Position numbers and translations under genes: made by a program
NCBI GenBank assembly: GCA_021827745.1
Contig: JAKAUI010000014.1
Span: 1 to 52,447 of the forward strand
Source of the DNA: Bacillota bacterium
GTDB lineage: Bacteria; Bacillota; Sulfobacillia; JAJZYS01; JAJZLH01
Length of the DNA stretch: 52,447 nt
Direction: 5' to 3'
Part shown: positions 1 through 52,447 of the stretch, piece by piece
Layout of the letters: the number at the start of each line of letters is the position of its first letter
How positions within the stretch are numbered: the stretch's first letter is position 1
Notes under the pieces: generated by a model
The model's input: only the letters and a program-made list of their open reading frames with translations
What the model was told of the DNA's origin: nothing
Database searches by the model: none

Positions 1-110
1 ACCTGACGCAGGGCGTCGTCCAGATCGGCCTCTTTCAGCTGCCCGTGGCCGGAAATGCGCTTGATTACGGCCCCCAAACGGTCAGTCAGTGACTCCAGCA
101 GCACGCTCAC
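1..110 (-). CDS. ffh: Signal recognition particle GTPase Ffh, N-terminal fragment
   Basis: Only the first 36 or so codons lie in the window; the gene continues past base 1. The readable start (VSVLLESLTDRLGAVIKR, then GQLKEADLDDALR) matches the N domain of Ffh, whose family begins with F-E-S-L-S-D-R-L and E-A-D-V-D-E-A-L-R. Ffh binds 4.5S/scRNA and signal sequences and delivers ribosomes to FtsY at the membrane. The start overlaps the end of ylxM, the usual Firmicute arrangement. A GTG at 110 opens the frame, but the in-frame GTG at 104 has a better-spaced G-rich ribosome site, so the true start may be two codons later. The identification rests on the short N domain plus context. Confidence 0.85.
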   Translation of the reverse strand, partial: MSVLLESLTDRLGAVIKRISGHGQLKEADLDDALRQ

Positions 111-438
111 CCCCCGTCTTCAGTCGCGCCCGAATTAGCTCCCGGGCTCGACCCAAGTCCTCGCTGTTCCCATTGACCAGCCGATCCAGGGTCACGAGCA
201 GCTGCCGGTGCTCTTCGGCCTCAGCCACCGCACCGATCTCCTGCTCCAGCCGCTCCAGCGTCTGACGAGCCCGACGCAGGAGATAGGCCGCCGCCGGTCT
301 TGTGGTCGACAGTTCGGCCGCCACCTCCGCCAGAGACAGGTCGGCGGCGTAGCGCAGGCCAAAGGCCTGGCGCTGGCGGGCGGTCAGATGCTGCCCGTAC
401 GTGTCGTAGACCATCATCAAGCGGCCGAGCTGTTCCAC
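82..438 (-). CDS. ylxM: YlxM/UPF0122 family helix-turn-helix protein
   Basis: A 118-residue protein of the YlxM family, which modulates SRP assembly in Firmicutes and is nearly always encoded just before ffh. The N-terminal half carries a sigma-factor region 4-like helix-turn-helix: TARQRQAFGLRYAADLS at about residues 19-35, followed by SLAEVAAELSTTRPA. The C-terminal half is charged and helical. The GTG start follows AGGAGG with six bases between. The last 29 bases overlap ffh, suggesting translational coupling. A perfect inverted repeat in the 60-base gap after ftsY reaches into its ribosome site (separate entry). The family is clear from size, fold signature and synteny. Confidence 0.85.
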   Translation of the reverse strand: MEQLGRLMMVYDTYGQHLTARQRQAFGLRYAADLSLAEVAAELSTTRPAAAYLLRRARQTLERLEQEIGAVAEAEEHRQLLVTLDRLVNGNSEDLGRARELIRARLKTGGERAAGVTD

Positions 439-445
439 GGGCCCT

Positions 446-471
446 CCTGGTAAGGGATTCTCCTTACCAGG
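446..471 (-). promoter_or_regulatory. Hairpin overlapping the ylxM ribosome-binding site
   Basis: Bases 446-455 and 462-471 form a perfect 10-bp inverted repeat with a 6-base loop. In the ylxM mRNA the 3' arm ends in CCAGG, so it includes the first half of the AGGAGG that precedes the ylxM GTG. The 5' arm and loop contain a second AAGGAG. It could limit ylxM and ffh translation, act as a weak terminator after ftsY (there is no T tract), or be a DNA operator. The structure is seen; the function is inferred. Confidence 0.45.
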
Positions 472-498
472 GCATTGTAGGGGCCGGAGCCGCCGCGG

Positions 499-1368
499 TC
501 AAGCCGGGCCGATTGCGGCCAAGAGGGCGTCGACGTAGGCGTCTGGCGCGAAGTCCATCAGATCCTCGGTCCCCTCGCCGACGCCGACCAGGGCGACCGG
601 TCGGCCCACCACCTCACGGGCGGCCAGGACGGCACCGCCCTTGGCCGAGGCGTCCAGCTTGGTGACCACGAGCCCGGTCACCGGGAGGCGCTGACAAAAC
701 TCCCGGGCCTGGGCCACGGCGTTCTGGCCCATGGTGCCATCCAGCACCAGCAGCACCTCGTCCGGCGGTCGGCCCAGCTCCCGGGTCAGGACCCGCACCA
801 CCTTGTCCAGCTCATCCATCAAGGGCTGCCTGGTGTGCAGCCGTCCGGCCGTGTCTACGACCAGGACGTCTGCGTGCTGCGATCGGGCCCGCTGCAGGGC
901 GTCGAAGGCCACCGCGCCCGGATCGGCGCCCGGCTTCTGTGCCACGAGATCGGCACCGGCGGCCTTGGCCCACACCCCAAGCTGCTCGCTGGCTGCCGCC
1001 CGAAAGGTGTCCGCCGCCGCCAACACCACCTTCTGGCCCGCACCGGCGAAGCGACAGGCCAGCTTGCCGACGCTGCTGGTCTTTCCAGACCCGTTCACGC
1101 CGACCACCACCACCACCGCTGGCGCCCCGCTCAGGCTCAAGGTATGGGAGGCGCCGGCCAGCTGGATCAACTCGTGGCGAAGGGCCGGAAGCTGGGCGAC
1201 GGGGGGAAGACGACCGACTGCCTCTGCCAGGGCAGACGCCCGTTCGTAGCCGAGGTCGGCTCCAAGCAGGGCCTCTTCCCAGTACTGGGCCGAGCCGTCC
1301 CTCCGCCCAGCGCCCAGTGCCTGACGGGTGCGCAGAAGCGCCGTCCTAAATCGCTCCCAGGTCGCCAC
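499..1368 (-). CDS. ftsY: Signal recognition particle receptor FtsY
   Basis: SRP receptor GTPase, 289 residues, essentially the NG domain without the long acidic A domain of proteobacterial FtsY. Visible motifs are the P-loop GVNGSGKTSS at about residue 90, DTFRAAASEQL, the DTAGR switch, and TKLDASAKGGA near the C terminus, where the guanine-specificity and closing loops lie. It docks SRP-ribosome complexes at the membrane for insertion by SecYEG. The start is GTG with GGAGGAGG about seven bases upstream, and it overlaps the smc 3' end by 23 bases. The nearby ATG at 1373 is in another frame. Confidence 0.97.
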   Translation of the reverse strand: MATWERFRTALLRTRQALGAGRRDGSAQYWEEALLGADLGYERASALAEAVGRLPPVAQLPALRHELIQLAGASHTLSLSGAPAVVVVVGVNGSGKTSSVGKLACRFAGAGQKVVLAAADTFRAAASEQLGVWAKAAGADLVAQKPGADPGAVAFDALQRARSQHADVLVVDTAGRLHTRQPLMDELDKVVRVLTRELGRPPDEVLLVLDGTMGQNAVAQAREFCQRLPVTGLVVTKLDASAKGGAVLAAREVVGRPVALVGVGEGTEDLMDFAPDAYVDALLAAIGPA

Positions 1369-4300
1369 GCCATGCCTCCTCCAAGCGCACCTCGACCAAC
1401 CGGCTCTCTCCTGGCCGGTCCATGGTCACGCCGACCAGCACGTCCGCCCACTCCATGGTCATGCGCTGGTGCGAAATCATCACCACCTGGCGTTCACGGT
1501 GTCGGTCAAAGTAGGCCAAGAGTCTGCGGATATTCTCCTCGTCCAGGCTGGCCTCGACCTCGTCCAGGCACAGGAACGGGGACGGATTCAGCTCGACCAG
1601 GCTGATCAGCCAGCAGAGGGCGACGAGCGCCCGCTCGCCGCCAGAAAGGAGCTCCAAGGACGTCCGCCGCTTGCCCGGCAGCGTCAGGATGAAGTCGACG
1701 CCGTCCGAACTGGCGAGAAGCTCTCCACCGCCGCCGGGGAACATCTCGGCAAACACCTGCTCAAAGCGCCCCCCCAGCTGTTCCAGCGCCGTCTGGTAGT
1801 GGCTCTCCAGCTCTTGGTCGGCCTGGGCAGCCAGCGTGAGGAGCCGCTCTTTGCTCAGCACGGCATCCTGGCGGCGCTCGCTGAGCTCCTGGCGCAAGGC
1901 GGCCACCCGCTCGGCCTCCATCCGCGCTCCAGCGTTGACCGGCTCCAGCTCAAGAAGCTGATGGCGCAGGGTCGCCAGATCGTCCAGCGTCCCCTGCGGA
2001 GCAGCCAGCGGCACGCCTGTCTGGGCTCCGAGTTCGGTGTAGAGCCGGCGGCGGCATGCCGCCAGATCCAGAACCAGCTGTTCGGCCTCTTCTTCGAGGC
2101 GCAGATCGCTGTCCTCCAGGCGCTGAAGGCGGGATTCGATCCGACCGGCCCGCTCGCGCCCCCGGCGCTCCAAGAGCTCGAGCAGCCGGGTCAAGGTGCG
2201 CAGGGCCTGGCGCTCGCGGCGCAGCTGGTCGCCCTGGCGCCGCGACTCCACACCTGGCTCGGCCTCGATCCCGGCCGCCGCCTCCAGCTCCGAAATCGCC
2301 GCCTGACACTGGGCCTCCTCGTCAGCCATCGCCTGCTGGCGCTCGGCCAGGTCGGCCAGCTGCCGGCTTGCGGCCGCCAGCCGCTCCTCCAGCCGGCCCC
2401 GCTCCTCTTTCGCTCGGCACCACTGGCCGTAGGCGTCAGTGTCGATCGCCAGCAGGGCCGGGCGCAATCCTGACTCCATCGCCTGCTCAAGGCGCAGGCT
2501 CGAGAGCCTGTCCCGAGCCGAAGAGAGCTCATGGCCCAGCTCGCCGAGCCCGAGCTGGAGGTCGTTCCTGCTGTGCAAGAGCTCCTCCATCCGCCGGTCC
2601 ACGGCCTCAGCTGCCGAACGGAGCTGCCCCAGCCTGGCCTGCAGTCCAGTCGGGTCGACGTTCCCTGCCCGCTCCATGGACTCCCCGCCCTGGATGGCTC
2701 CGCCTGGCAGCAAAAGGTCACCGGCGAGGGTCACCCAGCGATTGCTCAGCCCCTCTTTCCGGGACAGGCTGAGCGCAACCTCCAGCGTCTCGGCGACCTC
2801 TGTCCGGCCCAAGATCAGGGCGACCGCCGGCTCAAGCTCCGGCCGATAGGTCAGATGCTGGGTGAGCGGACCCAGGTAGCCGGCGCGGTCGTGGGCAGAT
2901 GCGGCCTGGGATCGGGGACGGAGCCGGTCGAGAGGCAAGAAGGTGGCCCGGCCCAGTCGGTACTGGCGCAGATAAGCGATCGCCGCCTGGGCCGCTGCCT
3001 CGGTGGTCACGACCAGGTTGTCGTATGCGCCGCCCAGGGCCACCCCGAGGGCGGTGGCAAACTGCGGCTGACAGGCGATCAGGCCGCCGAGCGGCCCCAG
3101 AACGCCTGTCAGCTGGCCGAGATCGGACGCCTCCATCACCGCTCTGGCCCCGGCACGCAGTGGCCGCCCAGCAGACCAGTGGGCCCGTTCGGCCTCCTCG
3201 ATCTGCGCCAGCTGACGCTCCAGCTGCGTGATCTGCCGGGCCAGCTGCTGCCGCTCCTCGAGGCGGCTCGCAGCTTCACCCTGCACCTCGCGCAGCCGCT
3301 GCTCTGAGGCCTGCTGTGCGGCCTCAAGCTCCCTGACCCGAGCCTCCCACTGCCCCCTGCTGTCCGCCTCGGGTGCACGATCCTCGTGCGCCAGTTCGCG
3401 CAACTCGGCCCAGCGCTCGGGGTCCATCACCGGCAGGCCGGCTCCACCTTGCGCCTCGACACCCTCGATCAGCTCCACCATCTGGGCCAGCCGTCTTCGC
3501 TCGTCTTCCAGCTCTGTGCCTACCGTTGTTGCCGTCGCCGCCAGCATAGAGGCCTGCTCCGTCGCCCGCAGCCTCCTCGCCTCAAGATCCGACAGGCGCT
3601 GCTGGCGACTCTGCGCCTTCTCGCCCAGCCGGCCGAGCCTCGCCTCCACCTGGGCCAGTCGCTCGTCGGTCTCCAGGGCCGCCAGGTCGACGCTCTGGCG
3701 AGCCTGCCACAGCGGCTCGATCACCTGCTCCAGTCTGATGGCGGCCGCCTTGAGCGCCTCCCCCTCTCGGCGCTGGCCCTCGTGCCGCTCGGCGACGAGC
3801 CGCTGCCTGCGTTCGAGCTCTGACAGCCGTCGGCCCTCCAGGGCGATCTCCAGCGCCAGGATCTGATCGCGCAGTTCTTGCCAGCGATCCAGCCGCTCCA
3901 CCTCGGCGCCAAGCCGGCCGCCCTCCGCCACCAGGCGATCCAGGTCGACGGCCAGATCCTGGAGTAGCAGGTCGGCCGAGGCCAGTTCGGCCAGGGCCTG
4001 ACTTCTGCGCTGCCGGTAGGCCGAGGCGCCGGCTGCCTCTTCCAGCATCAGCCGGCGGCTGTGTGCACCCTGACTGATCACGTCTTCGATTGAACCCTGG
4101 GCGATGAAGGCATAGCCTGAGGAAGCCAGACCGGTGCCGAGCAGTACCTGCTGGACGTCGCGCAGTCGGCACAGGCGGCCGTTGATCCGACACTCGCTGT
4201 CCCCATTGCGCTCCAGTCGCCTGGCAACCACCACCTCGCTGCTGGGCAGCCCGAACTGGCCGGTCTCGTCTGAAAACGTGAGCTCCACCTCGGCGGCATG

Positions 4301-4525
4301 GGCTGCCCGCCGTTCTCCGCCGCCCTGGAAGATCAGGTCGTCCGCCCGCTGGCTGCGCAGATCCTGGGGCCGGCTCTCGCCCAGCACCCAGCGCAGGGCG
4401 TCCACGATGTTCGACTTGCCCGCCCCGTTCGGTCCCACGACCACACAAAGTCCCGGTCCCACCTCCAAGGCGGTGGGATCGGCGAAGGATTTGAAGCCGC
4501 GGAGCACGATTCTCTTCAGATGCAC
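1346..4525 (-). CDS. smc: Chromosome segregation ATPase SMC
   Basis: Structural maintenance of chromosomes protein, 1059 residues, shorter than the usual 1150-1190; the coiled-coil arms appear trimmed. The order is complete: N-terminal head with Walker A GPNGAGKSN at 31-39, first coiled coil to about 455, hinge from about 460 to 620 (GVLGPLGGLIA, then LVVTTEAAAQ), second coiled coil to about 900, then the C-terminal head with ABC signature LLSGGERALVAL near 962 and Walker B FLCLDEVEASLD near 985. With ScpA/ScpB it loads at parS and compacts the chromosome. It lies 24 bases after spoVS and overlaps ftsY. The GTG start gives the canonical MHLKRIVLRGFKSF; the ribosome site is weak. Confidence 0.97.
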   Translation of the reverse strand: MHLKRIVLRGFKSFADPTALEVGPGLCVVVGPNGAGKSNIVDALRWVLGESRPQDLRSQRADDLIFQGGGERRAAHAAEVELTFSDETGQFGLPSSEVVVARRLERNGDSECRINGRLCRLRDVQQVLLGTGLASSGYAFIAQGSIEDVISQGAHSRRLMLEEAAGASAYRQRRSQALAELASADLLLQDLAVDLDRLVAEGGRLGAEVERLDRWQELRDQILALEIALEGRRLSELERRQRLVAERHEGQRREGEALKAAAIRLEQVIEPLWQARQSVDLAALETDERLAQVEARLGRLGEKAQSRQQRLSDLEARRLRATEQASMLAATATTVGTELEDERRRLAQMVELIEGVEAQGGAGLPVMDPERWAELRELAHEDRAPEADSRGQWEARVRELEAAQQASEQRLREVQGEAASRLEERQQLARQITQLERQLAQIEEAERAHWSAGRPLRAGARAVMEASDLGQLTGVLGPLGGLIACQPQFATALGVALGGAYDNLVVTTEAAAQAAIAYLRQYRLGRATFLPLDRLRPRSQAASAHDRAGYLGPLTQHLTYRPELEPAVALILGRTEVAETLEVALSLSRKEGLSNRWVTLAGDLLLPGGAIQGGESMERAGNVDPTGLQARLGQLRSAAEAVDRRMEELLHSRNDLQLGLGELGHELSSARDRLSSLRLEQAMESGLRPALLAIDTDAYGQWCRAKEERGRLEERLAAASRQLADLAERQQAMADEEAQCQAAISELEAAAGIEAEPGVESRRQGDQLRRERQALRTLTRLLELLERRGRERAGRIESRLQRLEDSDLRLEEEAEQLVLDLAACRRRLYTELGAQTGVPLAAPQGTLDDLATLRHQLLELEPVNAGARMEAERVAALRQELSERRQDAVLSKERLLTLAAQADQELESHYQTALEQLGGRFEQVFAEMFPGGGGELLASSDGVDFILTLPGKRRTSLELLSGGERALVALCWLISLVELNPSPFLCLDEVEASLDEENIRRLLAYFDRHRERQVVMISHQRMTMEWADVLVGVTMDRPGESRLVEVRLEEAWRGDLGAI

Positions 4526-4549
4526 CAGTCTGCTGCCTCGCTGATGGGG

Positions 4550-4822
4550 TTAACGACGCTCCACCGAAATCTCGATCGCCATCCGGCCCTCACCGTCGAT
4601 GGTGACGTGAACGAATCTGGGGATGCACACCACATCGATCCCGTCCTCGGTCAAAAAGCCGCGGGCCACCGCTGCGGCCTTGACCGCCTGATTCACCGCG
4701 CCGGCCCCGACCGCCTGCAGTTCCACGGTCTCCCCACCGCGGATCATCCCGGCCACAGCTCCGGCCACCGACTTGGGCTGCGAACGGGCCGACACCCTCA
4801 TGATCGCCATCTGGCCCGGCAC
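4550..4822 (-). CDS. spoVS: Stage V sporulation protein S (SpoVS)
   Basis: A protein of about 90 residues with the conserved SpoVS core: RVSARSQPKSVAGA, then ELQAVGAGAVNQAVKAAAVA, ARGFLTEDGIDVVCIP and a C-terminal ISVERR. In Bacillus SpoVS affects septation, spore coat assembly and engulfment and has an Alba-like fold. The family also occurs in Thermus and Deinococcus, so it suggests but does not prove sporulation. The GTG start at 4822 has GGGGAAG about nine bases upstream; ATG codons at 4810 and 4801 are alternatives, the last matching the family N terminus most closely. It heads the smc-ftsY-ylxM-ffh run and diverges from the regulator at 5034. Confidence 0.93.
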   Translation of the reverse strand: MPGQMAIMRVSARSQPKSVAGAVAGMIRGGETVELQAVGAGAVNQAVKAAAVARGFLTEDGIDVVCIPRFVHVTIDGEGRMAIEISVERR

Positions 4823-4882
4823 GACAGACGCTTCCCCGCTCCGAGCGCCCCTCCCCAGAGAAGCCCAAACCTACCTAAAGGT

Positions 4883-4917
4883 AAGACTGCCCGCGGTTCG
4901 CCAAAGCGAACGGTCTT
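4883..4917. promoter_or_regulatory. Candidate operator between spoVS and the LexA-like gene
   Basis: In the 211-base divergent gap, GTTCGC (4896-4901) and GCGAAC (4906-4911) form a perfect 6-bp dyad with a 4-base centre. AAGAC (4883-4887) and GTCTT (4913-4917) are a further complementary pair outside it. This is the kind of site a dimeric helix-turn-helix regulator would bind. The Firmicute LexA box is GAAC-N4-GTTC, so this is not a standard SOS box: the half-sites are inverted relative to it. The assignment is inference. Confidence 0.35.
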
Positions 4918-5033
4918 CCCTGCCGGCATGCCTGTACCCACATCGTACCGCTGTTTTGGATACGGCCACGACACAGGGGAGCCTTCCGGGCCTATGGAAG
5001 GGCGCTTCTAGGTCCAGGGAGAAGGAGACGGCC

Positions 5034-5621
5034 TTGCAGCAGATTACGCACCGCATCGCCGCCCTGATCCGCCAGCAGCCCTCCATCTCGGCCCGCCGCG
5101 TCGCCAAGGCCCTCGGCTACGCCGAGCCCAAGTCGATCTACTACTGGCTCGGCAAGGACGGCTTTACCTTCAATGGCTTCAAGGACGCGGTGCTGTCCGG
5201 AGCCTTCGGCTCCAGTCTCGGTGCGGTCGCCCAGCCGCTAGCGGCCTATGGTCGGGCGGCGGTGGCCGACGGCTTCGCCGCCGACGGACTGCCCCTCCTC
5301 AGCGATCAGGAGCCGCCATTTTTCTGGACGGCCGGAGCTCGCCTGCTCTATCGCATGCCGTTCGGCGCCTTGGCCGGTGGCGGCGTGCTGCCGGGCGACT
5401 GGCTGGTGATCGGCGAAGGAAGCGGCCAGCTCAGTCGAACGCTTCTCCTCTGGCTGCACGGCCAGCCCTGCGTCGCACGCCAGCTGACCCTGGGCGACCG
5501 CCTGCTGCTGCTGGACGAGGGCAGCGGCCGACTGATGGAGCCGCCCTTCCCGCCGATCATCGGCCCGATCCTGGCCGCCGTCACGCTGCTCACAGAGCAG
5601 ATCCCAAGCCGACGGCGCTAG
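5034..5621 (+). CDS. LexA-like regulator lacking an evident catalytic dyad
   Basis: 195 residues, unrecognised by name. Residues 3-45 (ITHRIAALIRQQ, ISARRVAKALGY, KSIYYWLG) look like a winged or phage-repressor helix-turn-helix. Residues 105-190 follow the layout of the S24/LexA C-terminal domain: GGGVLPGDWLVI near 115-126 aligns with the AG-x-x-DGD-x-x-x-V segment, and GQPCVARQLTLGDRLLLL near 143-160 with the segment carrying the catalytic lysine. The serine before the first segment and the lysine of the second are not evident (Gly/Ala and Arg stand there), so self-cleavage looks unlikely. The TTG start at 5034 follows AAGGAG by eight bases. Its TAG shares bases with the rnc stop. The S24-like fold is inferred from pattern only. 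Confidence 0.55.
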   Translation: MQQITHRIAALIRQQPSISARRVAKALGYAEPKSIYYWLGKDGFTFNGFKDAVLSGAFGSSLGAVAQPLAAYGRAAVADGFAADGLPLLSDQEPPFFWTAGARLLYRMPFGALAGGGVLPGDWLVIGEGSGQLSRTLLLWLHGQPCVARQLTLGDRLLLLDEGSGRLMEPPFPPIIGPILAAVTLLTEQIPSRRR

Positions 5622-7093
5622 TCGTCCTCCAGGTGGTCTGGCTGCCAGTTCTCAGCCTCGCTCGACTCCGATGCCGTCCCCAGCGGTGCAAGATTGGACG
5701 GCGCCTTGTGCCGGCGCCTGCCGCCGCGGTGGCGGCGTCTTTTCTTTGCGGTCGGTGCTGCCTGAGCCGACGGGGCTAACAAACCCTCGTCCGCCTGGGC
5801 AGGAGCCCTTTGCGCATCGACTGCCGATGGCGGCGGCGACTTTGGCACAAAGCCGCTCCCAACCCCCAGGTCTCCAGCCGCGGCCGGCCGCCTGCCCCGG
5901 CTGCGACGGCGGCGGGGCGCCGCGGGCGCCGGAGCAGCGGCTGTGGATGGCGCGGCCGGTGCAGTGGGAGGCCTGGGTGCTTGTCCCACCGATGCCTCGG
6001 CTGCTGACCCTGCCTGCTTCGCCTTCGACCGCCTGCGCCGCCGCTTGCCGCTAGCGCTGGGAGCAGCCACTGCTGGCGTCTCCCTGGACTCGCCCGCGTC
6101 GCCCGGGGCGACGACGAGCGCTGCAGCCGCAGCCGTGGGGGCGCCCTTGGCCTTGGCGCCGCCTCGTCTGCGCCGGCGGCGCGTCGCCGGCACGGGGGTC
6201 GCCTCCGCATCGGCCTCTTCGGCCCCGGACGCGCTCGGTGCGATCACCACCACCACGGCTGGCGCGGCCTTGGGTGGACGGCGGGACCGCCTGCGGCCTG
6301 AGACGGCGGACGGCGCGGACTCGATCGTCTCTGCCGTGGCGCCGGTCTCTCGCGCCCCCTCTGGCTGAGGAAGGATCGGAGCCGGCTTGGCAGGTGCCTG
6401 CCGGGGCTTGATCACCGTCCGTCGCCGCTTGGCCTGGTCGGGTTTGGCCAGCTGCTCCAGGGCGTCTTTGGCGGCGTCTTGCTCGGCCACTTTCTTGGTC
6501 CGGCCCTCGCCGCGCCCGAGCACCTTGCCGCCGGCCTTTACCACCACCCGGTAGCGGCGGCGGTGCGCCGGTCCGATGCTCTCCAGCACGTCGTAGATCG
6601 GGCTCATGCCGCGGTGCTGCAAGGCCTCCTGCAGCATCGACTTCGGGTCGCGGCCGTCGTCCTCGCCGCTGACTGCCGCCTCCACCGGTTCCTGCATCAC
6701 CTCGAGCACCCAGGCCTGGGTCGGCAGGTAGCCCCAGATCAGGAACAAGGCGCCGATCAAGGCCTCGAAGGCATCGGTCAGGGCCCGCTGGCGGGCCGCC
6801 GGGTCGATCAGCCGCTCGCCGTGTCCGACCTTCAGCCGCTCTGCCAGGTTCAGCTGCTCGCCCATCTCGGCCAGCATCTCACGGCTGACCAGGCGAGAGC
6901 GCAGGCGGCTGAGCGGGCCCTCCTGATCGGTCGGAAGCTGCCGAAACAGGGTCTGGCCGATGGCCAATCCGAGCACGGCATCGCCCAGAAACTCGAGCCG
7001 CTGGTTGTCCTCCTGGCCGCTTCCCTCAGAGACGAAGGACGGATGGGTGAGGGCCAGTTGAACCAGAGGCTCGTCCCACGGCACCTCAGGCAT
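5618..7093 (-). CDS. rnc: Ribonuclease III with a long arginine-rich C-terminal tail
   Basis: 491 residues, about twice the usual 220-240. Residues 1-140 are the RNase III nuclease domain: NQRLEFLGDAVLGL at 30-43 with E34 and D38, and DAFEALIGALF from 107 with D107 and E110. Residues 147-216 are the double-stranded RNA-binding domain (DPKSMLQEAL, then the TKKVAEQDAAKDAL helix). From about 220 to 491 the chain is low-complexity Ala/Pro with six basic clusters near 222, 267, 305, 350, 394 and 450, ending in an acidic stretch. RNase III cuts rRNA precursors and structured mRNA. The ATG at 7093 overlaps the fabF stop by eight bases (ATGCCTGA), so it is the last gene of the fatty-acid operon. Confidence 0.95.
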   Translation of the reverse strand: MPEVPWDEPLVQLALTHPSFVSEGSGQEDNQRLEFLGDAVLGLAIGQTLFRQLPTDQEGPLSRLRSRLVSREMLAEMGEQLNLAERLKVGHGERLIDPAARQRALTDAFEALIGALFLIWGYLPTQAWVLEVMQEPVEAAVSGEDDGRDPKSMLQEALQHRGMSPIYDVLESIGPAHRRRYRVVVKAGGKVLGRGEGRTKKVAEQDAAKDALEQLAKPDQAKRRRTVIKPRQAPAKPAPILPQPEGARETGATAETIESAPSAVSGRRRSRRPPKAAPAVVVVIAPSASGAEEADAEATPVPATRRRRRRGGAKAKGAPTAAAAALVVAPGDAGESRETPAVAAPSASGKRRRRRSKAKQAGSAAEASVGQAPRPPTAPAAPSTAAAPAPAAPRRRRSRGRRPAAAGDLGVGSGFVPKSPPPSAVDAQRAPAQADEGLLAPSAQAAPTAKKRRRHRGGRRRHKAPSNLAPLGTASESSEAENWQPDHLEDD

Positions 7094-8321
7094 GGCGGGC
7101 CACCGCCAGGCAGACGTTGTGGCCGCCGAAGCCAAAGGAGTTGGAGAGCGCCGCCCGCACCTCGCGGGGCTTCGCCACATTGGGCACCAAATCGAGGTGG
7201 ATGTCGGCGTCCTGCTGGTCAAGATTGATGGTCGGCGGCACCACCTGATCGCGAATCGCCAGCAGGGCGAACAAGAGCTCCACGACGCCTGCCGCCCCCA
7301 ACAGATGGCCGGTCATCGACTTCGTGGAGCTGACGGACACCCCACCGCCGTCTTCGCCGAACAGGTCGGCGATGGCCCGGGCCTCGCCGGCGTCGCCCTT
7401 CGGTGTGGAGGTGGCGTGGGCGTTGATGTAGTCGATGTCGGCCACGCTGAGATCGGCGTCGGCCAAAGCCCGCTGCATGGCCAAAAAGGCGCCCTTTCCA
7501 TCCGGACGCGGCTCGACCAGATGGTGGGCGTCTGAGCTCTGTCCGTAGCCGACGATCTCGCCGTAGATGGGGGCGTGGCGCGCCAGCGCCGCCTCCATGT
7601 CCTCCATCACGACGCAGCCGGCACCCTCGCCCATCACGAAGCCGTCGCGGCCCTGGTCGAAGGGGCGGCACGCTTCTTTGGGCGCGTCGTTGCGGGTGGA
7701 CAGGGCCTTCATCGAGCAAAATCCGGCGTAGGCGAAGGGAATGATCACCGCCTCGGCGCCGAGCGCTAGCATGGCCGGGGCGTCGCCGTGCTGCACCAGC
7801 CTAAAGGCCTCGCCCACGGCGGACGCCGATGAGGCGCAGGCGGTGACCGTCGTGGAGCTGGGGCCCATCAGACCCCAGCGGATGGCGACCTCGCCGGCCG
7901 CCATGTTCGGGATCATCATCGGGATGAAGAAGGGGCTCACCCGATCCCAGCGCCGCAGGAAGATCTCGTGCTGCTCGGTGAAGGTGACCATTCCGCCGAT
8001 GCCCGATCCGAACAGCGCTCCGACCTGCTCCAGGTCGTAGCCTGCCCCTAACAGCCCAGAGTCGGTTACGGCCTCTTCGGCAGCGGCAATGGCCAGTTGG
8101 GCGAAGCGGTCCATGTGCCGGATCTGCTTGGGCTGGAGGAAGCGGGCCGGATCAAATCCTTCGATCCGGCCCCCGATTGCCGTGGTCAGGCCGATGGCCG
8201 CCATGTCCGGTAGGAACTGAATGCCGGAATGTCCGCTCAGCGCCCCCTGCCAACTGCTGGCTGCGGAGAGACCGAGCGGGGTGAGGGCACCAATGCCCGT
8301 CACGACCACCCGTCGCTTCAC
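7086..8321 (-). CDS. fabF: Beta-ketoacyl-ACP synthase II (FabF)
   Basis: Condensing enzyme of fatty-acid elongation, 411 residues, a normal length. It joins malonyl-ACP to acyl-ACP. Active-site motifs are the nucleophilic cysteine in VTACASSASA, the first histidine in NAHATSTPKGD and the second in STKSMTGHLLGAAG. The start is GTG at 8321, eight bases after AAGGAG, giving MKRRVVVTGIGALTPLG; longer upstream extensions are out-of-character arginine-rich read-through. It lies 49 bases after acpP and overlaps rnc. No FabH is encoded in this operon. Confidence 0.97.
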   Translation of the reverse strand: MKRRVVVTGIGALTPLGLSAASSWQGALSGHSGIQFLPDMAAIGLTTAIGGRIEGFDPARFLQPKQIRHMDRFAQLAIAAAEEAVTDSGLLGAGYDLEQVGALFGSGIGGMVTFTEQHEIFLRRWDRVSPFFIPMMIPNMAAGEVAIRWGLMGPSSTTVTACASSASAVGEAFRLVQHGDAPAMLALGAEAVIIPFAYAGFCSMKALSTRNDAPKEACRPFDQGRDGFVMGEGAGCVVMEDMEAALARHAPIYGEIVGYGQSSDAHHLVEPRPDGKGAFLAMQRALADADLSVADIDYINAHATSTPKGDAGEARAIADLFGEDGGGVSVSSTKSMTGHLLGAAGVVELLFALLAIRDQVVPPTINLDQQDADIHLDLVPNVAKPREVRAALSNSFGFGGHNVCLAVARHA

Positions 8322-8370
8322 GATCACCACTCCTTGCGGATCTTTGGGGCGAGAGCCTGGGCTGGATGCC

Positions 8371-8616
8371 TCAGCTGGCGGTATGCGCCTTGATGTACTC
8401 CAAGACGTTCTTGACCGCCGTGATCTTCTCGGCGTCCTCGTCCGGGATGTCGATCCCGAACTCTTCCTCAAAGGCCATGATCAGTTCCACGATGTCCAGC
8501 GAGTCGGCGCCCAGATCGTCGATGAACGTGCTGTCCGGGGTCACCTTGTCTGCCTCGACGCCCAGTTGCTGGACGATGATCTGGGTCACCTTGTCCTTCA
8601 GCTCCTGATCGCTCAC
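8371..8616 (-). CDS. acpP: Acyl carrier protein
   Basis: 81-residue acidic acyl carrier protein. The phosphopantetheine-bearing serine is Ser39 in the motif [10 protein letters not shown], and the acidic helix II ([16 protein letters not shown]) that docks partner enzymes is intact. It carries growing acyl chains for FabD, FabG, FabF and PlsX. The GTG start (MSDQELKDK) sits five bases after a strong GGAGGTGA, which fixes it. It lies between fabG and fabF in the fapR-led operon. Confidence 0.97.
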
Positions 8617-8649
8617 TCTCTCACCTCCCTTCACGGCTCAAGTGGTCAG

Positions 8650-9393
8650 TCAGCAAGAGGTCATGCCGCCGTCGATGGCGATGGTCTGCCCGTTCAGGTA
8701 GCTGGCCTGGGGCGAGGCCAAAAACGCCACCACCGAGGCCACTTCTTCGGGCGTCCCTGGGCGGCCGAGCGGAATGGCGGCCAAGAGCGCGTCCCTGGCC
8801 GGGCCGAGGTCGGCCGTCATGTCGGTCTCGATGAGGCCCGGTGCCACGGCGTTGACCGTGATGTTGCGCGACGCCACCTCTTTGGCCAGGGTCCGGGTCA
8901 GGCCCAGCAGGCCGGCCTTGGCCGCAGCATAGTTGGCCTGGCCGGGGTTCCCGACCACGCCAGCCACCGACGATACGTTCACGATCCGGCCGTAGCGGGC
9001 CCTCAGCATCGGCCTAAGGGCGGCCCGGCAGAGCCGAAAGGGGCCGTCTAGGTCCAGGTCCATCACCGCCCGCCAGTCCTCGTCGCTCATCTTGAGCAGG
9101 AGCTGGTCGCGGGCGGCTCCTGCGTTGTTCACAACCACCTGAAGACCCCCGAAGCGCTCCTGGGCGAAGGCGACGAGAGATTCGGCCACACCTGACTGAG
9201 AGACGTCCCCGCCAAATGGCTCGGCGCTGCCCCCAGCCTGGCGGATGGAGTCGACCACCGCCACTGCCAGGTCCTCGCGGCGGTGGTAGTTGACCACCAC
9301 CCTGGCCCCCTCAGCGGCCAGCGCCATGGCGATCGCCCGGCCGATGCCCCGGGAGGCGCCGGTGACGATGGCCGCCTGATCAGCAAGTCTCAA
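8650..9393 (-). CDS. fabG: 3-oxoacyl-ACP reductase FabG
   Basis: Short-chain dehydrogenase, 247 residues, that reduces 3-oxoacyl-ACP with NADPH in each fatty-acid elongation cycle. The nucleotide-binding motif TGASRGIGRAIA is at about 12-23, followed by NNAGA, and the catalytic Ser-Tyr-Lys appears as NVSSVAGVVGNPGQANYAAAKAG. Its C-terminal NGQTIAIDGGM is typical. It starts with TTG, preceded by AAGGGGGTG at good spacing, and the TTGA overlaps the fabD stop by four bases, so coupling to fabD translation is likely. Confidence 0.95.
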   Translation of the reverse strand: MRLADQAAIVTGASRGIGRAIAMALAAEGARVVVNYHRREDLAVAVVDSIRQAGGSAEPFGGDVSQSGVAESLVAFAQERFGGLQVVVNNAGAARDQLLLKMSDEDWRAVMDLDLDGPFRLCRAALRPMLRARYGRIVNVSSVAGVVGNPGQANYAAAKAGLLGLTRTLAKEVASRNITVNAVAPGLIETDMTADLGPARDALLAAIPLGRPGTPEEVASVVAFLASPQASYLNGQTIAIDGGMTSC

Positions 9394-10331
9394 TGCGACA
9401 CCCCCTTCAGCGCCAGCACAGCGTTCTCGAAGCCCTCTCTGTCGTCGGTGTGAAAGACCTGGGCCGCAGGGTCGATCTTGCGCACGAACCCGCCCAAGGA
9501 CTTGCCGGGCCCGACCTCAACGAAGGTGTCGACGCCGGCCGCCAGCATGGCCGTGAGGGCCTGTTCGAAGCGCACCGGCTGCGAGACCTGGGCGATCAAA
9601 TTGGCTCGGATCTGATCCGGCTCAACGAGCGGCAGGCCAGTGCGGTTGGTATAGACCGAAAAGGCGGGCCGGCGGATCTCGACGTCGGCCAGACGGACCG
9701 CAAGCCGCTGCTCGGCCGGCTTGAGCAGGGCACAGTGAAAAGGGGCGCTGACCGGCAGTCTGACCAGACGCTTTGCCCCCCGTGTGCGGGCGATCTGCTC
9801 AAATTGGGCGAGACCGGCCATGTCCCCCGAGACGACGAGCTGGCCCGGACAGTTGTAGTTCGCCACCGCCGCCATCCCCGCTGTCACCAGCGCACAGGCG
9901 TCCTCCACCTGATCTCCAGGAAGCCCGAGCACGGCCACCATCCCGCCCCGTCCTTGCGGCACGGCCTCTTGCATAAAGCGGCCGCGGTCCCGGACCAGCG
10001 GCAGCGCCTGCTCCGGCAGGAGCGATCCGGCGGCCAGCCAGGCGCCATACTCTCCGAGCGAGAGTCCGGTGGCGGCCGTGCAGTCCACACCGCGCTGGCG
10101 GAGGGCGGCAAGTGTCGCCAGAGCGGTCAGGAGCACGGCCGGCTGGGTGACCTCGGTCTCGTTCAGTTGCTCTTGTGGCCCCTCAAACAGGAGCGGACGC
10201 AGGTCTTTGCCCAGGGAGGCAGCGGCCAGCTCCCAGATTGGCCCTGGCGCGTCAGACACCGCGTCCAGATACGCCCCCATGCCGGGGTGCTGGGCGCCCT
10301 GGCCGGCGAACAGGAATCCGACCTGGCTCAC
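9390..10331 (-). CDS. fabD: Malonyl-CoA:ACP transacylase FabD
   Basis: 313 residues. FabD moves malonyl from CoA to acyl carrier protein to supply elongation. The oxyanion segment FLFAGQGAQ is at the N terminus, the nucleophile serine lies in GLSLGEYGA (GHSLGE in most homologues, with Leu for His here), and the catalytic histidine is in SAPFHCALL. The C-terminal FVEVGPGKSLGGF is also typical. GTG start, overlapping the plsX stop by four bases, with AGGAGG about ten bases upstream inside plsX. Confidence 0.95.
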   Translation of the reverse strand: MSQVGFLFAGQGAQHPGMGAYLDAVSDAPGPIWELAAASLGKDLRPLLFEGPQEQLNETEVTQPAVLLTALATLAALRQRGVDCTAATGLSLGEYGAWLAAGSLLPEQALPLVRDRGRFMQEAVPQGRGGMVAVLGLPGDQVEDACALVTAGMAAVANYNCPGQLVVSGDMAGLAQFEQIARTRGAKRLVRLPVSAPFHCALLKPAEQRLAVRLADVEIRRPAFSVYTNRTGLPLVEPDQIRANLIAQVSQPVRFEQALTAMLAAGVDTFVEVGPGKSLGGFVRKIDPAAQVFHTDDREGFENAVLALKGVSH

Positions 10332-11329
10332 CTGCCCGAGACCTCCTGCAGGCGGCTTTGGACTCGCCCGACCACGTCCAGCCGAACGAACTCAGCCGCC
10401 AAGCGGGCCCCGTTCCGGAACGCATCCTGGTGCGACGCCCCGTGGCACTTGATCACGGGCTGGCAGGGGCCAAAGAGCGGTGCGCCGCCGTATTCCGAAT
10501 AGTCCATCATGGCCTTCAGCCCGACCAGGCGCGAGCGCAGCATCAGGCCGCCGATCCGGCTCCAGGTGGACTTTCTGACCTCGGCCGCCACCAGCCCAAA
10601 CAACCCCATCCCCATCCCTTCGGCCATCTTCAGGATGACGTTGCCGACAAAGCCGTCGGCCACCACGACGTCGACGTCGCCGCTCAGCATCTCTCTCGCT
10701 TCGATGTTGCCGACAAAGTGCACAGGCGCTGACTCCAAGAGTTGGTGGGCCTGGCGGGACAGTTCGTTGCCCTTGCCCCGCTCGGCGCCGATGTTGATCA
10801 GGCCGACGGTCGGGTTGGTCCGCTTCAAGATCTCCTCGGCGTAGATGCTGCCGACGACCGCATACTCGGCCAGCTGCCCGGGCTTGGGGTCGACGGAGGC
10901 GCCGGCGTCGACCAGCACCAAGGGCCGCTGCTTCAGGGTGGGCAGGAGGGCGACCAGCCCCGGCCGCCTCAGTCCCGGCATCATGCCCACCAAAAGGATG
11001 CTGCCCGTGACCAGCACACCGGTGTTGCCGGCCGAGATGAAGGCGTCCACGTCGCCCTCCTTGAGCGCCCGCATGCCGCGCACGATGGACGAGTCTGGCT
11101 TTTTTCTGAGCACCAGGACCGGCCCTTCGTCGGCACCGACCTGCTCTGGGGCATGCACGACCGCAATGTCGAGACCGTCCGCCCCAGCCTTCTTCAACTC
11201 TGGATCGAGCAGCTCGCGATCCCCGAACAGGGTGATCGCCAGACCAAGCTCCCGACAGGCCCGGACCGCGCCGGGCACCGTCTCGACCGGTCCGAAGTCG
11301 CCTCCCATGGCGTCGACCCCGATCCTCAT
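10328..11329 (-). CDS. plsX: Phosphate acyltransferase PlsX
   Basis: 333 residues. PlsX converts acyl-ACP and phosphate to acyl-phosphate, the acyl donor for PlsY in phospholipid synthesis. Family hallmarks are the N terminus MRIGVDAMGGDFGP, then SAGNTGVLV, the glycine-rich region near GASVDPKPGQLAEYA, and VVADGFVGNVILKMAEG. The ATG at 11329 overlaps the fapR stop as ATGA, which decides between it and longer upstream readings. It acts peripherally at the membrane, at the branch between fatty-acid and phospholipid synthesis. Confidence 0.96.
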   Translation of the reverse strand: MRIGVDAMGGDFGPVETVPGAVRACRELGLAITLFGDRELLDPELKKAGADGLDIAVVHAPEQVGADEGPVLVLRKKPDSSIVRGMRALKEGDVDAFISAGNTGVLVTGSILLVGMMPGLRRPGLVALLPTLKQRPLVLVDAGASVDPKPGQLAEYAVVGSIYAEEILKRTNPTVGLINIGAERGKGNELSRQAHQLLESAPVHFVGNIEAREMLSGDVDVVVADGFVGNVILKMAEGMGMGLFGLVAAEVRKSTWSRIGGLMLRSRLVGLKAMMDYSEYGGAPLFGPCQPVIKCHGASHQDAFRNGARLAAEFVRLDVVGRVQSRLQEVSGR

Positions 11330-11865
11330 GCCGGTTCCGCCACCGGGACAGCCACCACGAACTTGCCGCGAAACACTTCTTCCTGGGTGGACCGGATGGT
11401 GACCAGGATCACCCACCGCCCCTCTCGTCGTCGAATGACCTCGGCCTTCGCCACCAATACCTCCCCAGGCCGCACCGCCCGCCGAAACTTCATCCGGCAA
11501 AGCCCGGTCTCGCTGCCAGGCGGCACCAGTTCCCGCAACAGCGCCTCGGCCTGGGCGAATAGCGAGTGCGCCGGCAGCCCGTGGTCGAGATCCAAACCGG
11601 CCGGCTCGGTGACCAGTCTTGAGAGCGCGCTCTCGCCCGGCACGATGTCCAGAAGCTCGCCCGCCGCGTTCAGCGGTCTCGGCTCCAGCACCTGCTCCGC
11701 CACCTGCCAGGCTCTGGCCCGCACCTCCGGAATGCCAAGCGCCAGTCGATCCAGGCGGATGGTCTGAACGCTGACCGCCAGGCGGTCGGCCAGGTCTCGG
11801 TCGGTCACGAGAGGGTCGTGTTTCAGGGCCTGCACCAGCTGCTGTCGGCGTTGCTTGAGGTCCAT
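11326..11865 (-). CDS. fapR: Fatty-acid and phospholipid biosynthesis repressor FapR
   Basis: 179 residues. The DeoR-like helix-turn-helix (VTDRDLADRLAVSVQTIRLDRLALGIPEVR) occupies about 20-50 and matches the FapR signature VSVQTIRLDR and IPELRER. The C-terminal half is a hot-dog fold that senses malonyl-CoA (GLPAHSLFAQAEALL, then FRRAVRPGEVLVAKAEV). FapR represses fap-regulon genes and is released by malonyl-CoA. The ATG at 11865 follows GGAGG by six or so bases. As the first gene of the lipid operon it probably regulates itself; see the promoter and operator candidates upstream. Confidence 0.9.
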   Translation of the reverse strand: MDLKQRRQQLVQALKHDPLVTDRDLADRLAVSVQTIRLDRLALGIPEVRARAWQVAEQVLEPRPLNAAGELLDIVPGESALSRLVTEPAGLDLDHGLPAHSLFAQAEALLRELVPPGSETGLCRMKFRRAVRPGEVLVAKAEVIRRREGRWVILVTIRSTQEEVFRGKFVVAVPVAEPA

Positions 11866-11891
11866 GGCGCCCTCCAGCCTGTCAGCACGTC

Positions 11892-11905
11892 TTAGGACCA
11901 ACTAT
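11892..11905 (-). promoter_or_regulatory. Possible FapR operator overlapping the fapR promoter
   Basis: The plus strand reads TTAGGACCAACTAT, an imperfect dyad (TTAG ... CTAT) that resembles the start and end of the Bacillus FapR site (TTAGTACC ... CTAA) but is shorter. It overlaps the predicted -10 of the fapR promoter, where a repressor would block transcription. The match is partial and the assignment tentative. Confidence 0.33.
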
Positions 11906-11930
11906 ACACTGGCCGCTGGTGCCAATTCAA
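11901..11930 (-). promoter_or_regulatory. Sigma-A type promoter of the fapR-plsX-fab operon
   Basis: On the minus strand TTGAAT (11925-11930) and TATAGT (11901-11906) are separated by 18 bases, close to the vegetative consensus. The -10 ends 35 bases before the fapR ATG, and the element lies just past the rpmF terminator hairpin. It is the best promoter in the whole lipid block. Confidence 0.6.
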
Positions 11931-11933
11931 GCG

Positions 11934-11963
11934 AGCGGGCGGACCGAAGATGGCCCGCCCGCT
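11934..11963 (-). terminator. Terminator hairpin after rpmF
   Basis: Bases 11934-11942 (AGCGGGCGG) and 11955-11963 (CCGCCCGCT) form a perfect 9-bp GC stem with a 12-base loop, starting five bases after the rpmF stop. The tract following it on the minus strand (CGCTTGAATT) is only weakly T-rich, so termination may be partial. It separates rpmF from the fapR promoter. Confidence 0.5.
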
Positions 11964-11968
11964 TAGGC

Positions 11969-12145
11969 TCACTCGACGCTGACAGCCGTCCGGCCGGCAT
12001 AGTGGCCGCAGTTCGGGCACACCCGATGGCTCATCTTGGGATGCTTGCACTGCGGGCAGATCGCCAGCTGCAAGGGCTTCAGCTTCCAGTTGGCGCGCCG
12101 CTTGTTCTTCAGCGACTTGGAGCTCTTCTGCCGAGGCTGGGCCAT
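11969..12145 (-). CDS. rpmF: 50S ribosomal protein L32
   Basis: 58-residue L32 of the zinc-binding type. The N terminus MAQPRQKSSKSLKNKRRANWKL is basic, and the C-terminal half carries two CPxC pairs (CPQC and CPNC) that hold zinc; paralogues lacking these occur under zinc limitation. It belongs to the large ribosomal subunit. The ATG at 12145 follows AAAGGA by nine bases and lies one base past the yceD stop, the widely conserved yceD-rpmF pairing. Confidence 0.96.
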   Translation of the reverse strand: MAQPRQKSSKSLKNKRRANWKLKPLQLAICPQCKHPKMSHRVCPNCGHYAGRTAVSVE

Positions 12146-12146
12146 C

Positions 12147-12626
12147 TCAATCGTCCTTTCCAAGCAGATCTCGAAGCTGATCGAAGGGTCCGGGTGGTGC
12201 GGTCTCGGCGCACTGGCAGCGCCCCTCGTTCAGATTCTTCCCGCAGCTGGGGCAGAGTCCCAGGCAGCCCTCAGCGCACAAGACCTTGGCCGGCCAGGAG
12301 AGGATCTCAATCTCCTCGACCAGGGGCGTCAGGTCGACCTCTTGGTCGATCACCTGAAGCCAGGTCTCGCCCTGTCCCAGGTCGGTCGTCAGGGCCTGGC
12401 TCCTGCCGCCGACCGCAACCTCGACCCTGCCCAGGCAGCGGTCGCAGGTGCCCTCGGCCTGCCAGTGCGCCTCGATGGCGACCTGAAGGCCGTCGTCCGC
12501 CTTGCTCAGCGTTCCCTGCACCGAGAAGGGGCCCAGCGCCAGCGGCCAGTCGCTCACCTGCAGGGAAAATGCCTGGTCGGCGCCGACCGGTTGGCGATCC
12601 ATGGCTGCCGTCGAGACACCCAACAT
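12147..12626 (-). CDS. yceD: YceD/DUF177 family protein, probable rRNA-accumulation factor
   Basis: 159 residues with the DUF177 core: GTCDRCLGRVEVAVGG near 60-75 and the C-terminal LCAEGCLGLCPSCGKNLNEGRCQC, which contributes a cluster of cysteines likely to bind metal. The family is linked to 23S rRNA accumulation and sits directly before rpmF in most bacteria, as here (one-base gap). The ATG follows AGGGTGGTG. The precise molecular activity of the family is not established. Confidence 0.88.
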   Translation of the reverse strand: MLGVSTAAMDRQPVGADQAFSLQVSDWPLALGPFSVQGTLSKADDGLQVAIEAHWQAEGTCDRCLGRVEVAVGGRSQALTTDLGQGETWLQVIDQEVDLTPLVEEIEILSWPAKVLCAEGCLGLCPSCGKNLNEGRCQCAETAPPGPFDQLRDLLGKDD

Positions 12627-12653
12627 GCCAGCACCACCCTGGGAGAGCCCATC

Positions 12654-12684
12654 AGTATAGGGCGACCCGCCGGTCTCATGTCAA
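12654..12684 (-). promoter_or_regulatory. Candidate promoter for yceD-rpmF
   Basis: On the minus strand a perfect TTGACA (12679-12684) precedes TATACT (12654-12659). The spacer is 19 bases, longer than the optimum of 17, so it is weaker than the hexamers suggest. It lies in the 99-base gap between coaD and yceD. Confidence 0.45.
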
Positions 12685-12725
12685 CCGGACCGCGGCCGGG
12701 GCCGGATCGGGCCCCGCTCTGGTGC

Positions 12726-13226
12726 TCAGCGCCCGCCTTTCTCCCCGATCCTCCGCGCCCGCTCCTCCAGCGCCAGGGCGACAGCTGGCGGCACCATCTC
12801 GGCCAGGGGCGCGTGCAGGGTCGAGATCTGCTTGACCAGGGTCGAGGACAGGTGAGAGTAGCGGGAGGCGGTCAGCATGAACAGGGTCTCGATCTCACCG
12901 GCCAGCTGGCGGTTCATCAGCGCCATCTGCACCTCGTAGTCGTAGTCCAAGATCGCCCGCAGACCGCGCACGATCACCTGGGCCTCGAGCCGGCGGGCCA
13001 GCTCGACGGTCAGGCCCTCGAACACCATCACATCCACACCGGGGATCTCTTTCGTGGCCTCGATCAACAGCGTCCGCCGCTCCGCTGCGCTGAACAGCGG
13101 CTCCTTCTGGGGATTGGCCAGGACGCCGACCACCACCCGGTCAAACAGGCCTGCCGCCCGGCGGACGATGTCCAGGTGGCCGAAGTGGGGCGGATCGAAG
13201 GTGCCTGGGTAGAGGGCTGTGGTCAG
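12726..13226 (-). CDS. coaD: Phosphopantetheine adenylyltransferase CoaD, likely CTG start
   Basis: 166 residues. CoaD adenylates 4'-phosphopantetheine to dephospho-CoA, the penultimate step of CoA synthesis. The N-terminal ALYPGTFDPPHFGHLDIVRRA carries the TFDPxHxGH nucleotidyltransferase signature, and the ISSTLVKQI-type motif appears as HLSSTLVKQI. No ATG, GTG or TTG lies in frame close to the conserved start. CTG at 13226 does: it follows GGAGG by eight bases and its CTGA overlaps the rsmD stop by four bases, as many neighbours here do with ATGA or GTGA. Longer readings would add unrelated arginine-rich sequence encoded by rsmD. CoaE is encoded at 46.4 kb. Confidence 0.93.
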   Translation of the reverse strand: MTTALYPGTFDPPHFGHLDIVRRAAGLFDRVVVGVLANPQKEPLFSAAERRTLLIEATKEIPGVDVMVFEGLTVELARRLEAQVIVRGLRAILDYDYEVQMALMNRQLAGEIETLFMLTASRYSHLSSTLVKQISTLHAPLAEMVPPAVALALEERARRIGEKGGR

Positions 13227-13798
13227 TTCTCTCGCCTCCGTTGGTAAAACGTGATCAGGTGCGTGCCATAGCGCCGGTGTTCGATCTCGCTCAAGGACAG
13301 CCCTGGCGCCAGGACGGCACGATGCTCGATCACAAGCCAGGCTCCATCCTTGAGCCAGCGATCCCACGGCGCCGACCTAAGCAGGGACTGGGCGTCGTCC
13401 GAGGCGTAGGGCGGGTCAGCCAGGATCAGGTCGAAGGGTCCGGAGCGGCCCAGTCGGCCGGCTGAGGCCTGCACCGACGCTTGGATCACCTCGGTTCGGG
13501 ACTCATCGCTCCCGCCGCCGGCCCTGGCCACCCGATCGCAGTTTGCAGCGCATGTCCTGGCCGCAGCAGGGTCTCGCTCGACGAGCACCACCCGAGCGGC
13601 CCCTCTGCTCAGGGCCTCCAGCCCGAGCGCCCCGCTCCCGGCGTACAGGTCGGCCACCACTGCGCCCGTAAGGTCGATCCGGCTGGTGAGCATGGAGAAC
13701 AGGCTCTCCTTCAGCCGGTCCCCGGTCGGCCGGGTGCCCTGGCCGTCGGGGGTGGCCAGGCGCAGGCCGCGGGCGAATCCGCTGATGATGCGCACCAC
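13223..13798 (-). CDS. rsmD: 16S rRNA (guanine966-N2) methyltransferase RsmD
   Basis: 191 residues, normal for RsmD, which methylates G966 of 16S rRNA. The N terminus VVRIISGFARGLRLATPDG and TRPTGDRLKESLFSML are typical. The SAM-binding motif is VADLYAGSGALGLEALSRGA near 50-70, and the catalytic DPPY appears as LADPPYA. The GTG at 13798 is chosen: AAAGGAG lies about 11 bases upstream. The next GTG (13795) gives the most family-like MRIISG. The four-base overlap with coaD repeats a widespread pairing. Confidence 0.93.
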   Translation of the reverse strand: MVRIISGFARGLRLATPDGQGTRPTGDRLKESLFSMLTSRIDLTGAVVADLYAGSGALGLEALSRGAARVVLVERDPAAARTCAANCDRVARAGGGSDESRTEVIQASVQASAGRLGRSGPFDLILADPPYASDDAQSLLRSAPWDRWLKDGAWLVIEHRAVLAPGLSLSEIEHRRYGTHLITFYQRRREN

Positions 13799-13803
13799 CC
13801 AGG

Positions 13804-14637
13804 TCAGCGCTCCTTTGGGCTGCTCCAGCTGGGGTCCACACAGGGGCGGAGCGTGTCGGCGCGCAGACCGCCACGCAGCGCCTCGAGCGCCACCGCCTCG
13901 CCCGGCGGAATGTTCGCCAGATTGACATTCGGTCCGAAGTGTCGGATCAGCCAATCCTGCTGGCTGCGCTGGGGTGCCTCCCACAGCACCACCTCGGGGT
14001 CGTGGACGCCGTCTAGGATCCCGGCCACCACGTCCTCCTGAATCCCACCCTGGTCGTTGTAGATGCCGACGCTGGTTCCGGACTCCCGGCCCTCGATCGT
14101 CACGTAGGCGGCGCCGGCTGCGACGTCGGCCTCGATCTCCTCATGGATCAGCTGATAGCTCTGCTTCTCGCGGGGGTCTTTCTTCCCGACCTCGGTCAGC
14201 ACGGTCAGGCCGCGCTCCAAGGCCAGGGAGATGGCCTGGCGCCGGGTGGTCGCGGAAAGCGGCACGGTGCCGTCAGAGATCTCCATGGCCGTAAAGCCCA
14301 AGGCGACGCAGCGGTCCAAGAAGGGCTCGAGGGCGTTCTCCCAGACCGCCACCTCCAGGAAGGTGCCGCCAGGGTAGATCGGGATCCCGGCCTTGGTCAG
14401 AAGCCCGATCTTCTCGCGCAAGACCAGTTCCGGATAGAAGTACGACGTGCCGAAGGTCAGCTTCCAGTAGTCGATGTAGGCCGCCCCGGTGCTGAGCACG
14501 TCCGCCGTCGCGTTCACGCCCAGACCCTTGTCCAGGATCATGGTCACTCCCGATCGCCGGGGTTTGGCGCGGCGTCCGTCCAGTGGCGGCGAGATGACTC
14601 CCGCAAATGGATAAAGGGGCTCCGTGGACCAGCTCAC
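13804..14637 (-). CDS. Phosphosulfolactate synthase (ComA/YitD family)
   Basis: 277 residues. The family adds sulfite to phosphoenolpyruvate to give phosphosulfolactate: the first step of coenzyme M synthesis in methanogens and, in Bacillus spores, of sulfolactate. Conserved segments are YIDYWKLTFGTSYF, the IYPGGTFLEVA strand, TAMEISDGTVPL, VLTEVGKKD, GRESGTSVGIYND and the diagnostic HFGPNVNLANIPP near the C terminus. The fold is a TIM barrel. The GTG at 14637 follows GGAGG by six bases; the adjacent TTG is an alternative. It lies 97 bases after hemL and five bases before rsmD. No ComB or ComC homologue is in the window. Confidence 0.85.
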   Translation of the reverse strand: MSWSTEPLYPFAGVISPPLDGRRAKPRRSGVTMILDKGLGVNATADVLSTGAAYIDYWKLTFGTSYFYPELVLREKIGLLTKAGIPIYPGGTFLEVAVWENALEPFLDRCVALGFTAMEISDGTVPLSATTRRQAISLALERGLTVLTEVGKKDPREKQSYQLIHEEIEADVAAGAAYVTIEGRESGTSVGIYNDQGGIQEDVVAGILDGVHDPEVVLWEAPQRSQQDWLIRHFGPNVNLANIPPGEAVALEALRGGLRADTLRPCVDPSWSSPKER

Positions 14638-14734
14638 CAATGGCCTCCTCACGTGGGGCGATCTGTTCGGCTGTGGTTGCGGCTCATTTTGCGCCAAGCG
14701 GCGGCCCGGCACAAGCCCGACCTGCCCTGGCGCC

Positions 14735-16027
14735 CTATCCGCCGGAAAACACCGCTTCTGCAGCCACCAGCGTCCGCTCGCCCTCGCTCTCGCCGTGGGC
14801 CAGCGTCCAGAACCAGGACTCGTAGAAGCTCGGGGCGAGCAGCACGCCTCTTGCCAGCATGCCGGTGAAGAAGCGGGTGAACAGGGCGTGGTCCTGCGCC
14901 TTGGCCTCGATCAGGTTGGAGGGGGCCTGATCTGAGAAGAAGAGGGTCCAGGTGGAGCCAAAGCGGCTTAGGGACACCGGCCAGCCGTGTCGGCGCCCGG
15001 CCGCCAAAAGCCCGTCCGCCAGCCGCTTCGAGCCCCGCTCCAGGCGCTCGTAGACCCCGCCTTCGGCCAGGATCTCAAGCAGGGTGAGGGCGGCGGCCAC
15101 CGACAGGGGGTTTCCGGCGTGGGTGCCGGCCTGGAACATCGGCCCGAGCGGCGTGACGAGCCTCATCAGATCGCGGTGTCCGCCGTAGGCACCAAGCGGC
15201 AGGCCGCCGCCCAGCACCTTGCCGAAGGCGATCAGATCGGGGGCGGGTCCGACCAGGGGATAGGCCGGTCCGAACTGGCCGCGAAAGCCCACGATCACCT
15301 CGTCGTAGGCAATCAGGCAGCCCGCCTCGTCCGCCAACTCCCGCAGCCCCTGCAAGAAGCCATCCTTCGGCCACACCACGCCCATATTGCCGCAGATCGG
15401 CTCGACCAGGATCAGGGCCAGATCCGAGCCACGTCTGGCCACAACCTGGCGGACGGCTGCAAGGTCGTTGAAGGGGACGGATAGGGTGCGCTGGCGGATC
15501 GGGTCGGGAATGCCGCTCGAACCGCCGTCTCCGCTCTGGCTGGCGCCCGATCCGGCCGCCACCAGCGCGCCGTCGAAGTGCCCGTGGTAGTGGCCGTCAA
15601 ACTTCAACACGAGGGCGCGTCCCGTGGCAGCCCTGGCCAGGCGGACGACCGACATCACGGCCTCTGTGCCGGAACTGACGAGCCGCACCTGGTCGGCGCA
15701 CGGAACGGCCTCAACCAGCTGCTCGGCCAGGAGCACCTCGCCCTCATGCGGCGTGCCGAACAAGATCCCGGTCTCAAGCTGGCGGCGAAGGGAGGCCAGC
15801 AGCCGCTCGTTCCCGTGGCCCAGGATGTGCGGGCCGAAGGCGCCCAGGTAGTCGATGTAGGCCTTGCCGTCGGCGTCCCAGACCCAGGCTCCCGAGGCTC
15901 GCTCCAAGAACACTGGTGCCTTGAGCTGGAGCGACTTGAAGCTGCGGGCCGGGCTCATCACGCCACCGGGCACCACCTTCTCGGCTCGCTCGAACAGCTC
16001 CGCCGAGCGCCTGCCGACCTGGCTCAC
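14735..16027 (-). CDS. hemL: Glutamate-1-semialdehyde 2,1-aminomutase
   Basis: 430 residues, PLP enzyme of fold type I. It converts glutamate-1-semialdehyde to 5-aminolevulinate, the C5 entry to tetrapyrroles. Family features are GTEAVMSVVRLARAATGR, FDGHYHGHFDG, the cofactor-binding YDEVIVGFR, and the Schiff-base lysine K270 in IAFGKVLGGGLPLGAYGG. The C-terminal GVLLAPSFYESWF is also typical. The GTG at 16027 overlaps the folE stop (GTGA) with GGAG six bases before it; ATG at 16039 is an alternative. No other heme gene is nearby, so a HemL paralogue with a different job is possible, but the active-site motifs look standard. Confidence 0.9.
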   Translation of the reverse strand: MSQVGRRSAELFERAEKVVPGGVMSPARSFKSLQLKAPVFLERASGAWVWDADGKAYIDYLGAFGPHILGHGNERLLASLRRQLETGILFGTPHEGEVLLAEQLVEAVPCADQVRLVSSGTEAVMSVVRLARAATGRALVLKFDGHYHGHFDGALVAAGSGASQSGDGGSSGIPDPIRQRTLSVPFNDLAAVRQVVARRGSDLALILVEPICGNMGVVWPKDGFLQGLRELADEAGCLIAYDEVIVGFRGQFGPAYPLVGPAPDLIAFGKVLGGGLPLGAYGGHRDLMRLVTPLGPMFQAGTHAGNPLSVAAALTLLEILAEGGVYERLERGSKRLADGLLAAGRRHGWPVSLSRFGSTWTLFFSDQAPSNLIEAKAQDHALFTRFFTGMLARGVLLAPSFYESWFWTLAHGESEGERTLVAAEAVFSGG

Positions 16028-16560
16028 CAGCCGCTCCATGGGCCCATGTCCCCCATTTGGCACTCCGTGATCAGCCGGCTCTCGGTCTGCCTCACCCCGC
16101 GCATGGCGATGCACAGATGCGTCGCCTCAAGGCGCACGGCCACCCCCTTCGCCTTCAGCTCGTCCTTGAGCCGCTGGGCGAGCGTGTCGGTCAAGCGCTC
16201 CTGGATGGCGGGCCGGCGGGCCAGATGATCGACCAGGCGAGCGATGTCCCCGATGCCCGCCACCTGGCCGGCTGGCAGATAGGCGATCCTGGCCACCCCG
16301 AAAAAGGGCAGGAGATGGTGTTCGCACAGTGAGTAGAAGCGAATTCCATCGAGCGCCACCAGACCGTCGGGGCCCGGGATCAGGCCCAGGGTCGGTGGCG
16401 TTGTCTCCAGGCCGGAGCATAGTTCGCCGAGCGCCTCCGCCACCAGGGCCGGTGTCTGGGCCATCGTCGGCTCTGCCTCGAGGCCGCAAGCCGCCAGCAG
16501 TTCGCGCACGGCCCGCTCGGCCCGCCTCCGGTCAATCTGCCTTGCGGCCACGGCGCACAT
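16024..16560 (-). CDS. folE: GTP cyclohydrolase I
   Basis: About 178 residues. FolE opens GTP to 7,8-dihydroneopterin triphosphate, the first step to folate, pterins and queuosine. Signature segments are FYSLCEHHLLPFFGVARIAYLP (zinc Cys and the two His) and the C-terminal ATHLCIAMRGV, which holds the second zinc Cys. The start is uncertain: ATG at 16578, 16572 and 16560 and GTG at 16551 are all in frame; I use 16560, while GTG 16551 has the better-spaced GGAGAGG. It overlaps both the preceding SDR and the following hemL, so the three form a tight operon. Confidence 0.92.
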   Translation of the reverse strand: MCAVAARQIDRRRAERAVRELLAACGLEAEPTMAQTPALVAEALGELCSGLETTPPTLGLIPGPDGLVALDGIRFYSLCEHHLLPFFGVARIAYLPAGQVAGIGDIARLVDHLARRPAIQERLTDTLAQRLKDELKAKGVAVRLEATHLCIAMRGVRQTESRLITECQMGDMGPWSGW

Positions 16561-17305
16561 CCTCTCCGCCATTGACATCGATCACACAGCCGGTCAGGTA
16601 GTCTGAGTCGGCCAAGACCAGAAAAGCCACCAGGCGGGCCACGTCTTCTCCGCACCCCGGGCGGCCGATCGGAGCGCCGACCGAAGCCCTCCCCTGCCTG
16701 GCCTCGGCGATCGATCTCGTCTTCCACGGGTCGTCGATCCGCCCCGGGCAGATGGCGTTCACCGTGATGCCGTGCGCCGCGACCTCCTGGGCGAGGCTCA
16801 GGGTGAGCCCGACCACGGCGGCCTTGGCCGCCGCATAGGCGGTGCGAAGCGGCCACGGCGTGAGACGCCCGGCGCCATCGTACCCGAAGTTGACGATCCG
16901 CCCGAAACCGCCCTTGGCCATCAGCGGAACCGCCAGCCGGCAGTGCTCTGCCACCGCCAGAGCGTTTGCCGAAAAGAGTGCGGCCACCTCATCTCTGCTG
17001 TAGTCCTTGAGCTCTCTGCGCTCGGGCACGTACGGGCCGGCAGCGTTGACCAAGACGTCCAGCCGTCCCTCCTGCCGCTCGATCTCGGACAACAGGCGGG
17101 CGGTCGCCTCTGGATCGCCAGCGTCGGCGACCATAAGCTTCAGCGCAGGCGACCCGGATGGGCCGGTCGGGGTCGACTCCGTGGGGCGCCGACCAGTCAG
17201 GTACACCCGCATCCCGTCCGCGCTCAGGCGCTGGCCGACGGCCAGGCCCAGACCGCGCAACCCGCCCGTCACCAGAGCCACTCGGCTCCCGCTGGTGGCT
17301 GTCAT
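16532..17305 (-). CDS. Short-chain dehydrogenase/reductase beside folE, possible pteridine reductase
   Basis: 257-residue SDR. TGGLRGLGLAVGQRL near 14-28 binds NAD(P), followed by VLVNAAGP and the YAAAKAAVVGL catalytic Tyr-Lys pair. The catalytic serine position reads NFGYDG instead of the usual SS, so Ser is not where expected. The C-terminal YLTGCVIDVNGGED is typical. Overlap with folE suggests a pterin substrate (PTR1 or FolM-like role), which is inference from context. ATG start with GAGGGGG about ten bases upstream. It diverges from galT. Confidence 0.82.
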   Translation of the reverse strand: MTATSGSRVALVTGGLRGLGLAVGQRLSADGMRVYLTGRRPTESTPTGPSGSPALKLMVADAGDPEATARLLSEIERQEGRLDVLVNAAGPYVPERRELKDYSRDEVAALFSANALAVAEHCRLAVPLMAKGGFGRIVNFGYDGAGRLTPWPLRTAYAAAKAAVVGLTLSLAQEVAAHGITVNAICPGRIDDPWKTRSIAEARQGRASVGAPIGRPGCGEDVARLVAFLVLADSDYLTGCVIDVNGGEDVRRGRKAD

Positions 17306-17372
17306 CGCTGCGCTCGCCCCCTCGCCACAGTCGTCGTCTCAGGCGCCTACTGAGGGTGGAGTCGGGTCGGCC

Positions 17373-17417
17373 AGATGGCTCCATCTACCCGAGGGACTTG
17401 CCAGATGTGCCTTCTGG
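17373..17417. promoter_or_regulatory. Two dyads in the SDR/galT divergent gap
   Basis: AGATGG (17373-17378) and CCATCT (17381-17386) form a perfect dyad with a 2-base centre. CCAGA (17401-17405) and TCTGG (17413-17417) form a second. Both contain the CCAGATG word (17371-17377 and 17401-17407). They could be operators for a regulator of galT or the SDR-folE-hemL operon. No regulator can be named. Confidence 0.3.
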
Positions 17418-17427
17418 CCTGGACAAT
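17398..17427 (+). promoter_or_regulatory. Candidate galT promoter
   Basis: TTGCCA (17398-17403) and GACAAT (17422-17427) are separated by 18 bases, each four of six to the vegetative consensus, about 60 bases before the galT ATG. The second dyad of the previous entry overlaps the -35, which would suit repression. Moderate match only. Confidence 0.3.
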
Positions 17428-17486
17428 AGCAGACAGCACCGGCTCGCTCAATGTGCCCGACGTTCCCGAGGGGAGGCCTTGCCACG

Positions 17487-18626
17487 ATGCCCACCGCCCT
17501 GCACCGCCTGCCGGTCGAGCACATGACCCGCCAGGCGACCCAACGCTCAGACGGCAGGCACTTCGACTACTACTCATTCGCCACCGCCCGGCCGCGTCCC
17601 GCTACAGCTGCCATCGAGCCAGAACCGATCCAGACTGCGCCGGACAGAGTGCGCGAGTTGCGCTGGCACCCACTGCTCGAAACCTGGAACCTGGTCGCAG
17701 GCGACCGCCACCTGCGTCCGACCATGCCAGAGGGCTGCCCGTTCTGCCCCGGCGGGGCCGAGGAGTTGGAAAGCTTTGCGGTCGCCGCCTTCGACAACCG
17801 CTTTCCGGCGCTGGTCGCCGACCCTGGCCCGCAGCAGAGTGCGGCCTTCCCGGCCGCTCGTCGGCCGGCCCGCGGTGCAGCTGAGGTCATCGTGTACAGT
17901 CCCGTGCACGAGGGGCGCTTTGCCACCCTAAGCCCAGACGCCGTCCTGCGCCTGGTCCAGGTCTGGGCCGACCGGGAGCGCCTCGCCTTTGGCGATCCTG
18001 AGGTCGAGTTCGTCTTTCCGTTTGAGAACCGGGGCGAAGACGCCGGCAACACGCTCAGCCACCCGCACGGCCAGCTGTTCGCCTTTCCCTTCTTGCCGCC
18101 TCGGGTCCAGGACAAGCTCGATGCCGCCAGATCGTTCCGCGAGCGGCACCACGACTGTCTGATGTGCGCCGTGCAGCGGATGGAGGCAACAGGGGCCCGC
18201 ATGCTCTATGCCGGTCAGCAGGTCAACGTCTATGTGCCGGACTTTGCCCGCTTCCCCTTCGAGACCCACGTCACCCTGATCGCCCACGGCCAGCGGTCCC
18301 TCACCCTTTCCGACGCCGCCGCCCGCGAGTTTGCCGCCTGCCTGCTGGCCGTCAGCCAGGCCCTGGACAACCTCTTCTCGCAGCCGATGCCGGGGATGAT
18401 GTGCCTCTTTCCAGCGCCCCGTCAGGCCGGCGACGACTGGCACCTGCACGCCGAGTTCCTGCCGCTGATGCGGACCGCCGGTCGTCTCAAGCGCCTGGCT
18501 GCGGTCGAGAGCGGCACCGGGGCGATGGTCGTCGACGAATCTCCCGAGGTGATGGCGGGCACGCTCGCCGCTGTCTTTCCGGATCTTCCCTGGCCAGAGA
18601 TCACGGTGCAACGAGCGGACGACTGA
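17487..18626 (+). CDS. galT: Galactose-1-phosphate uridylyltransferase
   Basis: 379 residues, HIT superfamily. GalT swaps UMP between UDP-glucose and galactose-1-phosphate in the Leloir pathway. The N-terminal zinc site appears as CPFCPGG, followed by VAAFDNRFPAL; the active-site HPHGQ is in NTLSHPHGQLFAFPF with the nucleophilic second histidine; a second CLMC pair and the C-terminal HLHAEFLPLMR also match. ATG at 17487 is used; the ribosome site GGGAGG lies about ten bases upstream, and an internal ATG 12 codons later is possible. No galK or galE lies nearby. Confidence 0.88.
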   Translation: MPTALHRLPVEHMTRQATQRSDGRHFDYYSFATARPRPATAAIEPEPIQTAPDRVRELRWHPLLETWNLVAGDRHLRPTMPEGCPFCPGGAEELESFAVAAFDNRFPALVADPGPQQSAAFPAARRPARGAAEVIVYSPVHEGRFATLSPDAVLRLVQVWADRERLAFGDPEVEFVFPFENRGEDAGNTLSHPHGQLFAFPFLPPRVQDKLDAARSFRERHHDCLMCAVQRMEATGARMLYAGQQVNVYVPDFARFPFETHVTLIAHGQRSLTLSDAAAREFAACLLAVSQALDNLFSQPMPGMMCLFPAPRQAGDDWHLHAEFLPLMRTAGRLKRLAAVESGTGAMVVDESPEVMAGTLAAVFPDLPWPEITVQRADD

Positions 18627-18733
18627 TCCGGTCGTCGGCAGCAGGGCGACCCCGAGTGCGCGGCGAAGCGCCCTTTCGGGAGTAGGCGGCGCCCAGCGCC
18701 TAGTCAATCATCAGGGCCCTGTGGAGGCGTGGC

Positions 18734-19678
18734 ATGTTTCGACTGTTCCCTGACCTGAGCGAGGACCTCTTGCTCAACCTCTTTCACAAGGGCATCCATG
18801 CCCAGTGGTCGTCGCGCGACCTGGACTGGGAGTCGCCCTTGGTCTTCACCGAGGCGCAGTGTCGGTCGCTCGGCCGCATCCTGACGCCTGTGTACCTCGG
18901 CGAGCAGTCGGCGATGCTCGGTGCCGCCGCCATCTTGCCGCAGATGGCCGAGGCCGGCGAGAGCACGGCCCAGGTCTACCTCTGCAGCTTCATGATGGAC
19001 GAGGGGCGCCACTTCGAGGCCCTGACCCGGCTCTATCACCACATGAAGCAGGAGCCGATCCCGATCCGCCAGATGCCGTCGATGCTCAGATACCACCACC
19101 GGCTGCGTCAGGGCGACCGGGTGGACTGGGTCTGGGGCATCCTGATCTCCGACCTGTTCGCCAAGAACTTCTACCAGATGTTCGCCAAGAGCCAGCCCCA
19201 GGCCCTGTTCGGGGACATGTCCCGGCGGGTGCTGCAAGACGAGTCCCGCCACCAAGCCTTCGCCGACCACTACCTGAAGGCGGCGATCAGGCAGTTGCCT
19301 GAAGAGCGGCTGATCGCGCTGCGCATCATGCGCGACGACCTCTTGCGAATCATGGAGACCATGCACGTCCAGCTGCGTGAAGACGCCGACTGCATCGATC
19401 TCGACGGCGCCAGCTTCCTGGAGCACCTAGTGACCGACATCAGCCAGCACGCCGTCAGGATCGGCCTCGATCAGCCGCCGGACGGTCCCGGCCGCAGGCC
19501 GCGGCCAGCGCCGCTGGCCAAGACGGTCGATCTCTCCTCTGCCCGTCCCCACCACCGCCCCAAGTCGAGCGGCCGCCGGCCCCAGATGGCCGCTCCAACC
19601 GAGCCTGCCGAGGACTGCGACACCTGCTATCTGGCTGCGATCTGTCATTCCCGGCTGGCCCGGGCGGTGGCCCGCTAG
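18734..19678 (+). CDS. Ferritin-like (ribonucleotide reductase R2-like) diiron protein
   Basis: 314 residues. The helical part shows a two-fold ligand pattern of R2-like diiron carboxylate proteins: E57 in YLGEQSA, E90-x-x-H93 in MMDEGRHFE, an acidic residue D140 in LISDLF, and E170-x-x-H173 in LQDESRHQAF. Known relatives oxidise organic substrates or radicals, but this one cannot be assigned a reaction. After residue 245 the chain is basic and Pro-rich, then ends in a Cys motif (C295, C298, C304: CDTCYLAAIC) of unknown role. ATG with GGAGG six bases before it. It is convergent with the HMG-CoA reductase gene and shares its stop site. Confidence 0.62.
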   Translation: MFRLFPDLSEDLLLNLFHKGIHAQWSSRDLDWESPLVFTEAQCRSLGRILTPVYLGEQSAMLGAAAILPQMAEAGESTAQVYLCSFMMDEGRHFEALTRLYHHMKQEPIPIRQMPSMLRYHHRLRQGDRVDWVWGILISDLFAKNFYQMFAKSQPQALFGDMSRRVLQDESRHQAFADHYLKAAIRQLPEERLIALRIMRDDLLRIMETMHVQLREDADCIDLDGASFLEHLVTDISQHAVRIGLDQPPDGPGRRPRPAPLAKTVDLSSARPHHRPKSSGRRPQMAAPTEPAEDCDTCYLAAICHSRLARAVAR

Positions 19679-20982
19679 CCGTTCTCGGAAGGCGGAGGGT
19701 CGGATCCGTTTTGCCTGGCGCCGCCGTAGACGGCGTGGGCCTGGGCGAAGTTTTTGCTGCCGTCTGAGGCCATCGATGCCGCCGCCGAGACTTCAAGCGC
19801 CAGCACCGCTGCCGCCACGATCTGGGCGAAGCGGTACACCGAGCCGTCGCCAAGACAGCCCATCATCCGAAGGTGCGCCTGGGCGTGGGGTAGCCCCGTT
19901 CCCCCGCCGACCGTGCCAACCTCGAGCCCCGGCAGGCGGATGGAGACGACGACGCCGTCAGCCACGGCCCGAATCGCCCCATGGGCCATGGAGCTGGTGC
20001 CCACCATGCCCAGGTCCTGACCGGTGGCGGCGAAGATGGCGGCGATCGCCGAGCTGGGCGTAAAGCCGAAGGACTGCATGCCGCTGGCGTGGGCGCCGTG
20101 CAGGCCGACGTGCTCCAGTTGCACCAGGTCCTGGCTCGTCGTCTGCAGATGGCGGCGCAGCGTGCGCTCGCTGAGATGGGCCTCTGCCAGCACCGTCTTG
20201 CCGTGACCCTGCTCGAAGAATGCGGCGGACGGCTTCTTGTCGCCGCCCATGTTCGCCTCGAGCAGCACCTGGCGTGGCTGTTCGCCTCCGGCCTTCAGCC
20301 ACAGCGGCAGGAAGAAGTGCTGGTTGAGGGCGTAGGCGTTCTTGGTCATCATGTTCGGCCCGCAGGCGTCTCCCGTCGTGAAGCCATAGCGCAGGTGGCA
20401 GTCGCCGCCCAGCACATGGGGGGTGATCTCCCACAGCCGTGCCCGCATGGCCACCGGCGCCGCCTGGGCTGGCAGCGCCACACCGCTCCAGTCGCTGGCG
20501 CCGTGCAGCCAGGCTCTGGCCGCCTCGATCTGACCCTGGGCGAACCTGGCGAAGGCCAGGGCATGGACGGCATCGTCGAAGACAAAGCAGGAGTCGCGGG
20601 TGATGCGGTCTGCCAGCAAAAACGTCCGGATCGCACCGTCTCGGGCACAGGCCCGTACCCCGCGCAGCATCGAGGCCGAGAGTCCGCCCTCGCTGTGCGC
20701 CAAGGGTACGTACACCTCGTCCGGCCCTCGTCTCCCCTCTACGACCGCGCCATCCGGGCCGATCGCATAGTCGCCGAGTTCCACGCTGAGCGGCCCGACC
20801 ACCCCGACCGGAAGCAGCACATGCGAGGTCAGGCACTCCTGAAAGTTGGCCAGCACCGCCATCGGCACCGGAGGCGAAAAGAGCAGCGCCTCTTGGGCGC
20901 CGACCAGCGGCCGGATCCGGTCTTGGCGTTCGCTGATGTCGTCGGGTGCGTTCTTGTGCGGCCACACCCGCTGCCTGGACAA
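19675..20982 (-). CDS. Hydroxymethylglutaryl-CoA reductase, class I-like
   Basis: 435 residues. HMG-CoA reductase makes mevalonate from HMG-CoA with NADPH. All four catalytic residues of the class I enzyme can be placed: E98 in HSEGGLSAS, K249 in GGDKKPS, D323 in AATGQDLG and H416 in AQAHAVYG. TTGDACGPNMMTKN replaces the usual TGDAMGMNM, and GTVGGGTGLP is intact. TTG at 20982 is chosen because GGGAG lies eight bases upstream; a GTG and TTG slightly further up lack well-placed sites. It follows ybaK by 74 bases and probably closes the mtnA operon. No other mevalonate gene is in the window. Confidence 0.9.
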   Translation of the reverse strand: MSRQRVWPHKNAPDDISERQDRIRPLVGAQEALLFSPPVPMAVLANFQECLTSHVLLPVGVVGPLSVELGDYAIGPDGAVVEGRRGPDEVYVPLAHSEGGLSASMLRGVRACARDGAIRTFLLADRITRDSCFVFDDAVHALAFARFAQGQIEAARAWLHGASDWSGVALPAQAAPVAMRARLWEITPHVLGGDCHLRYGFTTGDACGPNMMTKNAYALNQHFFLPLWLKAGGEQPRQVLLEANMGGDKKPSAAFFEQGHGKTVLAEAHLSERTLRRHLQTTSQDLVQLEHVGLHGAHASGMQSFGFTPSSAIAAIFAATGQDLGMVGTSSMAHGAIRAVADGVVVSIRLPGLEVGTVGGGTGLPHAQAHLRMMGCLGDGSVYRFAQIVAAAVLALEVSAAASMASDGSKNFAQAHAVYGGARQNGSDPPPSENG

Positions 20983-21056
20983 TCTGATCACTCCCTGCAA
21001 GCGGTCGCGACGGAACTGGCAGGCACACTTTGAGGCCGTCCGCCTGATTCCTGCAC

Positions 21057-21542
21057 TCAGCCTTCGGTGGCCCAGTCCTGTCCGTGGCACAGCTCTTTGA
21101 GTTGATCTGGCGTCAGAGCGAACACGCTGTCCGGCGTGCCGGCGGCTGCCCAGACGACGGGAAACCGGCGCAGGGACGTGTCGACCAAGGTCGGCAGCTG
21201 CATGGCATGACCGAACGGCGCGACGCCGCCGATGGCGGCGCCCGTGGCCCGCCGCACCTCGTCGGCGGAGGCCCGGCGCACCGGCTCCTGCATCTGCTCC
21301 TGGAGCTTGGCCTCATCGACCCGGCGGTCGCCGGCGACCAGGACCATCCACGGCGCGTCAGCGACCATAAAAACCAACGACTTGACGATCGCCCCCAGCT
21401 CGACGCCGATCGCATCGGCCGCCTGCTGGGCAGTGCGAGTTCCGGCCGGGAAGCGGACAACCGTGAGGCTGACGCCGTGCTGGGCCGCGTGGTTTAAGAC
21501 CGCCTGCGACAGGTGGTGCAGGTCCGTTGGCCCAGGGCTCAC
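21057..21542 (-). CDS. YbaK/ProX-type aminoacyl-tRNA deacylase
   Basis: 161 residues of the YbaK/EbsC fold. These proteins hydrolyse mischarged tRNA (for example Cys- or Ala-tRNA-Pro) in trans. Typical segments are VVRFPAGTRTAQQAADAIGVELGAIVKSLVF near 28-58, with the Lys of IVKSLVF that is catalytic in YbaK, MVLVAGDRRVD, and GAAIGGVAPFGH. The GTG start overlaps the aldolase stop (GTGA). The exact tRNA specificity cannot be read from the sequence. Confidence 0.87.
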   Translation of the reverse strand: MSPGPTDLHHLSQAVLNHAAQHGVSLTVVRFPAGTRTAQQAADAIGVELGAIVKSLVFMVADAPWMVLVAGDRRVDEAKLQEQMQEPVRRASADEVRRATGAAIGGVAPFGHAMQLPTLVDTSLRRFPVVWAAAGTPDSVFALTPDQLKELCHGQDWATEG

Positions 21543-22192
21543 TTCGGTGTTGACCCGCCCTGCCCGTATCGCTCTTGGACAAAGCGGCGGCGGGCCAGCG
21601 CCACCTCGTTCGGCAGTTCGTGCACCGTTCCGCAGGCTCTGGCCAAGAGATAGGAGGTGGCTGTGCGCTCCACCAGAAGCGCCAGGTCGATGGCGGCGTC
21701 GAGCGTTCGGCCGGCGGTAACCAGGCCATGGGAGGCCAGGATGACGGCCGGGTGCGCACCGATGGCGGAGGCGACCTGATCGGCCAGCGCAGTGCTGCCG
21801 GAAGGCTCATAGGGCAGACAGGGCACAGCGCCGCCCAGCGTCCCGGCCAGAGAGTCTGTGACGCAGGGCAGGCCCTCGCCGAGCATGGCGAGGGCGATGA
21901 CAGACGTCGGGTGGGCGTGGACGACCGCCAAGACGGTGTGGTCCGCCCGATAGCACCCGAGGTGCATGCTGAGCTCCACAGACGGCCGCCGCTGGCCGGG
22001 CGCCACCGTCCCCTCCCGGCTGACGGCCACGATGTCCTCGACGCTGAGCGTGTCGTAGGCGAGGCCGGAGGGCGTGATCCAAATGCCCTCGGCCGTAGCC
22101 ACGGACAGGTTGCCGGAGAGGCCAGCGGTCAGGCCTTGGGCAACGAGTCGAAGGGCGCCGTCGATCAGAGCCTGGCGCGGATCTTGGCTCAC
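21539..22192 (-). CDS. Class II aldolase, candidate methylthioribulose-1-phosphate aldolase or dehydratase
   Basis: 217 residues of the FucA/AraD/MtnB superfamily. GLSGNLSVA near 25-33 and TPSG form the phosphate site, VELSMH gives the acidic residue, and HAHPTS plus ASHGLVTAG provide the three zinc histidines. The gene overlaps mtnA by four bases (GTGA), so its substrate is probably 5-methylthioribulose-1-phosphate. It would then act either as MtnB dehydratase or as the aldolase of the DHAP shunt, which releases dihydroxyacetone phosphate and methylthioacetaldehyde. No mtnC, mtnD, mtnW or mtnX is present here, which leans to the shunt. GTG start fixed by the overlap. Confidence 0.83.
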   Translation of the reverse strand: MSQDPRQALIDGALRLVAQGLTAGLSGNLSVATAEGIWITPSGLAYDTLSVEDIVAVSREGTVAPGQRRPSVELSMHLGCYRADHTVLAVVHAHPTSVIALAMLGEGLPCVTDSLAGTLGGAVPCLPYEPSGSTALADQVASAIGAHPAVILASHGLVTAGRTLDAAIDLALLVERTATSYLLARACGTVHELPNEVALARRRFVQERYGQGGSTPK

Positions 22193-23244
22193 AGCGACAC
22201 GCCCTCCCGGGCCCCAGAGCCGACCAACGGCCATGGCAGGCTCCCGTCTTCCACGCGCACCACGCCGACCTCCGTGACAAAGGCTGTCACCAAACTGGCC
22301 GGTGTCACGTCGAAGGCCGGATTCCAGGCCTTGGCCTCTGCGGGGGCGACCCGCCTGCCGGCCAAGGAGAGCACCTCGTCCGGGTGGCGCTGTTCGATCG
22401 GGATCAGCTGACCGTGGGCGAGATTCGGGTCGAAGGTCGACGATGGCGCCGCCACATAGAAGGGCACCTGATGGGCCCGTGCGCTCAGCGCCAGGCCATA
22501 GGTCCCGATCTTGTTCGCCACGTCCCCGTTCCGGCAGATGCGGTCGGCGCCGACGATCACGGCCTCGACCGTGCCCTGGGCGAGCAGCCAGGCTGCGGCC
22601 CCGTCGACCAGCACCTGGTGGGGGATCCCCGCCTGAGTCAGCTCATAGGAGGTGAGCCGGGCGCCCTGCAAGAGCGGCCTCGTCTCATCCGCGAAGACGG
22701 CCGGGCGCTCACCGCGCCGCCACAGCTCCATGATCACGGCCAGGGCCGTCCCCGGCCCGGCCGTGGCCAGCGCTCCCGTGTTGCAGTGGGTCAGGATGCC
22801 AGACACGCCGCCAAGCAGGTCGGCACCATGAGCCGCCATCGCCTCGCCAAAGCGGCGGTCTTCTGCCTCCATGGCCGAAGCGGCCCGCTCCACGGCTTCT
22901 CTCAGGGCACGAGCATCCAGAGCGGCCTTCACCGCCGAATCGGCCAGCAGGCTGTCCACCGCCCAAGCCAGGTTGACGGCCGTCGGCCGGGCCGCCTTCA
23001 GCAGGTCGGCCGCCGCCAGAAGGCGCCGGCGGCCGACGGCCAAGGAACTCGTGGGGTCGACTGCCAGGGCGAGGCCATAGGCTGCCGCCACGCCGATCGC
23101 CGGAGCGCCGCGCACGGACAGCCGGCGGATGGCCCGGGCCACATCGGCTGGCCGCCGCAGGAGAAGTGTCTCGCTCCGCTGCGGCAGGACCGTCTGGTCC
23201 AGAATCCGAAGCCCTTCAGGCCCGTACTCCATGACCTTTTGCAT
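22189..23244 (-). CDS. mtnA: Methylthioribose-1-phosphate isomerase
   Basis: 351 residues of the eIF2B-like aldose-ketose isomerase family. MtnA isomerises 5-methylthioribose-1-phosphate to the ribulose form in methylthioadenosine salvage. RGAPAIGVAAAYG is at 45-57, catalytic C154 lies in LTHCNTGALAT, ADETRPLLQGARLT follows, and the catalytic aspartate D234 is in VGADRICRNGDVANKIGTY. The ATG at 23244 follows AAGGAGG by nine bases. First gene of the mtnA-aldolase-ybaK-HMGR run and divergent from the hemerythrin gene. Confidence 0.94.
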   Translation of the reverse strand: MQKVMEYGPEGLRILDQTVLPQRSETLLLRRPADVARAIRRLSVRGAPAIGVAAAYGLALAVDPTSSLAVGRRRLLAAADLLKAARPTAVNLAWAVDSLLADSAVKAALDARALREAVERAASAMEAEDRRFGEAMAAHGADLLGGVSGILTHCNTGALATAGPGTALAVIMELWRRGERPAVFADETRPLLQGARLTSYELTQAGIPHQVLVDGAAAWLLAQGTVEAVIVGADRICRNGDVANKIGTYGLALSARAHQVPFYVAAPSSTFDPNLAHGQLIPIEQRHPDEVLSLAGRRVAPAEAKAWNPAFDVTPASLVTAFVTEVGVVRVEDGSLPWPLVGSGAREGVSL

Positions 23245-23303
23245 CTTCAGATGCCTCCTTGGGAGACCGTCTCGCCGACCCAACTTCCAGAGGGGGTCCG
23301 TCG

Positions 23304-23717
23304 ATGCCTCCTTGGTTCGAGCGACTGGTGTCCGACCATGCCAAGCTGCGCTCGCTGGCTGCCGGCCTGGCCAAGGCGCAGCCCACCGCCGCCCGCCCCG
23401 GTCACGAGCAGCTGCAAGACCTCCTGCTCTTCCTTGATCAACATAGCAAGCGGGAGGAGGACACTCTGTTTCGGGCGCTGGCCCCCACCCTGCCGACTGG
23501 TCGGGGTCCACTGGCCGTGGCCAGGGCCGAGCATGTCGCCCTAGACGCCGTTTGTGACCGCCTGCGTCTAGCCATGGCAGTGCCCGCCGACCATAGCGAC
23601 CACGCACTGGCCGCCCAGACCGTCCGCCACGACCTGCCGCTTCTGCTCAATCTGCTGGAGCGGCACCTGGCGGCCGAAGAGAAGGGGCTCTTCCCGCTCG
23701 CCGCCCATCTGCCTTAG
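23304..23717 (+). CDS. Hemerythrin-like HHE cation-binding protein
   Basis: 137 residues forming the four-helix HHE fold. Likely iron ligands are the His of SDHAKLRSL, HSKREED (H-x3-E), AEHVALDAVC and ERHLAAEEKGLFPL. Such proteins bind diiron and sense or carry O2, NO or iron, and are often tied to redox stress. The ATG at 23304 follows GAGGGGG by seven bases. It diverges from mtnA and converges on the carboxypeptidase gene, sharing the stop site TTAG. A role in iron or oxygen handling is inferred; superoxide dismutase lies 1.6 kb away. Confidence 0.85.
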   Translation: MPPWFERLVSDHAKLRSLAAGLAKAQPTAARPGHEQLQDLLLFLDQHSKREEDTLFRALAPTLPTGRGPLAVARAEHVALDAVCDRLRLAMAVPADHSDHALAAQTVRHDLPLLLNLLERHLAAEEKGLFPLAAHLP

Positions 23718-25219
23718 CGCAGACCGTAGAGGGTCCGATACTTGTCTTCGATGTAGGTGCGGTAGGCGCCGATGCCAAACGGCTGGCCGCTGGCCCGCTG
23801 GACCAGTTGCTTCGTCGTGTAGCGGGCGCCGTGCTGGTGGACATTGCTGCGCAGCCACTGCAAGAGGGGTGCGAAATCGCCGGCGGAAAAGCTCTGGTCG
23901 AGCGTGGGCAGGTCCTGGCGGGCCTTTGCCATCAGCTGGGCGGCGATCACGTTGCCAAGCGTGTAGGACGGAAAGGCGGCGAAGCCGCCAAACGACCAGT
24001 GCACGTCTTGGAGCACGCCTGTGAGATCGTCTTTGGGCTCCACGCCGAACAGCGCCCTTGATTCCTGGCGCCAGGCCTGCGGTAGGTCGTCCACGGCAAG
24101 CTCGCCGGAGAACAGGCGCCGCTCCAGGCGAAAACGCAGGATCACGTGCAGATTGTAAGAGACCTCGTCCGCCTCTGTCCGGTTGAACGACGGCCCGCTC
24201 CAGTTGACCGTTCGGTAGACGTCCTCGGCCGAGCGTCCCTTCAGCTGGGACGGGAAGAGGGCGACGAGGCGCGGGAAGAAGAACTGCCAAAACGCCGGGC
24301 TGCGTCCGACCAGGTTTTCCCACAGCCGCGACTGCGACTCGTGCATGCCAGATGACGGCGCCTGGGCCATCGGCGTGCGGCGAAAGGCCTCCGGCAGTCC
24401 GCGCTCGTACAGGCCGTGCCCCGCTTCGTGCAGGGAGCCGAAAAAGCCGCTGAACAGATCGTCCGGGATGATCCGGGTCGTGATCCGCACGTCGTCGCGG
24501 TCAAAAGAGGTCTCAAAGGGGTGGATGGTCGGATCGAGACGACCGTGGTCATAGTCGAACCCGATCGCCTCAGTGCCCAGTCGAAAGGCGCGCCACTGGT
24601 CCGCCTCCGGCCAGTCCTGGCTCGTCCAACTGCGGTCGACCCGGTCGCTCCCGGCGCTGATCTCTGCAAGAAGCGGGCTGAGGAAGCCCGCCAGATCGGA
24701 GAACAGGCGGTCCAGCTCCTCCACGGTGAAGTCCGGCTCATGGAAGAACAAGAGCCCCTGGTACGGGTCGGCGGCGGTGGGCACATAGCTGCCGAGCTCT
24801 TTTGCCAGTGCCAGCTGGGTCTTGAGGTCGGGTGAGAAGATGCTGAACTCCTTCTGGTCGCGGGCCTTGGCCCAGCTCTGGTAGGACTGGGAGGCGGCCG
24901 CAGTGTGCCGGCTCACCCAGTCGGACGGCACCAGCCGATTCCGGTCGTATTGGATGCGGGTCTCGTGCACGACCTGATCGGCCGGCTCATCTCCTGCGCC
25001 GACCCCTTGTGCCTCCAGGCTGCTCAGAAGCGCTCCCATCTGATCGGAGGTGAAGGCCTCGTGGGCGAGACGGCTGAGCGTTGCCTGCTGCTCGCCGCGG
25101 GCCCGCGCTCCCCCCTCGGGCATATAGGTCAGCTCGTCCCAGTTCAGCACGGCCGATGCCGCGTTCAAATCCGAAACCTCGGCCAAGAGGTCCAAAAGTC
25201 TCTGATAGTCGGAATTCAT
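23714..25219 (-). CDS. Carboxypeptidase Taq (M32 metallopeptidase)
   Basis: 501 residues, the normal M32 length. M32 enzymes remove C-terminal residues except proline and are thermostable in Thermus and Pyrococcus. The zinc site HEAGH is at 264-268 in GSLHEAGHGLYERG, and the family marker HESQSRLWEN follows at about 293. The N-terminal ASAVLNWDELTYMPEGGARARGEQ is also diagnostic. ATG start with GGAGG seven bases upstream. It is probably cytoplasmic, as no signal peptide is visible. It lies about 90 bases after sodA behind a hairpin. Confidence 0.94.
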   Translation of the reverse strand: MNSDYQRLLDLLAEVSDLNAASAVLNWDELTYMPEGGARARGEQQATLSRLAHEAFTSDQMGALLSSLEAQGVGAGDEPADQVVHETRIQYDRNRLVPSDWVSRHTAAASQSYQSWAKARDQKEFSIFSPDLKTQLALAKELGSYVPTAADPYQGLLFFHEPDFTVEELDRLFSDLAGFLSPLLAEISAGSDRVDRSWTSQDWPEADQWRAFRLGTEAIGFDYDHGRLDPTIHPFETSFDRDDVRITTRIIPDDLFSGFFGSLHEAGHGLYERGLPEAFRRTPMAQAPSSGMHESQSRLWENLVGRSPAFWQFFFPRLVALFPSQLKGRSAEDVYRTVNWSGPSFNRTEADEVSYNLHVILRFRLERRLFSGELAVDDLPQAWRQESRALFGVEPKDDLTGVLQDVHWSFGGFAAFPSYTLGNVIAAQLMAKARQDLPTLDQSFSAGDFAPLLQWLRSNVHQHGARYTTKQLVQRASGQPFGIGAYRTYIEDKYRTLYGLR

Positions 25220-25259
25220 CTGTCGCCCTCCCACTTCCAGATGCGGCCCTTCACTCAGA

Positions 25260-25293
25260 CGCAGGGCAGGGAGCCCCTGCCCCCTGCCCTGCG
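25260..25293 (-). terminator. Strong hairpin between sodA and the M32 gene
   Basis: A perfect 12-bp GC-rich stem (25260-25271 with 25282-25293) and a 10-base loop start 15 bases after the sodA stop. The flank on the sodA side has only TCTGAG after the stem, not a T tract. It may be an mRNA-stabilising or partial terminator structure rather than a full intrinsic terminator. Confidence 0.5.
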
Positions 25294-25308
25294 CTTTGGA
25301 ATTCCGCT

Positions 25309-25923
25309 CTAGCCACCGATGCTCTTGTAGTTGGCCTCGACGGCGTCCCAGTTGACGACGTTCCACCAGGCCGCCAGATACTCGGGCCGGCGGTTCTGGT
25401 AGCGCAGGTAGTAGGCGTGCTCCCACACATCGACGCCGAAGACGGGAAGGTCGCCGGTCATCTGCGGGTTGTCCTGGTTGGGCGTTGACGTAACCTCAAG
25501 CTTGCCGGCCGGCGTCTTGACCAGCCAGGCCCAGCCGCTGCCGAAGCGTCCCATCGCCGCCTTGGTCATGGCCTCCTTGAAGGCCTCGACGCTCTGGAAG
25601 GTGCCCTCGATCGCCGCCTTCAGGTGGCCGACAGGCTCCTTGGCGCCGCCCGGCGTCATGATCGTCCAGAACAGGCTGTGGTTGGCGTGGCCGCCGGCGT
25701 TGTTGCGCACGGCCGTGCGCACGGCCTCTGGAACCTCGGAGATGCCCTTCAGGATCTCCGGGAGCGACTTGCTCTGCCAGTTCGGGTGCTCGGCCAAGGC
25801 GATGTTGAGGTTGTTGACGTAGGCACCGTGATGCTTTTGATGGTGGATCTGCATGGTCTCCTTGTCGATGTGCGGCTCCAAGGCATCGTAGGCGTATGGC
25901 AACTGCGGCAGTTCAAAGGCCAA
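25309..25923 (-). CDS. sodA: Superoxide dismutase (Fe/Mn family)
   Basis: 204 residues. It converts superoxide to peroxide and oxygen. Metal ligands are the His of [16 protein letters not shown] (first), NHSLFW (second), the Asp of DVWEHAYYL and the His of the same motif. [10 protein letters not shown] together with WAWLVK fits the Mn/cambialistic branch, but the metal cannot be told surely. The second of two in-frame TTG codons (25923) is used because it gives the family N terminus M-A-F-E-L-P; AAGGGGG lies ten bases upstream. The TTG at 25929 is an alternative. Confidence 0.95.
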
Positions 25924-25971
25924 TCTCAAGACGCCCCCTTCTTCACGCTGGATCGAGACGGCGACGGCTTC

Positions 25972-26000
25972 ATTCTATCGGATGTAGCGGCCGCCTCCAA
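25972..26000 (-). promoter_or_regulatory. Candidate sodA promoter
   Basis: On the minus strand TTGGAG (25995-26000) and TAGAAT (25972-25977) are exactly 17 bases apart, four and five of six to the vegetative consensus, and end about 48 bases before the sodA start. They lie in the gap after the methyltransferase gene, so sodA has its own transcript. Confidence 0.5.
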
Positions 26001-26029
26001 CCCGAGGGGGCGATCGCACGCTCGCCCAG

Positions 26030-26800
26030 TCAGTACGGACGACGGGCCAGCGCCACCACCCGGTGCTTTGTCAGATGCCAGCCATCGGCACCCTGGCTGA
26101 GGCCAAGGGCTGCCCGCTCACCGGGCGCCGCTCCGTCGATCAGGGCGTAGATCGCCGCCATGTCGACCTCTTCCGGCTTGACCGGCGCCAGCCAGCGCAA
26201 GAGGGCGTAGTCCTCTGCGTGAAGCTCCATCGCGACGCTCTCAAAGCCGGCGGCGATCAGTGCAGCCCGCCAGGCCTCGGGGGACAAGGCGCGAGCGTGC
26301 GAGCCGTCGCGCAGCCGCTCCAGGTCATTCAGAAAGGAGATGGCCACGTCGTCGGCTGTCATGTCGGCGACGGCGAGCCTCCCGCCTGGGCAGAGCAGCC
26401 GCCAGGCCTCTCTCAGAAAGGCCGACACATCTGGAAAGTGGTGGGCGGCTCTCCTGCAGGTCACCACCGTGAAGCTTCCGTCTGGCAGGGGGATGTGGGC
26501 GGCATCGGCCACGAGTGTGTCGATCTCAAGCCCCTTCTCGGCAGCCGCCAGACGGGCCTGCTCCAGCATCTCGGGTGTGAGGTCGACCAAGGTGGCGCTT
26601 GCCACCAGCGGCCGCAGACGAAGGGCCGTGTGGCCGGTGGCTGCAGCCACGTCGAGAAGCCGGTCTTCTCGAGTCGGTGCGATCAGTGCAGTGAGGATGG
26701 CCAAGTCCCCGCCGCTCGCGTGTGAGGCGCTCTGCCGGTAGTCCTTGGCGTGTTTTGAAAAAAAGGCGCGCACATCACCTGTCATCCCGGATCCCCCCAT
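26030..26800 (-). CDS. UbiE/MenG-like SAM-dependent methyltransferase
   Basis: 256 residues, class I methyltransferase. Motif I is LLDVAAATGHTALRL, followed by the acidic end of strand two (ATLVDLTPEM), ADAAHIPLPDGSFTVVTCRRAAHHFPD and LREAWRLLCPGGRLAVAD. This resembles quinone methyltransferases such as UbiE/MenG and generic YcgJ-type proteins. Substrate unknown. The ATG at 26800 follows AGGA by six bases; ATG 26785 is possible. It begins 18 bases after the aconitase stop, so the two may be cotranscribed. Confidence 0.8.
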   Translation of the reverse strand: MGGSGMTGDVRAFFSKHAKDYRQSASHASGGDLAILTALIAPTREDRLLDVAAATGHTALRLRPLVASATLVDLTPEMLEQARLAAAEKGLEIDTLVADAAHIPLPDGSFTVVTCRRAAHHFPDVSAFLREAWRLLCPGGRLAVADMTADDVAISFLNDLERLRDGSHARALSPEAWRAALIAAGFESVAMELHAEDYALLRWLAPVKPEEVDMAAIYALIDGAAPGERAALGLSQGADGWHLTKHRVVALARRPY

Positions 26801-26818
26801 GCCATTCCTGCAGCGAGG

Positions 26819-29131
26819 TCAGGCAGAGAGGCCTGCGATCACGTTCAGGGCCGATCCGGCCCGGAACCACTCGATCTGCTCTCGGCTCATGGTGTGGCGC
26901 AGTTCGGCCGATTCGGAGCTCCCGTCCTGATGGTGGATCACGAGCCGAACGGTCCGGCCGGGCTCGAGTCCGGTGAGGCCGGTCAGGTCCAGGCGGTCTC
27001 CCTGGCGAATGTGGTCGTAGGTGGCGGGATCGGCGAAGGTCAGCGCCAGGACGCCCTGCTTTTTGAGGTTCGACTCGTGAATGCGGGCGAAGCTGCGACA
27101 GATCACGGCCGCCGCTCCCAGATAGCGCGGGCTCATCGCCGCATGCTCGCGGCTCGACCCCTCTCCGTAGTTCTCGTCGGCCACCGCCACCCAGCGCACG
27201 CCCTCGGCCTTCAATCGGCGGGCGATCTCGGCCAGGGGCGCCTGCTCCCCGGTCTTGGGGTCGATGCCGATGCCGGCCTTGCCGCTGAAGCTGTTTTGGG
27301 CGCCGATGAACATGTTGTCGCTGATGTGGTCCAGATGGCCACGAAAGCGCAGCCACGGTCCGGCTGGCGAGATGTGGTCGGTCGTGCACTTGCCGCTCGC
27401 CTTCAAGAGCACGGGCAGATTCAACAGGTCCTGGCCGTCCCAGGGCGCAAAGCGCTCCAACGGCTGCAGGCGATCGGACCCTGGTTCGATCTGCACCGAC
27501 ACCTGGGCCCGCTCTGCGGGGGGCGCTGTGAAGCCGGCCTGGCTCTTGGCGAATCCCGAGGCCGGAATCTCCGGCGCTGTCTTGGGAGGCTCCAGGACGA
27601 CCGAGCTGCCGTCTGGGCCGACCAGGGCATCGGTCAGCGGATTGACGTCCAGCCGGCCGAAGAGCCCGTAGGCCACCGTCACCTCAGGGCTGGAGATGAA
27701 GGACAGGGTGTTGGGATTGCCATCGTTGCGCCTGGGGAAGTTGCGGTTGTACGAGTTGATGATGGCGTTCTTGGGCGTCTCCTGGGGTGCGAGCTGGTGG
27801 GTTCGCTCCGAGCCTTCGACGTTCACGATCTCGTCGCGCTGCCACTGGCCGATGCAGGGACCGCAGGCGTTGGCCAAGACGGTGGCGCCGATCTTGCGAA
27901 ACGACTCCAAAAGACCGTCGCGCTCCGCGGTGAGCCGGATCTGCTCAGAACCCGGGGTGACCAAGAAGGGCACGGAGACCTTGAGTCCGGCGGCCGCTGC
28001 CTGGTTGGCGATGTCGGCGGCACGGGTCAGGTCCTCGTAGGAAGAGTTGGTGCAGGACCCGATCAGGGCGGCGGACAGCCGCTTCGGGTAGCCCTCGGTT
28101 GAAACGGCGGCCTTCAGCTCGCTGATGGTGCGCGCCAGGTCCGGGCTGTGCGGCCCGGTGACATGCGGCTCCAGAGTGCCGAGATCGATCCGCACCACCT
28201 GGTCGTAGAAGCGCTCGGGGTCGGCTTCCGCCTCCGGATCCGGGCGCAGCAGCTCCTGCGCTTCGTTGGCCAAGTCGGCCAGGGCGCCGCGCTCGGTGGC
28301 CCTCAGGTAGGCGTCCATGTGGCCGTCCCAGGCAAAGATCGAGGTGGTGGCGCCCAGCTCGGCGCCCATGTTGGTCACGGTGCCCTTGCCGGTGGCGCTG
28401 ATGGTGCGGGCACCAGGGCCGATGTACTCGATCACGCGGTTGGTGCCGCCCTTGACGCTGAGCAGGCCCAACACGGCCAGGATGATGTCCTTGGCGGCGG
28501 TCCAGCCGGTCATGGCGCCGTCCAGGTAGACGGCGACCCGCTTCGGATAGAGCACCTCCCAGGGCAGACCGGCCATCACGTCCACGGCGTCTGCGCCGCC
28601 CACTCCGACGGCCATCATCCCGAGTCCGCCGGCATTGGGGGTGTGGGAGTCAGTGCCGATCATCAGGCCACCGGGAAAGGCGTACTGTTCGAAGACCACC
28701 TGGTGGATGATTCCAGATCCTGGCTGCCAGAATCCGAGGCCGTAACGCTGGCAGGCAGAGCGCAGGAACTGATAGACCTCCTGGTTGGCGCTGACCGCCT
28801 GCTTCATGTCCGGCTCAGCGCCGGTGCGGGCGGTGATCAGATGGTCGCAGTGGACGGTGGCCGGCACCGCTGACTCTGTGCGGTTGGCATGGGCGAACTG
28901 CAAGAGCGCCATCTGGGCGGTGGCGTCCTGCATCGCCACCCGATCTGGCCTCAGTGCCAGGTAGCTCTGCCCGGGCTTGAGCTCCTGGCCCGCAACATCG
29001 TCCAGGTGGGTGAGCAGGATCTTCTCCGTCAGCGTCAGCGGTCGGCCCAGACGGCGACGGACGGTCGGCAGGCGCTCGATCATCGCTCCATAGATTCCCT
29101 TGACCCAGGTCGGCGAGCTCTCAATCTGCAT
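26819..29131 (-). CDS. Aconitate hydratase, mitochondrial type
   Basis: 770 residues. It interconverts citrate and isocitrate in the TCA cycle. The length and the sequence (GSGIIHQVVFEQYAFPGG, TDSHTPNAGGLGMMAVGVGG) fit the mitochondrial-type aconitase rather than the roughly 900-residue AcnA usual in Firmicutes. The three [4Fe-4S] cysteines are in IGSCTNSSYED and ACGPCIGQW. ADENYGEGSSREHAA marks the C-terminal swivel domain. ATG start with AAGGGAG seven bases upstream. It probably heads a two-gene unit with the methyltransferase. Confidence 0.95.
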   Translation of the reverse strand: MQIESSPTWVKGIYGAMIERLPTVRRRLGRPLTLTEKILLTHLDDVAGQELKPGQSYLALRPDRVAMQDATAQMALLQFAHANRTESAVPATVHCDHLITARTGAEPDMKQAVSANQEVYQFLRSACQRYGLGFWQPGSGIIHQVVFEQYAFPGGLMIGTDSHTPNAGGLGMMAVGVGGADAVDVMAGLPWEVLYPKRVAVYLDGAMTGWTAAKDIILAVLGLLSVKGGTNRVIEYIGPGARTISATGKGTVTNMGAELGATTSIFAWDGHMDAYLRATERGALADLANEAQELLRPDPEAEADPERFYDQVVRIDLGTLEPHVTGPHSPDLARTISELKAAVSTEGYPKRLSAALIGSCTNSSYEDLTRAADIANQAAAAGLKVSVPFLVTPGSEQIRLTAERDGLLESFRKIGATVLANACGPCIGQWQRDEIVNVEGSERTHQLAPQETPKNAIINSYNRNFPRRNDGNPNTLSFISSPEVTVAYGLFGRLDVNPLTDALVGPDGSSVVLEPPKTAPEIPASGFAKSQAGFTAPPAERAQVSVQIEPGSDRLQPLERFAPWDGQDLLNLPVLLKASGKCTTDHISPAGPWLRFRGHLDHISDNMFIGAQNSFSGKAGIGIDPKTGEQAPLAEIARRLKAEGVRWVAVADENYGEGSSREHAAMSPRYLGAAAVICRSFARIHESNLKKQGVLALTFADPATYDHIRQGDRLDLTGLTGLEPGRTVRLVIHHQDGSSESAELRHTMSREQIEWFRAGSALNVIAGLSA

Positions 29132-29476
29132 GGTGGCGCTCCCTTCGAGTTGAGGTCGACTGAGGACGTTTCGGCGCCGTCATTATACCGTGCAGGCTCG
29201 CTCGGCACCTCGCGCTGACGGCATACTGGCGATCGATCTTGGGCATGGCCGTCCGCTGGCGCTGGGTCGGTCTCGGCCCTCCGGTGCGGATGGGCCGCCC
29301 CGCCCACGGTCCGTGGACACCCGTTTCTGGCCGCGGCTTCTCAGATCAGCATCCCCTGGACGGCGGCTCGTGATAGCATGCGAAGGGCGGGCCGGTGGGC
29401 GGATGCCCTCCTCCGGCGTGGCGTGCTGACTTGAAGAGATGCTTGGACCAGACGAGATGCGAGGTGAGCCTCCTCT
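29132..29476. other. 345-base gap with an aconitase -10 element
   Basis: No convincing gene is seen. On the minus strand a perfect TATAAT (29182-29187) lies about 50 bases before the aconitase ATG, making it the likely -10; no good -35 stands 16-18 bases further up. Facing the other way, I see no clear promoter for the glycosyltransferase gene, only its GAGGTGA ribosome site at 29461-29467. A 79-codon plus-strand frame (29190-29429) is Arg-rich and lacks a ribosome site, so it is not called. Confidence 0.5.
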
Positions 29477-32134
29477 TTGCCGACTAGGGCCCTCACCGCC
29501 CAGATCACCCGCTTCATCCTGGTCGGCGCGGCGAACACGCTGATCGACTTTGGGTTGTTCGACCTGCTCAGTGTGCTGCTTAGAGCGCGCTCGGGCCCCA
29601 TGCTCGGTGCGATCAACATCTTTTCGGTGGCGGCGGCGATGCTGTTCAGCTACTGGGCGAACGGGCGGTTCACCTTCGGCGTGCAGGCACGGCCTCGGGC
29701 GTTCTCCCGCTTCGCCGTGATCACCGGCGCCTCTCTGATTTTGAACACCGTCGTGGTGCTCTTTGTGGCCCACATGATCGCGAGCCCCACCTTGTTCGAT
29801 CTGAACGTGGCCAAGGCGTCGGCCGTGGTGCTCTCCGGCACCCTGAACTTCGTAGGCTACCGCTTCTTCGTCTACCGTGAACCAAAGCCGTTGCCCACGG
29901 CTGCGAGAACGATGGGCTCTTTGGCCATCGTCATCCCAGCCTTCAACGAGCAGCACCGACTTCCGCGCACGCTTTCCATCCTCGCCAAGCTCCTGCCGAC
30001 CCTGCCGGTTCCCTACGAGCTGATCATCGTCGACGACGGTTCCACCGATCAGACGGCCAAGATCGTGCGGGCGGCCGCCAAGGGCTGGCCCGAGCTGCGG
30101 CTGGTCTCGCTTCGCCGCAACTACGGCAAGGGACGGGCGGTGCGGGTCGGCATCGGCGCCGCCCGCTCCGACGTGATTTTGTACACCGACGCCGACTACT
30201 CGGTCGACCTTAAACAGTGGGATGTGTTGACCAGCGCCCTCGAGCAGGGGGCGCACCTCGCCATCGGCGTCCGCCCCGACCCTGACGCCGGGCAGGAGGG
30301 TGCGTCCCGACTGCGGCGACTGATGGGCCACTTCTACCGACGGGCGGTGGCCAACCTCTTGCTTCCGGGCTATCCCGATCCGCAGTGCGGCTTCAAGGCG
30401 CTATGGCGGGAGCAGGCCCCGCTCCTCCTGGCCAACGCCGCAGTCGACGGATTCTCCTTTGACGTGGAGTTTCTGATCAAGGCGGAGCGGCACGGCCTTT
30501 CAGTTGCCCAGGTGCCGATCACCTGGGAGCCGCAGCCCGGCTCCACGGTCCGACCGCTGATCCATGCGCCGCGCACCCTGCTGGAGCTGGTCTCGCTGCG
30601 CACCGGCGTGCGCGACATGGCCGGCTTCTTGGCCATCCTGCTCGCCCTGGCCGATGTGCCGCTCCGGCTGTGGAACCTCTGGCTGATCCCGCGCATCGGC
30701 GACGAGTGGGGCGAAATCTTTTTGGCCTGGCGCATCTACCGGGGGCAGGTGTTCCCCTTGACCGACACCGCCCACGACATCGGCGCCCTCTACAACTACC
30801 TCCTGGCCGGACTGTTCCACATCTTCGGACCAAATCTCGACCTGCCCCGGCTGTTCGTCATGCTGCTCAGCGTCATCACCGTCTACCTGACCTTTCTGAT
30901 CGGCCGCATGCTCTTCGGGCGGTGGGTCGGGCTGTTCGCCGCTGGCCTCCTGGCCACATGCGCCGCAGACATCCTGGCCACCCACATGGCCTGGTCGAAC
31001 ACCACCGACCCCTTCTTCGTCACCCTGGCCGCCTATCTGCTGCTGCTGGCGCTGCACCGCGGCCGCTGGTGGTATGCGGCGGCCGGCGTGATGTGGGGGC
31101 TGGCCCTGCAGACCCATGGCACGGTGGCGGCGCTCCTGCCGGCCCCTTTGATCGCCATCGCCCTGCTCGGCGGACGCCGCCGGCTGAAGGACCCCTGGCT
31201 GTACGGCGGCCTTCTCGCCTTTCTCGTCGGCTACGGGAACATGATCGCCTTCAACATCCGCTATCCGTTGGCGTCCTTGCGCTGGGTGGCGATCCACAAC
31301 ACCTACGCCCTCTCCAGCCACCTCACCCTTGCCAGCTACCTGCGGCGACTGGTCGACGTGGCGCAGGAGTTTGTCCGCTCCCTGGCCAGCCAGCCGATGC
31401 TCGGCTATGGCTACCTGCACGGCCCGCCGCCGGCGATGTTCTGGGTGATCGGGCTGCTCCTTCTGGCCGGGCTCGTCATCCTGATCAGAGAGCGCGAGGT
31501 GCTCCTGGCGGCCCTTCTGGTCGTGCCGCTCTTGGCAGACGCCGTGGTCGGCCACAGCTTCTACTTCCCGTCTGACGTCCGCTACATCGCTCCTTTGCTG
31601 CCCTTTGGCTTCCTCGCCATCGCCGTGGCGGCGGTGCGGCTCTGGACGGCCGTCCGGCGCAGACTGGACCGGGGACGAGGCCAGCCGCTTCCGATCGGCT
31701 GGCTGGGACCGGTTTGCGCCACCGCCATGGTGCTTTTGCCGATTCCGGCGCTCTCCGCCTACTATCAGGCCCAGCTGCAGAGCCACAACACCAACGCCCA
31801 GTGGATCGAGGTCGCGACGGTGGTGCACCAGGTGGATCCGGTGGCGGGCGGCCCGGTGGTCCTGGTCGACTCCGAGCTGCCGTTCGGCCGTTATCTGCCG
31901 TTGATCCTCCAGGTTGAGGGCGAGTCCGTGGTCACGATCGGCGACCCCTACGCCAATTTCGACCACGGCACGTTCTCGCTGACCGCCTGGCAGACGGCGA
32001 TCGCCCAGCATGCCGGGGGCTGGGCGCTGTTGACGCCGGAGAACTTTCACACCCTGCGCCCAGAACTGGGCGGGGCCCATGCCAGCTATCGCCGACTCGG
32101 CGACGGCTACTTCGTCCTGGCCCGCATCCCCTGA
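29477..32134 (+). CDS. Triple fusion: GtrA flippase-like, GT2 glycosyltransferase and GT-C glycosyltransferase
   Basis: 885 residues in one frame. Residues 1-138 are a GtrA domain with four membrane helices (ITRFILVGAANTLIDFGLF, the YWANGRFTFG motif, then NFVGYRFFVYR). Residues 148-385 are a GT2 domain like polyprenyl-phosphate mannose/glucose synthase (IVIPAFNEQHRL, IIVDDGSTDQT, the DAD motif YTDADYSV near 237). From about 390 to 885 it is a polytopic GT-C domain of the PMT/ArnT kind, with the acidic DE of RIGDEWGEIF in the first outer loop. The parts would make a lipid-linked sugar, move it across the membrane and transfer it outside. TTG start about nine bases after GAGGTGA. Acceptor and sugar are unknown. 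Confidence 0.88.
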   Translation: MPTRALTAQITRFILVGAANTLIDFGLFDLLSVLLRARSGPMLGAINIFSVAAAMLFSYWANGRFTFGVQARPRAFSRFAVITGASLILNTVVVLFVAHMIASPTLFDLNVAKASAVVLSGTLNFVGYRFFVYREPKPLPTAARTMGSLAIVIPAFNEQHRLPRTLSILAKLLPTLPVPYELIIVDDGSTDQTAKIVRAAAKGWPELRLVSLRRNYGKGRAVRVGIGAARSDVILYTDADYSVDLKQWDVLTSALEQGAHLAIGVRPDPDAGQEGASRLRRLMGHFYRRAVANLLLPGYPDPQCGFKALWREQAPLLLANAAVDGFSFDVEFLIKAERHGLSVAQVPITWEPQPGSTVRPLIHAPRTLLELVSLRTGVRDMAGFLAILLALADVPLRLWNLWLIPRIGDEWGEIFLAWRIYRGQVFPLTDTAHDIGALYNYLLAGLFHIFGPNLDLPRLFVMLLSVITVYLTFLIGRMLFGRWVGLFAAGLLATCAADILATHMAWSNTTDPFFVTLAAYLLLLALHRGRWWYAAAGVMWGLALQTHGTVAALLPAPLIAIALLGGRRRLKDPWLYGGLLAFLVGYGNMIAFNIRYPLASLRWVAIHNTYALSSHLTLASYLRRLVDVAQEFVRSLASQPMLGYGYLHGPPPAMFWVIGLLLLAGLVILIREREVLLAALLVVPLLADAVVGHSFYFPSDVRYIAPLLPFGFLAIAVAAVRLWTAVRRRLDRGRGQPLPIGWLGPVCATAMVLLPIPALSAYYQAQLQSHNTNAQWIEVATVVHQVDPVAGGPVVLVDSELPFGRYLPLILQVEGESVVTIGDPYANFDHGTFSLTAWQTAIAQHAGGWALLTPENFHTLRPELGGAHASYRRLGDGYFVLARIP

Positions 32135-32137
32135 TTT

Positions 32138-32159
32138 CGTCCCGGCCCAATACGGGACG
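32138..32159. terminator. Hairpin between convergent GT fusion and pstA
   Basis: CGTCCCG (32138-32144) and CGGGACG (32153-32159) form a perfect 7-bp stem with an 8-base loop in the 42-base gap between the two convergent stops. No T tract follows on either strand, so it is only a possible terminator. Confidence 0.35.
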
Positions 32160-32176
32160 CGCGATCGCCAACGACG

Positions 32177-33037
32177 CTAGCCTTGGCGCTGCAGCTCCGG
32201 GTTCAGTCGGGCGACCAGCCGCCGCACCACCACATTCACCACCAGGATGAACACGATCAGCAAGAAGGCCGCCGCATAGGCCAAGGCGTGCGAGGCGGCA
32301 AACGGGTTGTTGATGAAGGTCCAGATCACATAGGTCAGGTAGCCGACCGGCGATCCGATCAGCTGACCGGTCGGCAAGAACACCGACCAGCCGGCGGTGT
32401 AGATCAGGGGGGCGGTCTCGCCCATCCCGATGCTGACGGCCAAAAGCACGCCGGTGATCAGCCCGGGCAGGGCCGGTCTCCACAGCACCCGGAACACGGT
32501 CGTGACCTCGCCGGCACCAAGCGCCAGAGAGGCCTCGCGCAGGTCGTCCGGCAGGCTGCGGAAGGCCAGCTCGGTGGCACGCATAATGTAGGGCAAGGAC
32601 ATCAGGGCCAAAGCGATCGCTCCGGCCAGGGCCGAGAACTTCCAGCCCAGACCGACCACCAAGGTGACGTAGCCGAAATACCCGATCACGATCGAGGGCA
32701 CCCCGGCCAGGATGTCGGTCGTGAAGCGCACGGCCTGTCCAAAGGGCCCCGTGCGCCCGAACTCGGCCAGATAGACGCCGCCGAAGATGCCGAGCGGGGC
32801 CGCGATCACAATGCCCAGGCTGACCAGCAGCAACGTGCCCAAGATGGCGTTTTCGAGGCCGCCGGCGTTGCCCTGGACCGGCTGGGTGAAGAGATAGGAT
32901 CCGATCGACGGGATTGCCCGTGAGCCGATCTGGTACAAGATGTCGATCAAGGGAAAGACGGCCACCACAGCGGCGAGATAGCAGAGCGTGCGCATCGCCC
33001 GGTCGCCCCACCGCCGCCGGTTCGCCCGCTCTCTCAT
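32177..33037 (-). CDS. pstA: Phosphate ABC transporter permease PstA
   Basis: 286 residues, six predicted membrane helices. With PstC it forms the channel of the high-affinity phosphate importer. Family segments are LGTLLLVSLGIVIAAPLGIFGGVYLAEF, DILAGVPSIVIGYFGY, the EAA loop SLPDDLREASLALGAGEVTTVFRVLWRPALPGL, and SIGMGETAPLIYTAG. The ATG overlaps the pstC stop as ATGA. The operon ends here: no pstB or phoU follows, since the next gene is on the other strand. Confidence 0.95.
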   Translation of the reverse strand: MRERANRRRWGDRAMRTLCYLAAVVAVFPLIDILYQIGSRAIPSIGSYLFTQPVQGNAGGLENAILGTLLLVSLGIVIAAPLGIFGGVYLAEFGRTGPFGQAVRFTTDILAGVPSIVIGYFGYVTLVVGLGWKFSALAGAIALALMSLPYIMRATELAFRSLPDDLREASLALGAGEVTTVFRVLWRPALPGLITGVLLAVSIGMGETAPLIYTAGWSVFLPTGQLIGSPVGYLTYVIWTFINNPFAASHALAYAAAFLLIVFILVVNVVVRRLVARLNPELQRQG

Positions 33038-34026
33038 CGGCCTAGCCGCTCCGCCTGCTGGCGGGTGATCAGGATGCGGGCCGGGATGTTGACGGCGACC
33101 GTGATGGCGAGCAGCGTGAGGGCGATCAGGGCCAGGGCGTGGATCGCCATCCCGGTGGCGTCTGAGAAGGCGGAGTCGAGCGCCGAAACAATGACGGTGG
33201 CCATGGTGCTGATCGGGGCCGTGAGGTTCGTGGGCAGGCCGCCGATGGCGTTGCCGCCGATCATCAGCACCGCCATGGTCTCGCCGAGCGCCCGGCCAAG
33301 GCCCAAAATCACGGCGCCGAGGATGCCGGCCCGCGACCAGGGCAGAGAAACCGCTCGAATCGTCTCCCAGCTGGTCAGGCCAAGCGCCACCGCCCCGTCC
33401 TTGAGCGACGCCGGCGTGGTCAGCAGGAGGTCTCTGGTGGTGGCCGTGATGATCGGGATGACCATGATGGCCAGCACCAGGCCAGCGGCCAGAAGGCCCT
33501 GGCCTGAGCTGGCCGTGGTTCTGAAAAAGGGCATGAAGCCAAGCACATGACTGAGCGTCGGGCCAACGCTCTGCCCGACCCAGGGCACCACCACGGCCAG
33601 CCCCCAGAGACCGAACACCACGGACGGCACCCCGGCCAAGAGCTCGACCACCACAGACAGCGGCAGGGCCAGGCGGCGGGGCAGAAACTCGGTCAGCAGG
33701 ATGGCCGTGCCCAAGGACACCGGAATGGCGATCACAAGGGCGATCACCGACGTGAGCAGCGTTCCGGCGATGAAGCTCAAGATGCCGTAGACGGCGCCGG
33801 GCGGCGCCGCCACTCCGTTGTGCACGGCTGGGTGCAGACTGTACATATTGCCAAGATTCCAGTTGAGGCCGGTCAGGAAGCTCAGCCCGCTGTAGCGGAT
33901 GGCGGGCAGGCTGTTTAGAAACAGAAAGACGAAGATGGCGGCCATCGCCAATACAGAACTGAGGGCTGCGGCGGCAAACAGCCGCCGCAGCACCCGGTCA
34001 CGGGACCTGCCTAGAGTGGGCACCAC
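33034..34026 (-). CDS. pstC: Phosphate ABC transporter permease PstC
   Basis: 330 residues with about six membrane helices. VVELLAGVPSVVFGLWGL and the EAA loop (TTPASLKDGAVALGLTSWETIRAVSLPWSRAGI) are typical of PstC, as is ALGETMAVLMIGGNA. The N-terminal third has a hydrophobic helix and a long periplasmic-side loop. It starts at the first of two adjacent GTG codons with AGAGGTG about five bases upstream. It lies 30 bases after pstS. Confidence 0.95.
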   Translation of the reverse strand: MVPTLGRSRDRVLRRLFAAAALSSVLAMAAIFVFLFLNSLPAIRYSGLSFLTGLNWNLGNMYSLHPAVHNGVAAPPGAVYGILSFIAGTLLTSVIALVIAIPVSLGTAILLTEFLPRRLALPLSVVVELLAGVPSVVFGLWGLAVVVPWVGQSVGPTLSHVLGFMPFFRTTASSGQGLLAAGLVLAIMVIPIITATTRDLLLTTPASLKDGAVALGLTSWETIRAVSLPWSRAGILGAVILGLGRALGETMAVLMIGGNAIGGLPTNLTAPISTMATVIVSALDSAFSDATGMAIHALALIALTLLAITVAVNIPARILITRQQAERLGR

Positions 34027-34056
34027 TCGCCACCTCTCAGCCCAGGACGACAGTGC

Positions 34057-35193
34057 TCAGTGGATCTTCGCCACCTGATTCTCGCTCAACTGCACGATGC
34101 CGGCGGGAAGCGGCACGAAGTGCACCTGATTGAGGTAGGTCGGGCTGTTTCCGCTGGTCAGAGCCCAGGTCAGAAAGGCCTTCACGGCCGTGGCCTGCTG
34201 GGTCGATGCCTGCTGCTGGGTAACGATGGCGTACTCATAGTTGATCAAGGGATAGGCGCTGGCGCCCGGCGCGTAGATCAGAGACAGCGCCTCAGACGGC
34301 GGGGTTTTCGGCACCAGGGCGGCGGCCGCCGCATCGATCGTCTGGGGCGTCGGCAGCACGTACTGACCGGACTTGTTCAAGAGCTCGGCATAGGGCAGGT
34401 GGTCTTGCGCCAGGCTGCCGCTGTAGCTGATCCCGACATAGGCGATGCCGCCAACGGTCGAGTTCAGGGCGGTGACCATGCCGGAGTTGCCGGCCTCACC
34501 GAGGGCGGTCGGCACGCTCGGGAAGGTGATCCCGGTGCCATAGCCGACGGACGAGTCCCAGCTCGGGGTGGTGAACGACAGGTACTGGCTGAAGATGAAG
34601 GTGTCGCCGGAGGCGTCCGAGCGGTGCAGCGGCGTGATCGTCAGGTTGGGCAGGCTCACGCCCGGGTTCAGCGCCTGGATCTGGGCGTCGTTCCACTTGG
34701 TGATCTTACCGGTGTAGATGGCGGCCAGCACGGGTCCAGAGAGCTTGAGGTGGGCCACCGTCACCGACGGCAGGTTGTAGGCGATGACCTGGGCGGAGAT
34801 GGCGAGCGGGATGTCCATGGCGCCAGGGTTCTGCGTCACGTCCTGGCTGCTCAGATAGGCGTCCGACGCACCGATCTGCACGGTGCCGGCCAGGGCCTGC
34901 GAGATCCCGGTCCCGGAGCCGGTGCCGTCAGTCGTGATCGACACCTGTGGGTGCGAGCTGTGGTAGGCGGGTGCCCAGATGTTGAAGAGCGGATACAAAA
35001 GGGTCGAACCGGTCTCCTGCAGCGTGATCTTCGCTGCGCTGCCGGAACCTGAGGCGCTTCCTGTGCCAGAAGCTGCCGGAGCACTCGCCCCGCACCCGGC
35101 CACCGCCAACGAGACGGCCACCAATGCCACTCCCAGGAACCCGCGTCTCCCGATCCGAGGACCCATCCTCCCAGTCACTCCCCTGTCCAACAT
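34057..35193 (-). CDS. pstS: Phosphate-binding lipoprotein PstS
   Basis: 378 residues. The N terminus has RRGFLGVALVAVSLAVAGC: a twin-arginine-like stretch, hydrophobic core and lipobox with Cys, followed by a Ser/Ala/Gly linker. So it is an anchored lipoprotein, as in Gram-positives. Phosphate-site segments are TGSTLLYPLF, DGTGSGTGISQALAG, GASDAYLS and RSDASGDTFIFSQYL. ATG at 35193 is used; ATG at 35166 gives a shorter signal. PhoP-type direct repeats lie about 30-55 bases upstream, so it is probably induced by phosphate starvation. Confidence 0.95.
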   Translation of the reverse strand: MLDRGVTGRMGPRIGRRGFLGVALVAVSLAVAGCGASAPAASGTGSASGSGSAAKITLQETGSTLLYPLFNIWAPAYHSSHPQVSITTDGTGSGTGISQALAGTVQIGASDAYLSSQDVTQNPGAMDIPLAISAQVIAYNLPSVTVAHLKLSGPVLAAIYTGKITKWNDAQIQALNPGVSLPNLTITPLHRSDASGDTFIFSQYLSFTTPSWDSSVGYGTGITFPSVPTALGEAGNSGMVTALNSTVGGIAYVGISYSGSLAQDHLPYAELLNKSGQYVLPTPQTIDAAAAALVPKTPPSEALSLIYAPGASAYPLINYEYAIVTQQQASTQQATAVKAFLTWALTSGNSPTYLNQVHFVPLPAGIVQLSENQVAKIH

Positions 35194-35221
35194 TCATCCA
35201 CCGAGAGCGTAACCGCCGGAC

Positions 35222-35249
35222 AAGTCACTTGGTGTTAAGTTCCGGTTAA
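35222..35249 (-). promoter_or_regulatory. PhoP-type tandem box upstream of pstS
   Basis: On the minus strand TTAACC (35244-35249), TTAACA (35233-35238) and TGACTT (35222-35227) recur with exactly five bases between, an 11-base period. This matches the Bacillus PhoP box (TTAACA direct repeats, 5-bp spacing); the third copy is degenerate. The position, 29-56 bases before the pstS ATG, suits an activator site near the -35. Repeats are seen; binding is inferred. Confidence 0.58.
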
Positions 35250-35341
35250 TCCGCGACCGCCGGAGAAGCAGGGATCTCGGCGTGGGCCCCGTATCACAAG
35301 GCGCGGCCCACCTATTCACCAGCAGAAAGAGGAGAAGGCAT

Positions 35342-36238
35342 CTGCTAGATCTGAGCGGCGAGCGGGCCCTGATCACCGGCGGCGGCCATGGTCTTGGCCG
35401 GGCCATCGCCAAGGGTCTGGCCGCGCGCGGCGCCCACGTGCTCGTCGTCTCCCGCCGCCAGGCCGCCCTGGACGAAACAGTCCGCCAGATTCATGACAGC
35501 GGCGGGAGAGCCGACGCCTTCGCCGTTGATCTGACCGACATCGCAGCCGTCCGTCAGATGGCCGAGGAGATCGGCCGTCAGCACGGCGGCGTCGACATTG
35601 TGGTGCTCGCCGCCGGCGGCGGCCGCTTTCTCTCGATCGAGGAGACATCCGAGGAAGAGGCGGCCAACATCATGTCCAGCCGCTATCTCTCGGCCTTCTA
35701 TGTGATCCGTTCTCTGATCGGCCCGATGCTGAAGCAGGATCGGGGCCGGATCGTGATCATCGGCTCCAGCTTCGCCTGGCTGCACAGCTTCAATGTGGCC
35801 TACAAGGCGGCGGCCCACGCCCTGCACGGACTGGCCCAGGCGCTTGAGACCGACCTGTACGACACCAACATCCAGGTCATGTATGTGGAGCCGCCGCCGA
35901 TCTGGCCGCTGACCACCTTCTTCGTGCACAATCCCGGCACCGCCCAGCGTCTCCCCGCCTTTTACTGGCGGTTCACCTGGACGCCTGAGCAGCTGGTCGC
36001 CTACATCCTGCGCGGTCTGGAGCGGCGCTCGGCCTACGTCTCGCACCCGCTGATGCGCCTGCTCAATCCGCTCTATCCCGTCGTCTCCCGTCCCCTGCTC
36101 TGGTACAGCCGCCGGCGCTTTCCCGCTCTTGAAGACGGCGGCCCGCTCTCCGGGCGCCGGCGGCGGCCGATCGCCCGGACCTCCGCCGATGGCCGCGATT
36201 TTGCGGACGACCTGCCGGCCTCGCCCCACCAGATCTGA
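35342..36238 (+). CDS. Short-chain dehydrogenase/reductase, possible CTG start
   Basis: 298 residues. The NAD(P) motif TGGGHGLGRAIAKGL is near residues 12-26; catalytic residues follow as IGSSFAWLHSFNVAYKAAAHAL (Ser, Tyr, Lys). The C-terminal 80 residues are longer than a simple SDR and contain hydrophobic WPLTTFFVHN and RLLNPLYPVVSRPLLWY stretches plus a basic tail, so membrane association is possible. CTG at 35342 lies seven bases after a strong AGAGGAG and gives the family-like MLDLSGERALITGGG. The alternative is GTG at 35282 with a weak AGGGA site and an atypical 20-residue extension. Substrate unknown. Confidence 0.78.
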   Translation: MLDLSGERALITGGGHGLGRAIAKGLAARGAHVLVVSRRQAALDETVRQIHDSGGRADAFAVDLTDIAAVRQMAEEIGRQHGGVDIVVLAAGGGRFLSIEETSEEEAANIMSSRYLSAFYVIRSLIGPMLKQDRGRIVIIGSSFAWLHSFNVAYKAAAHALHGLAQALETDLYDTNIQVMYVEPPPIWPLTTFFVHNPGTAQRLPAFYWRFTWTPEQLVAYILRGLERRSAYVSHPLMRLLNPLYPVVSRPLLWYSRRRFPALEDGGPLSGRRRRPIARTSADGRDFADDLPASPHQI

Positions 36239-36336
36239 GCAGGGTCAGATCGACGGCCCCTTGAATCGGCTAGATCTGCTAATCTGGCTCTAGGGTTGTT
36301 GTGGCTCCGGCTGTGACCCAGGAAGGACGCGTCCAC

Positions 36337-38487
36337 ATGCGCCAATCGATGGTGCGGCTGCTCATTCTTATCGTCATCTTCTGGCCCGCACTTTTTGGCG
36401 CGGTCCCGGCGCGTGCCGAGCAGGTGCGCTCCGGGCACACCGTCGTCATGGGCGCACCCCCGCGCCGCATGAGCCAGCCGGGCGTCCACTACGCCCCCTT
36501 GGCCACCTATCCGGCCATCACCGAGACGGCAGCCGCCCTCATCGTCTTGGTCGGCTATCCCAACCAGCCATCAGGTGCGCTCAACCTGCAGACGGCGACC
36601 AGCCTCTACTTTGGCGCTCAAAACTCGGTTGGCGCCTACTTCCTCGATCAGTCCCGCGGCCTCTTCCGGCTGCGCGGCCAGGTCGTCGGCGGCGCCGGTG
36701 CCAACCAGCCCACGACCGACGTCATCGTCCCCCACTCCATGGCCTACTACCAGAGCCTGGGCGGGAGCCAGGGCGAGCTGGCGGTGATGCGCGACGCCGT
36801 GAGCACGCTGAGCAGCGCCGGCTTCAACTTCGCTCCCTATGAGAACAGTTCGGGCGAGATCGCCCAGCTGGTCATCCTGAGCACGGCACCCGACTCCAGC
36901 AATGCCAGCTCGCCGTTTTACTCGTCTGAGGTGTCCGACCCCGGCATCAGCGCCGGGTCGGCCCCGGTGTTGAACGCAGACCTGGTCTCGCAGAGCGACC
37001 CCTTGGGCATCCTCGCCCATGAGTTCGGCCACATGCTCGGCTTTGTCGACACCTATGACACCAACGTCTTCAACCTGCCGTCGTCTGCCACTGGCTGCGT
37101 GACCGGGGTCTGGGACCTCTACGACCAGGGCGCCTACAACGGCCCGAACCAAGATGGGTCGCAGCCCGCCCCGATCGACCCCTATCAGCTGGCCTGGGCC
37201 GGATGGCTGACGCCGACGCTGATCAGCGCCCCCGGCAACTACACGCTCTCCCCGGTTGAGACCTCTGGCCAGGTCTACGAGATCGCCTTCGCCTCCGCTC
37301 CAGAGGTCTACCTTCTCGAGAATCTGCAGCCGATCGGATACGACAGCGCCCTGCCAGGTTCTGGCCTCCTCGTCTGGCGGATCGACACCCAGGTGGTGGC
37401 CCCGTCTTCGACCTATTGGCAAAACGACGCCATCAACGCCTCAGGGTCGGCCGGCCCGCCCCACCCGGGCATCAGCGTCGTACCGGCCGGCAACCAGCCG
37501 ATCGCCCAGACCTGCGGGTCTGCGTCCGATCCCTTTCCCGGTTCGAACGCCGTGACGTCCTTCTCCGACACCACCACCCCCTCGGCCAGCTTGTTCGGCA
37601 ACCTCCCCTCGAACATCACGCTCTCCTCGATCCAGACCGCCGGCCAGAGTGTCGCGTTCACCCTCTCCTACAGCGCCCAGCCGACCCTCACCGTGTCCGG
37701 TCCGCCCAAGCCCCTGGTCGGTGTCGCCAACACCTACACGGTGCAGGAGATGACCGCCACGGGTACGCTGTCCGGGTCCGGCTCCTTTTCCGCAGCCACA
37801 CCCTGGGGGACGGAGAGCGGAAGCCTGAGCGGAGGCGTAGGCTCCTTCACCGTGACGCCGCAGGCGGCGGCGGCAGGTTCTGTGGCCGTGACCACCTCCA
37901 GCGGCCTGAGCGCTCCGATGCTCCCCGTCAGCTCGGGCACCCTGCCCTATGCCGATGTCGGGTCGAGCTCCTGGGAGGAGCCAGCGGTGGCCTCCCTCTA
38001 TGCCAGGGGCGACTTCGCCTCCATTCCGAACTGGCAGGGTGCGGACTTTCTGCCCAATGAGCCGGTGACCCGGGCCGAGTTCGTGGCCCTGCTCCTGAAC
38101 GTGCTGCAGATCCATGCCACCGCCACATCGCCATTTTCGGACGTCTCCCCCACCAGCTGGTACGCGGGTGCGGTCGGGGAGGCGTACAGCCTGGGTCTGG
38201 TCAACGGCACGTCTTCGACCACGTTTTCGCCAGACGCCACCCTGACCCGGGCTCAACTGGCCGTGCTCCTGGTGCGGGCCTTTTCGCTCAGCGACAGCGG
38301 CGCCCGCTTCAGCTACCAGGATGTCAGCCCGAGCGCCTGGTACTACATGCCCTTGACGCTTGCCTGGCAGGTGGGGTTGCTCAAGGGCGTCACCGCCACT
38401 ACGATGCTTCCTAATGGCACCACCACCCGTGCACAGGTCGCTACGGTCCTGAATCGGGTGCTGACCCTTGGCCTCAGGGCCCGCTGA
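36337..38487 (+). CDS. Secreted M6-like metalloprotease with three SLH domains
   Basis: 716 residues. A signal peptide (MRQSMVRLLILIVIFWPAL, cleavage near VPARA) is followed by an M6/immune-inhibitor-A type zinc protease domain with HEFGH in GILAHEFGHMLGFVDTYD near 230-247. After a Thr/Ser-rich beta-sandwich region, three S-layer homology domains occupy about 540-716 (YADVGSSSWEE, FSDVSPTSWYAG and YQDVSPSAWYYM, each with a TRAE or TRAQ turn). It should sit in the cell wall and cut proteins outside. ATG at 36337 has AGGAAGGA about nine bases upstream. Confidence 0.9.
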   Translation: MRQSMVRLLILIVIFWPALFGAVPARAEQVRSGHTVVMGAPPRRMSQPGVHYAPLATYPAITETAAALIVLVGYPNQPSGALNLQTATSLYFGAQNSVGAYFLDQSRGLFRLRGQVVGGAGANQPTTDVIVPHSMAYYQSLGGSQGELAVMRDAVSTLSSAGFNFAPYENSSGEIAQLVILSTAPDSSNASSPFYSSEVSDPGISAGSAPVLNADLVSQSDPLGILAHEFGHMLGFVDTYDTNVFNLPSSATGCVTGVWDLYDQGAYNGPNQDGSQPAPIDPYQLAWAGWLTPTLISAPGNYTLSPVETSGQVYEIAFASAPEVYLLENLQPIGYDSALPGSGLLVWRIDTQVVAPSSTYWQNDAINASGSAGPPHPGISVVPAGNQPIAQTCGSASDPFPGSNAVTSFSDTTTPSASLFGNLPSNITLSSIQTAGQSVAFTLSYSAQPTLTVSGPPKPLVGVANTYTVQEMTATGTLSGSGSFSAATPWGTESGSLSGGVGSFTVTPQAAAAGSVAVTTSSGLSAPMLPVSSGTLPYADVGSSSWEEPAVASLYARGDFASIPNWQGADFLPNEPVTRAEFVALLLNVLQIHATATSPFSDVSPTSWYAGAVGEAYSLGLVNGTSSTTFSPDATLTRAQLAVLLVRAFSLSDSGARFSYQDVSPSAWYYMPLTLAWQVGLLKGVTATTMLPNGTTTRAQVATVLNRVLTLGLRAR

Positions 38488-38511
38488 CCCGCCGCTAGAG
38501 GAGGCTGCCTG

Positions 38512-39000
38512 ATGGAAGTGCCGGCCACGCTGCCCGATGGTGTCCGGATCGGCCATGTGCACCTGGCGGTATCCGACCTGCAGCGGGCCGAGGCCTTCTA
38601 CTGCGAAATACTCGGCTTCACCGTCATGCTACGCTGGCCGGGCGCCCTCTTCGTTTCCGAGGGCCACTACCACCATCTGATCGGCCTCAACACGTGGGAG
38701 ACAAAAGGCGCCGATCCTCCTCCAACCGGCCACACCGGCCTCTACCATCTGGCCATCTTGTTCCCGGACCGCCGCTCTTTGGCCCAGTGCCTGGTCCGGG
38801 TGCTGGCCGCTGGCGTCGCCGTAGACGGGGCGTCTGACCACGGCGTGAGCGAGGCCATCTACCTGCGCGACCCGGACGGCAACGGCATCGAACTGTACCG
38901 GGACCGCCCCCAAGGTGAGTGGCCGCGCAGCGCCGACGGGCAGCCGACCATGTACACCCGCCGCCTGGACCTCGAGGCGCTGCTGGCAGAAGCACGGTGA
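38512..39000 (+). CDS. VOC family (glyoxalase/extradiol dioxygenase-like) protein
   Basis: 162 residues with two beta-alpha-beta-beta-beta modules. Likely metal ligands are His in IGHVHLAVSDLQRAEAFY, His in GLYHLAILF and Glu in NGIELYRD. The first module EAFYCEILGF and the second SEAIYLRDPDGNGIEL resemble CatE-like catechol 2,3-dioxygenases, but no substrate can be assigned. ATG with AGGAGG seven bases upstream, 24 bases after the SLH protease gene. It overlaps the next gene by GTGA, so the two are translationally coupled. Confidence 0.87.
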   Translation: MEVPATLPDGVRIGHVHLAVSDLQRAEAFYCEILGFTVMLRWPGALFVSEGHYHHLIGLNTWETKGADPPPTGHTGLYHLAILFPDRRSLAQCLVRVLAAGVAVDGASDHGVSEAIYLRDPDGNGIELYRDRPQGEWPRSADGQPTMYTRRLDLEALLAEAR

Positions 39001-39626
39001 CCAGCCCGAGGCCCATCTCGGCCCAAAGGCTTGAGCTGCGGCCGGTTCGTCCCAGGCACATCCCGGCCGTCTACGCCCTCACCGAGGCCAGCCGCGCCCA
39101 CCTGGCGCCATGGATGCCATGGATTCACTCAGAGCCCAGCCTTGCGGCCACCGCCGAGTTCGTCCGCCAGGCCATGGTCCAGGAGGCGTCTGGCCTGGGC
39201 GCCCAGTTCGGCATCTGGCAGGCCACGGACCTGGCCGGCGTCATCGGCTATCACCCGATCCGCTGGATAGAGCGGCATGCGGACATCGGCTACTGGCTCG
39301 GCGCGTCCTTCGAGGGACAAGGTCTCGTGTCGCGCAGTGTGTGCGCCCTGCTCAATCAGGCATTTTTCGATCTTGGGTTGTCGCACATCGGGATTCAGAC
39401 GGCCGAGGACAATGTGCGCAGCCAGCGGGTGGCGGATCGCCTCGGCTTTCGCCGCCTGGGCGTGGTGGCAGAGGGCGAGTGGTTCATCGACCACTGGGTG
39501 CCCTCGGTTGTCTTTCAGCTTTCAGCTGCCGAGTGGCTCGCGCGGCCAGAGCGGGACCGCCTCCTGCCTGCCGTGATCCGACCCGGCTCCGCTCTCCCGA
39601 AACCAGGCAGCGCCGGCACCGCCTAG
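38997..39626 (+). CDS. GNAT acetyltransferase, RimJ/RimL type
   Basis: 209 residues. The RimJ/RimL pattern is clear: RLELRPVRPRHIPAVYALTE at the start, then GVIGYHPI, ADIGYWLGASFEGQGLVSRSVCALLNQAF (acetyl-CoA loop), and AEDNVRSQRVADRLGFRRLG. Relatives acetylate the N termini of ribosomal proteins L7/L12, S5 or small molecules; which one is not readable. The GTG overlaps the VOC stop. A paired hairpin follows its stop codon. Confidence 0.87.
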   Translation: MTSPRPISAQRLELRPVRPRHIPAVYALTEASRAHLAPWMPWIHSEPSLAATAEFVRQAMVQEASGLGAQFGIWQATDLAGVIGYHPIRWIERHADIGYWLGASFEGQGLVSRSVCALLNQAFFDLGLSHIGIQTAEDNVRSQRVADRLGFRRLGVVAEGEWFIDHWVPSVVFQLSAAEWLARPERDRLLPAVIRPGSALPKPGSAGTA

Positions 39627-39645
39627 CGAGACGCATTCTGTCCGC

Positions 39646-39698
39646 CCGATGATCGCAGGCAGCGGAGCGATCATCGGCTCCCCTCTGCCCCGAGGGGC
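39646..39698 (+). terminator. Two-hairpin terminator-like element after the GNAT gene
   Basis: CCGATGATCGC (39646-39656) and GCGATCATCGG (39667-39677) form a perfect 11-bp stem with a 10-base loop. A short GC stem follows at 39687-39698. The tract after the first stem is C/T-rich (CTCCCCTCTG) rather than T-rich. It separates the GNAT gene from the deacetylase gene. Confidence 0.5.
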
Positions 39699-39790
39699 CA
39701 AGCCGCAACCACCGCCAGGGAACCTTCCCGCCTGGCCGCTGCATCTCAGAGTTGACGGACCGAGATCTCCTAGGAGGCCATGGCGCAGCG

Positions 39791-40603
39791 ATGCATCGGT
39801 TGCTCTCGTTGGTCGTGGTGCTGCTCTTTCACGCCATCGGCACGCCTGGCGCCTATACCCTGTCTCCGACTGCCTTTCGCCAGGACCTCGCCCTGCTCCG
39901 TGAGCGCCACGTCCAAGTGCTGACCCTGGCCCAGTTTGAAGGCTACATGCAGGGCCGCTATCCGGTCACTGTGCCGTCCGTTCTGATCGCCTTCGACGAC
40001 GGCAACGTCTCCGACTTCACCGAAGCCACTCCGATCCTCGCTGCCTTTCACATGCCGGCCGTGGCGTTTTTGATCGGCAGCCGGATCGGCGAGGGGCCAA
40101 ACACCGTGTCTGCCTCCGACGTTTCGGCCATGGCGGCGAGCGGCCTGTGGAGCTTTGGCGCCCACACCTACGATCTGCACTCTCTGATCGACAAGATGCC
40201 GAGCATGCAGTACGCCTTCGTCCACCACTCCCTGACCGCCACCGTAACCCAAGACGTGTACCAGGAGGCCGCAGCCTTCTCCAGGCTTGGTCTTCCCCCG
40301 CCCACCGCCTTCGCCTATCCGTTTGGCTTCTACAATGCCGAAACAAACGCCCTGCTCGGCCACACCTATCCGTTCTTGTTCACCTCGGTCCCCGGCTTCG
40401 CCCGGCCTGGCCAGCGTCTGATCCCGCGGGTCGACATCGGCATCGGCTTTGAGAGCCTGCTTCGGCTCAGCGGCTATCTGGCGGCGATGAATCGGTACTG
40501 GCTCTTGACGCGCAACAGCACGGACTTGAGTCGAAACGGCAGTGTCCTCCCCACCTCGCAGCGCTGGCGCGAAGACATCCACCATCTCATCCAGGCAGCC
40601 TAG
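39791..40603 (+). CDS. Polysaccharide deacetylase family protein
   Basis: 270 residues, NodB homology fold. VVVLLFHAIG is the first strand (VLMYHHI in relatives). LIAFDDGNVSDF near 65-76 gives the Asp-Asp metal/base motif, GAHTYDLH near 124-130 the metal histidines (H125 and H130), and AFAYPFGFYN the substrate loop. These enzymes remove N- or O-acetyl groups from peptidoglycan, chitin or exopolysaccharide. Because the domain begins at once, it has no separate signal peptide, though the N terminus is hydrophobic. AGGAGG lies 13 bases before the ATG, longer than ideal; the closer ATG at 39780 is out of frame. Confidence 0.85.
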   Translation: MHRLLSLVVVLLFHAIGTPGAYTLSPTAFRQDLALLRERHVQVLTLAQFEGYMQGRYPVTVPSVLIAFDDGNVSDFTEATPILAAFHMPAVAFLIGSRIGEGPNTVSASDVSAMAASGLWSFGAHTYDLHSLIDKMPSMQYAFVHHSLTATVTQDVYQEAAAFSRLGLPPPTAFAYPFGFYNAETNALLGHTYPFLFTSVPGFARPGQRLIPRVDIGIGFESLLRLSGYLAAMNRYWLLTRNSTDLSRNGSVLPTSQRWREDIHHLIQAA

Positions 40604-40628
40604 GGGCCCCTCCCGCCAGATGAGACCG

Positions 40629-40714
40629 TGACGGCGAAAGAATTGGCCGCCCTGTGTCGAATCGCTATGGGAGCCCCATAGAGGCCACCGTCATGCCGGC
40701 GGTGAGCCGCCGGC
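40629..40714 (+). promoter_or_regulatory. Structured 5' leader of the Asp-box protein, possible cis-regulatory RNA
   Basis: The leader can fold into a nested stem: TGACGG (40629-40634) with CCGTCA (40688-40693), GGCC (40645-40648) with GGCC (40683-40686), and a perfect CTATGGG/CCCATAG hairpin (40665-40671 with 40675-40681, 3-base loop). Directly after comes an 8-bp GC hairpin with TGAG loop (40695-40702 with 40707-40714). The ribosome site AGGGAGG follows at about 40731. It does not match a riboswitch consensus I know. Pairings are seen; regulation is inference. Confidence 0.4.
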
Positions 40715-40743
40715 GGGATCCACTAGGCGAAGGGAGGCCCTCC

Positions 40744-43380
40744 GTGCGAGCGAAGCTCGTGGTCGGCCTCGCCCTCGGTTGCGTGCTGGCCTCCTCGTGG
40801 TCTCTGCCTGCCTTGGCGGCATCCTCGACCGTGTCCGCCGTCGTCTCTCCCGTTCAGTACGCGACGGCAACCGGCTCCTACACCAGCCAGGCCTTCTGGA
40901 ACGGCACCGCCTACGTTGCCGCCGCCTACAACTACAGCGGCACGACATACGTCCCGATTCGGCTGGTGGCAAACCTGCTCGGCGTCGCCATCGGCTTTCA
41001 GACGCCGAACCAGATCCTGATCACGTCTCCGGGAACGCCCCAGGCGCTGGCTGCGGCGTCAGGTCCAGCCCCCACCTTTGCCGGCACGGCGGCGCTCACC
41101 ATCGTCTCCGACCGCTTTCTGGTGAACGGTGCGGACAAGACACCCACAGGCGACAGCTTCAACAACGGCATCGCCCTGGTTCCGGCCGCCCTCGAGACCC
41201 ACGGCACCACCTACGTGCCGATCCGCCTGGTCGCAAACCTGCTCGGAACCCAGATCTCCTACGCACCAGGGGCGCTGCCCACCATCTCGCTCGGCTCGGT
41301 TGCGCAGCCGGCCGTCTGGACGAATCTGGGCCCCGCTCCGATCCCGGTCGGCACGACCGCTAATGGTGCAACATCGGCTGAGTCGGGCCGCATCGAGGCG
41401 GTGGCGGTCGCGCCATCCGGCGAGATCTACATCGGCAGCGCAAGCGGCGGCGTGTGGGCCTCGACCGACGGCGGCGGCACCTGGACGAACCTCACCCCCA
41501 CCGCCACCGACCTCGCCATCGGCGCGCTGGCCATCGACCCCACCAATCCTGAAGTCATCTACGCCGGCACCGGTGAGAACGACGGCTTTCAGACGTCGAC
41601 CGGACCCACCACCTGCTATGACTGCTTCTATGGAAACGGCATCCTGAAGTCGACGAACGGGGGCCAGACCTGGACGCTGCTCGGACAGAGCGTGTTCAAC
41701 GGCTGGAACCTGGGGTCGATCGCCGTCGACCCCCAAGATCCCTCCGTCCTCTTCGCCGCCGGCAGCCGGGGCCTGTGGGTCTCTCAGGACGGGGGCCTCA
41801 CCTGGTCGCAGCAGATCAAATCGCAGGCCTGGGATATCGTGATCGTCCCTGGGAGTCCCGAAACCCTCTTCGCCGGTGTGAGCGGCGTCGGGATCGAGAC
41901 ATCGACCAACGGCGGAGCAACCTGGACCCCCATGACAAACGGCCTGCCTCCCGCCGGCGTGGATATTGGGTCCACCATGCTCGCCTACGCTCCGAGCAAT
42001 CCCACCACCATGTACGCCTCGATCGCAAACGGCACGACCGGGTCACTCGTCGGACTCTACGTGTCGACTGACGGCGGACAGAGCTGGACCCGAACTTCTG
42101 CGCCCAACTACTTCGCAGAGTCGACGACGCCGCCGCTGCCGTCTCAAGGCAACTACGACAATGCACTGGCGGTGAGCCCGACCAACCCCAACCAGGTCTA
42201 CGCCGGAGGCACCTCGCTCTACGAGAGTCTCACCGGAGGCCAGAGCTGGACGGAGGTCGGAGGGTATGTGAATAACCAGGTCATCCATCCCGACTTCCAT
42301 GCTCTGACCTTCGATCCGTCTGGAAGCCTGTTCATCGGCAACGACGGCGGAATCTGGGAGATCGCAGGCTCGGGCGTTGTTTCCGATCTCAACACCAATC
42401 TCTCCCTGACTCAGTTCTATCAGGGCCTCTCCGTCAGCTCGACCAGTGGGGGCGGCTGGATGGTGCTGGCCGGAAGCCAGGACAATGGCACGATGGCCTA
42501 TTTCTCGGGTCAAGGCTGGCAGTCTGTGGCGGGAGGCGACGGCGGCTGGAATGCGATCGACGGCCAGGGTCAGGACTTCGTCGAAGCGGACGGCTCTATC
42601 TACCTGGGGACGGCTGCTGCGGCCGGTGCGGTGCAGACCAGTGTCACTGTCACACCTCCGTTTGCCACGGTACCTGCCTTCAACCCCGATCTGGCATCTG
42701 TATCGGGCACTGCGTCGACGCTACTCGCCGCTTCGAACAACCTGTGGCTGACCCAAAACGGCGGCACCTCCTGGACCAAGGTCACGTCGGTGCCATCGGG
42801 CTCCGGGTCTGTCAGCGCCATCACCGTGGCCCCGTCTGACCCCACCACCATTTATGCCGGCTGGACCGGCGGACTGATCATGGGCTCCACGGATGGCGGC
42901 CAAAGCTGGAGCGAGGTGGCGGCGGGCACCTGGAACTTCAGCTGTCCCGACACCCAGAGCGGCTACGCCAACTATACTTACGACCAGCTCGACTCGGTGA
43001 ACAGCCTCGCCGTCTCGCCGACCAGCCCGAACACCCTCTACGCCAGCATTGGGGCTGGTGCCCCGCTCAACTATCCCGCCGACTGCGCCCATCTCTTGGC
43101 GCTGACCGTGCCGCCATCCGGGCAGGCAGAGTGGCAGGACATCTCAGGCAACCTGCCGTCTGCGGTGAACGCCATCTTGATCCATGGTGACGCCATCGAC
43201 GTCGCGACCAACGTGGGCGTCTTTACCGCCGCCCTCGGAACATCGTTCTGGTCCCCTCTCGGCAGCGGGCTCCCCTCGGTTCAGGTGATGGACCTGGCGG
43301 CTGTGCCGACTGGGGCCGTTTTGGCTGCGACCCACGGCCTGGGCCTCTGGGAGCTACCCGCCGGAGGTACGGCGCCCTAG
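40744..43380 (+). CDS. Secreted Asp-box beta-propeller protein with two copper-amine-oxidase-N-like repeats
   Basis: 878 residues. The signal peptide is MRAKLVVGLALGCVLASSW followed by SLPALAA. Two repeats of the copper amine oxidase N-terminal-like stalk domain follow, both with the identical TTYVPIRLVANLLG (about 60-75 and 155-170). The remainder carries at least eight Asp boxes of the S-x-D/N-G-G-x-T/S-W type (for example STDGGGTWT, STNGGQTWT, SQDGGLTWS), which build a sialidase/sortilin-like beta-propeller. It could bind or process glycans, but catalytic residues are not identified. GTG at 40744 has AGGGAGG at good spacing. A strong terminator follows. Confidence 0.85.
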   Translation: MRAKLVVGLALGCVLASSWSLPALAASSTVSAVVSPVQYATATGSYTSQAFWNGTAYVAAAYNYSGTTYVPIRLVANLLGVAIGFQTPNQILITSPGTPQALAAASGPAPTFAGTAALTIVSDRFLVNGADKTPTGDSFNNGIALVPAALETHGTTYVPIRLVANLLGTQISYAPGALPTISLGSVAQPAVWTNLGPAPIPVGTTANGATSAESGRIEAVAVAPSGEIYIGSASGGVWASTDGGGTWTNLTPTATDLAIGALAIDPTNPEVIYAGTGENDGFQTSTGPTTCYDCFYGNGILKSTNGGQTWTLLGQSVFNGWNLGSIAVDPQDPSVLFAAGSRGLWVSQDGGLTWSQQIKSQAWDIVIVPGSPETLFAGVSGVGIETSTNGGATWTPMTNGLPPAGVDIGSTMLAYAPSNPTTMYASIANGTTGSLVGLYVSTDGGQSWTRTSAPNYFAESTTPPLPSQGNYDNALAVSPTNPNQVYAGGTSLYESLTGGQSWTEVGGYVNNQVIHPDFHALTFDPSGSLFIGNDGGIWEIAGSGVVSDLNTNLSLTQFYQGLSVSSTSGGGWMVLAGSQDNGTMAYFSGQGWQSVAGGDGGWNAIDGQGQDFVEADGSIYLGTAAAAGAVQTSVTVTPPFATVPAFNPDLASVSGTASTLLAASNNLWLTQNGGTSWTKVTSVPSGSGSVSAITVAPSDPTTIYAGWTGGLIMGSTDGGQSWSEVAAGTWNFSCPDTQSGYANYTYDQLDSVNSLAVSPTSPNTLYASIGAGAPLNYPADCAHLLALTVPPSGQAEWQDISGNLPSAVNAILIHGDAIDVATNVGVFTAALGTSFWSPLGSGLPSVQVMDLAAVPTGAVLAATHGLGLWELPAGGTAP

Positions 43381-43381
43381 C

Positions 43382-43413
43382 CGGCGCCAGACGCCCCAGG
43401 CGCCGTCTTTTTC
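43382..43413 (+). terminator. Intrinsic terminator after the Asp-box gene
   Basis: CGGCGCC (43382-43388) and GGCGCCG (43399-43405) form a perfect 7-bp stem with a 10-base loop, directly followed by TCTTTTTC. Stem plus T tract one base after the stop codon is a classic Rho-independent terminator and the clearest in the window. Confidence 0.8.
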
Positions 43414-43422
43414 CTGCCCCGA

Positions 43423-43431
43423 TGCTATACT
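43423..43431 (+). promoter_or_regulatory. Extended -10 promoter for the membrane protein gene
   Basis: TGC followed by TATACT (43426-43431) is an extended -10 with no clear -35. It lies 10 bases after the terminator and 24 bases before the ATG at 43456, leaving a leader of under 20 bases. Confidence 0.48.
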
Positions 43432-43455
43432 GCGCCGCGGAGGAGGCGCCTCCCG

Positions 43456-44412
43456 ATGCCGACCTCAGCCCAGGTGCCAGACCAACCCCGAATCTCAGCC
43501 CGCAGCCTGCTGTGGGTCGGACTGGGCGCGCTCTGGCTGCTGGACGGGCTGCTCGCCCTGCAGCCCAACATGTACATGAACATGCTGGATGTGGTGGCGA
43601 TGGGCGGCTGGGGGCAGCCCGCCTGGATGGTCTCTCTGATCAACGACGGCGTGATCCAGTGGCTGTATACGTCGCACAGCGCCCTCGCCGCCAATGCACT
43701 CTTGGCGGGGGTGCAGATCACCATCGGCGGCGGGCTGCTCATGGGCCGGGCTCGGCAGTGGGGCCGTCTTTTTCTGATCGCGTCTTTGCCGGTGGCGGTC
43801 GTGATCTGGTTCTTCGGGGAATGGGCGGGCGGTTTCTTTGGATTGGACGTCAGTCTGATCTCAGGCGGGCCGGGCGCTGCCTTCCTCTACGCCCTGATCG
43901 CCTGGCTGCTCCTCCAGCCCGAGGGCTGGTGGCAGACCGGTGCCGCCGAGGGCCGGCTCCACCGCTGGCTCGGCTGGACCTGGCTGATGGGGGCCGTCTT
44001 GCAGGCCTGCCCCGACTTCTGGAAGGGCACCACGCAATCGCTGACCTTTCTCGGCGCCGCGGTGCTGACCCGCCAGGGGGCGCTCACCGCCCCGATCCAT
44101 GCAGTGGCGACCTTTGGCGGCGCCCACCCGGTGCTCCTGAACGCCCTGTTCGTCTTGGTCATGGCTGTCCTCGGCGTCGGCCTCTGGCGCGCGCCCGCGC
44201 GCTGGACTTGGACGCTCGGCGTGCTGCTGGCCCTCTTCACCTGGTGGATCGGAGAGAACTTCGGCGCGCTCTTGAGCGGCGCCGGGACCGACCCCAACAC
44301 CGGACTCGTCTGGCTCCTGCTTTTGGCCGCCGCCTATGTGGAACAAAGGGCTCATCTGGCCACGAGCCAGCCCGGTCGCCAGCGTACCGCCGGCCCTGCG
44401 GTGGCGGACTAG
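43456..44412 (+). CDS. Polytopic membrane protein of unknown function with an internal repeat
   Basis: 318 residues with about eight hydrophobic segments; I cannot name a family. Two stretches resemble each other: FFGEWAGGFFGLDVSLISGG near 116-135 and WIGENFGALLSGAGTDPNTG near 260-280, both a G-E-x-x-G turn followed by glycines and another helix. This hints at a two-fold internal repeat. The C terminus is short and hydrophilic. The ribosome site GGAGGAGG lies about nine bases before the ATG and sits inside the palindrome GGAGGCGCCTCC. Its stop is one base before the next gene. Confidence 0.75.
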   Translation: MPTSAQVPDQPRISARSLLWVGLGALWLLDGLLALQPNMYMNMLDVVAMGGWGQPAWMVSLINDGVIQWLYTSHSALAANALLAGVQITIGGGLLMGRARQWGRLFLIASLPVAVVIWFFGEWAGGFFGLDVSLISGGPGAAFLYALIAWLLLQPEGWWQTGAAEGRLHRWLGWTWLMGAVLQACPDFWKGTTQSLTFLGAAVLTRQGALTAPIHAVATFGGAHPVLLNALFVLVMAVLGVGLWRAPARWTWTLGVLLALFTWWIGENFGALLSGAGTDPNTGLVWLLLLAAAYVEQRAHLATSQPGRQRTAGPAVAD

Positions 44413-44413
44413 C

Positions 44414-44914
44414 GTGGGCGAGCCCTGGTTTGCCCTGAGAGCGGTTGAAGACGACGACCGGCCAGCGGTCGGAGTCTTTGCCCGCGCACACTGGGCCAGC
44501 ACGACCATGGTCTCTTCAGGCCGGGTGTATGACCTGACTCAGCTGGACGGCTTTTTGGCAGAAGAGGGCGGTCGCTGGCTGGGGCTCGTTACCTATGCGA
44601 TCGAGGCGAAGCGCTGTCAGGTGGTAAGTCTCGACAGCACGGCTCCAGGCCAGGGCGTGGGGTCAGCCCTGCTCGCTGCCGTCGAGGCAGTGGCCAGAGA
44701 CCGCCAAAGCCCCTACGTCTGGCTGATCACCACCAACGACAACCGCCATGCTCTGGACTTCTACCAGCATCGCGGCTACCGCCTTGTGGCGGTGCACCGC
44801 GGTGCGGTCGACCGGGCCCGCCTGCTCAAACCGGAAATCCCGCGCGTCGGCGAGGGTGGGATCGCCATCCGGGACGAACTGGAACTGGCCAAGAACCTCT
44901 CTGACCGTCCCTGA
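44414..44914 (+). CDS. GNAT family N-acetyltransferase
   Basis: 166 residues. The acetyl-CoA loop is STAPGQGVGSALLAAVEAVA at about 78-97 (Q-x-x-G-x-G/A), followed by TTNDNRHALDFYQHRGYRLVAVHRG, the standard strand-helix end of GNAT. Substrate unknown. The GTG at 44414 lies one base after the stop of the membrane-protein gene, so the two are probably cotranscribed. Its stop converges on msrA with a 23-base gap. Confidence 0.86.
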   Translation: MGEPWFALRAVEDDDRPAVGVFARAHWASTTMVSSGRVYDLTQLDGFLAEEGGRWLGLVTYAIEAKRCQVVSLDSTAPGQGVGSALLAAVEAVARDRQSPYVWLITTNDNRHALDFYQHRGYRLVAVHRGAVDRARLLKPEIPRVGEGGIAIRDELELAKNLSDRP

Positions 44915-44937
44915 CCCAGGTCCGATCGCTTCCCGGC

Positions 44938-45483
44938 TCAGCGGGCGCTGTCCAGCCGATCGGCGAACTTCCGCTTGAACTTGGCCACCTTCGGGCTGAT
45001 CACGATCCGGCAGTATCCCTGATTGGGGTTTCGGGCGAAGTACTCCCGGTGGTAGTCCTCGGCCGGGTAGAAGTCGGTGAAGGGCGCGAGCTCGGTCACG
45101 ATGTGCGTCCCTTCCCAGCCGTCGTCGTCTGGCAGGCTCGCCATCACCTCTTCGGCACAGGCTCGCTGGCTTGGATCGTGATAGAGGATGATCGAGCGGT
45201 ACTGGCTGCCGATGTCCGCCCCCTGCCGATCCTGAGTGGTCGGATCGTGGACGGCAAAAAAGACATCAAGCAGGTCTCGATAGCTGATCTCGGCCGGATC
45301 GAAGACCACCTGGCAGACCTCGGCGTGGCCGGTCGTTCCGCTGCACACTTGCTCGTAGGAGGGATTCTGGCTTCTCCCGCCGGCGTAGCCGGGTGTTGCG
45401 GACACCACACCCTTCAGCTGATCAAAGAGGGGCTCCAGGCACCAAAAGCATCCTCCGCCCAGGGTCGCTGTCTTCGTCTCCAT
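44938..45483 (-). CDS. msrA: Peptide methionine (S)-S-oxide reductase MsrA
   Basis: 181 residues. MsrA repairs oxidised methionine (S-sulfoxide) in proteins. The active-site cysteine is in ATLGGGCFWCLEPLF near residues 6-20, with GYAGGRSQNPSYEQVCSGTTGHAEVCQVVFDP and the C-terminal NQGYCRIVISPKV. The ATG at 45483 gives the family start; AAAGGAG is 14 bases upstream, unusually far. A minus-strand TACAAT (45528-45533) may be its -10. It is divergent from the VOC gene. Confidence 0.96.
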   Translation of the reverse strand: METKTATLGGGCFWCLEPLFDQLKGVVSATPGYAGGRSQNPSYEQVCSGTTGHAEVCQVVFDPAEISYRDLLDVFFAVHDPTTQDRQGADIGSQYRSIILYHDPSQRACAEEVMASLPDDDGWEGTHIVTELAPFTDFYPAEDYHREYFARNPNQGYCRIVISPKVAKFKRKFADRLDSAR

Positions 45484-45580
45484 TGGTGCTGGCCAGTCTC
45501 CTTTCCCGCATAGCCGCCTTCCTTGCCATTGTAGCGCCAGGCTTCGCGCCACGGCGGGATCGGCGGTCAGTCGATTTCGA

Positions 45581-45608
45581 TTGACACGACGGCCCGGTCA
45601 TCTAGGGT
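45581..45608 (+). promoter_or_regulatory. Candidate promoter for the small VOC gene
   Basis: A perfect TTGACA (45581-45586) is followed after 16 bases by TAGGGT (45603-45608), a poor -10 with three matches. It lies about 30 bases before the ATG. The strong -35 with weak -10 suggests an activated promoter. Confidence 0.45.
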
Positions 45609-45637
45609 GAAGCTAGAGCCCGTGAGGAGGTGCCGGC

Positions 45638-46024
45638 ATGGAGATTCGGGGCGTCGACTTCGTGTCGATCTGTGTGCCAGAAGACAAGATGGAGGAGGCG
45701 AAGCAGTTCTACGGCCAGTTGCTTGGCCTGCGCCAGGAAGGGATCAGCAACGACACCTGGGTCGAGTATCAGGCCGGCGCCCTGACCATCGGCCTGGACT
45801 CGGCACCGCTGCTCGCACCTGCCGCCGACGCCGCTCCGGGCGGCGAGGTGCGGATCGCACTGGCCGTCTCCGACGTGGCGAAGGCGATGGCCGAGCTGGA
45901 GCAAAAAGGTGTGCGCGCGGCCCTCCCAGCGGAGGACTTTGGCCCCTGCCTGCAGGCCGCCTTGCGCGACCCTTTCGGCAACCTGATCTTCTTGCACCAG
46001 CGGCGCGACGGCACGGCCGGATAA
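45638..46024 (+). CDS. Small VOC family protein
   Basis: 128 residues, VOC fold. The pattern is [29 protein letters not shown], then [22 protein letters not shown], and [14 protein letters not shown] at the end. The first metal position is not a clear His, so it may be a binding protein rather than an enzyme. ATG with GGAGGTG six bases upstream. A strong bidirectional hairpin separates it from the tRNA genes. Confidence 0.83.
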
Positions 46025-46054
46025 GGCTCCCCCGTCTGCGGTCGGCTGATAGAA

Positions 46055-46088
46055 GAGCGGATCGGGGCCCAAAGGCCCCGATCCGCTC
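46055..46088. terminator. Bidirectional terminator hairpin
   Basis: A perfect 15-bp stem (46055-46069 with 46074-46088) and a CAAA loop lie between the VOC stop and the tRNA 3' end. On the minus strand it is followed by TTCTAT, a short T-rich tract, so it should end the tRNA transcript; it can also stop the VOC transcript. Confidence 0.72.
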
Positions 46089-46109
46089 GTTCGGTCGCAT
46101 GCACAAGGC

Positions 46110-46195
46110 TGGTGTCGAGAGGGGGACTCGAACCCCCACGGGTTTCCCCATACGCACCTCAAGCGTACGCGTCTGCCAAATTCCGCCATCCCGAC
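46110..46195 (-). tRNA. tRNA-Leu (anticodon GAG)
   Basis: Read on the minus strand: acceptor GTCGGGA pairs with TCTCGAC (one G-T), a TACGC/GCGTA anticodon stem encloses TTGAGGT with anticodon GAG, and a long variable arm and T-loop GGTTCGAGTCC follow. Discriminator A and encoded CCA at 46110-46112. Class II length of 86 bases fits Leu. Confidence 0.95.
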
Positions 46196-46203
46196 CAAAG
46201 GCC

Positions 46204-46289
46204 TGGTGCCGAAGGGGGGATTTGAACCCCCACGAGCTTGCGCTCACGGCGCCCTGAACGCCGCGTGTCTGCCGTTTCACCACTTCGGC
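46204..46289 (-). tRNA. tRNA-Leu (anticodon CAG)
   Basis: Acceptor GCCGAAG pairs fully with CTTCGGC, the anticodon stem CGGCG/CGCCG encloses TTCAGGG with anticodon CAG (reads CUG), a long variable arm is present, and CCA is encoded at 46204-46206. It lies eight bases upstream of the GAG tRNA in the same transcript. CUG is a very common Leu codon in this GC-rich DNA. Confidence 0.95.
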
Positions 46290-46299
46290 TCAGAGCCGG

Positions 46300-46308
46300 A
46301 TTGTATCA
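46300..46308 (-). promoter_or_regulatory. Extended -10 for the two tRNA-Leu genes
   Basis: On the minus strand TGA plus TACAAT lies 11 bases before the first tRNA base, consistent with a start just upstream of the tRNA. No good -35 is seen. Confidence 0.45.
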
Positions 46309-46361
46309 CAAGGTCTTCTCGTCCTCCACCACCCGAACGCCTGGTCTTGTCAGGAGTTCGA

Positions 46362-46961
46362 CTACTGGGTCAGCCCCCGCTCTTTCCAGGTCTTTCGGAT
46401 GCGCTCCGCCAGCTGCTCCAAGGTGCCCTCGTTTTCGATCACGACCTGGGCATAGGCCCGCTTTTCGGCGTTCGGCATCTGGGTGGCGATGCGCGCCTTG
46501 GCTTGCTCTTCAGTCAGCTGGCTGCGCGCCATCAGCCGGCTGATTTGGGTCTTGGCACTGACCTCGATCAGCCACACCTCGTCCATGTGCCGTTCCAGAT
46601 GATTTTCGATCAGGAGCGGAATCTCCATCACGACGGCGGCCGCTCCCTTGTCCTCGGCAGCTTGGGCCAGGGCGTTCATCCGCCCCCGCACCGCCGGATG
46701 GACGATGGCATTGAGCCGCTCTCTAGCCTCGGGGTCGCTGAACACGAGCCGGGCCAGCTCCTTTCGGTCGAGCTCCCCGCCCGAGCGGGCGGCGCTGGGA
46801 AAGGCCCGGCACACCGCCTCAAAGACCGAGCCGCCCGGATCGGTCACCTCATGGGCGATCGCATCGGCGTCGATCACGACCGCCCCCAGTGTCTCCAAGA
46901 CGGCGGCGGCCGCGCTCTTGCCGCTTGCGATGCCGCCGGTGAGGCCGATCCTGCGCGCCAT
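46362..46961 (-). CDS. coaE: Dephospho-CoA kinase CoaE
   Basis: 199 residues. CoaE phosphorylates dephospho-CoA, the last step of CoA synthesis. The P-loop RIGLTGGIASGKS is at 4-16, then GAVVIDADAIAHEVTDPGG, IVHPAVRGRMN, VMEIPLLIENHL, and the C-terminal QMPNAEKRAYAQVVIENEGT. ATG start; no clear ribosome site, and only four bases separate it from the upstream small gene, so coupling is likely. Pairs functionally with coaD at 12.7 kb. Confidence 0.96.
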   Translation of the reverse strand: MARRIGLTGGIASGKSAAAAVLETLGAVVIDADAIAHEVTDPGGSVFEAVCRAFPSAARSGGELDRKELARLVFSDPEARERLNAIVHPAVRGRMNALAQAAEDKGAAAVVMEIPLLIENHLERHMDEVWLIEVSAKTQISRLMARSQLTEEQAKARIATQMPNAEKRAYAQVVIENEGTLEQLAERIRKTWKERGLTQ

Positions 46962-46965
46962 CCGG

Positions 46966-47160
46966 CTAGGGTCGCCGGCCCTTCAACTTGGCAAAGAGGG
47001 CCGGCGGGATGTCGCCCTCGGCGGTCACCTCCAGATACCAGGTGCCGTCGTTGTCAGGCTTTCGCAGGACCTCTCCGCTCACGCCGGACTTGCCCCAAAG
47101 AAGTTCCAGATCGGCCTTGGCGCTCGCCTCGTCCCGGTACTCCAGCACCACTGTCTCCAT
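46966..47160 (-). CDS. Small conserved-looking protein of unknown function
   Basis: 64 residues, unrecognised. It reads METVVLEYRDEASAKADLELL with a second half of PDNDGTWYLEVTAEGDIPP and a basic end. This has a compact alpha/beta look, without membrane segment or signal. The ATG follows AAGGAG by nine bases, the best start context of its neighbours, and it sits between mutM (three-base gap) and coaE (four-base gap), so it is a real member of the polA-mutM-coaE run. Confidence 0.65.
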   Translation of the reverse strand: METVVLEYRDEASAKADLELLWGKSGVSGEVLRKPDNDGTWYLEVTAEGDIPPALFAKLKGRRP

Positions 47161-47163
47161 CGT

Positions 47164-48003
47164 TCATCGCTCCTTCGCGCTCGCAGCGGGCCGCTGACAG
47201 GTCGGGCAGAAGTGGGTGCCCCGTCCTGCCAGCCGTGTCTTCTCGATCGGCGCTCCGCATCCCTCGCAGGGAAGCCCGCGCCGTCCGTATACCTTGAGCT
47301 CCTGGGCATTTTGGCCCGGCTCTCCCGTTCCGTCCAGAAAGTCTGAGATGGTGGTGCCGTGGTGCTCTAGGGCATGACGGAGCGTGTCTCGGACGGCGAC
47401 GAAAAGACGGCCCACCTGCTCCTCGCTCAAGGACTGGGCCGGGGTGCCCGGGTGGAGGCCTGCGGCAAAGAGCGATTCGTCCGCGTAGATGTTGCCCACC
47501 CCGGCAACCAGGCGCTGGTCGAGCAGGGCGGCCTTGATCGGCCCGGAGCGATGTCTGAGCTGGCGCAAGAAGCGCGCGCGGTCCCAGTCGTCGGAAAGGG
47601 GCTCCGGCCCAAGCGTCGCCAAGCCTGGCGGCGGGGTGCCCTCGCCGAGGACCCAAAATCCGCCGAATCGGCGCTGGTCCTCGTAGCGCAGCTCGCCGCC
47701 GCCGCTCAGCGCCATCTGCACATGGGTGTGGGCGCTGATCGGCGCACCGGTCTCGGCGAGCGTCAGCCGACCGGTCATTCTGAGGTGGACCAAGAGCGTC
47801 GTCTTCGGCGCAAGGCCGATGATCAGATACTTGCCGCGCCGGTCGAGAGACCGCACCCGATGGCCGATGAGATGGGCCGAAAAGGCCTCTGTGCTGAGCC
47901 CGCGGATCACGCCGTCACAGCGGACCCTGACTGCCTCGATGCGCCTGCCGACCAGGGGGCCAAGGGTGCGCCGGACGATCTCGACCTCCGGCAGCTCAGG
48001 CAT
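47164..48003 (-). CDS. mutM: Formamidopyrimidine-DNA glycosylase MutM
   Basis: 279 residues. Fpg removes 8-oxoguanine and formamidopyrimidines and nicks the site. The catalytic N terminus PELPEVEIVRRTL (Pro nucleophile after Met removal) is intact, LDRRGKYLII and RLVAGVGNIYADESLFAAGLHP carry DNA-contact residues, and the zinc finger is CEGCGAP ... CPTCQRP. The ATG overlaps the polA stop by eight bases (ATGCCTGA), the classic Firmicute polA-mutM-coaE order. Confidence 0.97.
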   Translation of the reverse strand: MPELPEVEIVRRTLGPLVGRRIEAVRVRCDGVIRGLSTEAFSAHLIGHRVRSLDRRGKYLIIGLAPKTTLLVHLRMTGRLTLAETGAPISAHTHVQMALSGGGELRYEDQRRFGGFWVLGEGTPPPGLATLGPEPLSDDWDRARFLRQLRHRSGPIKAALLDQRLVAGVGNIYADESLFAAGLHPGTPAQSLSEEQVGRLFVAVRDTLRHALEHHGTTISDFLDGTGEPGQNAQELKVYGRRGLPCEGCGAPIEKTRLAGRGTHFCPTCQRPAASAKER

Positions 48004-50530
48004 CTTTCCCGACCGGCTGGACGTCGTACCAGGTGGCGCCCGCCTTCACCTCGACGGCCAGCGGGACGCTCAAGGCGACCGCCTCTTCCATGGCGCTTTT
48101 CACCAGCGGCGCCATCACGAGCAGCTCGCTCTTTGACCCCTCCAAGATCAGCTCGTCGTGGACGGTGAGCAAGAGGCGGTCCTCCAATCCCTGATGGCGC
48201 AGGCTGTCCCACACCCGCACCATCGCCACCTTCAGGATGTCGGCGGCGGACCCTTGCAGCGGTGTGTTCATGGCGGTGCGCTCGGCGAACTTCCTCAAAT
48301 TTGCGTTCTTGGCCCGGATGTCGGGCAGGGGACGGCGCCGGCCCAAGATGGTCGTGGCGTAGCCGGTCTCGCGGGCCGACGCCACCGTCTGGTCGAGGTA
48401 GCTTCGGATCGCAGGAAAGCGGCTGAAGTAGCGCTCGATCACCTGATGCGCCGTCGACACGTCAACGCCGAGGTCGCGGGCCAGCCCGAAGTCGGAGATG
48501 CCGTAGATGATGCCGAAGTTGACGGCCTTCGCCTGACGTCTGAGCTCCGGCGTCACATCCTCTTGCGGCACCGCAAACACCTCGGCGGCGGTCTCGGTGT
48601 GGATGTCCTGGCCGCTCTGGAAGGCAGCGGTCAAGGCCGCGTCTTCGGCGAAGTGGGCCAGCAGCCGGAGCTCGATTTGCGAGTAGTCGACGGCCAGGAG
48701 CTGCCAGTCCGGGCGGCTGGGCAAGAAGGCCCGGCGCAGCCGGCGGCCGGCCTCCAGGCGGATCGGGATGTTCTGCAGGTTCGGATCGGAGCAGGAGATG
48801 CGGCCGGTGGCGGCCACCATCTGCCCGAAGGTGGCGTGGATTCTCCCGTCCGGGCCGATGTAGGGCGGCAGGCCGTCCGCATAGGTCGACTTCAGCTTCT
48901 GCAGCGTGCGGTGCTCCAAGATCAAGGACACGATCTCATGCATCGGCGCCAGCTGCTCCAGCACCTCGGCATCGGTCGAGGGGCCGGTCTTGTTCCGGCG
49001 CAGCACCGGCAATCCCAGCTTGTCGAACAAGACCTGTCCCAGCTGCTGGGGCGAGTTGATGTTGAAGGCATAGCCGGCCAGATTGGTGATTTCGGCCGCG
49101 AGCTCCCCAAGCTGGCCCTCCATCGCCACCGACAGCTGGTGCAAGGCGTCTGTGTCCACCCTGATCCCGGTCCGTTCCATGGCGAAGAGCACGGCCAGCA
49201 GCGGCATCTCGACCTGATCCAGCAGGCTGCGCAGTCCCAGGCGGTCGACCTCGGCCAAAAGAGTAGGCCCAAGGTTCCGAACGACTTCTGCCTGAGCGGT
49301 CAGGTCCAGCTCGGACACGCTCTCGCCCAGCACGTCTTCGGCCACCCGAGAAAGCGGGTAGCGGCCCTGGCTGGAGTCGCGCAGATAGGCGGCCAGTGCG
49401 GTGTCGAGCGCCAGGGCTGGCGGCGTGATGCCGCGCTCTGAAAGCTGATGGAAGGTCGGCTTGGCGTCGTGCATCACGACGCCGGGATGGTCTTTCCAAA
49501 TCCGCTCTGCCTCGGCCAGCGAAACCAGCCGGCTGCCGCTGCGGTCGGCGATGGCGGCCTCGTCCCCCTGCACCGAAACGGCCAGCTCGCTGCCAGAGGC
49601 TGCCCTGACCTTGGGCCGCGGCAGAACCGAGCGCGGCGCTGGCGCCGTCGCCCGGGGCGACGGCTGGGCAGATGCCTTGCCCGCGAACTTGGCGAGCACG
49701 CTCCTCATCTCGAGCCTCTCGAGTGTGGTCCGGCCGGCTGCGCTCAGATGGGGCTCGTAGGCCAGTTGGGCCACCTCGAGGCCAAGCGGCAGGTCGGTGA
49801 CGATGGTGGCCAGCCGCTTTGAGAGCCGGGCCATCTCCTCGCCGGCCAAGAGCAGCTCCCGGGCCCGACCGGCCGGCAGACGCTCCAAGTCGGCATAGAG
49901 GTCCTCTACGGTGCGGCCGTCCCCCAGAAGAGCGAGCGCCGTCTTCTCGCCGATGCCGCGCACGCCGGGGATGTTGTCCGAGCTGTCCCCGATCAGCGCC
50001 TTCAAGTCGGTGATCCGACCGGGCTCCACACCCATGAACGCCCGCACTCCGGATTCGTCGAGGAGAACGAACTCGTTGCGGCTGCGGGAGAGCATGACCT
50101 TTACGTTTGGTCCGACCAGCTGCAGGAGGTCGCGGTCTCCTGAGACGATCACCACCTCGGCGCCGTCTTTGGCCGCCCGTCCGGCCACCGTGCCGATGAT
50201 GTCGTCCGCCTCGTAGCCGTCCATGCCGAGGTGAGGGATCTCCAGGGACTGCAGTGTCTCCAAAAACGGCGCAAACTGGGCCGAAAGCGCCGGGTCGGGC
50301 TCGGAGCGCGTCCCCTTGTACTCGTCGTAGACACCGTGGCGGAAGGTGTCTCCGGGGCGGTCCAAGGCGACCAGCACGGCGTCTGGGTGCAGGTCGTCGA
50401 TCAGTTTGTTGAAGGTGTTGTAAAAGCCGACGATGGCGTTTGTGGGCTGGCCGTCTTTGGTGGTGAAGGGCGGCAGGGCGTGAAACGCCCGGTTGAACAG
50501 CGAGTAGCCGTCCAAGAGGAGCACCCGCAC
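47996..50530 (-). CDS. polA: DNA polymerase I
   Basis: 844 residues. N-terminal 5'-3' exonuclease domain about 1-290 (LLLDGYSLFNRAF, DGYEADDIIGT, ALIGDSSDNIPGVRGIGEKTA). The middle domain is short and lacks the DIE and Asp motifs of a working 3'-5' exonuclease, as in Taq and Bst. The polymerase domain holds motif A AVDYSQIELRLLAHF, motif B RRQAKAVNFGIIYG (Phe at the ddNTP-discriminating position), and motif C TVHDELILE. It repairs gaps and removes RNA primers. GTG at 50530 follows AGGAGG by seven bases. Confidence 0.97.
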   Translation of the reverse strand: MRVLLLDGYSLFNRAFHALPPFTTKDGQPTNAIVGFYNTFNKLIDDLHPDAVLVALDRPGDTFRHGVYDEYKGTRSEPDPALSAQFAPFLETLQSLEIPHLGMDGYEADDIIGTVAGRAAKDGAEVVIVSGDRDLLQLVGPNVKVMLSRSRNEFVLLDESGVRAFMGVEPGRITDLKALIGDSSDNIPGVRGIGEKTALALLGDGRTVEDLYADLERLPAGRARELLLAGEEMARLSKRLATIVTDLPLGLEVAQLAYEPHLSAAGRTTLERLEMRSVLAKFAGKASAQPSPRATAPAPRSVLPRPKVRAASGSELAVSVQGDEAAIADRSGSRLVSLAEAERIWKDHPGVVMHDAKPTFHQLSERGITPPALALDTALAAYLRDSSQGRYPLSRVAEDVLGESVSELDLTAQAEVVRNLGPTLLAEVDRLGLRSLLDQVEMPLLAVLFAMERTGIRVDTDALHQLSVAMEGQLGELAAEITNLAGYAFNINSPQQLGQVLFDKLGLPVLRRNKTGPSTDAEVLEQLAPMHEIVSLILEHRTLQKLKSTYADGLPPYIGPDGRIHATFGQMVAATGRISCSDPNLQNIPIRLEAGRRLRRAFLPSRPDWQLLAVDYSQIELRLLAHFAEDAALTAAFQSGQDIHTETAAEVFAVPQEDVTPELRRQAKAVNFGIIYGISDFGLARDLGVDVSTAHQVIERYFSRFPAIRSYLDQTVASARETGYATTILGRRRPLPDIRAKNANLRKFAERTAMNTPLQGSAADILKVAMVRVWDSLRHQGLEDRLLLTVHDELILEGSKSELLVMAPLVKSAMEEAVALSVPLAVEVKAGATWYDVQPVGKDA

Positions 50531-50575
50531 GCCCAGCCCTCCTCGCCAAAAGGGGCCGCCAAGGAGGCCCAAAGG

Positions 50576-50660
50576 TGGTGCCGAAGGTGGGATTCGAACC
50601 CACACGGGCAATGCCCACCGCATTTTGAGTGCGGCGCGTCTGCCGTTCCGCCACTTCGGC
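50576..50660 (-). tRNA. tRNA-Leu (anticodon CAA)
   Basis: Acceptor GCCGAAG/CTTCGGC, the same as the CAG tRNA. The anticodon stem CCGCA/TGCGG encloses CTCAAAA with anticodon CAA (reads UUG). A long variable arm, T-loop GGTTCGAATCC and encoded CCA (50576-50578) complete it. It lies 45 bases upstream of polA on the same strand and may share its transcript. Confidence 0.95.
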
Positions 50661-50670
50661 GCGCGCTCAC

Positions 50671-50679
50671 ACTCTAGCA
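50671..50679 (-). promoter_or_regulatory. Extended -10 for tRNA-Leu(CAA) and polA
   Basis: On the minus strand TGC plus TAGAGT lies 11 bases before the tRNA, an extended -10 like that before the other tRNA pair. No clear -35. Confidence 0.45.
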
Positions 50680-50722
50680 TGTGACAGCTCTGGCGACCAC
50701 CTGGGCCGCTCCTCCGCTTCGG

Positions 50723-51799
50723 TCAGGCTCTGCGAAAGGCCTCGACGGCGTGGCTGTCGATCCGCTTGATCAGGCTGACCAAGAGCTTCACCGCGTTGTC
50801 GAAGTCGTCGCGGTGAAAGACAGCCGCATGCGAGTGCACGTAGCGGGCGGGCGCCCCGATGACGAGCGCCGGAACACCGGAGGCCGAGCGCTGAATGGCG
50901 CCGGCGTCGGTGCCGCCGGCCGCCATCGAGTCGAACTGGATCGGGATCCCCTCCTCCTCCGCCACCTTGACCACGAAGTCGCGCAGCGGCTGGTTCGGAA
51001 TCATGGAGCTGTCATAGATCAAGATGGTCGGGCCCTCGCCCAGCTTGCTCTGGGCCAGGTCCGGTCCCATCCCTGGGGTGTCGCCGGCGATGCCCACGTC
51101 GAGCGCAAAGGCCACGTCCGGTGCCAGCATGTTGGCGGTGGTGGTGGCGCCTCTCAGCCCCACCTCCTCCTGAACGGTGGCGGCACCCAGCACCACGTTG
51201 GGGTGGCTGACCCCCTGAAGCTCCTCCAGGACGCGCAGCACCGCCGCCACGCCGTAGCGGTCGTCCCAGGCCTTGGCCATCAACAGCTTCGGGTTTGCCA
51301 TCTGGACCAGGTGGGAGTCCGGCACGATCGGGTCTCCGGGGCGGATGCCAAAGGACTGAGCCTCCTCCTTGGAGGCTGCTCCCACGTCCAAGAACATGTC
51401 CTTTCGGACATAGACCTTGGCTCGGTCTTCTGGGGTCAGCACATGCGGCGCCTTGGAGCCGATCACGCCGATGACCTCGCCGTGGCCGGTGACCACCCGG
51501 AAGCGCTGGGCCAGCATCACCTGATCCCACCAGCCGCCCAGCTGCTGGAACTTGATGAAGCCATCGTCGGTGATGCGGGTGACCATGAAGCCGACCTCGT
51601 CCATGTGCCCAGCGAGTAGCACTCTGGGGCCGTCTGCCAGCCCGACCTTGGTGGCGATGGCCGACCCTAGGCGGTCTTGGCTGATCGAGTCGGCCAAGGG
51701 CGTGGCCCGCCGAACAAAGATCTCCCGGATCTTGCCCTCGTAGCCGCTGGGTCCAGAGGCGTCGCACAGCTCTTGGATCAGGGTCAATACGTCGTCCAC
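50723..51799 (-). CDS. M42 family aminopeptidase
   Basis: 358 residues, the M42 (PepA/FrvX-type) metallo-aminopeptidase family, which forms tetrahedral particles that degrade peptides; some members are cellulases. Metal and catalytic positions are AGHMDEVGFMV (His, Asp), AWDDRYGVAA (bridging Asp), TVQEEVGLRGA (catalytic Glu pair), ALDVGIAGD (Asp) and ARYVHSHAAVF (His). GTG start with AAGGGGG eight bases before. It lies 46 bases after dnaE. Confidence 0.94.
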   Translation of the reverse strand: MDDVLTLIQELCDASGPSGYEGKIREIFVRRATPLADSISQDRLGSAIATKVGLADGPRVLLAGHMDEVGFMVTRITDDGFIKFQQLGGWWDQVMLAQRFRVVTGHGEVIGVIGSKAPHVLTPEDRAKVYVRKDMFLDVGAASKEEAQSFGIRPGDPIVPDSHLVQMANPKLLMAKAWDDRYGVAAVLRVLEELQGVSHPNVVLGAATVQEEVGLRGATTTANMLAPDVAFALDVGIAGDTPGMGPDLAQSKLGEGPTILIYDSSMIPNQPLRDFVVKVAEEEGIPIQFDSMAAGGTDAGAIQRSASGVPALVIGAPARYVHSHAAVFHRDDFDNAVKLLVSLIKRIDSHAVEAFRRA

Positions 51800-51845
51800 A
51801 AAAACTGCCCCCTTGTCTCCATCAAGACCGCCGTTCCCAACCCGC

Positions 51846-52447
51846 CTACGGCTGGCCGCCCGCCCCCCCATCTGCAGCCTTGGGCCGGCGGATCGAAAAT
51901 CCCCCCTCTCCGGTCAGCTGGAGGAGCGAGGACTCAAGTAGGCTGAGCCCCACGTCCACCCGCAGGTCCGGCAGGCGGGTCTCCTGGCCCTGCCAGCTCA
52001 GCACCACCGGCGATCGGCCGGCACAGGCCGCGAGCACCTGGAGCAGTGGCTCGCGGGCCGCCTCGGGGTCCCAGGTGACGATGAGCTCCGGCTCCTTGGC
52101 CAGCGCCTCGACCTGTTCGACCAAGATGGTTGAGCCCTCTTCCTGGTGTTCCAGCCGACCGCTGACCTGCACGGCGAGACCGCTCTCCAGGAAACCGGCC
52201 GCCTGGGCCATGGCCTGGGGAAAGACCACGGCCTGGGCCTGGCCGACGCGGTCGGAAAGCACGAGCCGGGCCATCGGCTCGCCTTTTCGCGTGGTCAGAA
52301 GGCGCACCCGGTCGATCACGGCGGCGACGCTGACCCGTTCGCCGTCGCGGTGGTCGGCGAGCCGCGATGGCATGGTCAGCCGTCCCGACGCGATCTCCTG
52401 GCCAAAGGCATCCAGCGGGTGGCCGCTCAGGAAGAAGCCGAGCGCCT
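51846..52447 (-). CDS. dnaE: DNA polymerase III alpha subunit DnaE, C-terminal fragment
   Basis: The last 199 codons of dnaE; the gene continues beyond the window. At the far edge LGFFLSGHPLDAFG matches the conserved region before the OB fold. The OB fold follows (SVAAVIDRVRLLTTRKGEPMARLVLSDRVGQAQAVVFP) and binds single-stranded DNA. The C-terminal part (LIVTWDPEAAREPLLQVL and RVDVGLSLLESSLLQL) resembles other DnaE tails. DnaE is the replicative or lagging-strand polymerase. Confidence 0.9.
   Translation of the reverse strand, partial: ALGFFLSGHPLDAFGQEIASGRLTMPSRLADHRDGERVSVAAVIDRVRLLTTRKGEPMARLVLSDRVGQAQAVVFPQAMAQAAGFLESGLAVQVSGRLEHQEEGSTILVEQVEALAKEPELIVTWDPEAAREPLLQVLAACAGRSPVVLSWQGQETRLPDLRVDVGLSLLESSLLQLTGEGGFSIRRPKAADGGAGGQP

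Follow-up and report, generated by a model that had tools for sequence, protein, structure and literature searches.

A GtrA-GT2-GT-C fusion protein from Bacillota as a candidate single-chain three-component glycosylation system

A probable fused counterpart of three-component glycosylation systems

In three-component transmembrane glycosylation systems, a GT-A synthase, a GtrA-type putative flippase and a GT-C transferase have been described as separate proteins (PMC8035078, PMC11127046, PMC5836110). The flippase activity of GtrA is unproven even for stand-alone members of the family (PMC5836110). The window analyzed here, a 52,447-nt stretch of a Bacillota genome (contig JAKAUI010000014.1), encodes at 29477-32134 (+) a single chain made of the same three families, with the same inferred order of steps, as the GtrA-GtrB-Gtr, GtcA-CsbB-YfhO, GtcA-GtlA-GtlB and GtsA-GtsB-GtsC systems. 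Whereas the components are separate proteins in every described system that we read, the window carries them in one 885-aa chain with GtrA first. Its GT-C part is of the PMT_2 type, as are those of several three-component systems (PMC8035078).

The preliminary description had proposed that GtrA, GT2 and PMT/ArnT-like domains share one 885-residue polypeptide that begins with GtrA, and this is borne out by Pfam matches, catalytic motifs and recurrence in other genomes. A profile search along the chain recovered all three families above Pfam gathering scores, in the order GtrA, GT2, PMT_2-type GT-C. The GtrA domain (residues 12-132; 29510-29872, +) matches PF04138 (GtrA_DPMS_TM, E 1.2e-12) and contains four hydrophobic segments, with its N and C ends both predicted inside by hydropathy. 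It is followed by a GT2 (GT-A fold) polyprenyl-phosphate glycosyltransferase-like domain at residues about 148-376 (29918-30604, +), recognized by Glycos_transf_2 (PF00535, residues 151-310, E 8.3e-26), by its motifs and by a profile match to 5mlz. The PMT_2-type GT-C domain occupies residues about 378-885 (30608-32131, +) and comprises approximately 9-11 hydrophobic segments and a tail of some 110 aa at the C terminus; the PMT_2 profile (PF13231) aligns at residues 438-584 (E 2.7e-18; 67.1 bits against a cut-off of 26.1). A GT-C fold would fit this profile match and the helix pattern. Both AlphaFold2 models are of low confidence, with a mean pLDDT of 37 for the whole chain and 45 for the GT-C part from only three close input sequences, and are too poor to reveal whether a path connects the domains. 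NCBIfam contained no full match for the window protein, its GT2 hits all lying far below cut-off, and the GT-C part by itself drew no useful match from a PDB sequence search.

The nearest solved structure by profile is the dolichol-phosphate mannose (DPM) synthase of P. furiosus (PDB 5mlz), and the alignment covers its GT2 part as well as its GtrA part. Like the fusion, this enzyme and other bifunctional GT2/GtrA proteins hold GT2 and GtrA in one chain, but the P. furiosus protein has GT2 at its N terminus and GtrA at its C terminus and lacks a GT-C part. The two also differ at the metal site, where DADLQ of the DPM synthase corresponds to DADYS in the window protein. In the DPM synthase motif DADxQ the Q binds metal; its position is taken by S242 in the window protein, a difference that counts against the mechanism proposed below.

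Recurrence of the fusion and selection on its gene

The fusion gene is an intact reading frame of 885 codons with zero internal stops. It begins with a TTG codon, 8 nt downstream of a ribosome-binding site (GAGGTGAG; 29461-29468, +). Two metagenome-assembled genomes of the same genus, filed as Bacillota, encode a complete counterpart, 86% and 78% identical to the window protein, in both cases as a single frame with TTG start and ribosome-binding site unchanged. Beyond the genus, proteins approximately 32-37% identical to the window protein and with the same domain order were found in 15 genomes from ten other genera and three further families of the phylum, so that the full-length copies used here number 18 (11 genera, 4 families). 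When 13 homologs were scanned individually, the three Pfam domains appeared in the same order in all of them.

The three-domain protein is present in 10 of 398 genomes sampled across the phylum. Within the order that contains one of these carriers, 13 of 63 genomes encode a single frame across the three domains, several others have a copy broken by contig ends or frameshifts, and one has GtrA-GT2 only. Among the 154 genomes of the window's own class, the PMT_2 form is confined to the window's genus. No full-length copy was detected in 198 genomes from the phylum of a Cyclobacteriaceae assembly or in 299 genomes from the phylum of a Chromatiales assembly, and none of 72,556 plasmid records covers most of the protein. 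Two variants of the layout were also observed. One copy encodes a 985-aa fusion with extra residues between its GtrA and GT2 parts (L083:877-3831, +), and two others are split into two or three overlapping frames (G477:C1:217974-220479 and G491:C101:4759-7469), which probably reflects sequence errors or decaying genes.

Since the window genome is a fragmented draft assembly of 64 contigs, the joining of adjacent genes by an assembly or sequencing error was considered. We give this reading virtually no weight, because one frame persists in 18 genomes from four families, including some single-contig assemblies (G100, G015), and because purifying selection is seen across all domains. Whole-gene dN/dS values for the three pairs formed by the window genome and its two congeners are 0.12, 0.22 and 0.15, and values per domain fall between 0.10 and 0.21 in GtrA, GT2 and GT-C alike. 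The C-terminal tail is the only looser region, with dN/dS up to 0.41. A frameshift, named at the outset as an observation that would overturn the fusion, was not found, the two congeners keeping the same single frame; recurrence and purifying selection together exclude a frameshift or assembly artifact.

The domain order had also been called unusual. It is not unique to the window genome, given the 18 copies and the recurrence of GtrA-GT2-PMT_2 in distant genomes of the phylum, which the proposed survey of fusion order brought out. The part of the claim that stands is that no description of the three-domain fusion was found in the open-access papers searched, a literature whose incomplete coverage makes such an absence weak evidence.

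Conserved residues, predicted topology and the proposed pathway

Putative catalytic residues are strongly conserved among the fusions. In the GT2 part, D187, the DxD motif (D238-A239-D240), Q303-C304-G305, F328-D329 and E331 are invariant in 18 of 18 sequences, as are R406, D409, E410, E413, D434 and R458 of the GT-C part; the complete GT2 run F328-D-V-E is invariant either in all 18 or in a ten-row alignment. The acidic DE..E motif of the GT-C part (D409-E410-E413; 30701-30715, +) is unchanged in all 18 and lies in a loop with three K/R and six D/E residues. The GT2 part has no hydrophobic segments in the family average, and the charge pattern and hydropathy, from a simple calculation rather than a trained predictor, indicate a cytoplasmic GT2 domain and an outside position for the D409-E410-E413 loop. 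This predicted topology is what the mechanism proposed below needs.

The window protein carries the hallmarks of a three-component system, namely a GT2 domain with DxD, a GtrA family domain, and a GT-C domain with an acidic motif in a predicted outside loop. What sets it apart as a variant of such systems is the single uninterrupted frame, seen in 18 genomes. Judged from sequence, the protein is probably a single-chain three-component (multi-component transmembrane) glycosylation system. Its GT2 domain, in the cytoplasm and flanked by two membrane modules, would transfer a sugar from a nucleotide sugar to polyprenyl phosphate. The N-terminal GtrA module would help the lipid-linked sugar reach the outer leaflet, and the C-terminal PMT_2/GT-C module would use the DE..E motif of its first outside loop to pass the sugar on to an extracytoplasmic acceptor. 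We infer the lipid carrier, a hexose donor, the flipping step, direct hand-over between domains, and the acceptor, which may be a cell-wall polymer or a surface protein. GtrA proteins are thought to work as dimers (PMC8035078), and a 1:1:1 fusion is thus compatible with this only if the whole chain dimerizes.

The chief rival to a one-chain glycosylation system is that the GtrA part is a mere membrane anchor or scaffold for GT2 and that some other flippase moves the lipid-linked sugar, which would make the protein a two-step synthase and transferase with a tether. In the P. furiosus DPM synthase, whose homology to the fusion extends to the GtrA part, the GtrA-homologous domain keeps the GT2 domain at the membrane, and in the fusion the GT2 domain passes directly into the GT-C part without intervening helices of its own; both features suit an anchor. 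However, the helices of the GT-C part could anchor the GT2 domain alone, and purifying selection on GtrA is as strong as on the two enzymes. A further argument against an anchor comes from a PF04138 search of the window's genome (assembly 97% complete), in which the sole GtrA domain found is that of the fusion.

Comparison with Listeria GtcA bears on the same question. In that protein F74, R95, K121 and N132 are important, R95 being essential, and alanine at K121 or N132 impairs glycosylation (PMC7389260). By motif spacing, with no alignment to GtcA itself, F67, K113 and N124 of the fusion appear to keep F74, K121 and N132. The invariance of K113 and N124 in all 25 GtrA rows (18 fusions and seven further GtrA-GT2 proteins) argues against a mere anchor. 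By the same spacing, the R95 position appears as T/S83 in the fusions, which is in favor of an anchor and means that the comparison with GtcA is not clean in that part. On balance we regard the anchor explanation as rather unlikely.

Relatives of the two halves and genomic surroundings

Returning to the one-chain system, relatives of its GtrA-GT2 half occur with other partners. In the window's class, three genomes encode GtrA-GT2-DUF2079 proteins (L041:4-2622, -; L098:3-2576, -; L099:142-2736, -) and three encode GtrA-GT2 alone. The DUF2079 proteins share the order of the GtrA-GT2 half with the window protein (35% identity in L041, where it was measured) and likewise end in a multi-helix membrane part, but one of DUF2079 rather than PMT_2. 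Their presence in genomes of the same class suggests that GtrA-GT2 is a swappable module, and that DUF2079 proteins serve such systems as GT-C transferases with lipid-linked sugars as donors. The tree built from the GtrA-GT2 half has a well-supported branch that separates the six DUF2079 and GtrA-GT2-alone proteins from all PMT_2 forms. Another GtrA-GT2 protein (L084) is nested among the PMT_2 forms and presumably lost its GT-C part. We tentatively suggest a more specific picture, about which we are more doubtful than about the three-component reading itself: a self-contained vectorial enzyme whose single chain would synthesize, flip and consume a polyprenyl-phosphate sugar, with direct hand-over between domains, and in which the GtrA-GT2 module has been fused to different GT-C parts (PMT_2 or DUF2079) according to lineage.

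Further arrangements of these families were seen elsewhere. At the L144 locus, a GtrA-GT2 protein, a GT2-GtrA protein of opposite order and an 898-aa PTPS_related membrane protein are encoded close together (8904-10193, -; 11393-12667, +; 12718-15411, -). One of the GT2 relatives on Deinococcus plasmids is annotated as a dolichyl-phosphate beta-glucosyltransferase, an annotation that hints, as an annotation only, at glucose as the sugar.

The PMT_2 profile scores above cut-off twice in the window's genome, in the fusion and in a stand-alone paralog (L002, G000:C26:2411-4003; counterparts L107 and L108). This protein is without GtrA or GT2, and its GT-C domain is 35% identical to that of the fusion. 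It occurs in each of the genus's three genomes, at 35-37% identity, and in every case D409 is replaced by V, W506 by F and H547 by D, so that the chemistry of this GT-C protein may be altered. A tree of the GT-C half groups the fusion of the genus with the genus's stand-alone paralog, and both branches are long.

The paralog raises the possibility that the GtrA-GT2 half provides outward-facing lipid-linked sugar for general use, with its own GT-C part as one of several users and the paralog sharing the pool. Consistent with this, the paralog is present throughout the genus beside the single GtrA found in the genome, two-domain GtrA-GT2 proteins occur in related genomes, and in Lactococcus one GtrA protein (CflA) serves several GT-A/GT-C pairs (PMC8035078). 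Yet the paralog, without D409 and H547 in three genomes, might not function as an ordinary GT-C enzyme. We consider a shared pool improbable as the main account, and it could hold alongside a one-chain three-component system instead of replacing it.

The surroundings of the gene were evaluated for clues to the acceptor. The upstream neighbor is an aconitase gene and the downstream neighbor a convergent pst (phosphate uptake) cluster; an SLH/M6 protease gene begins 4.2 kb downstream of the fusion, a deacetylase gene 7.6 kb and a BNR/sortilin-like gene 8.5 kb. The location in a region of cell-surface genes reported earlier is correct in so far as these three genes are present, but they form no operon with the fusion. 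Gene order around the fusion is conserved within the genus, and nothing is shared with the neighborhoods of distant carriers, where the gene lies next to unrelated ones, for example those for glutamine synthetase, ketopantoate reductase, a MarR regulator, a DNA methyltransferase and an M24 peptidase. An operon or surface-gene cluster was accordingly ruled out as a clue to the acceptor, and the unrelated neighbors between lineages leave no partner gene evident, so that the gene appears self-contained. The proposal that the neighborhood points to glycosylation of S-layer or secreted proteins is not supported, because the neighbors differ fully in other carriers, and because teichoic acids are the targets of the PMT_2 GT-C enzymes characterized in Gram-positive three-component systems (PMC8035078). 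A cell-wall polymer is therefore at least as likely an acceptor as an S-layer protein.

Three other genes of the window were recorded. The M6-type metalloprotease (36301-38487, +) has three SLH domains, and a single protein at 40654-43380 (+) combines a copper-amine-oxidase N-terminal domain with sortilin/BNR repeats. An ORF of the HMG-CoA reductase family at 19675-21090 (-) hints at a mevalonate route in the window bacterium.

Whether GtrA proteins flip lipid-linked sugars is a long-standing question, and the gene fusion links the GtrA, GT2 and GT-C families functionally. A natural chain that holds synthase, putative flippase and transferase at 1:1:1, encoded in a genome in which the search found no second GtrA, would make the pathway reconstitutable from one polypeptide. 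Each step of a one-chain system could be switched off by point mutation, and a single molecule might then give access to the flipping step, which is poorly understood.
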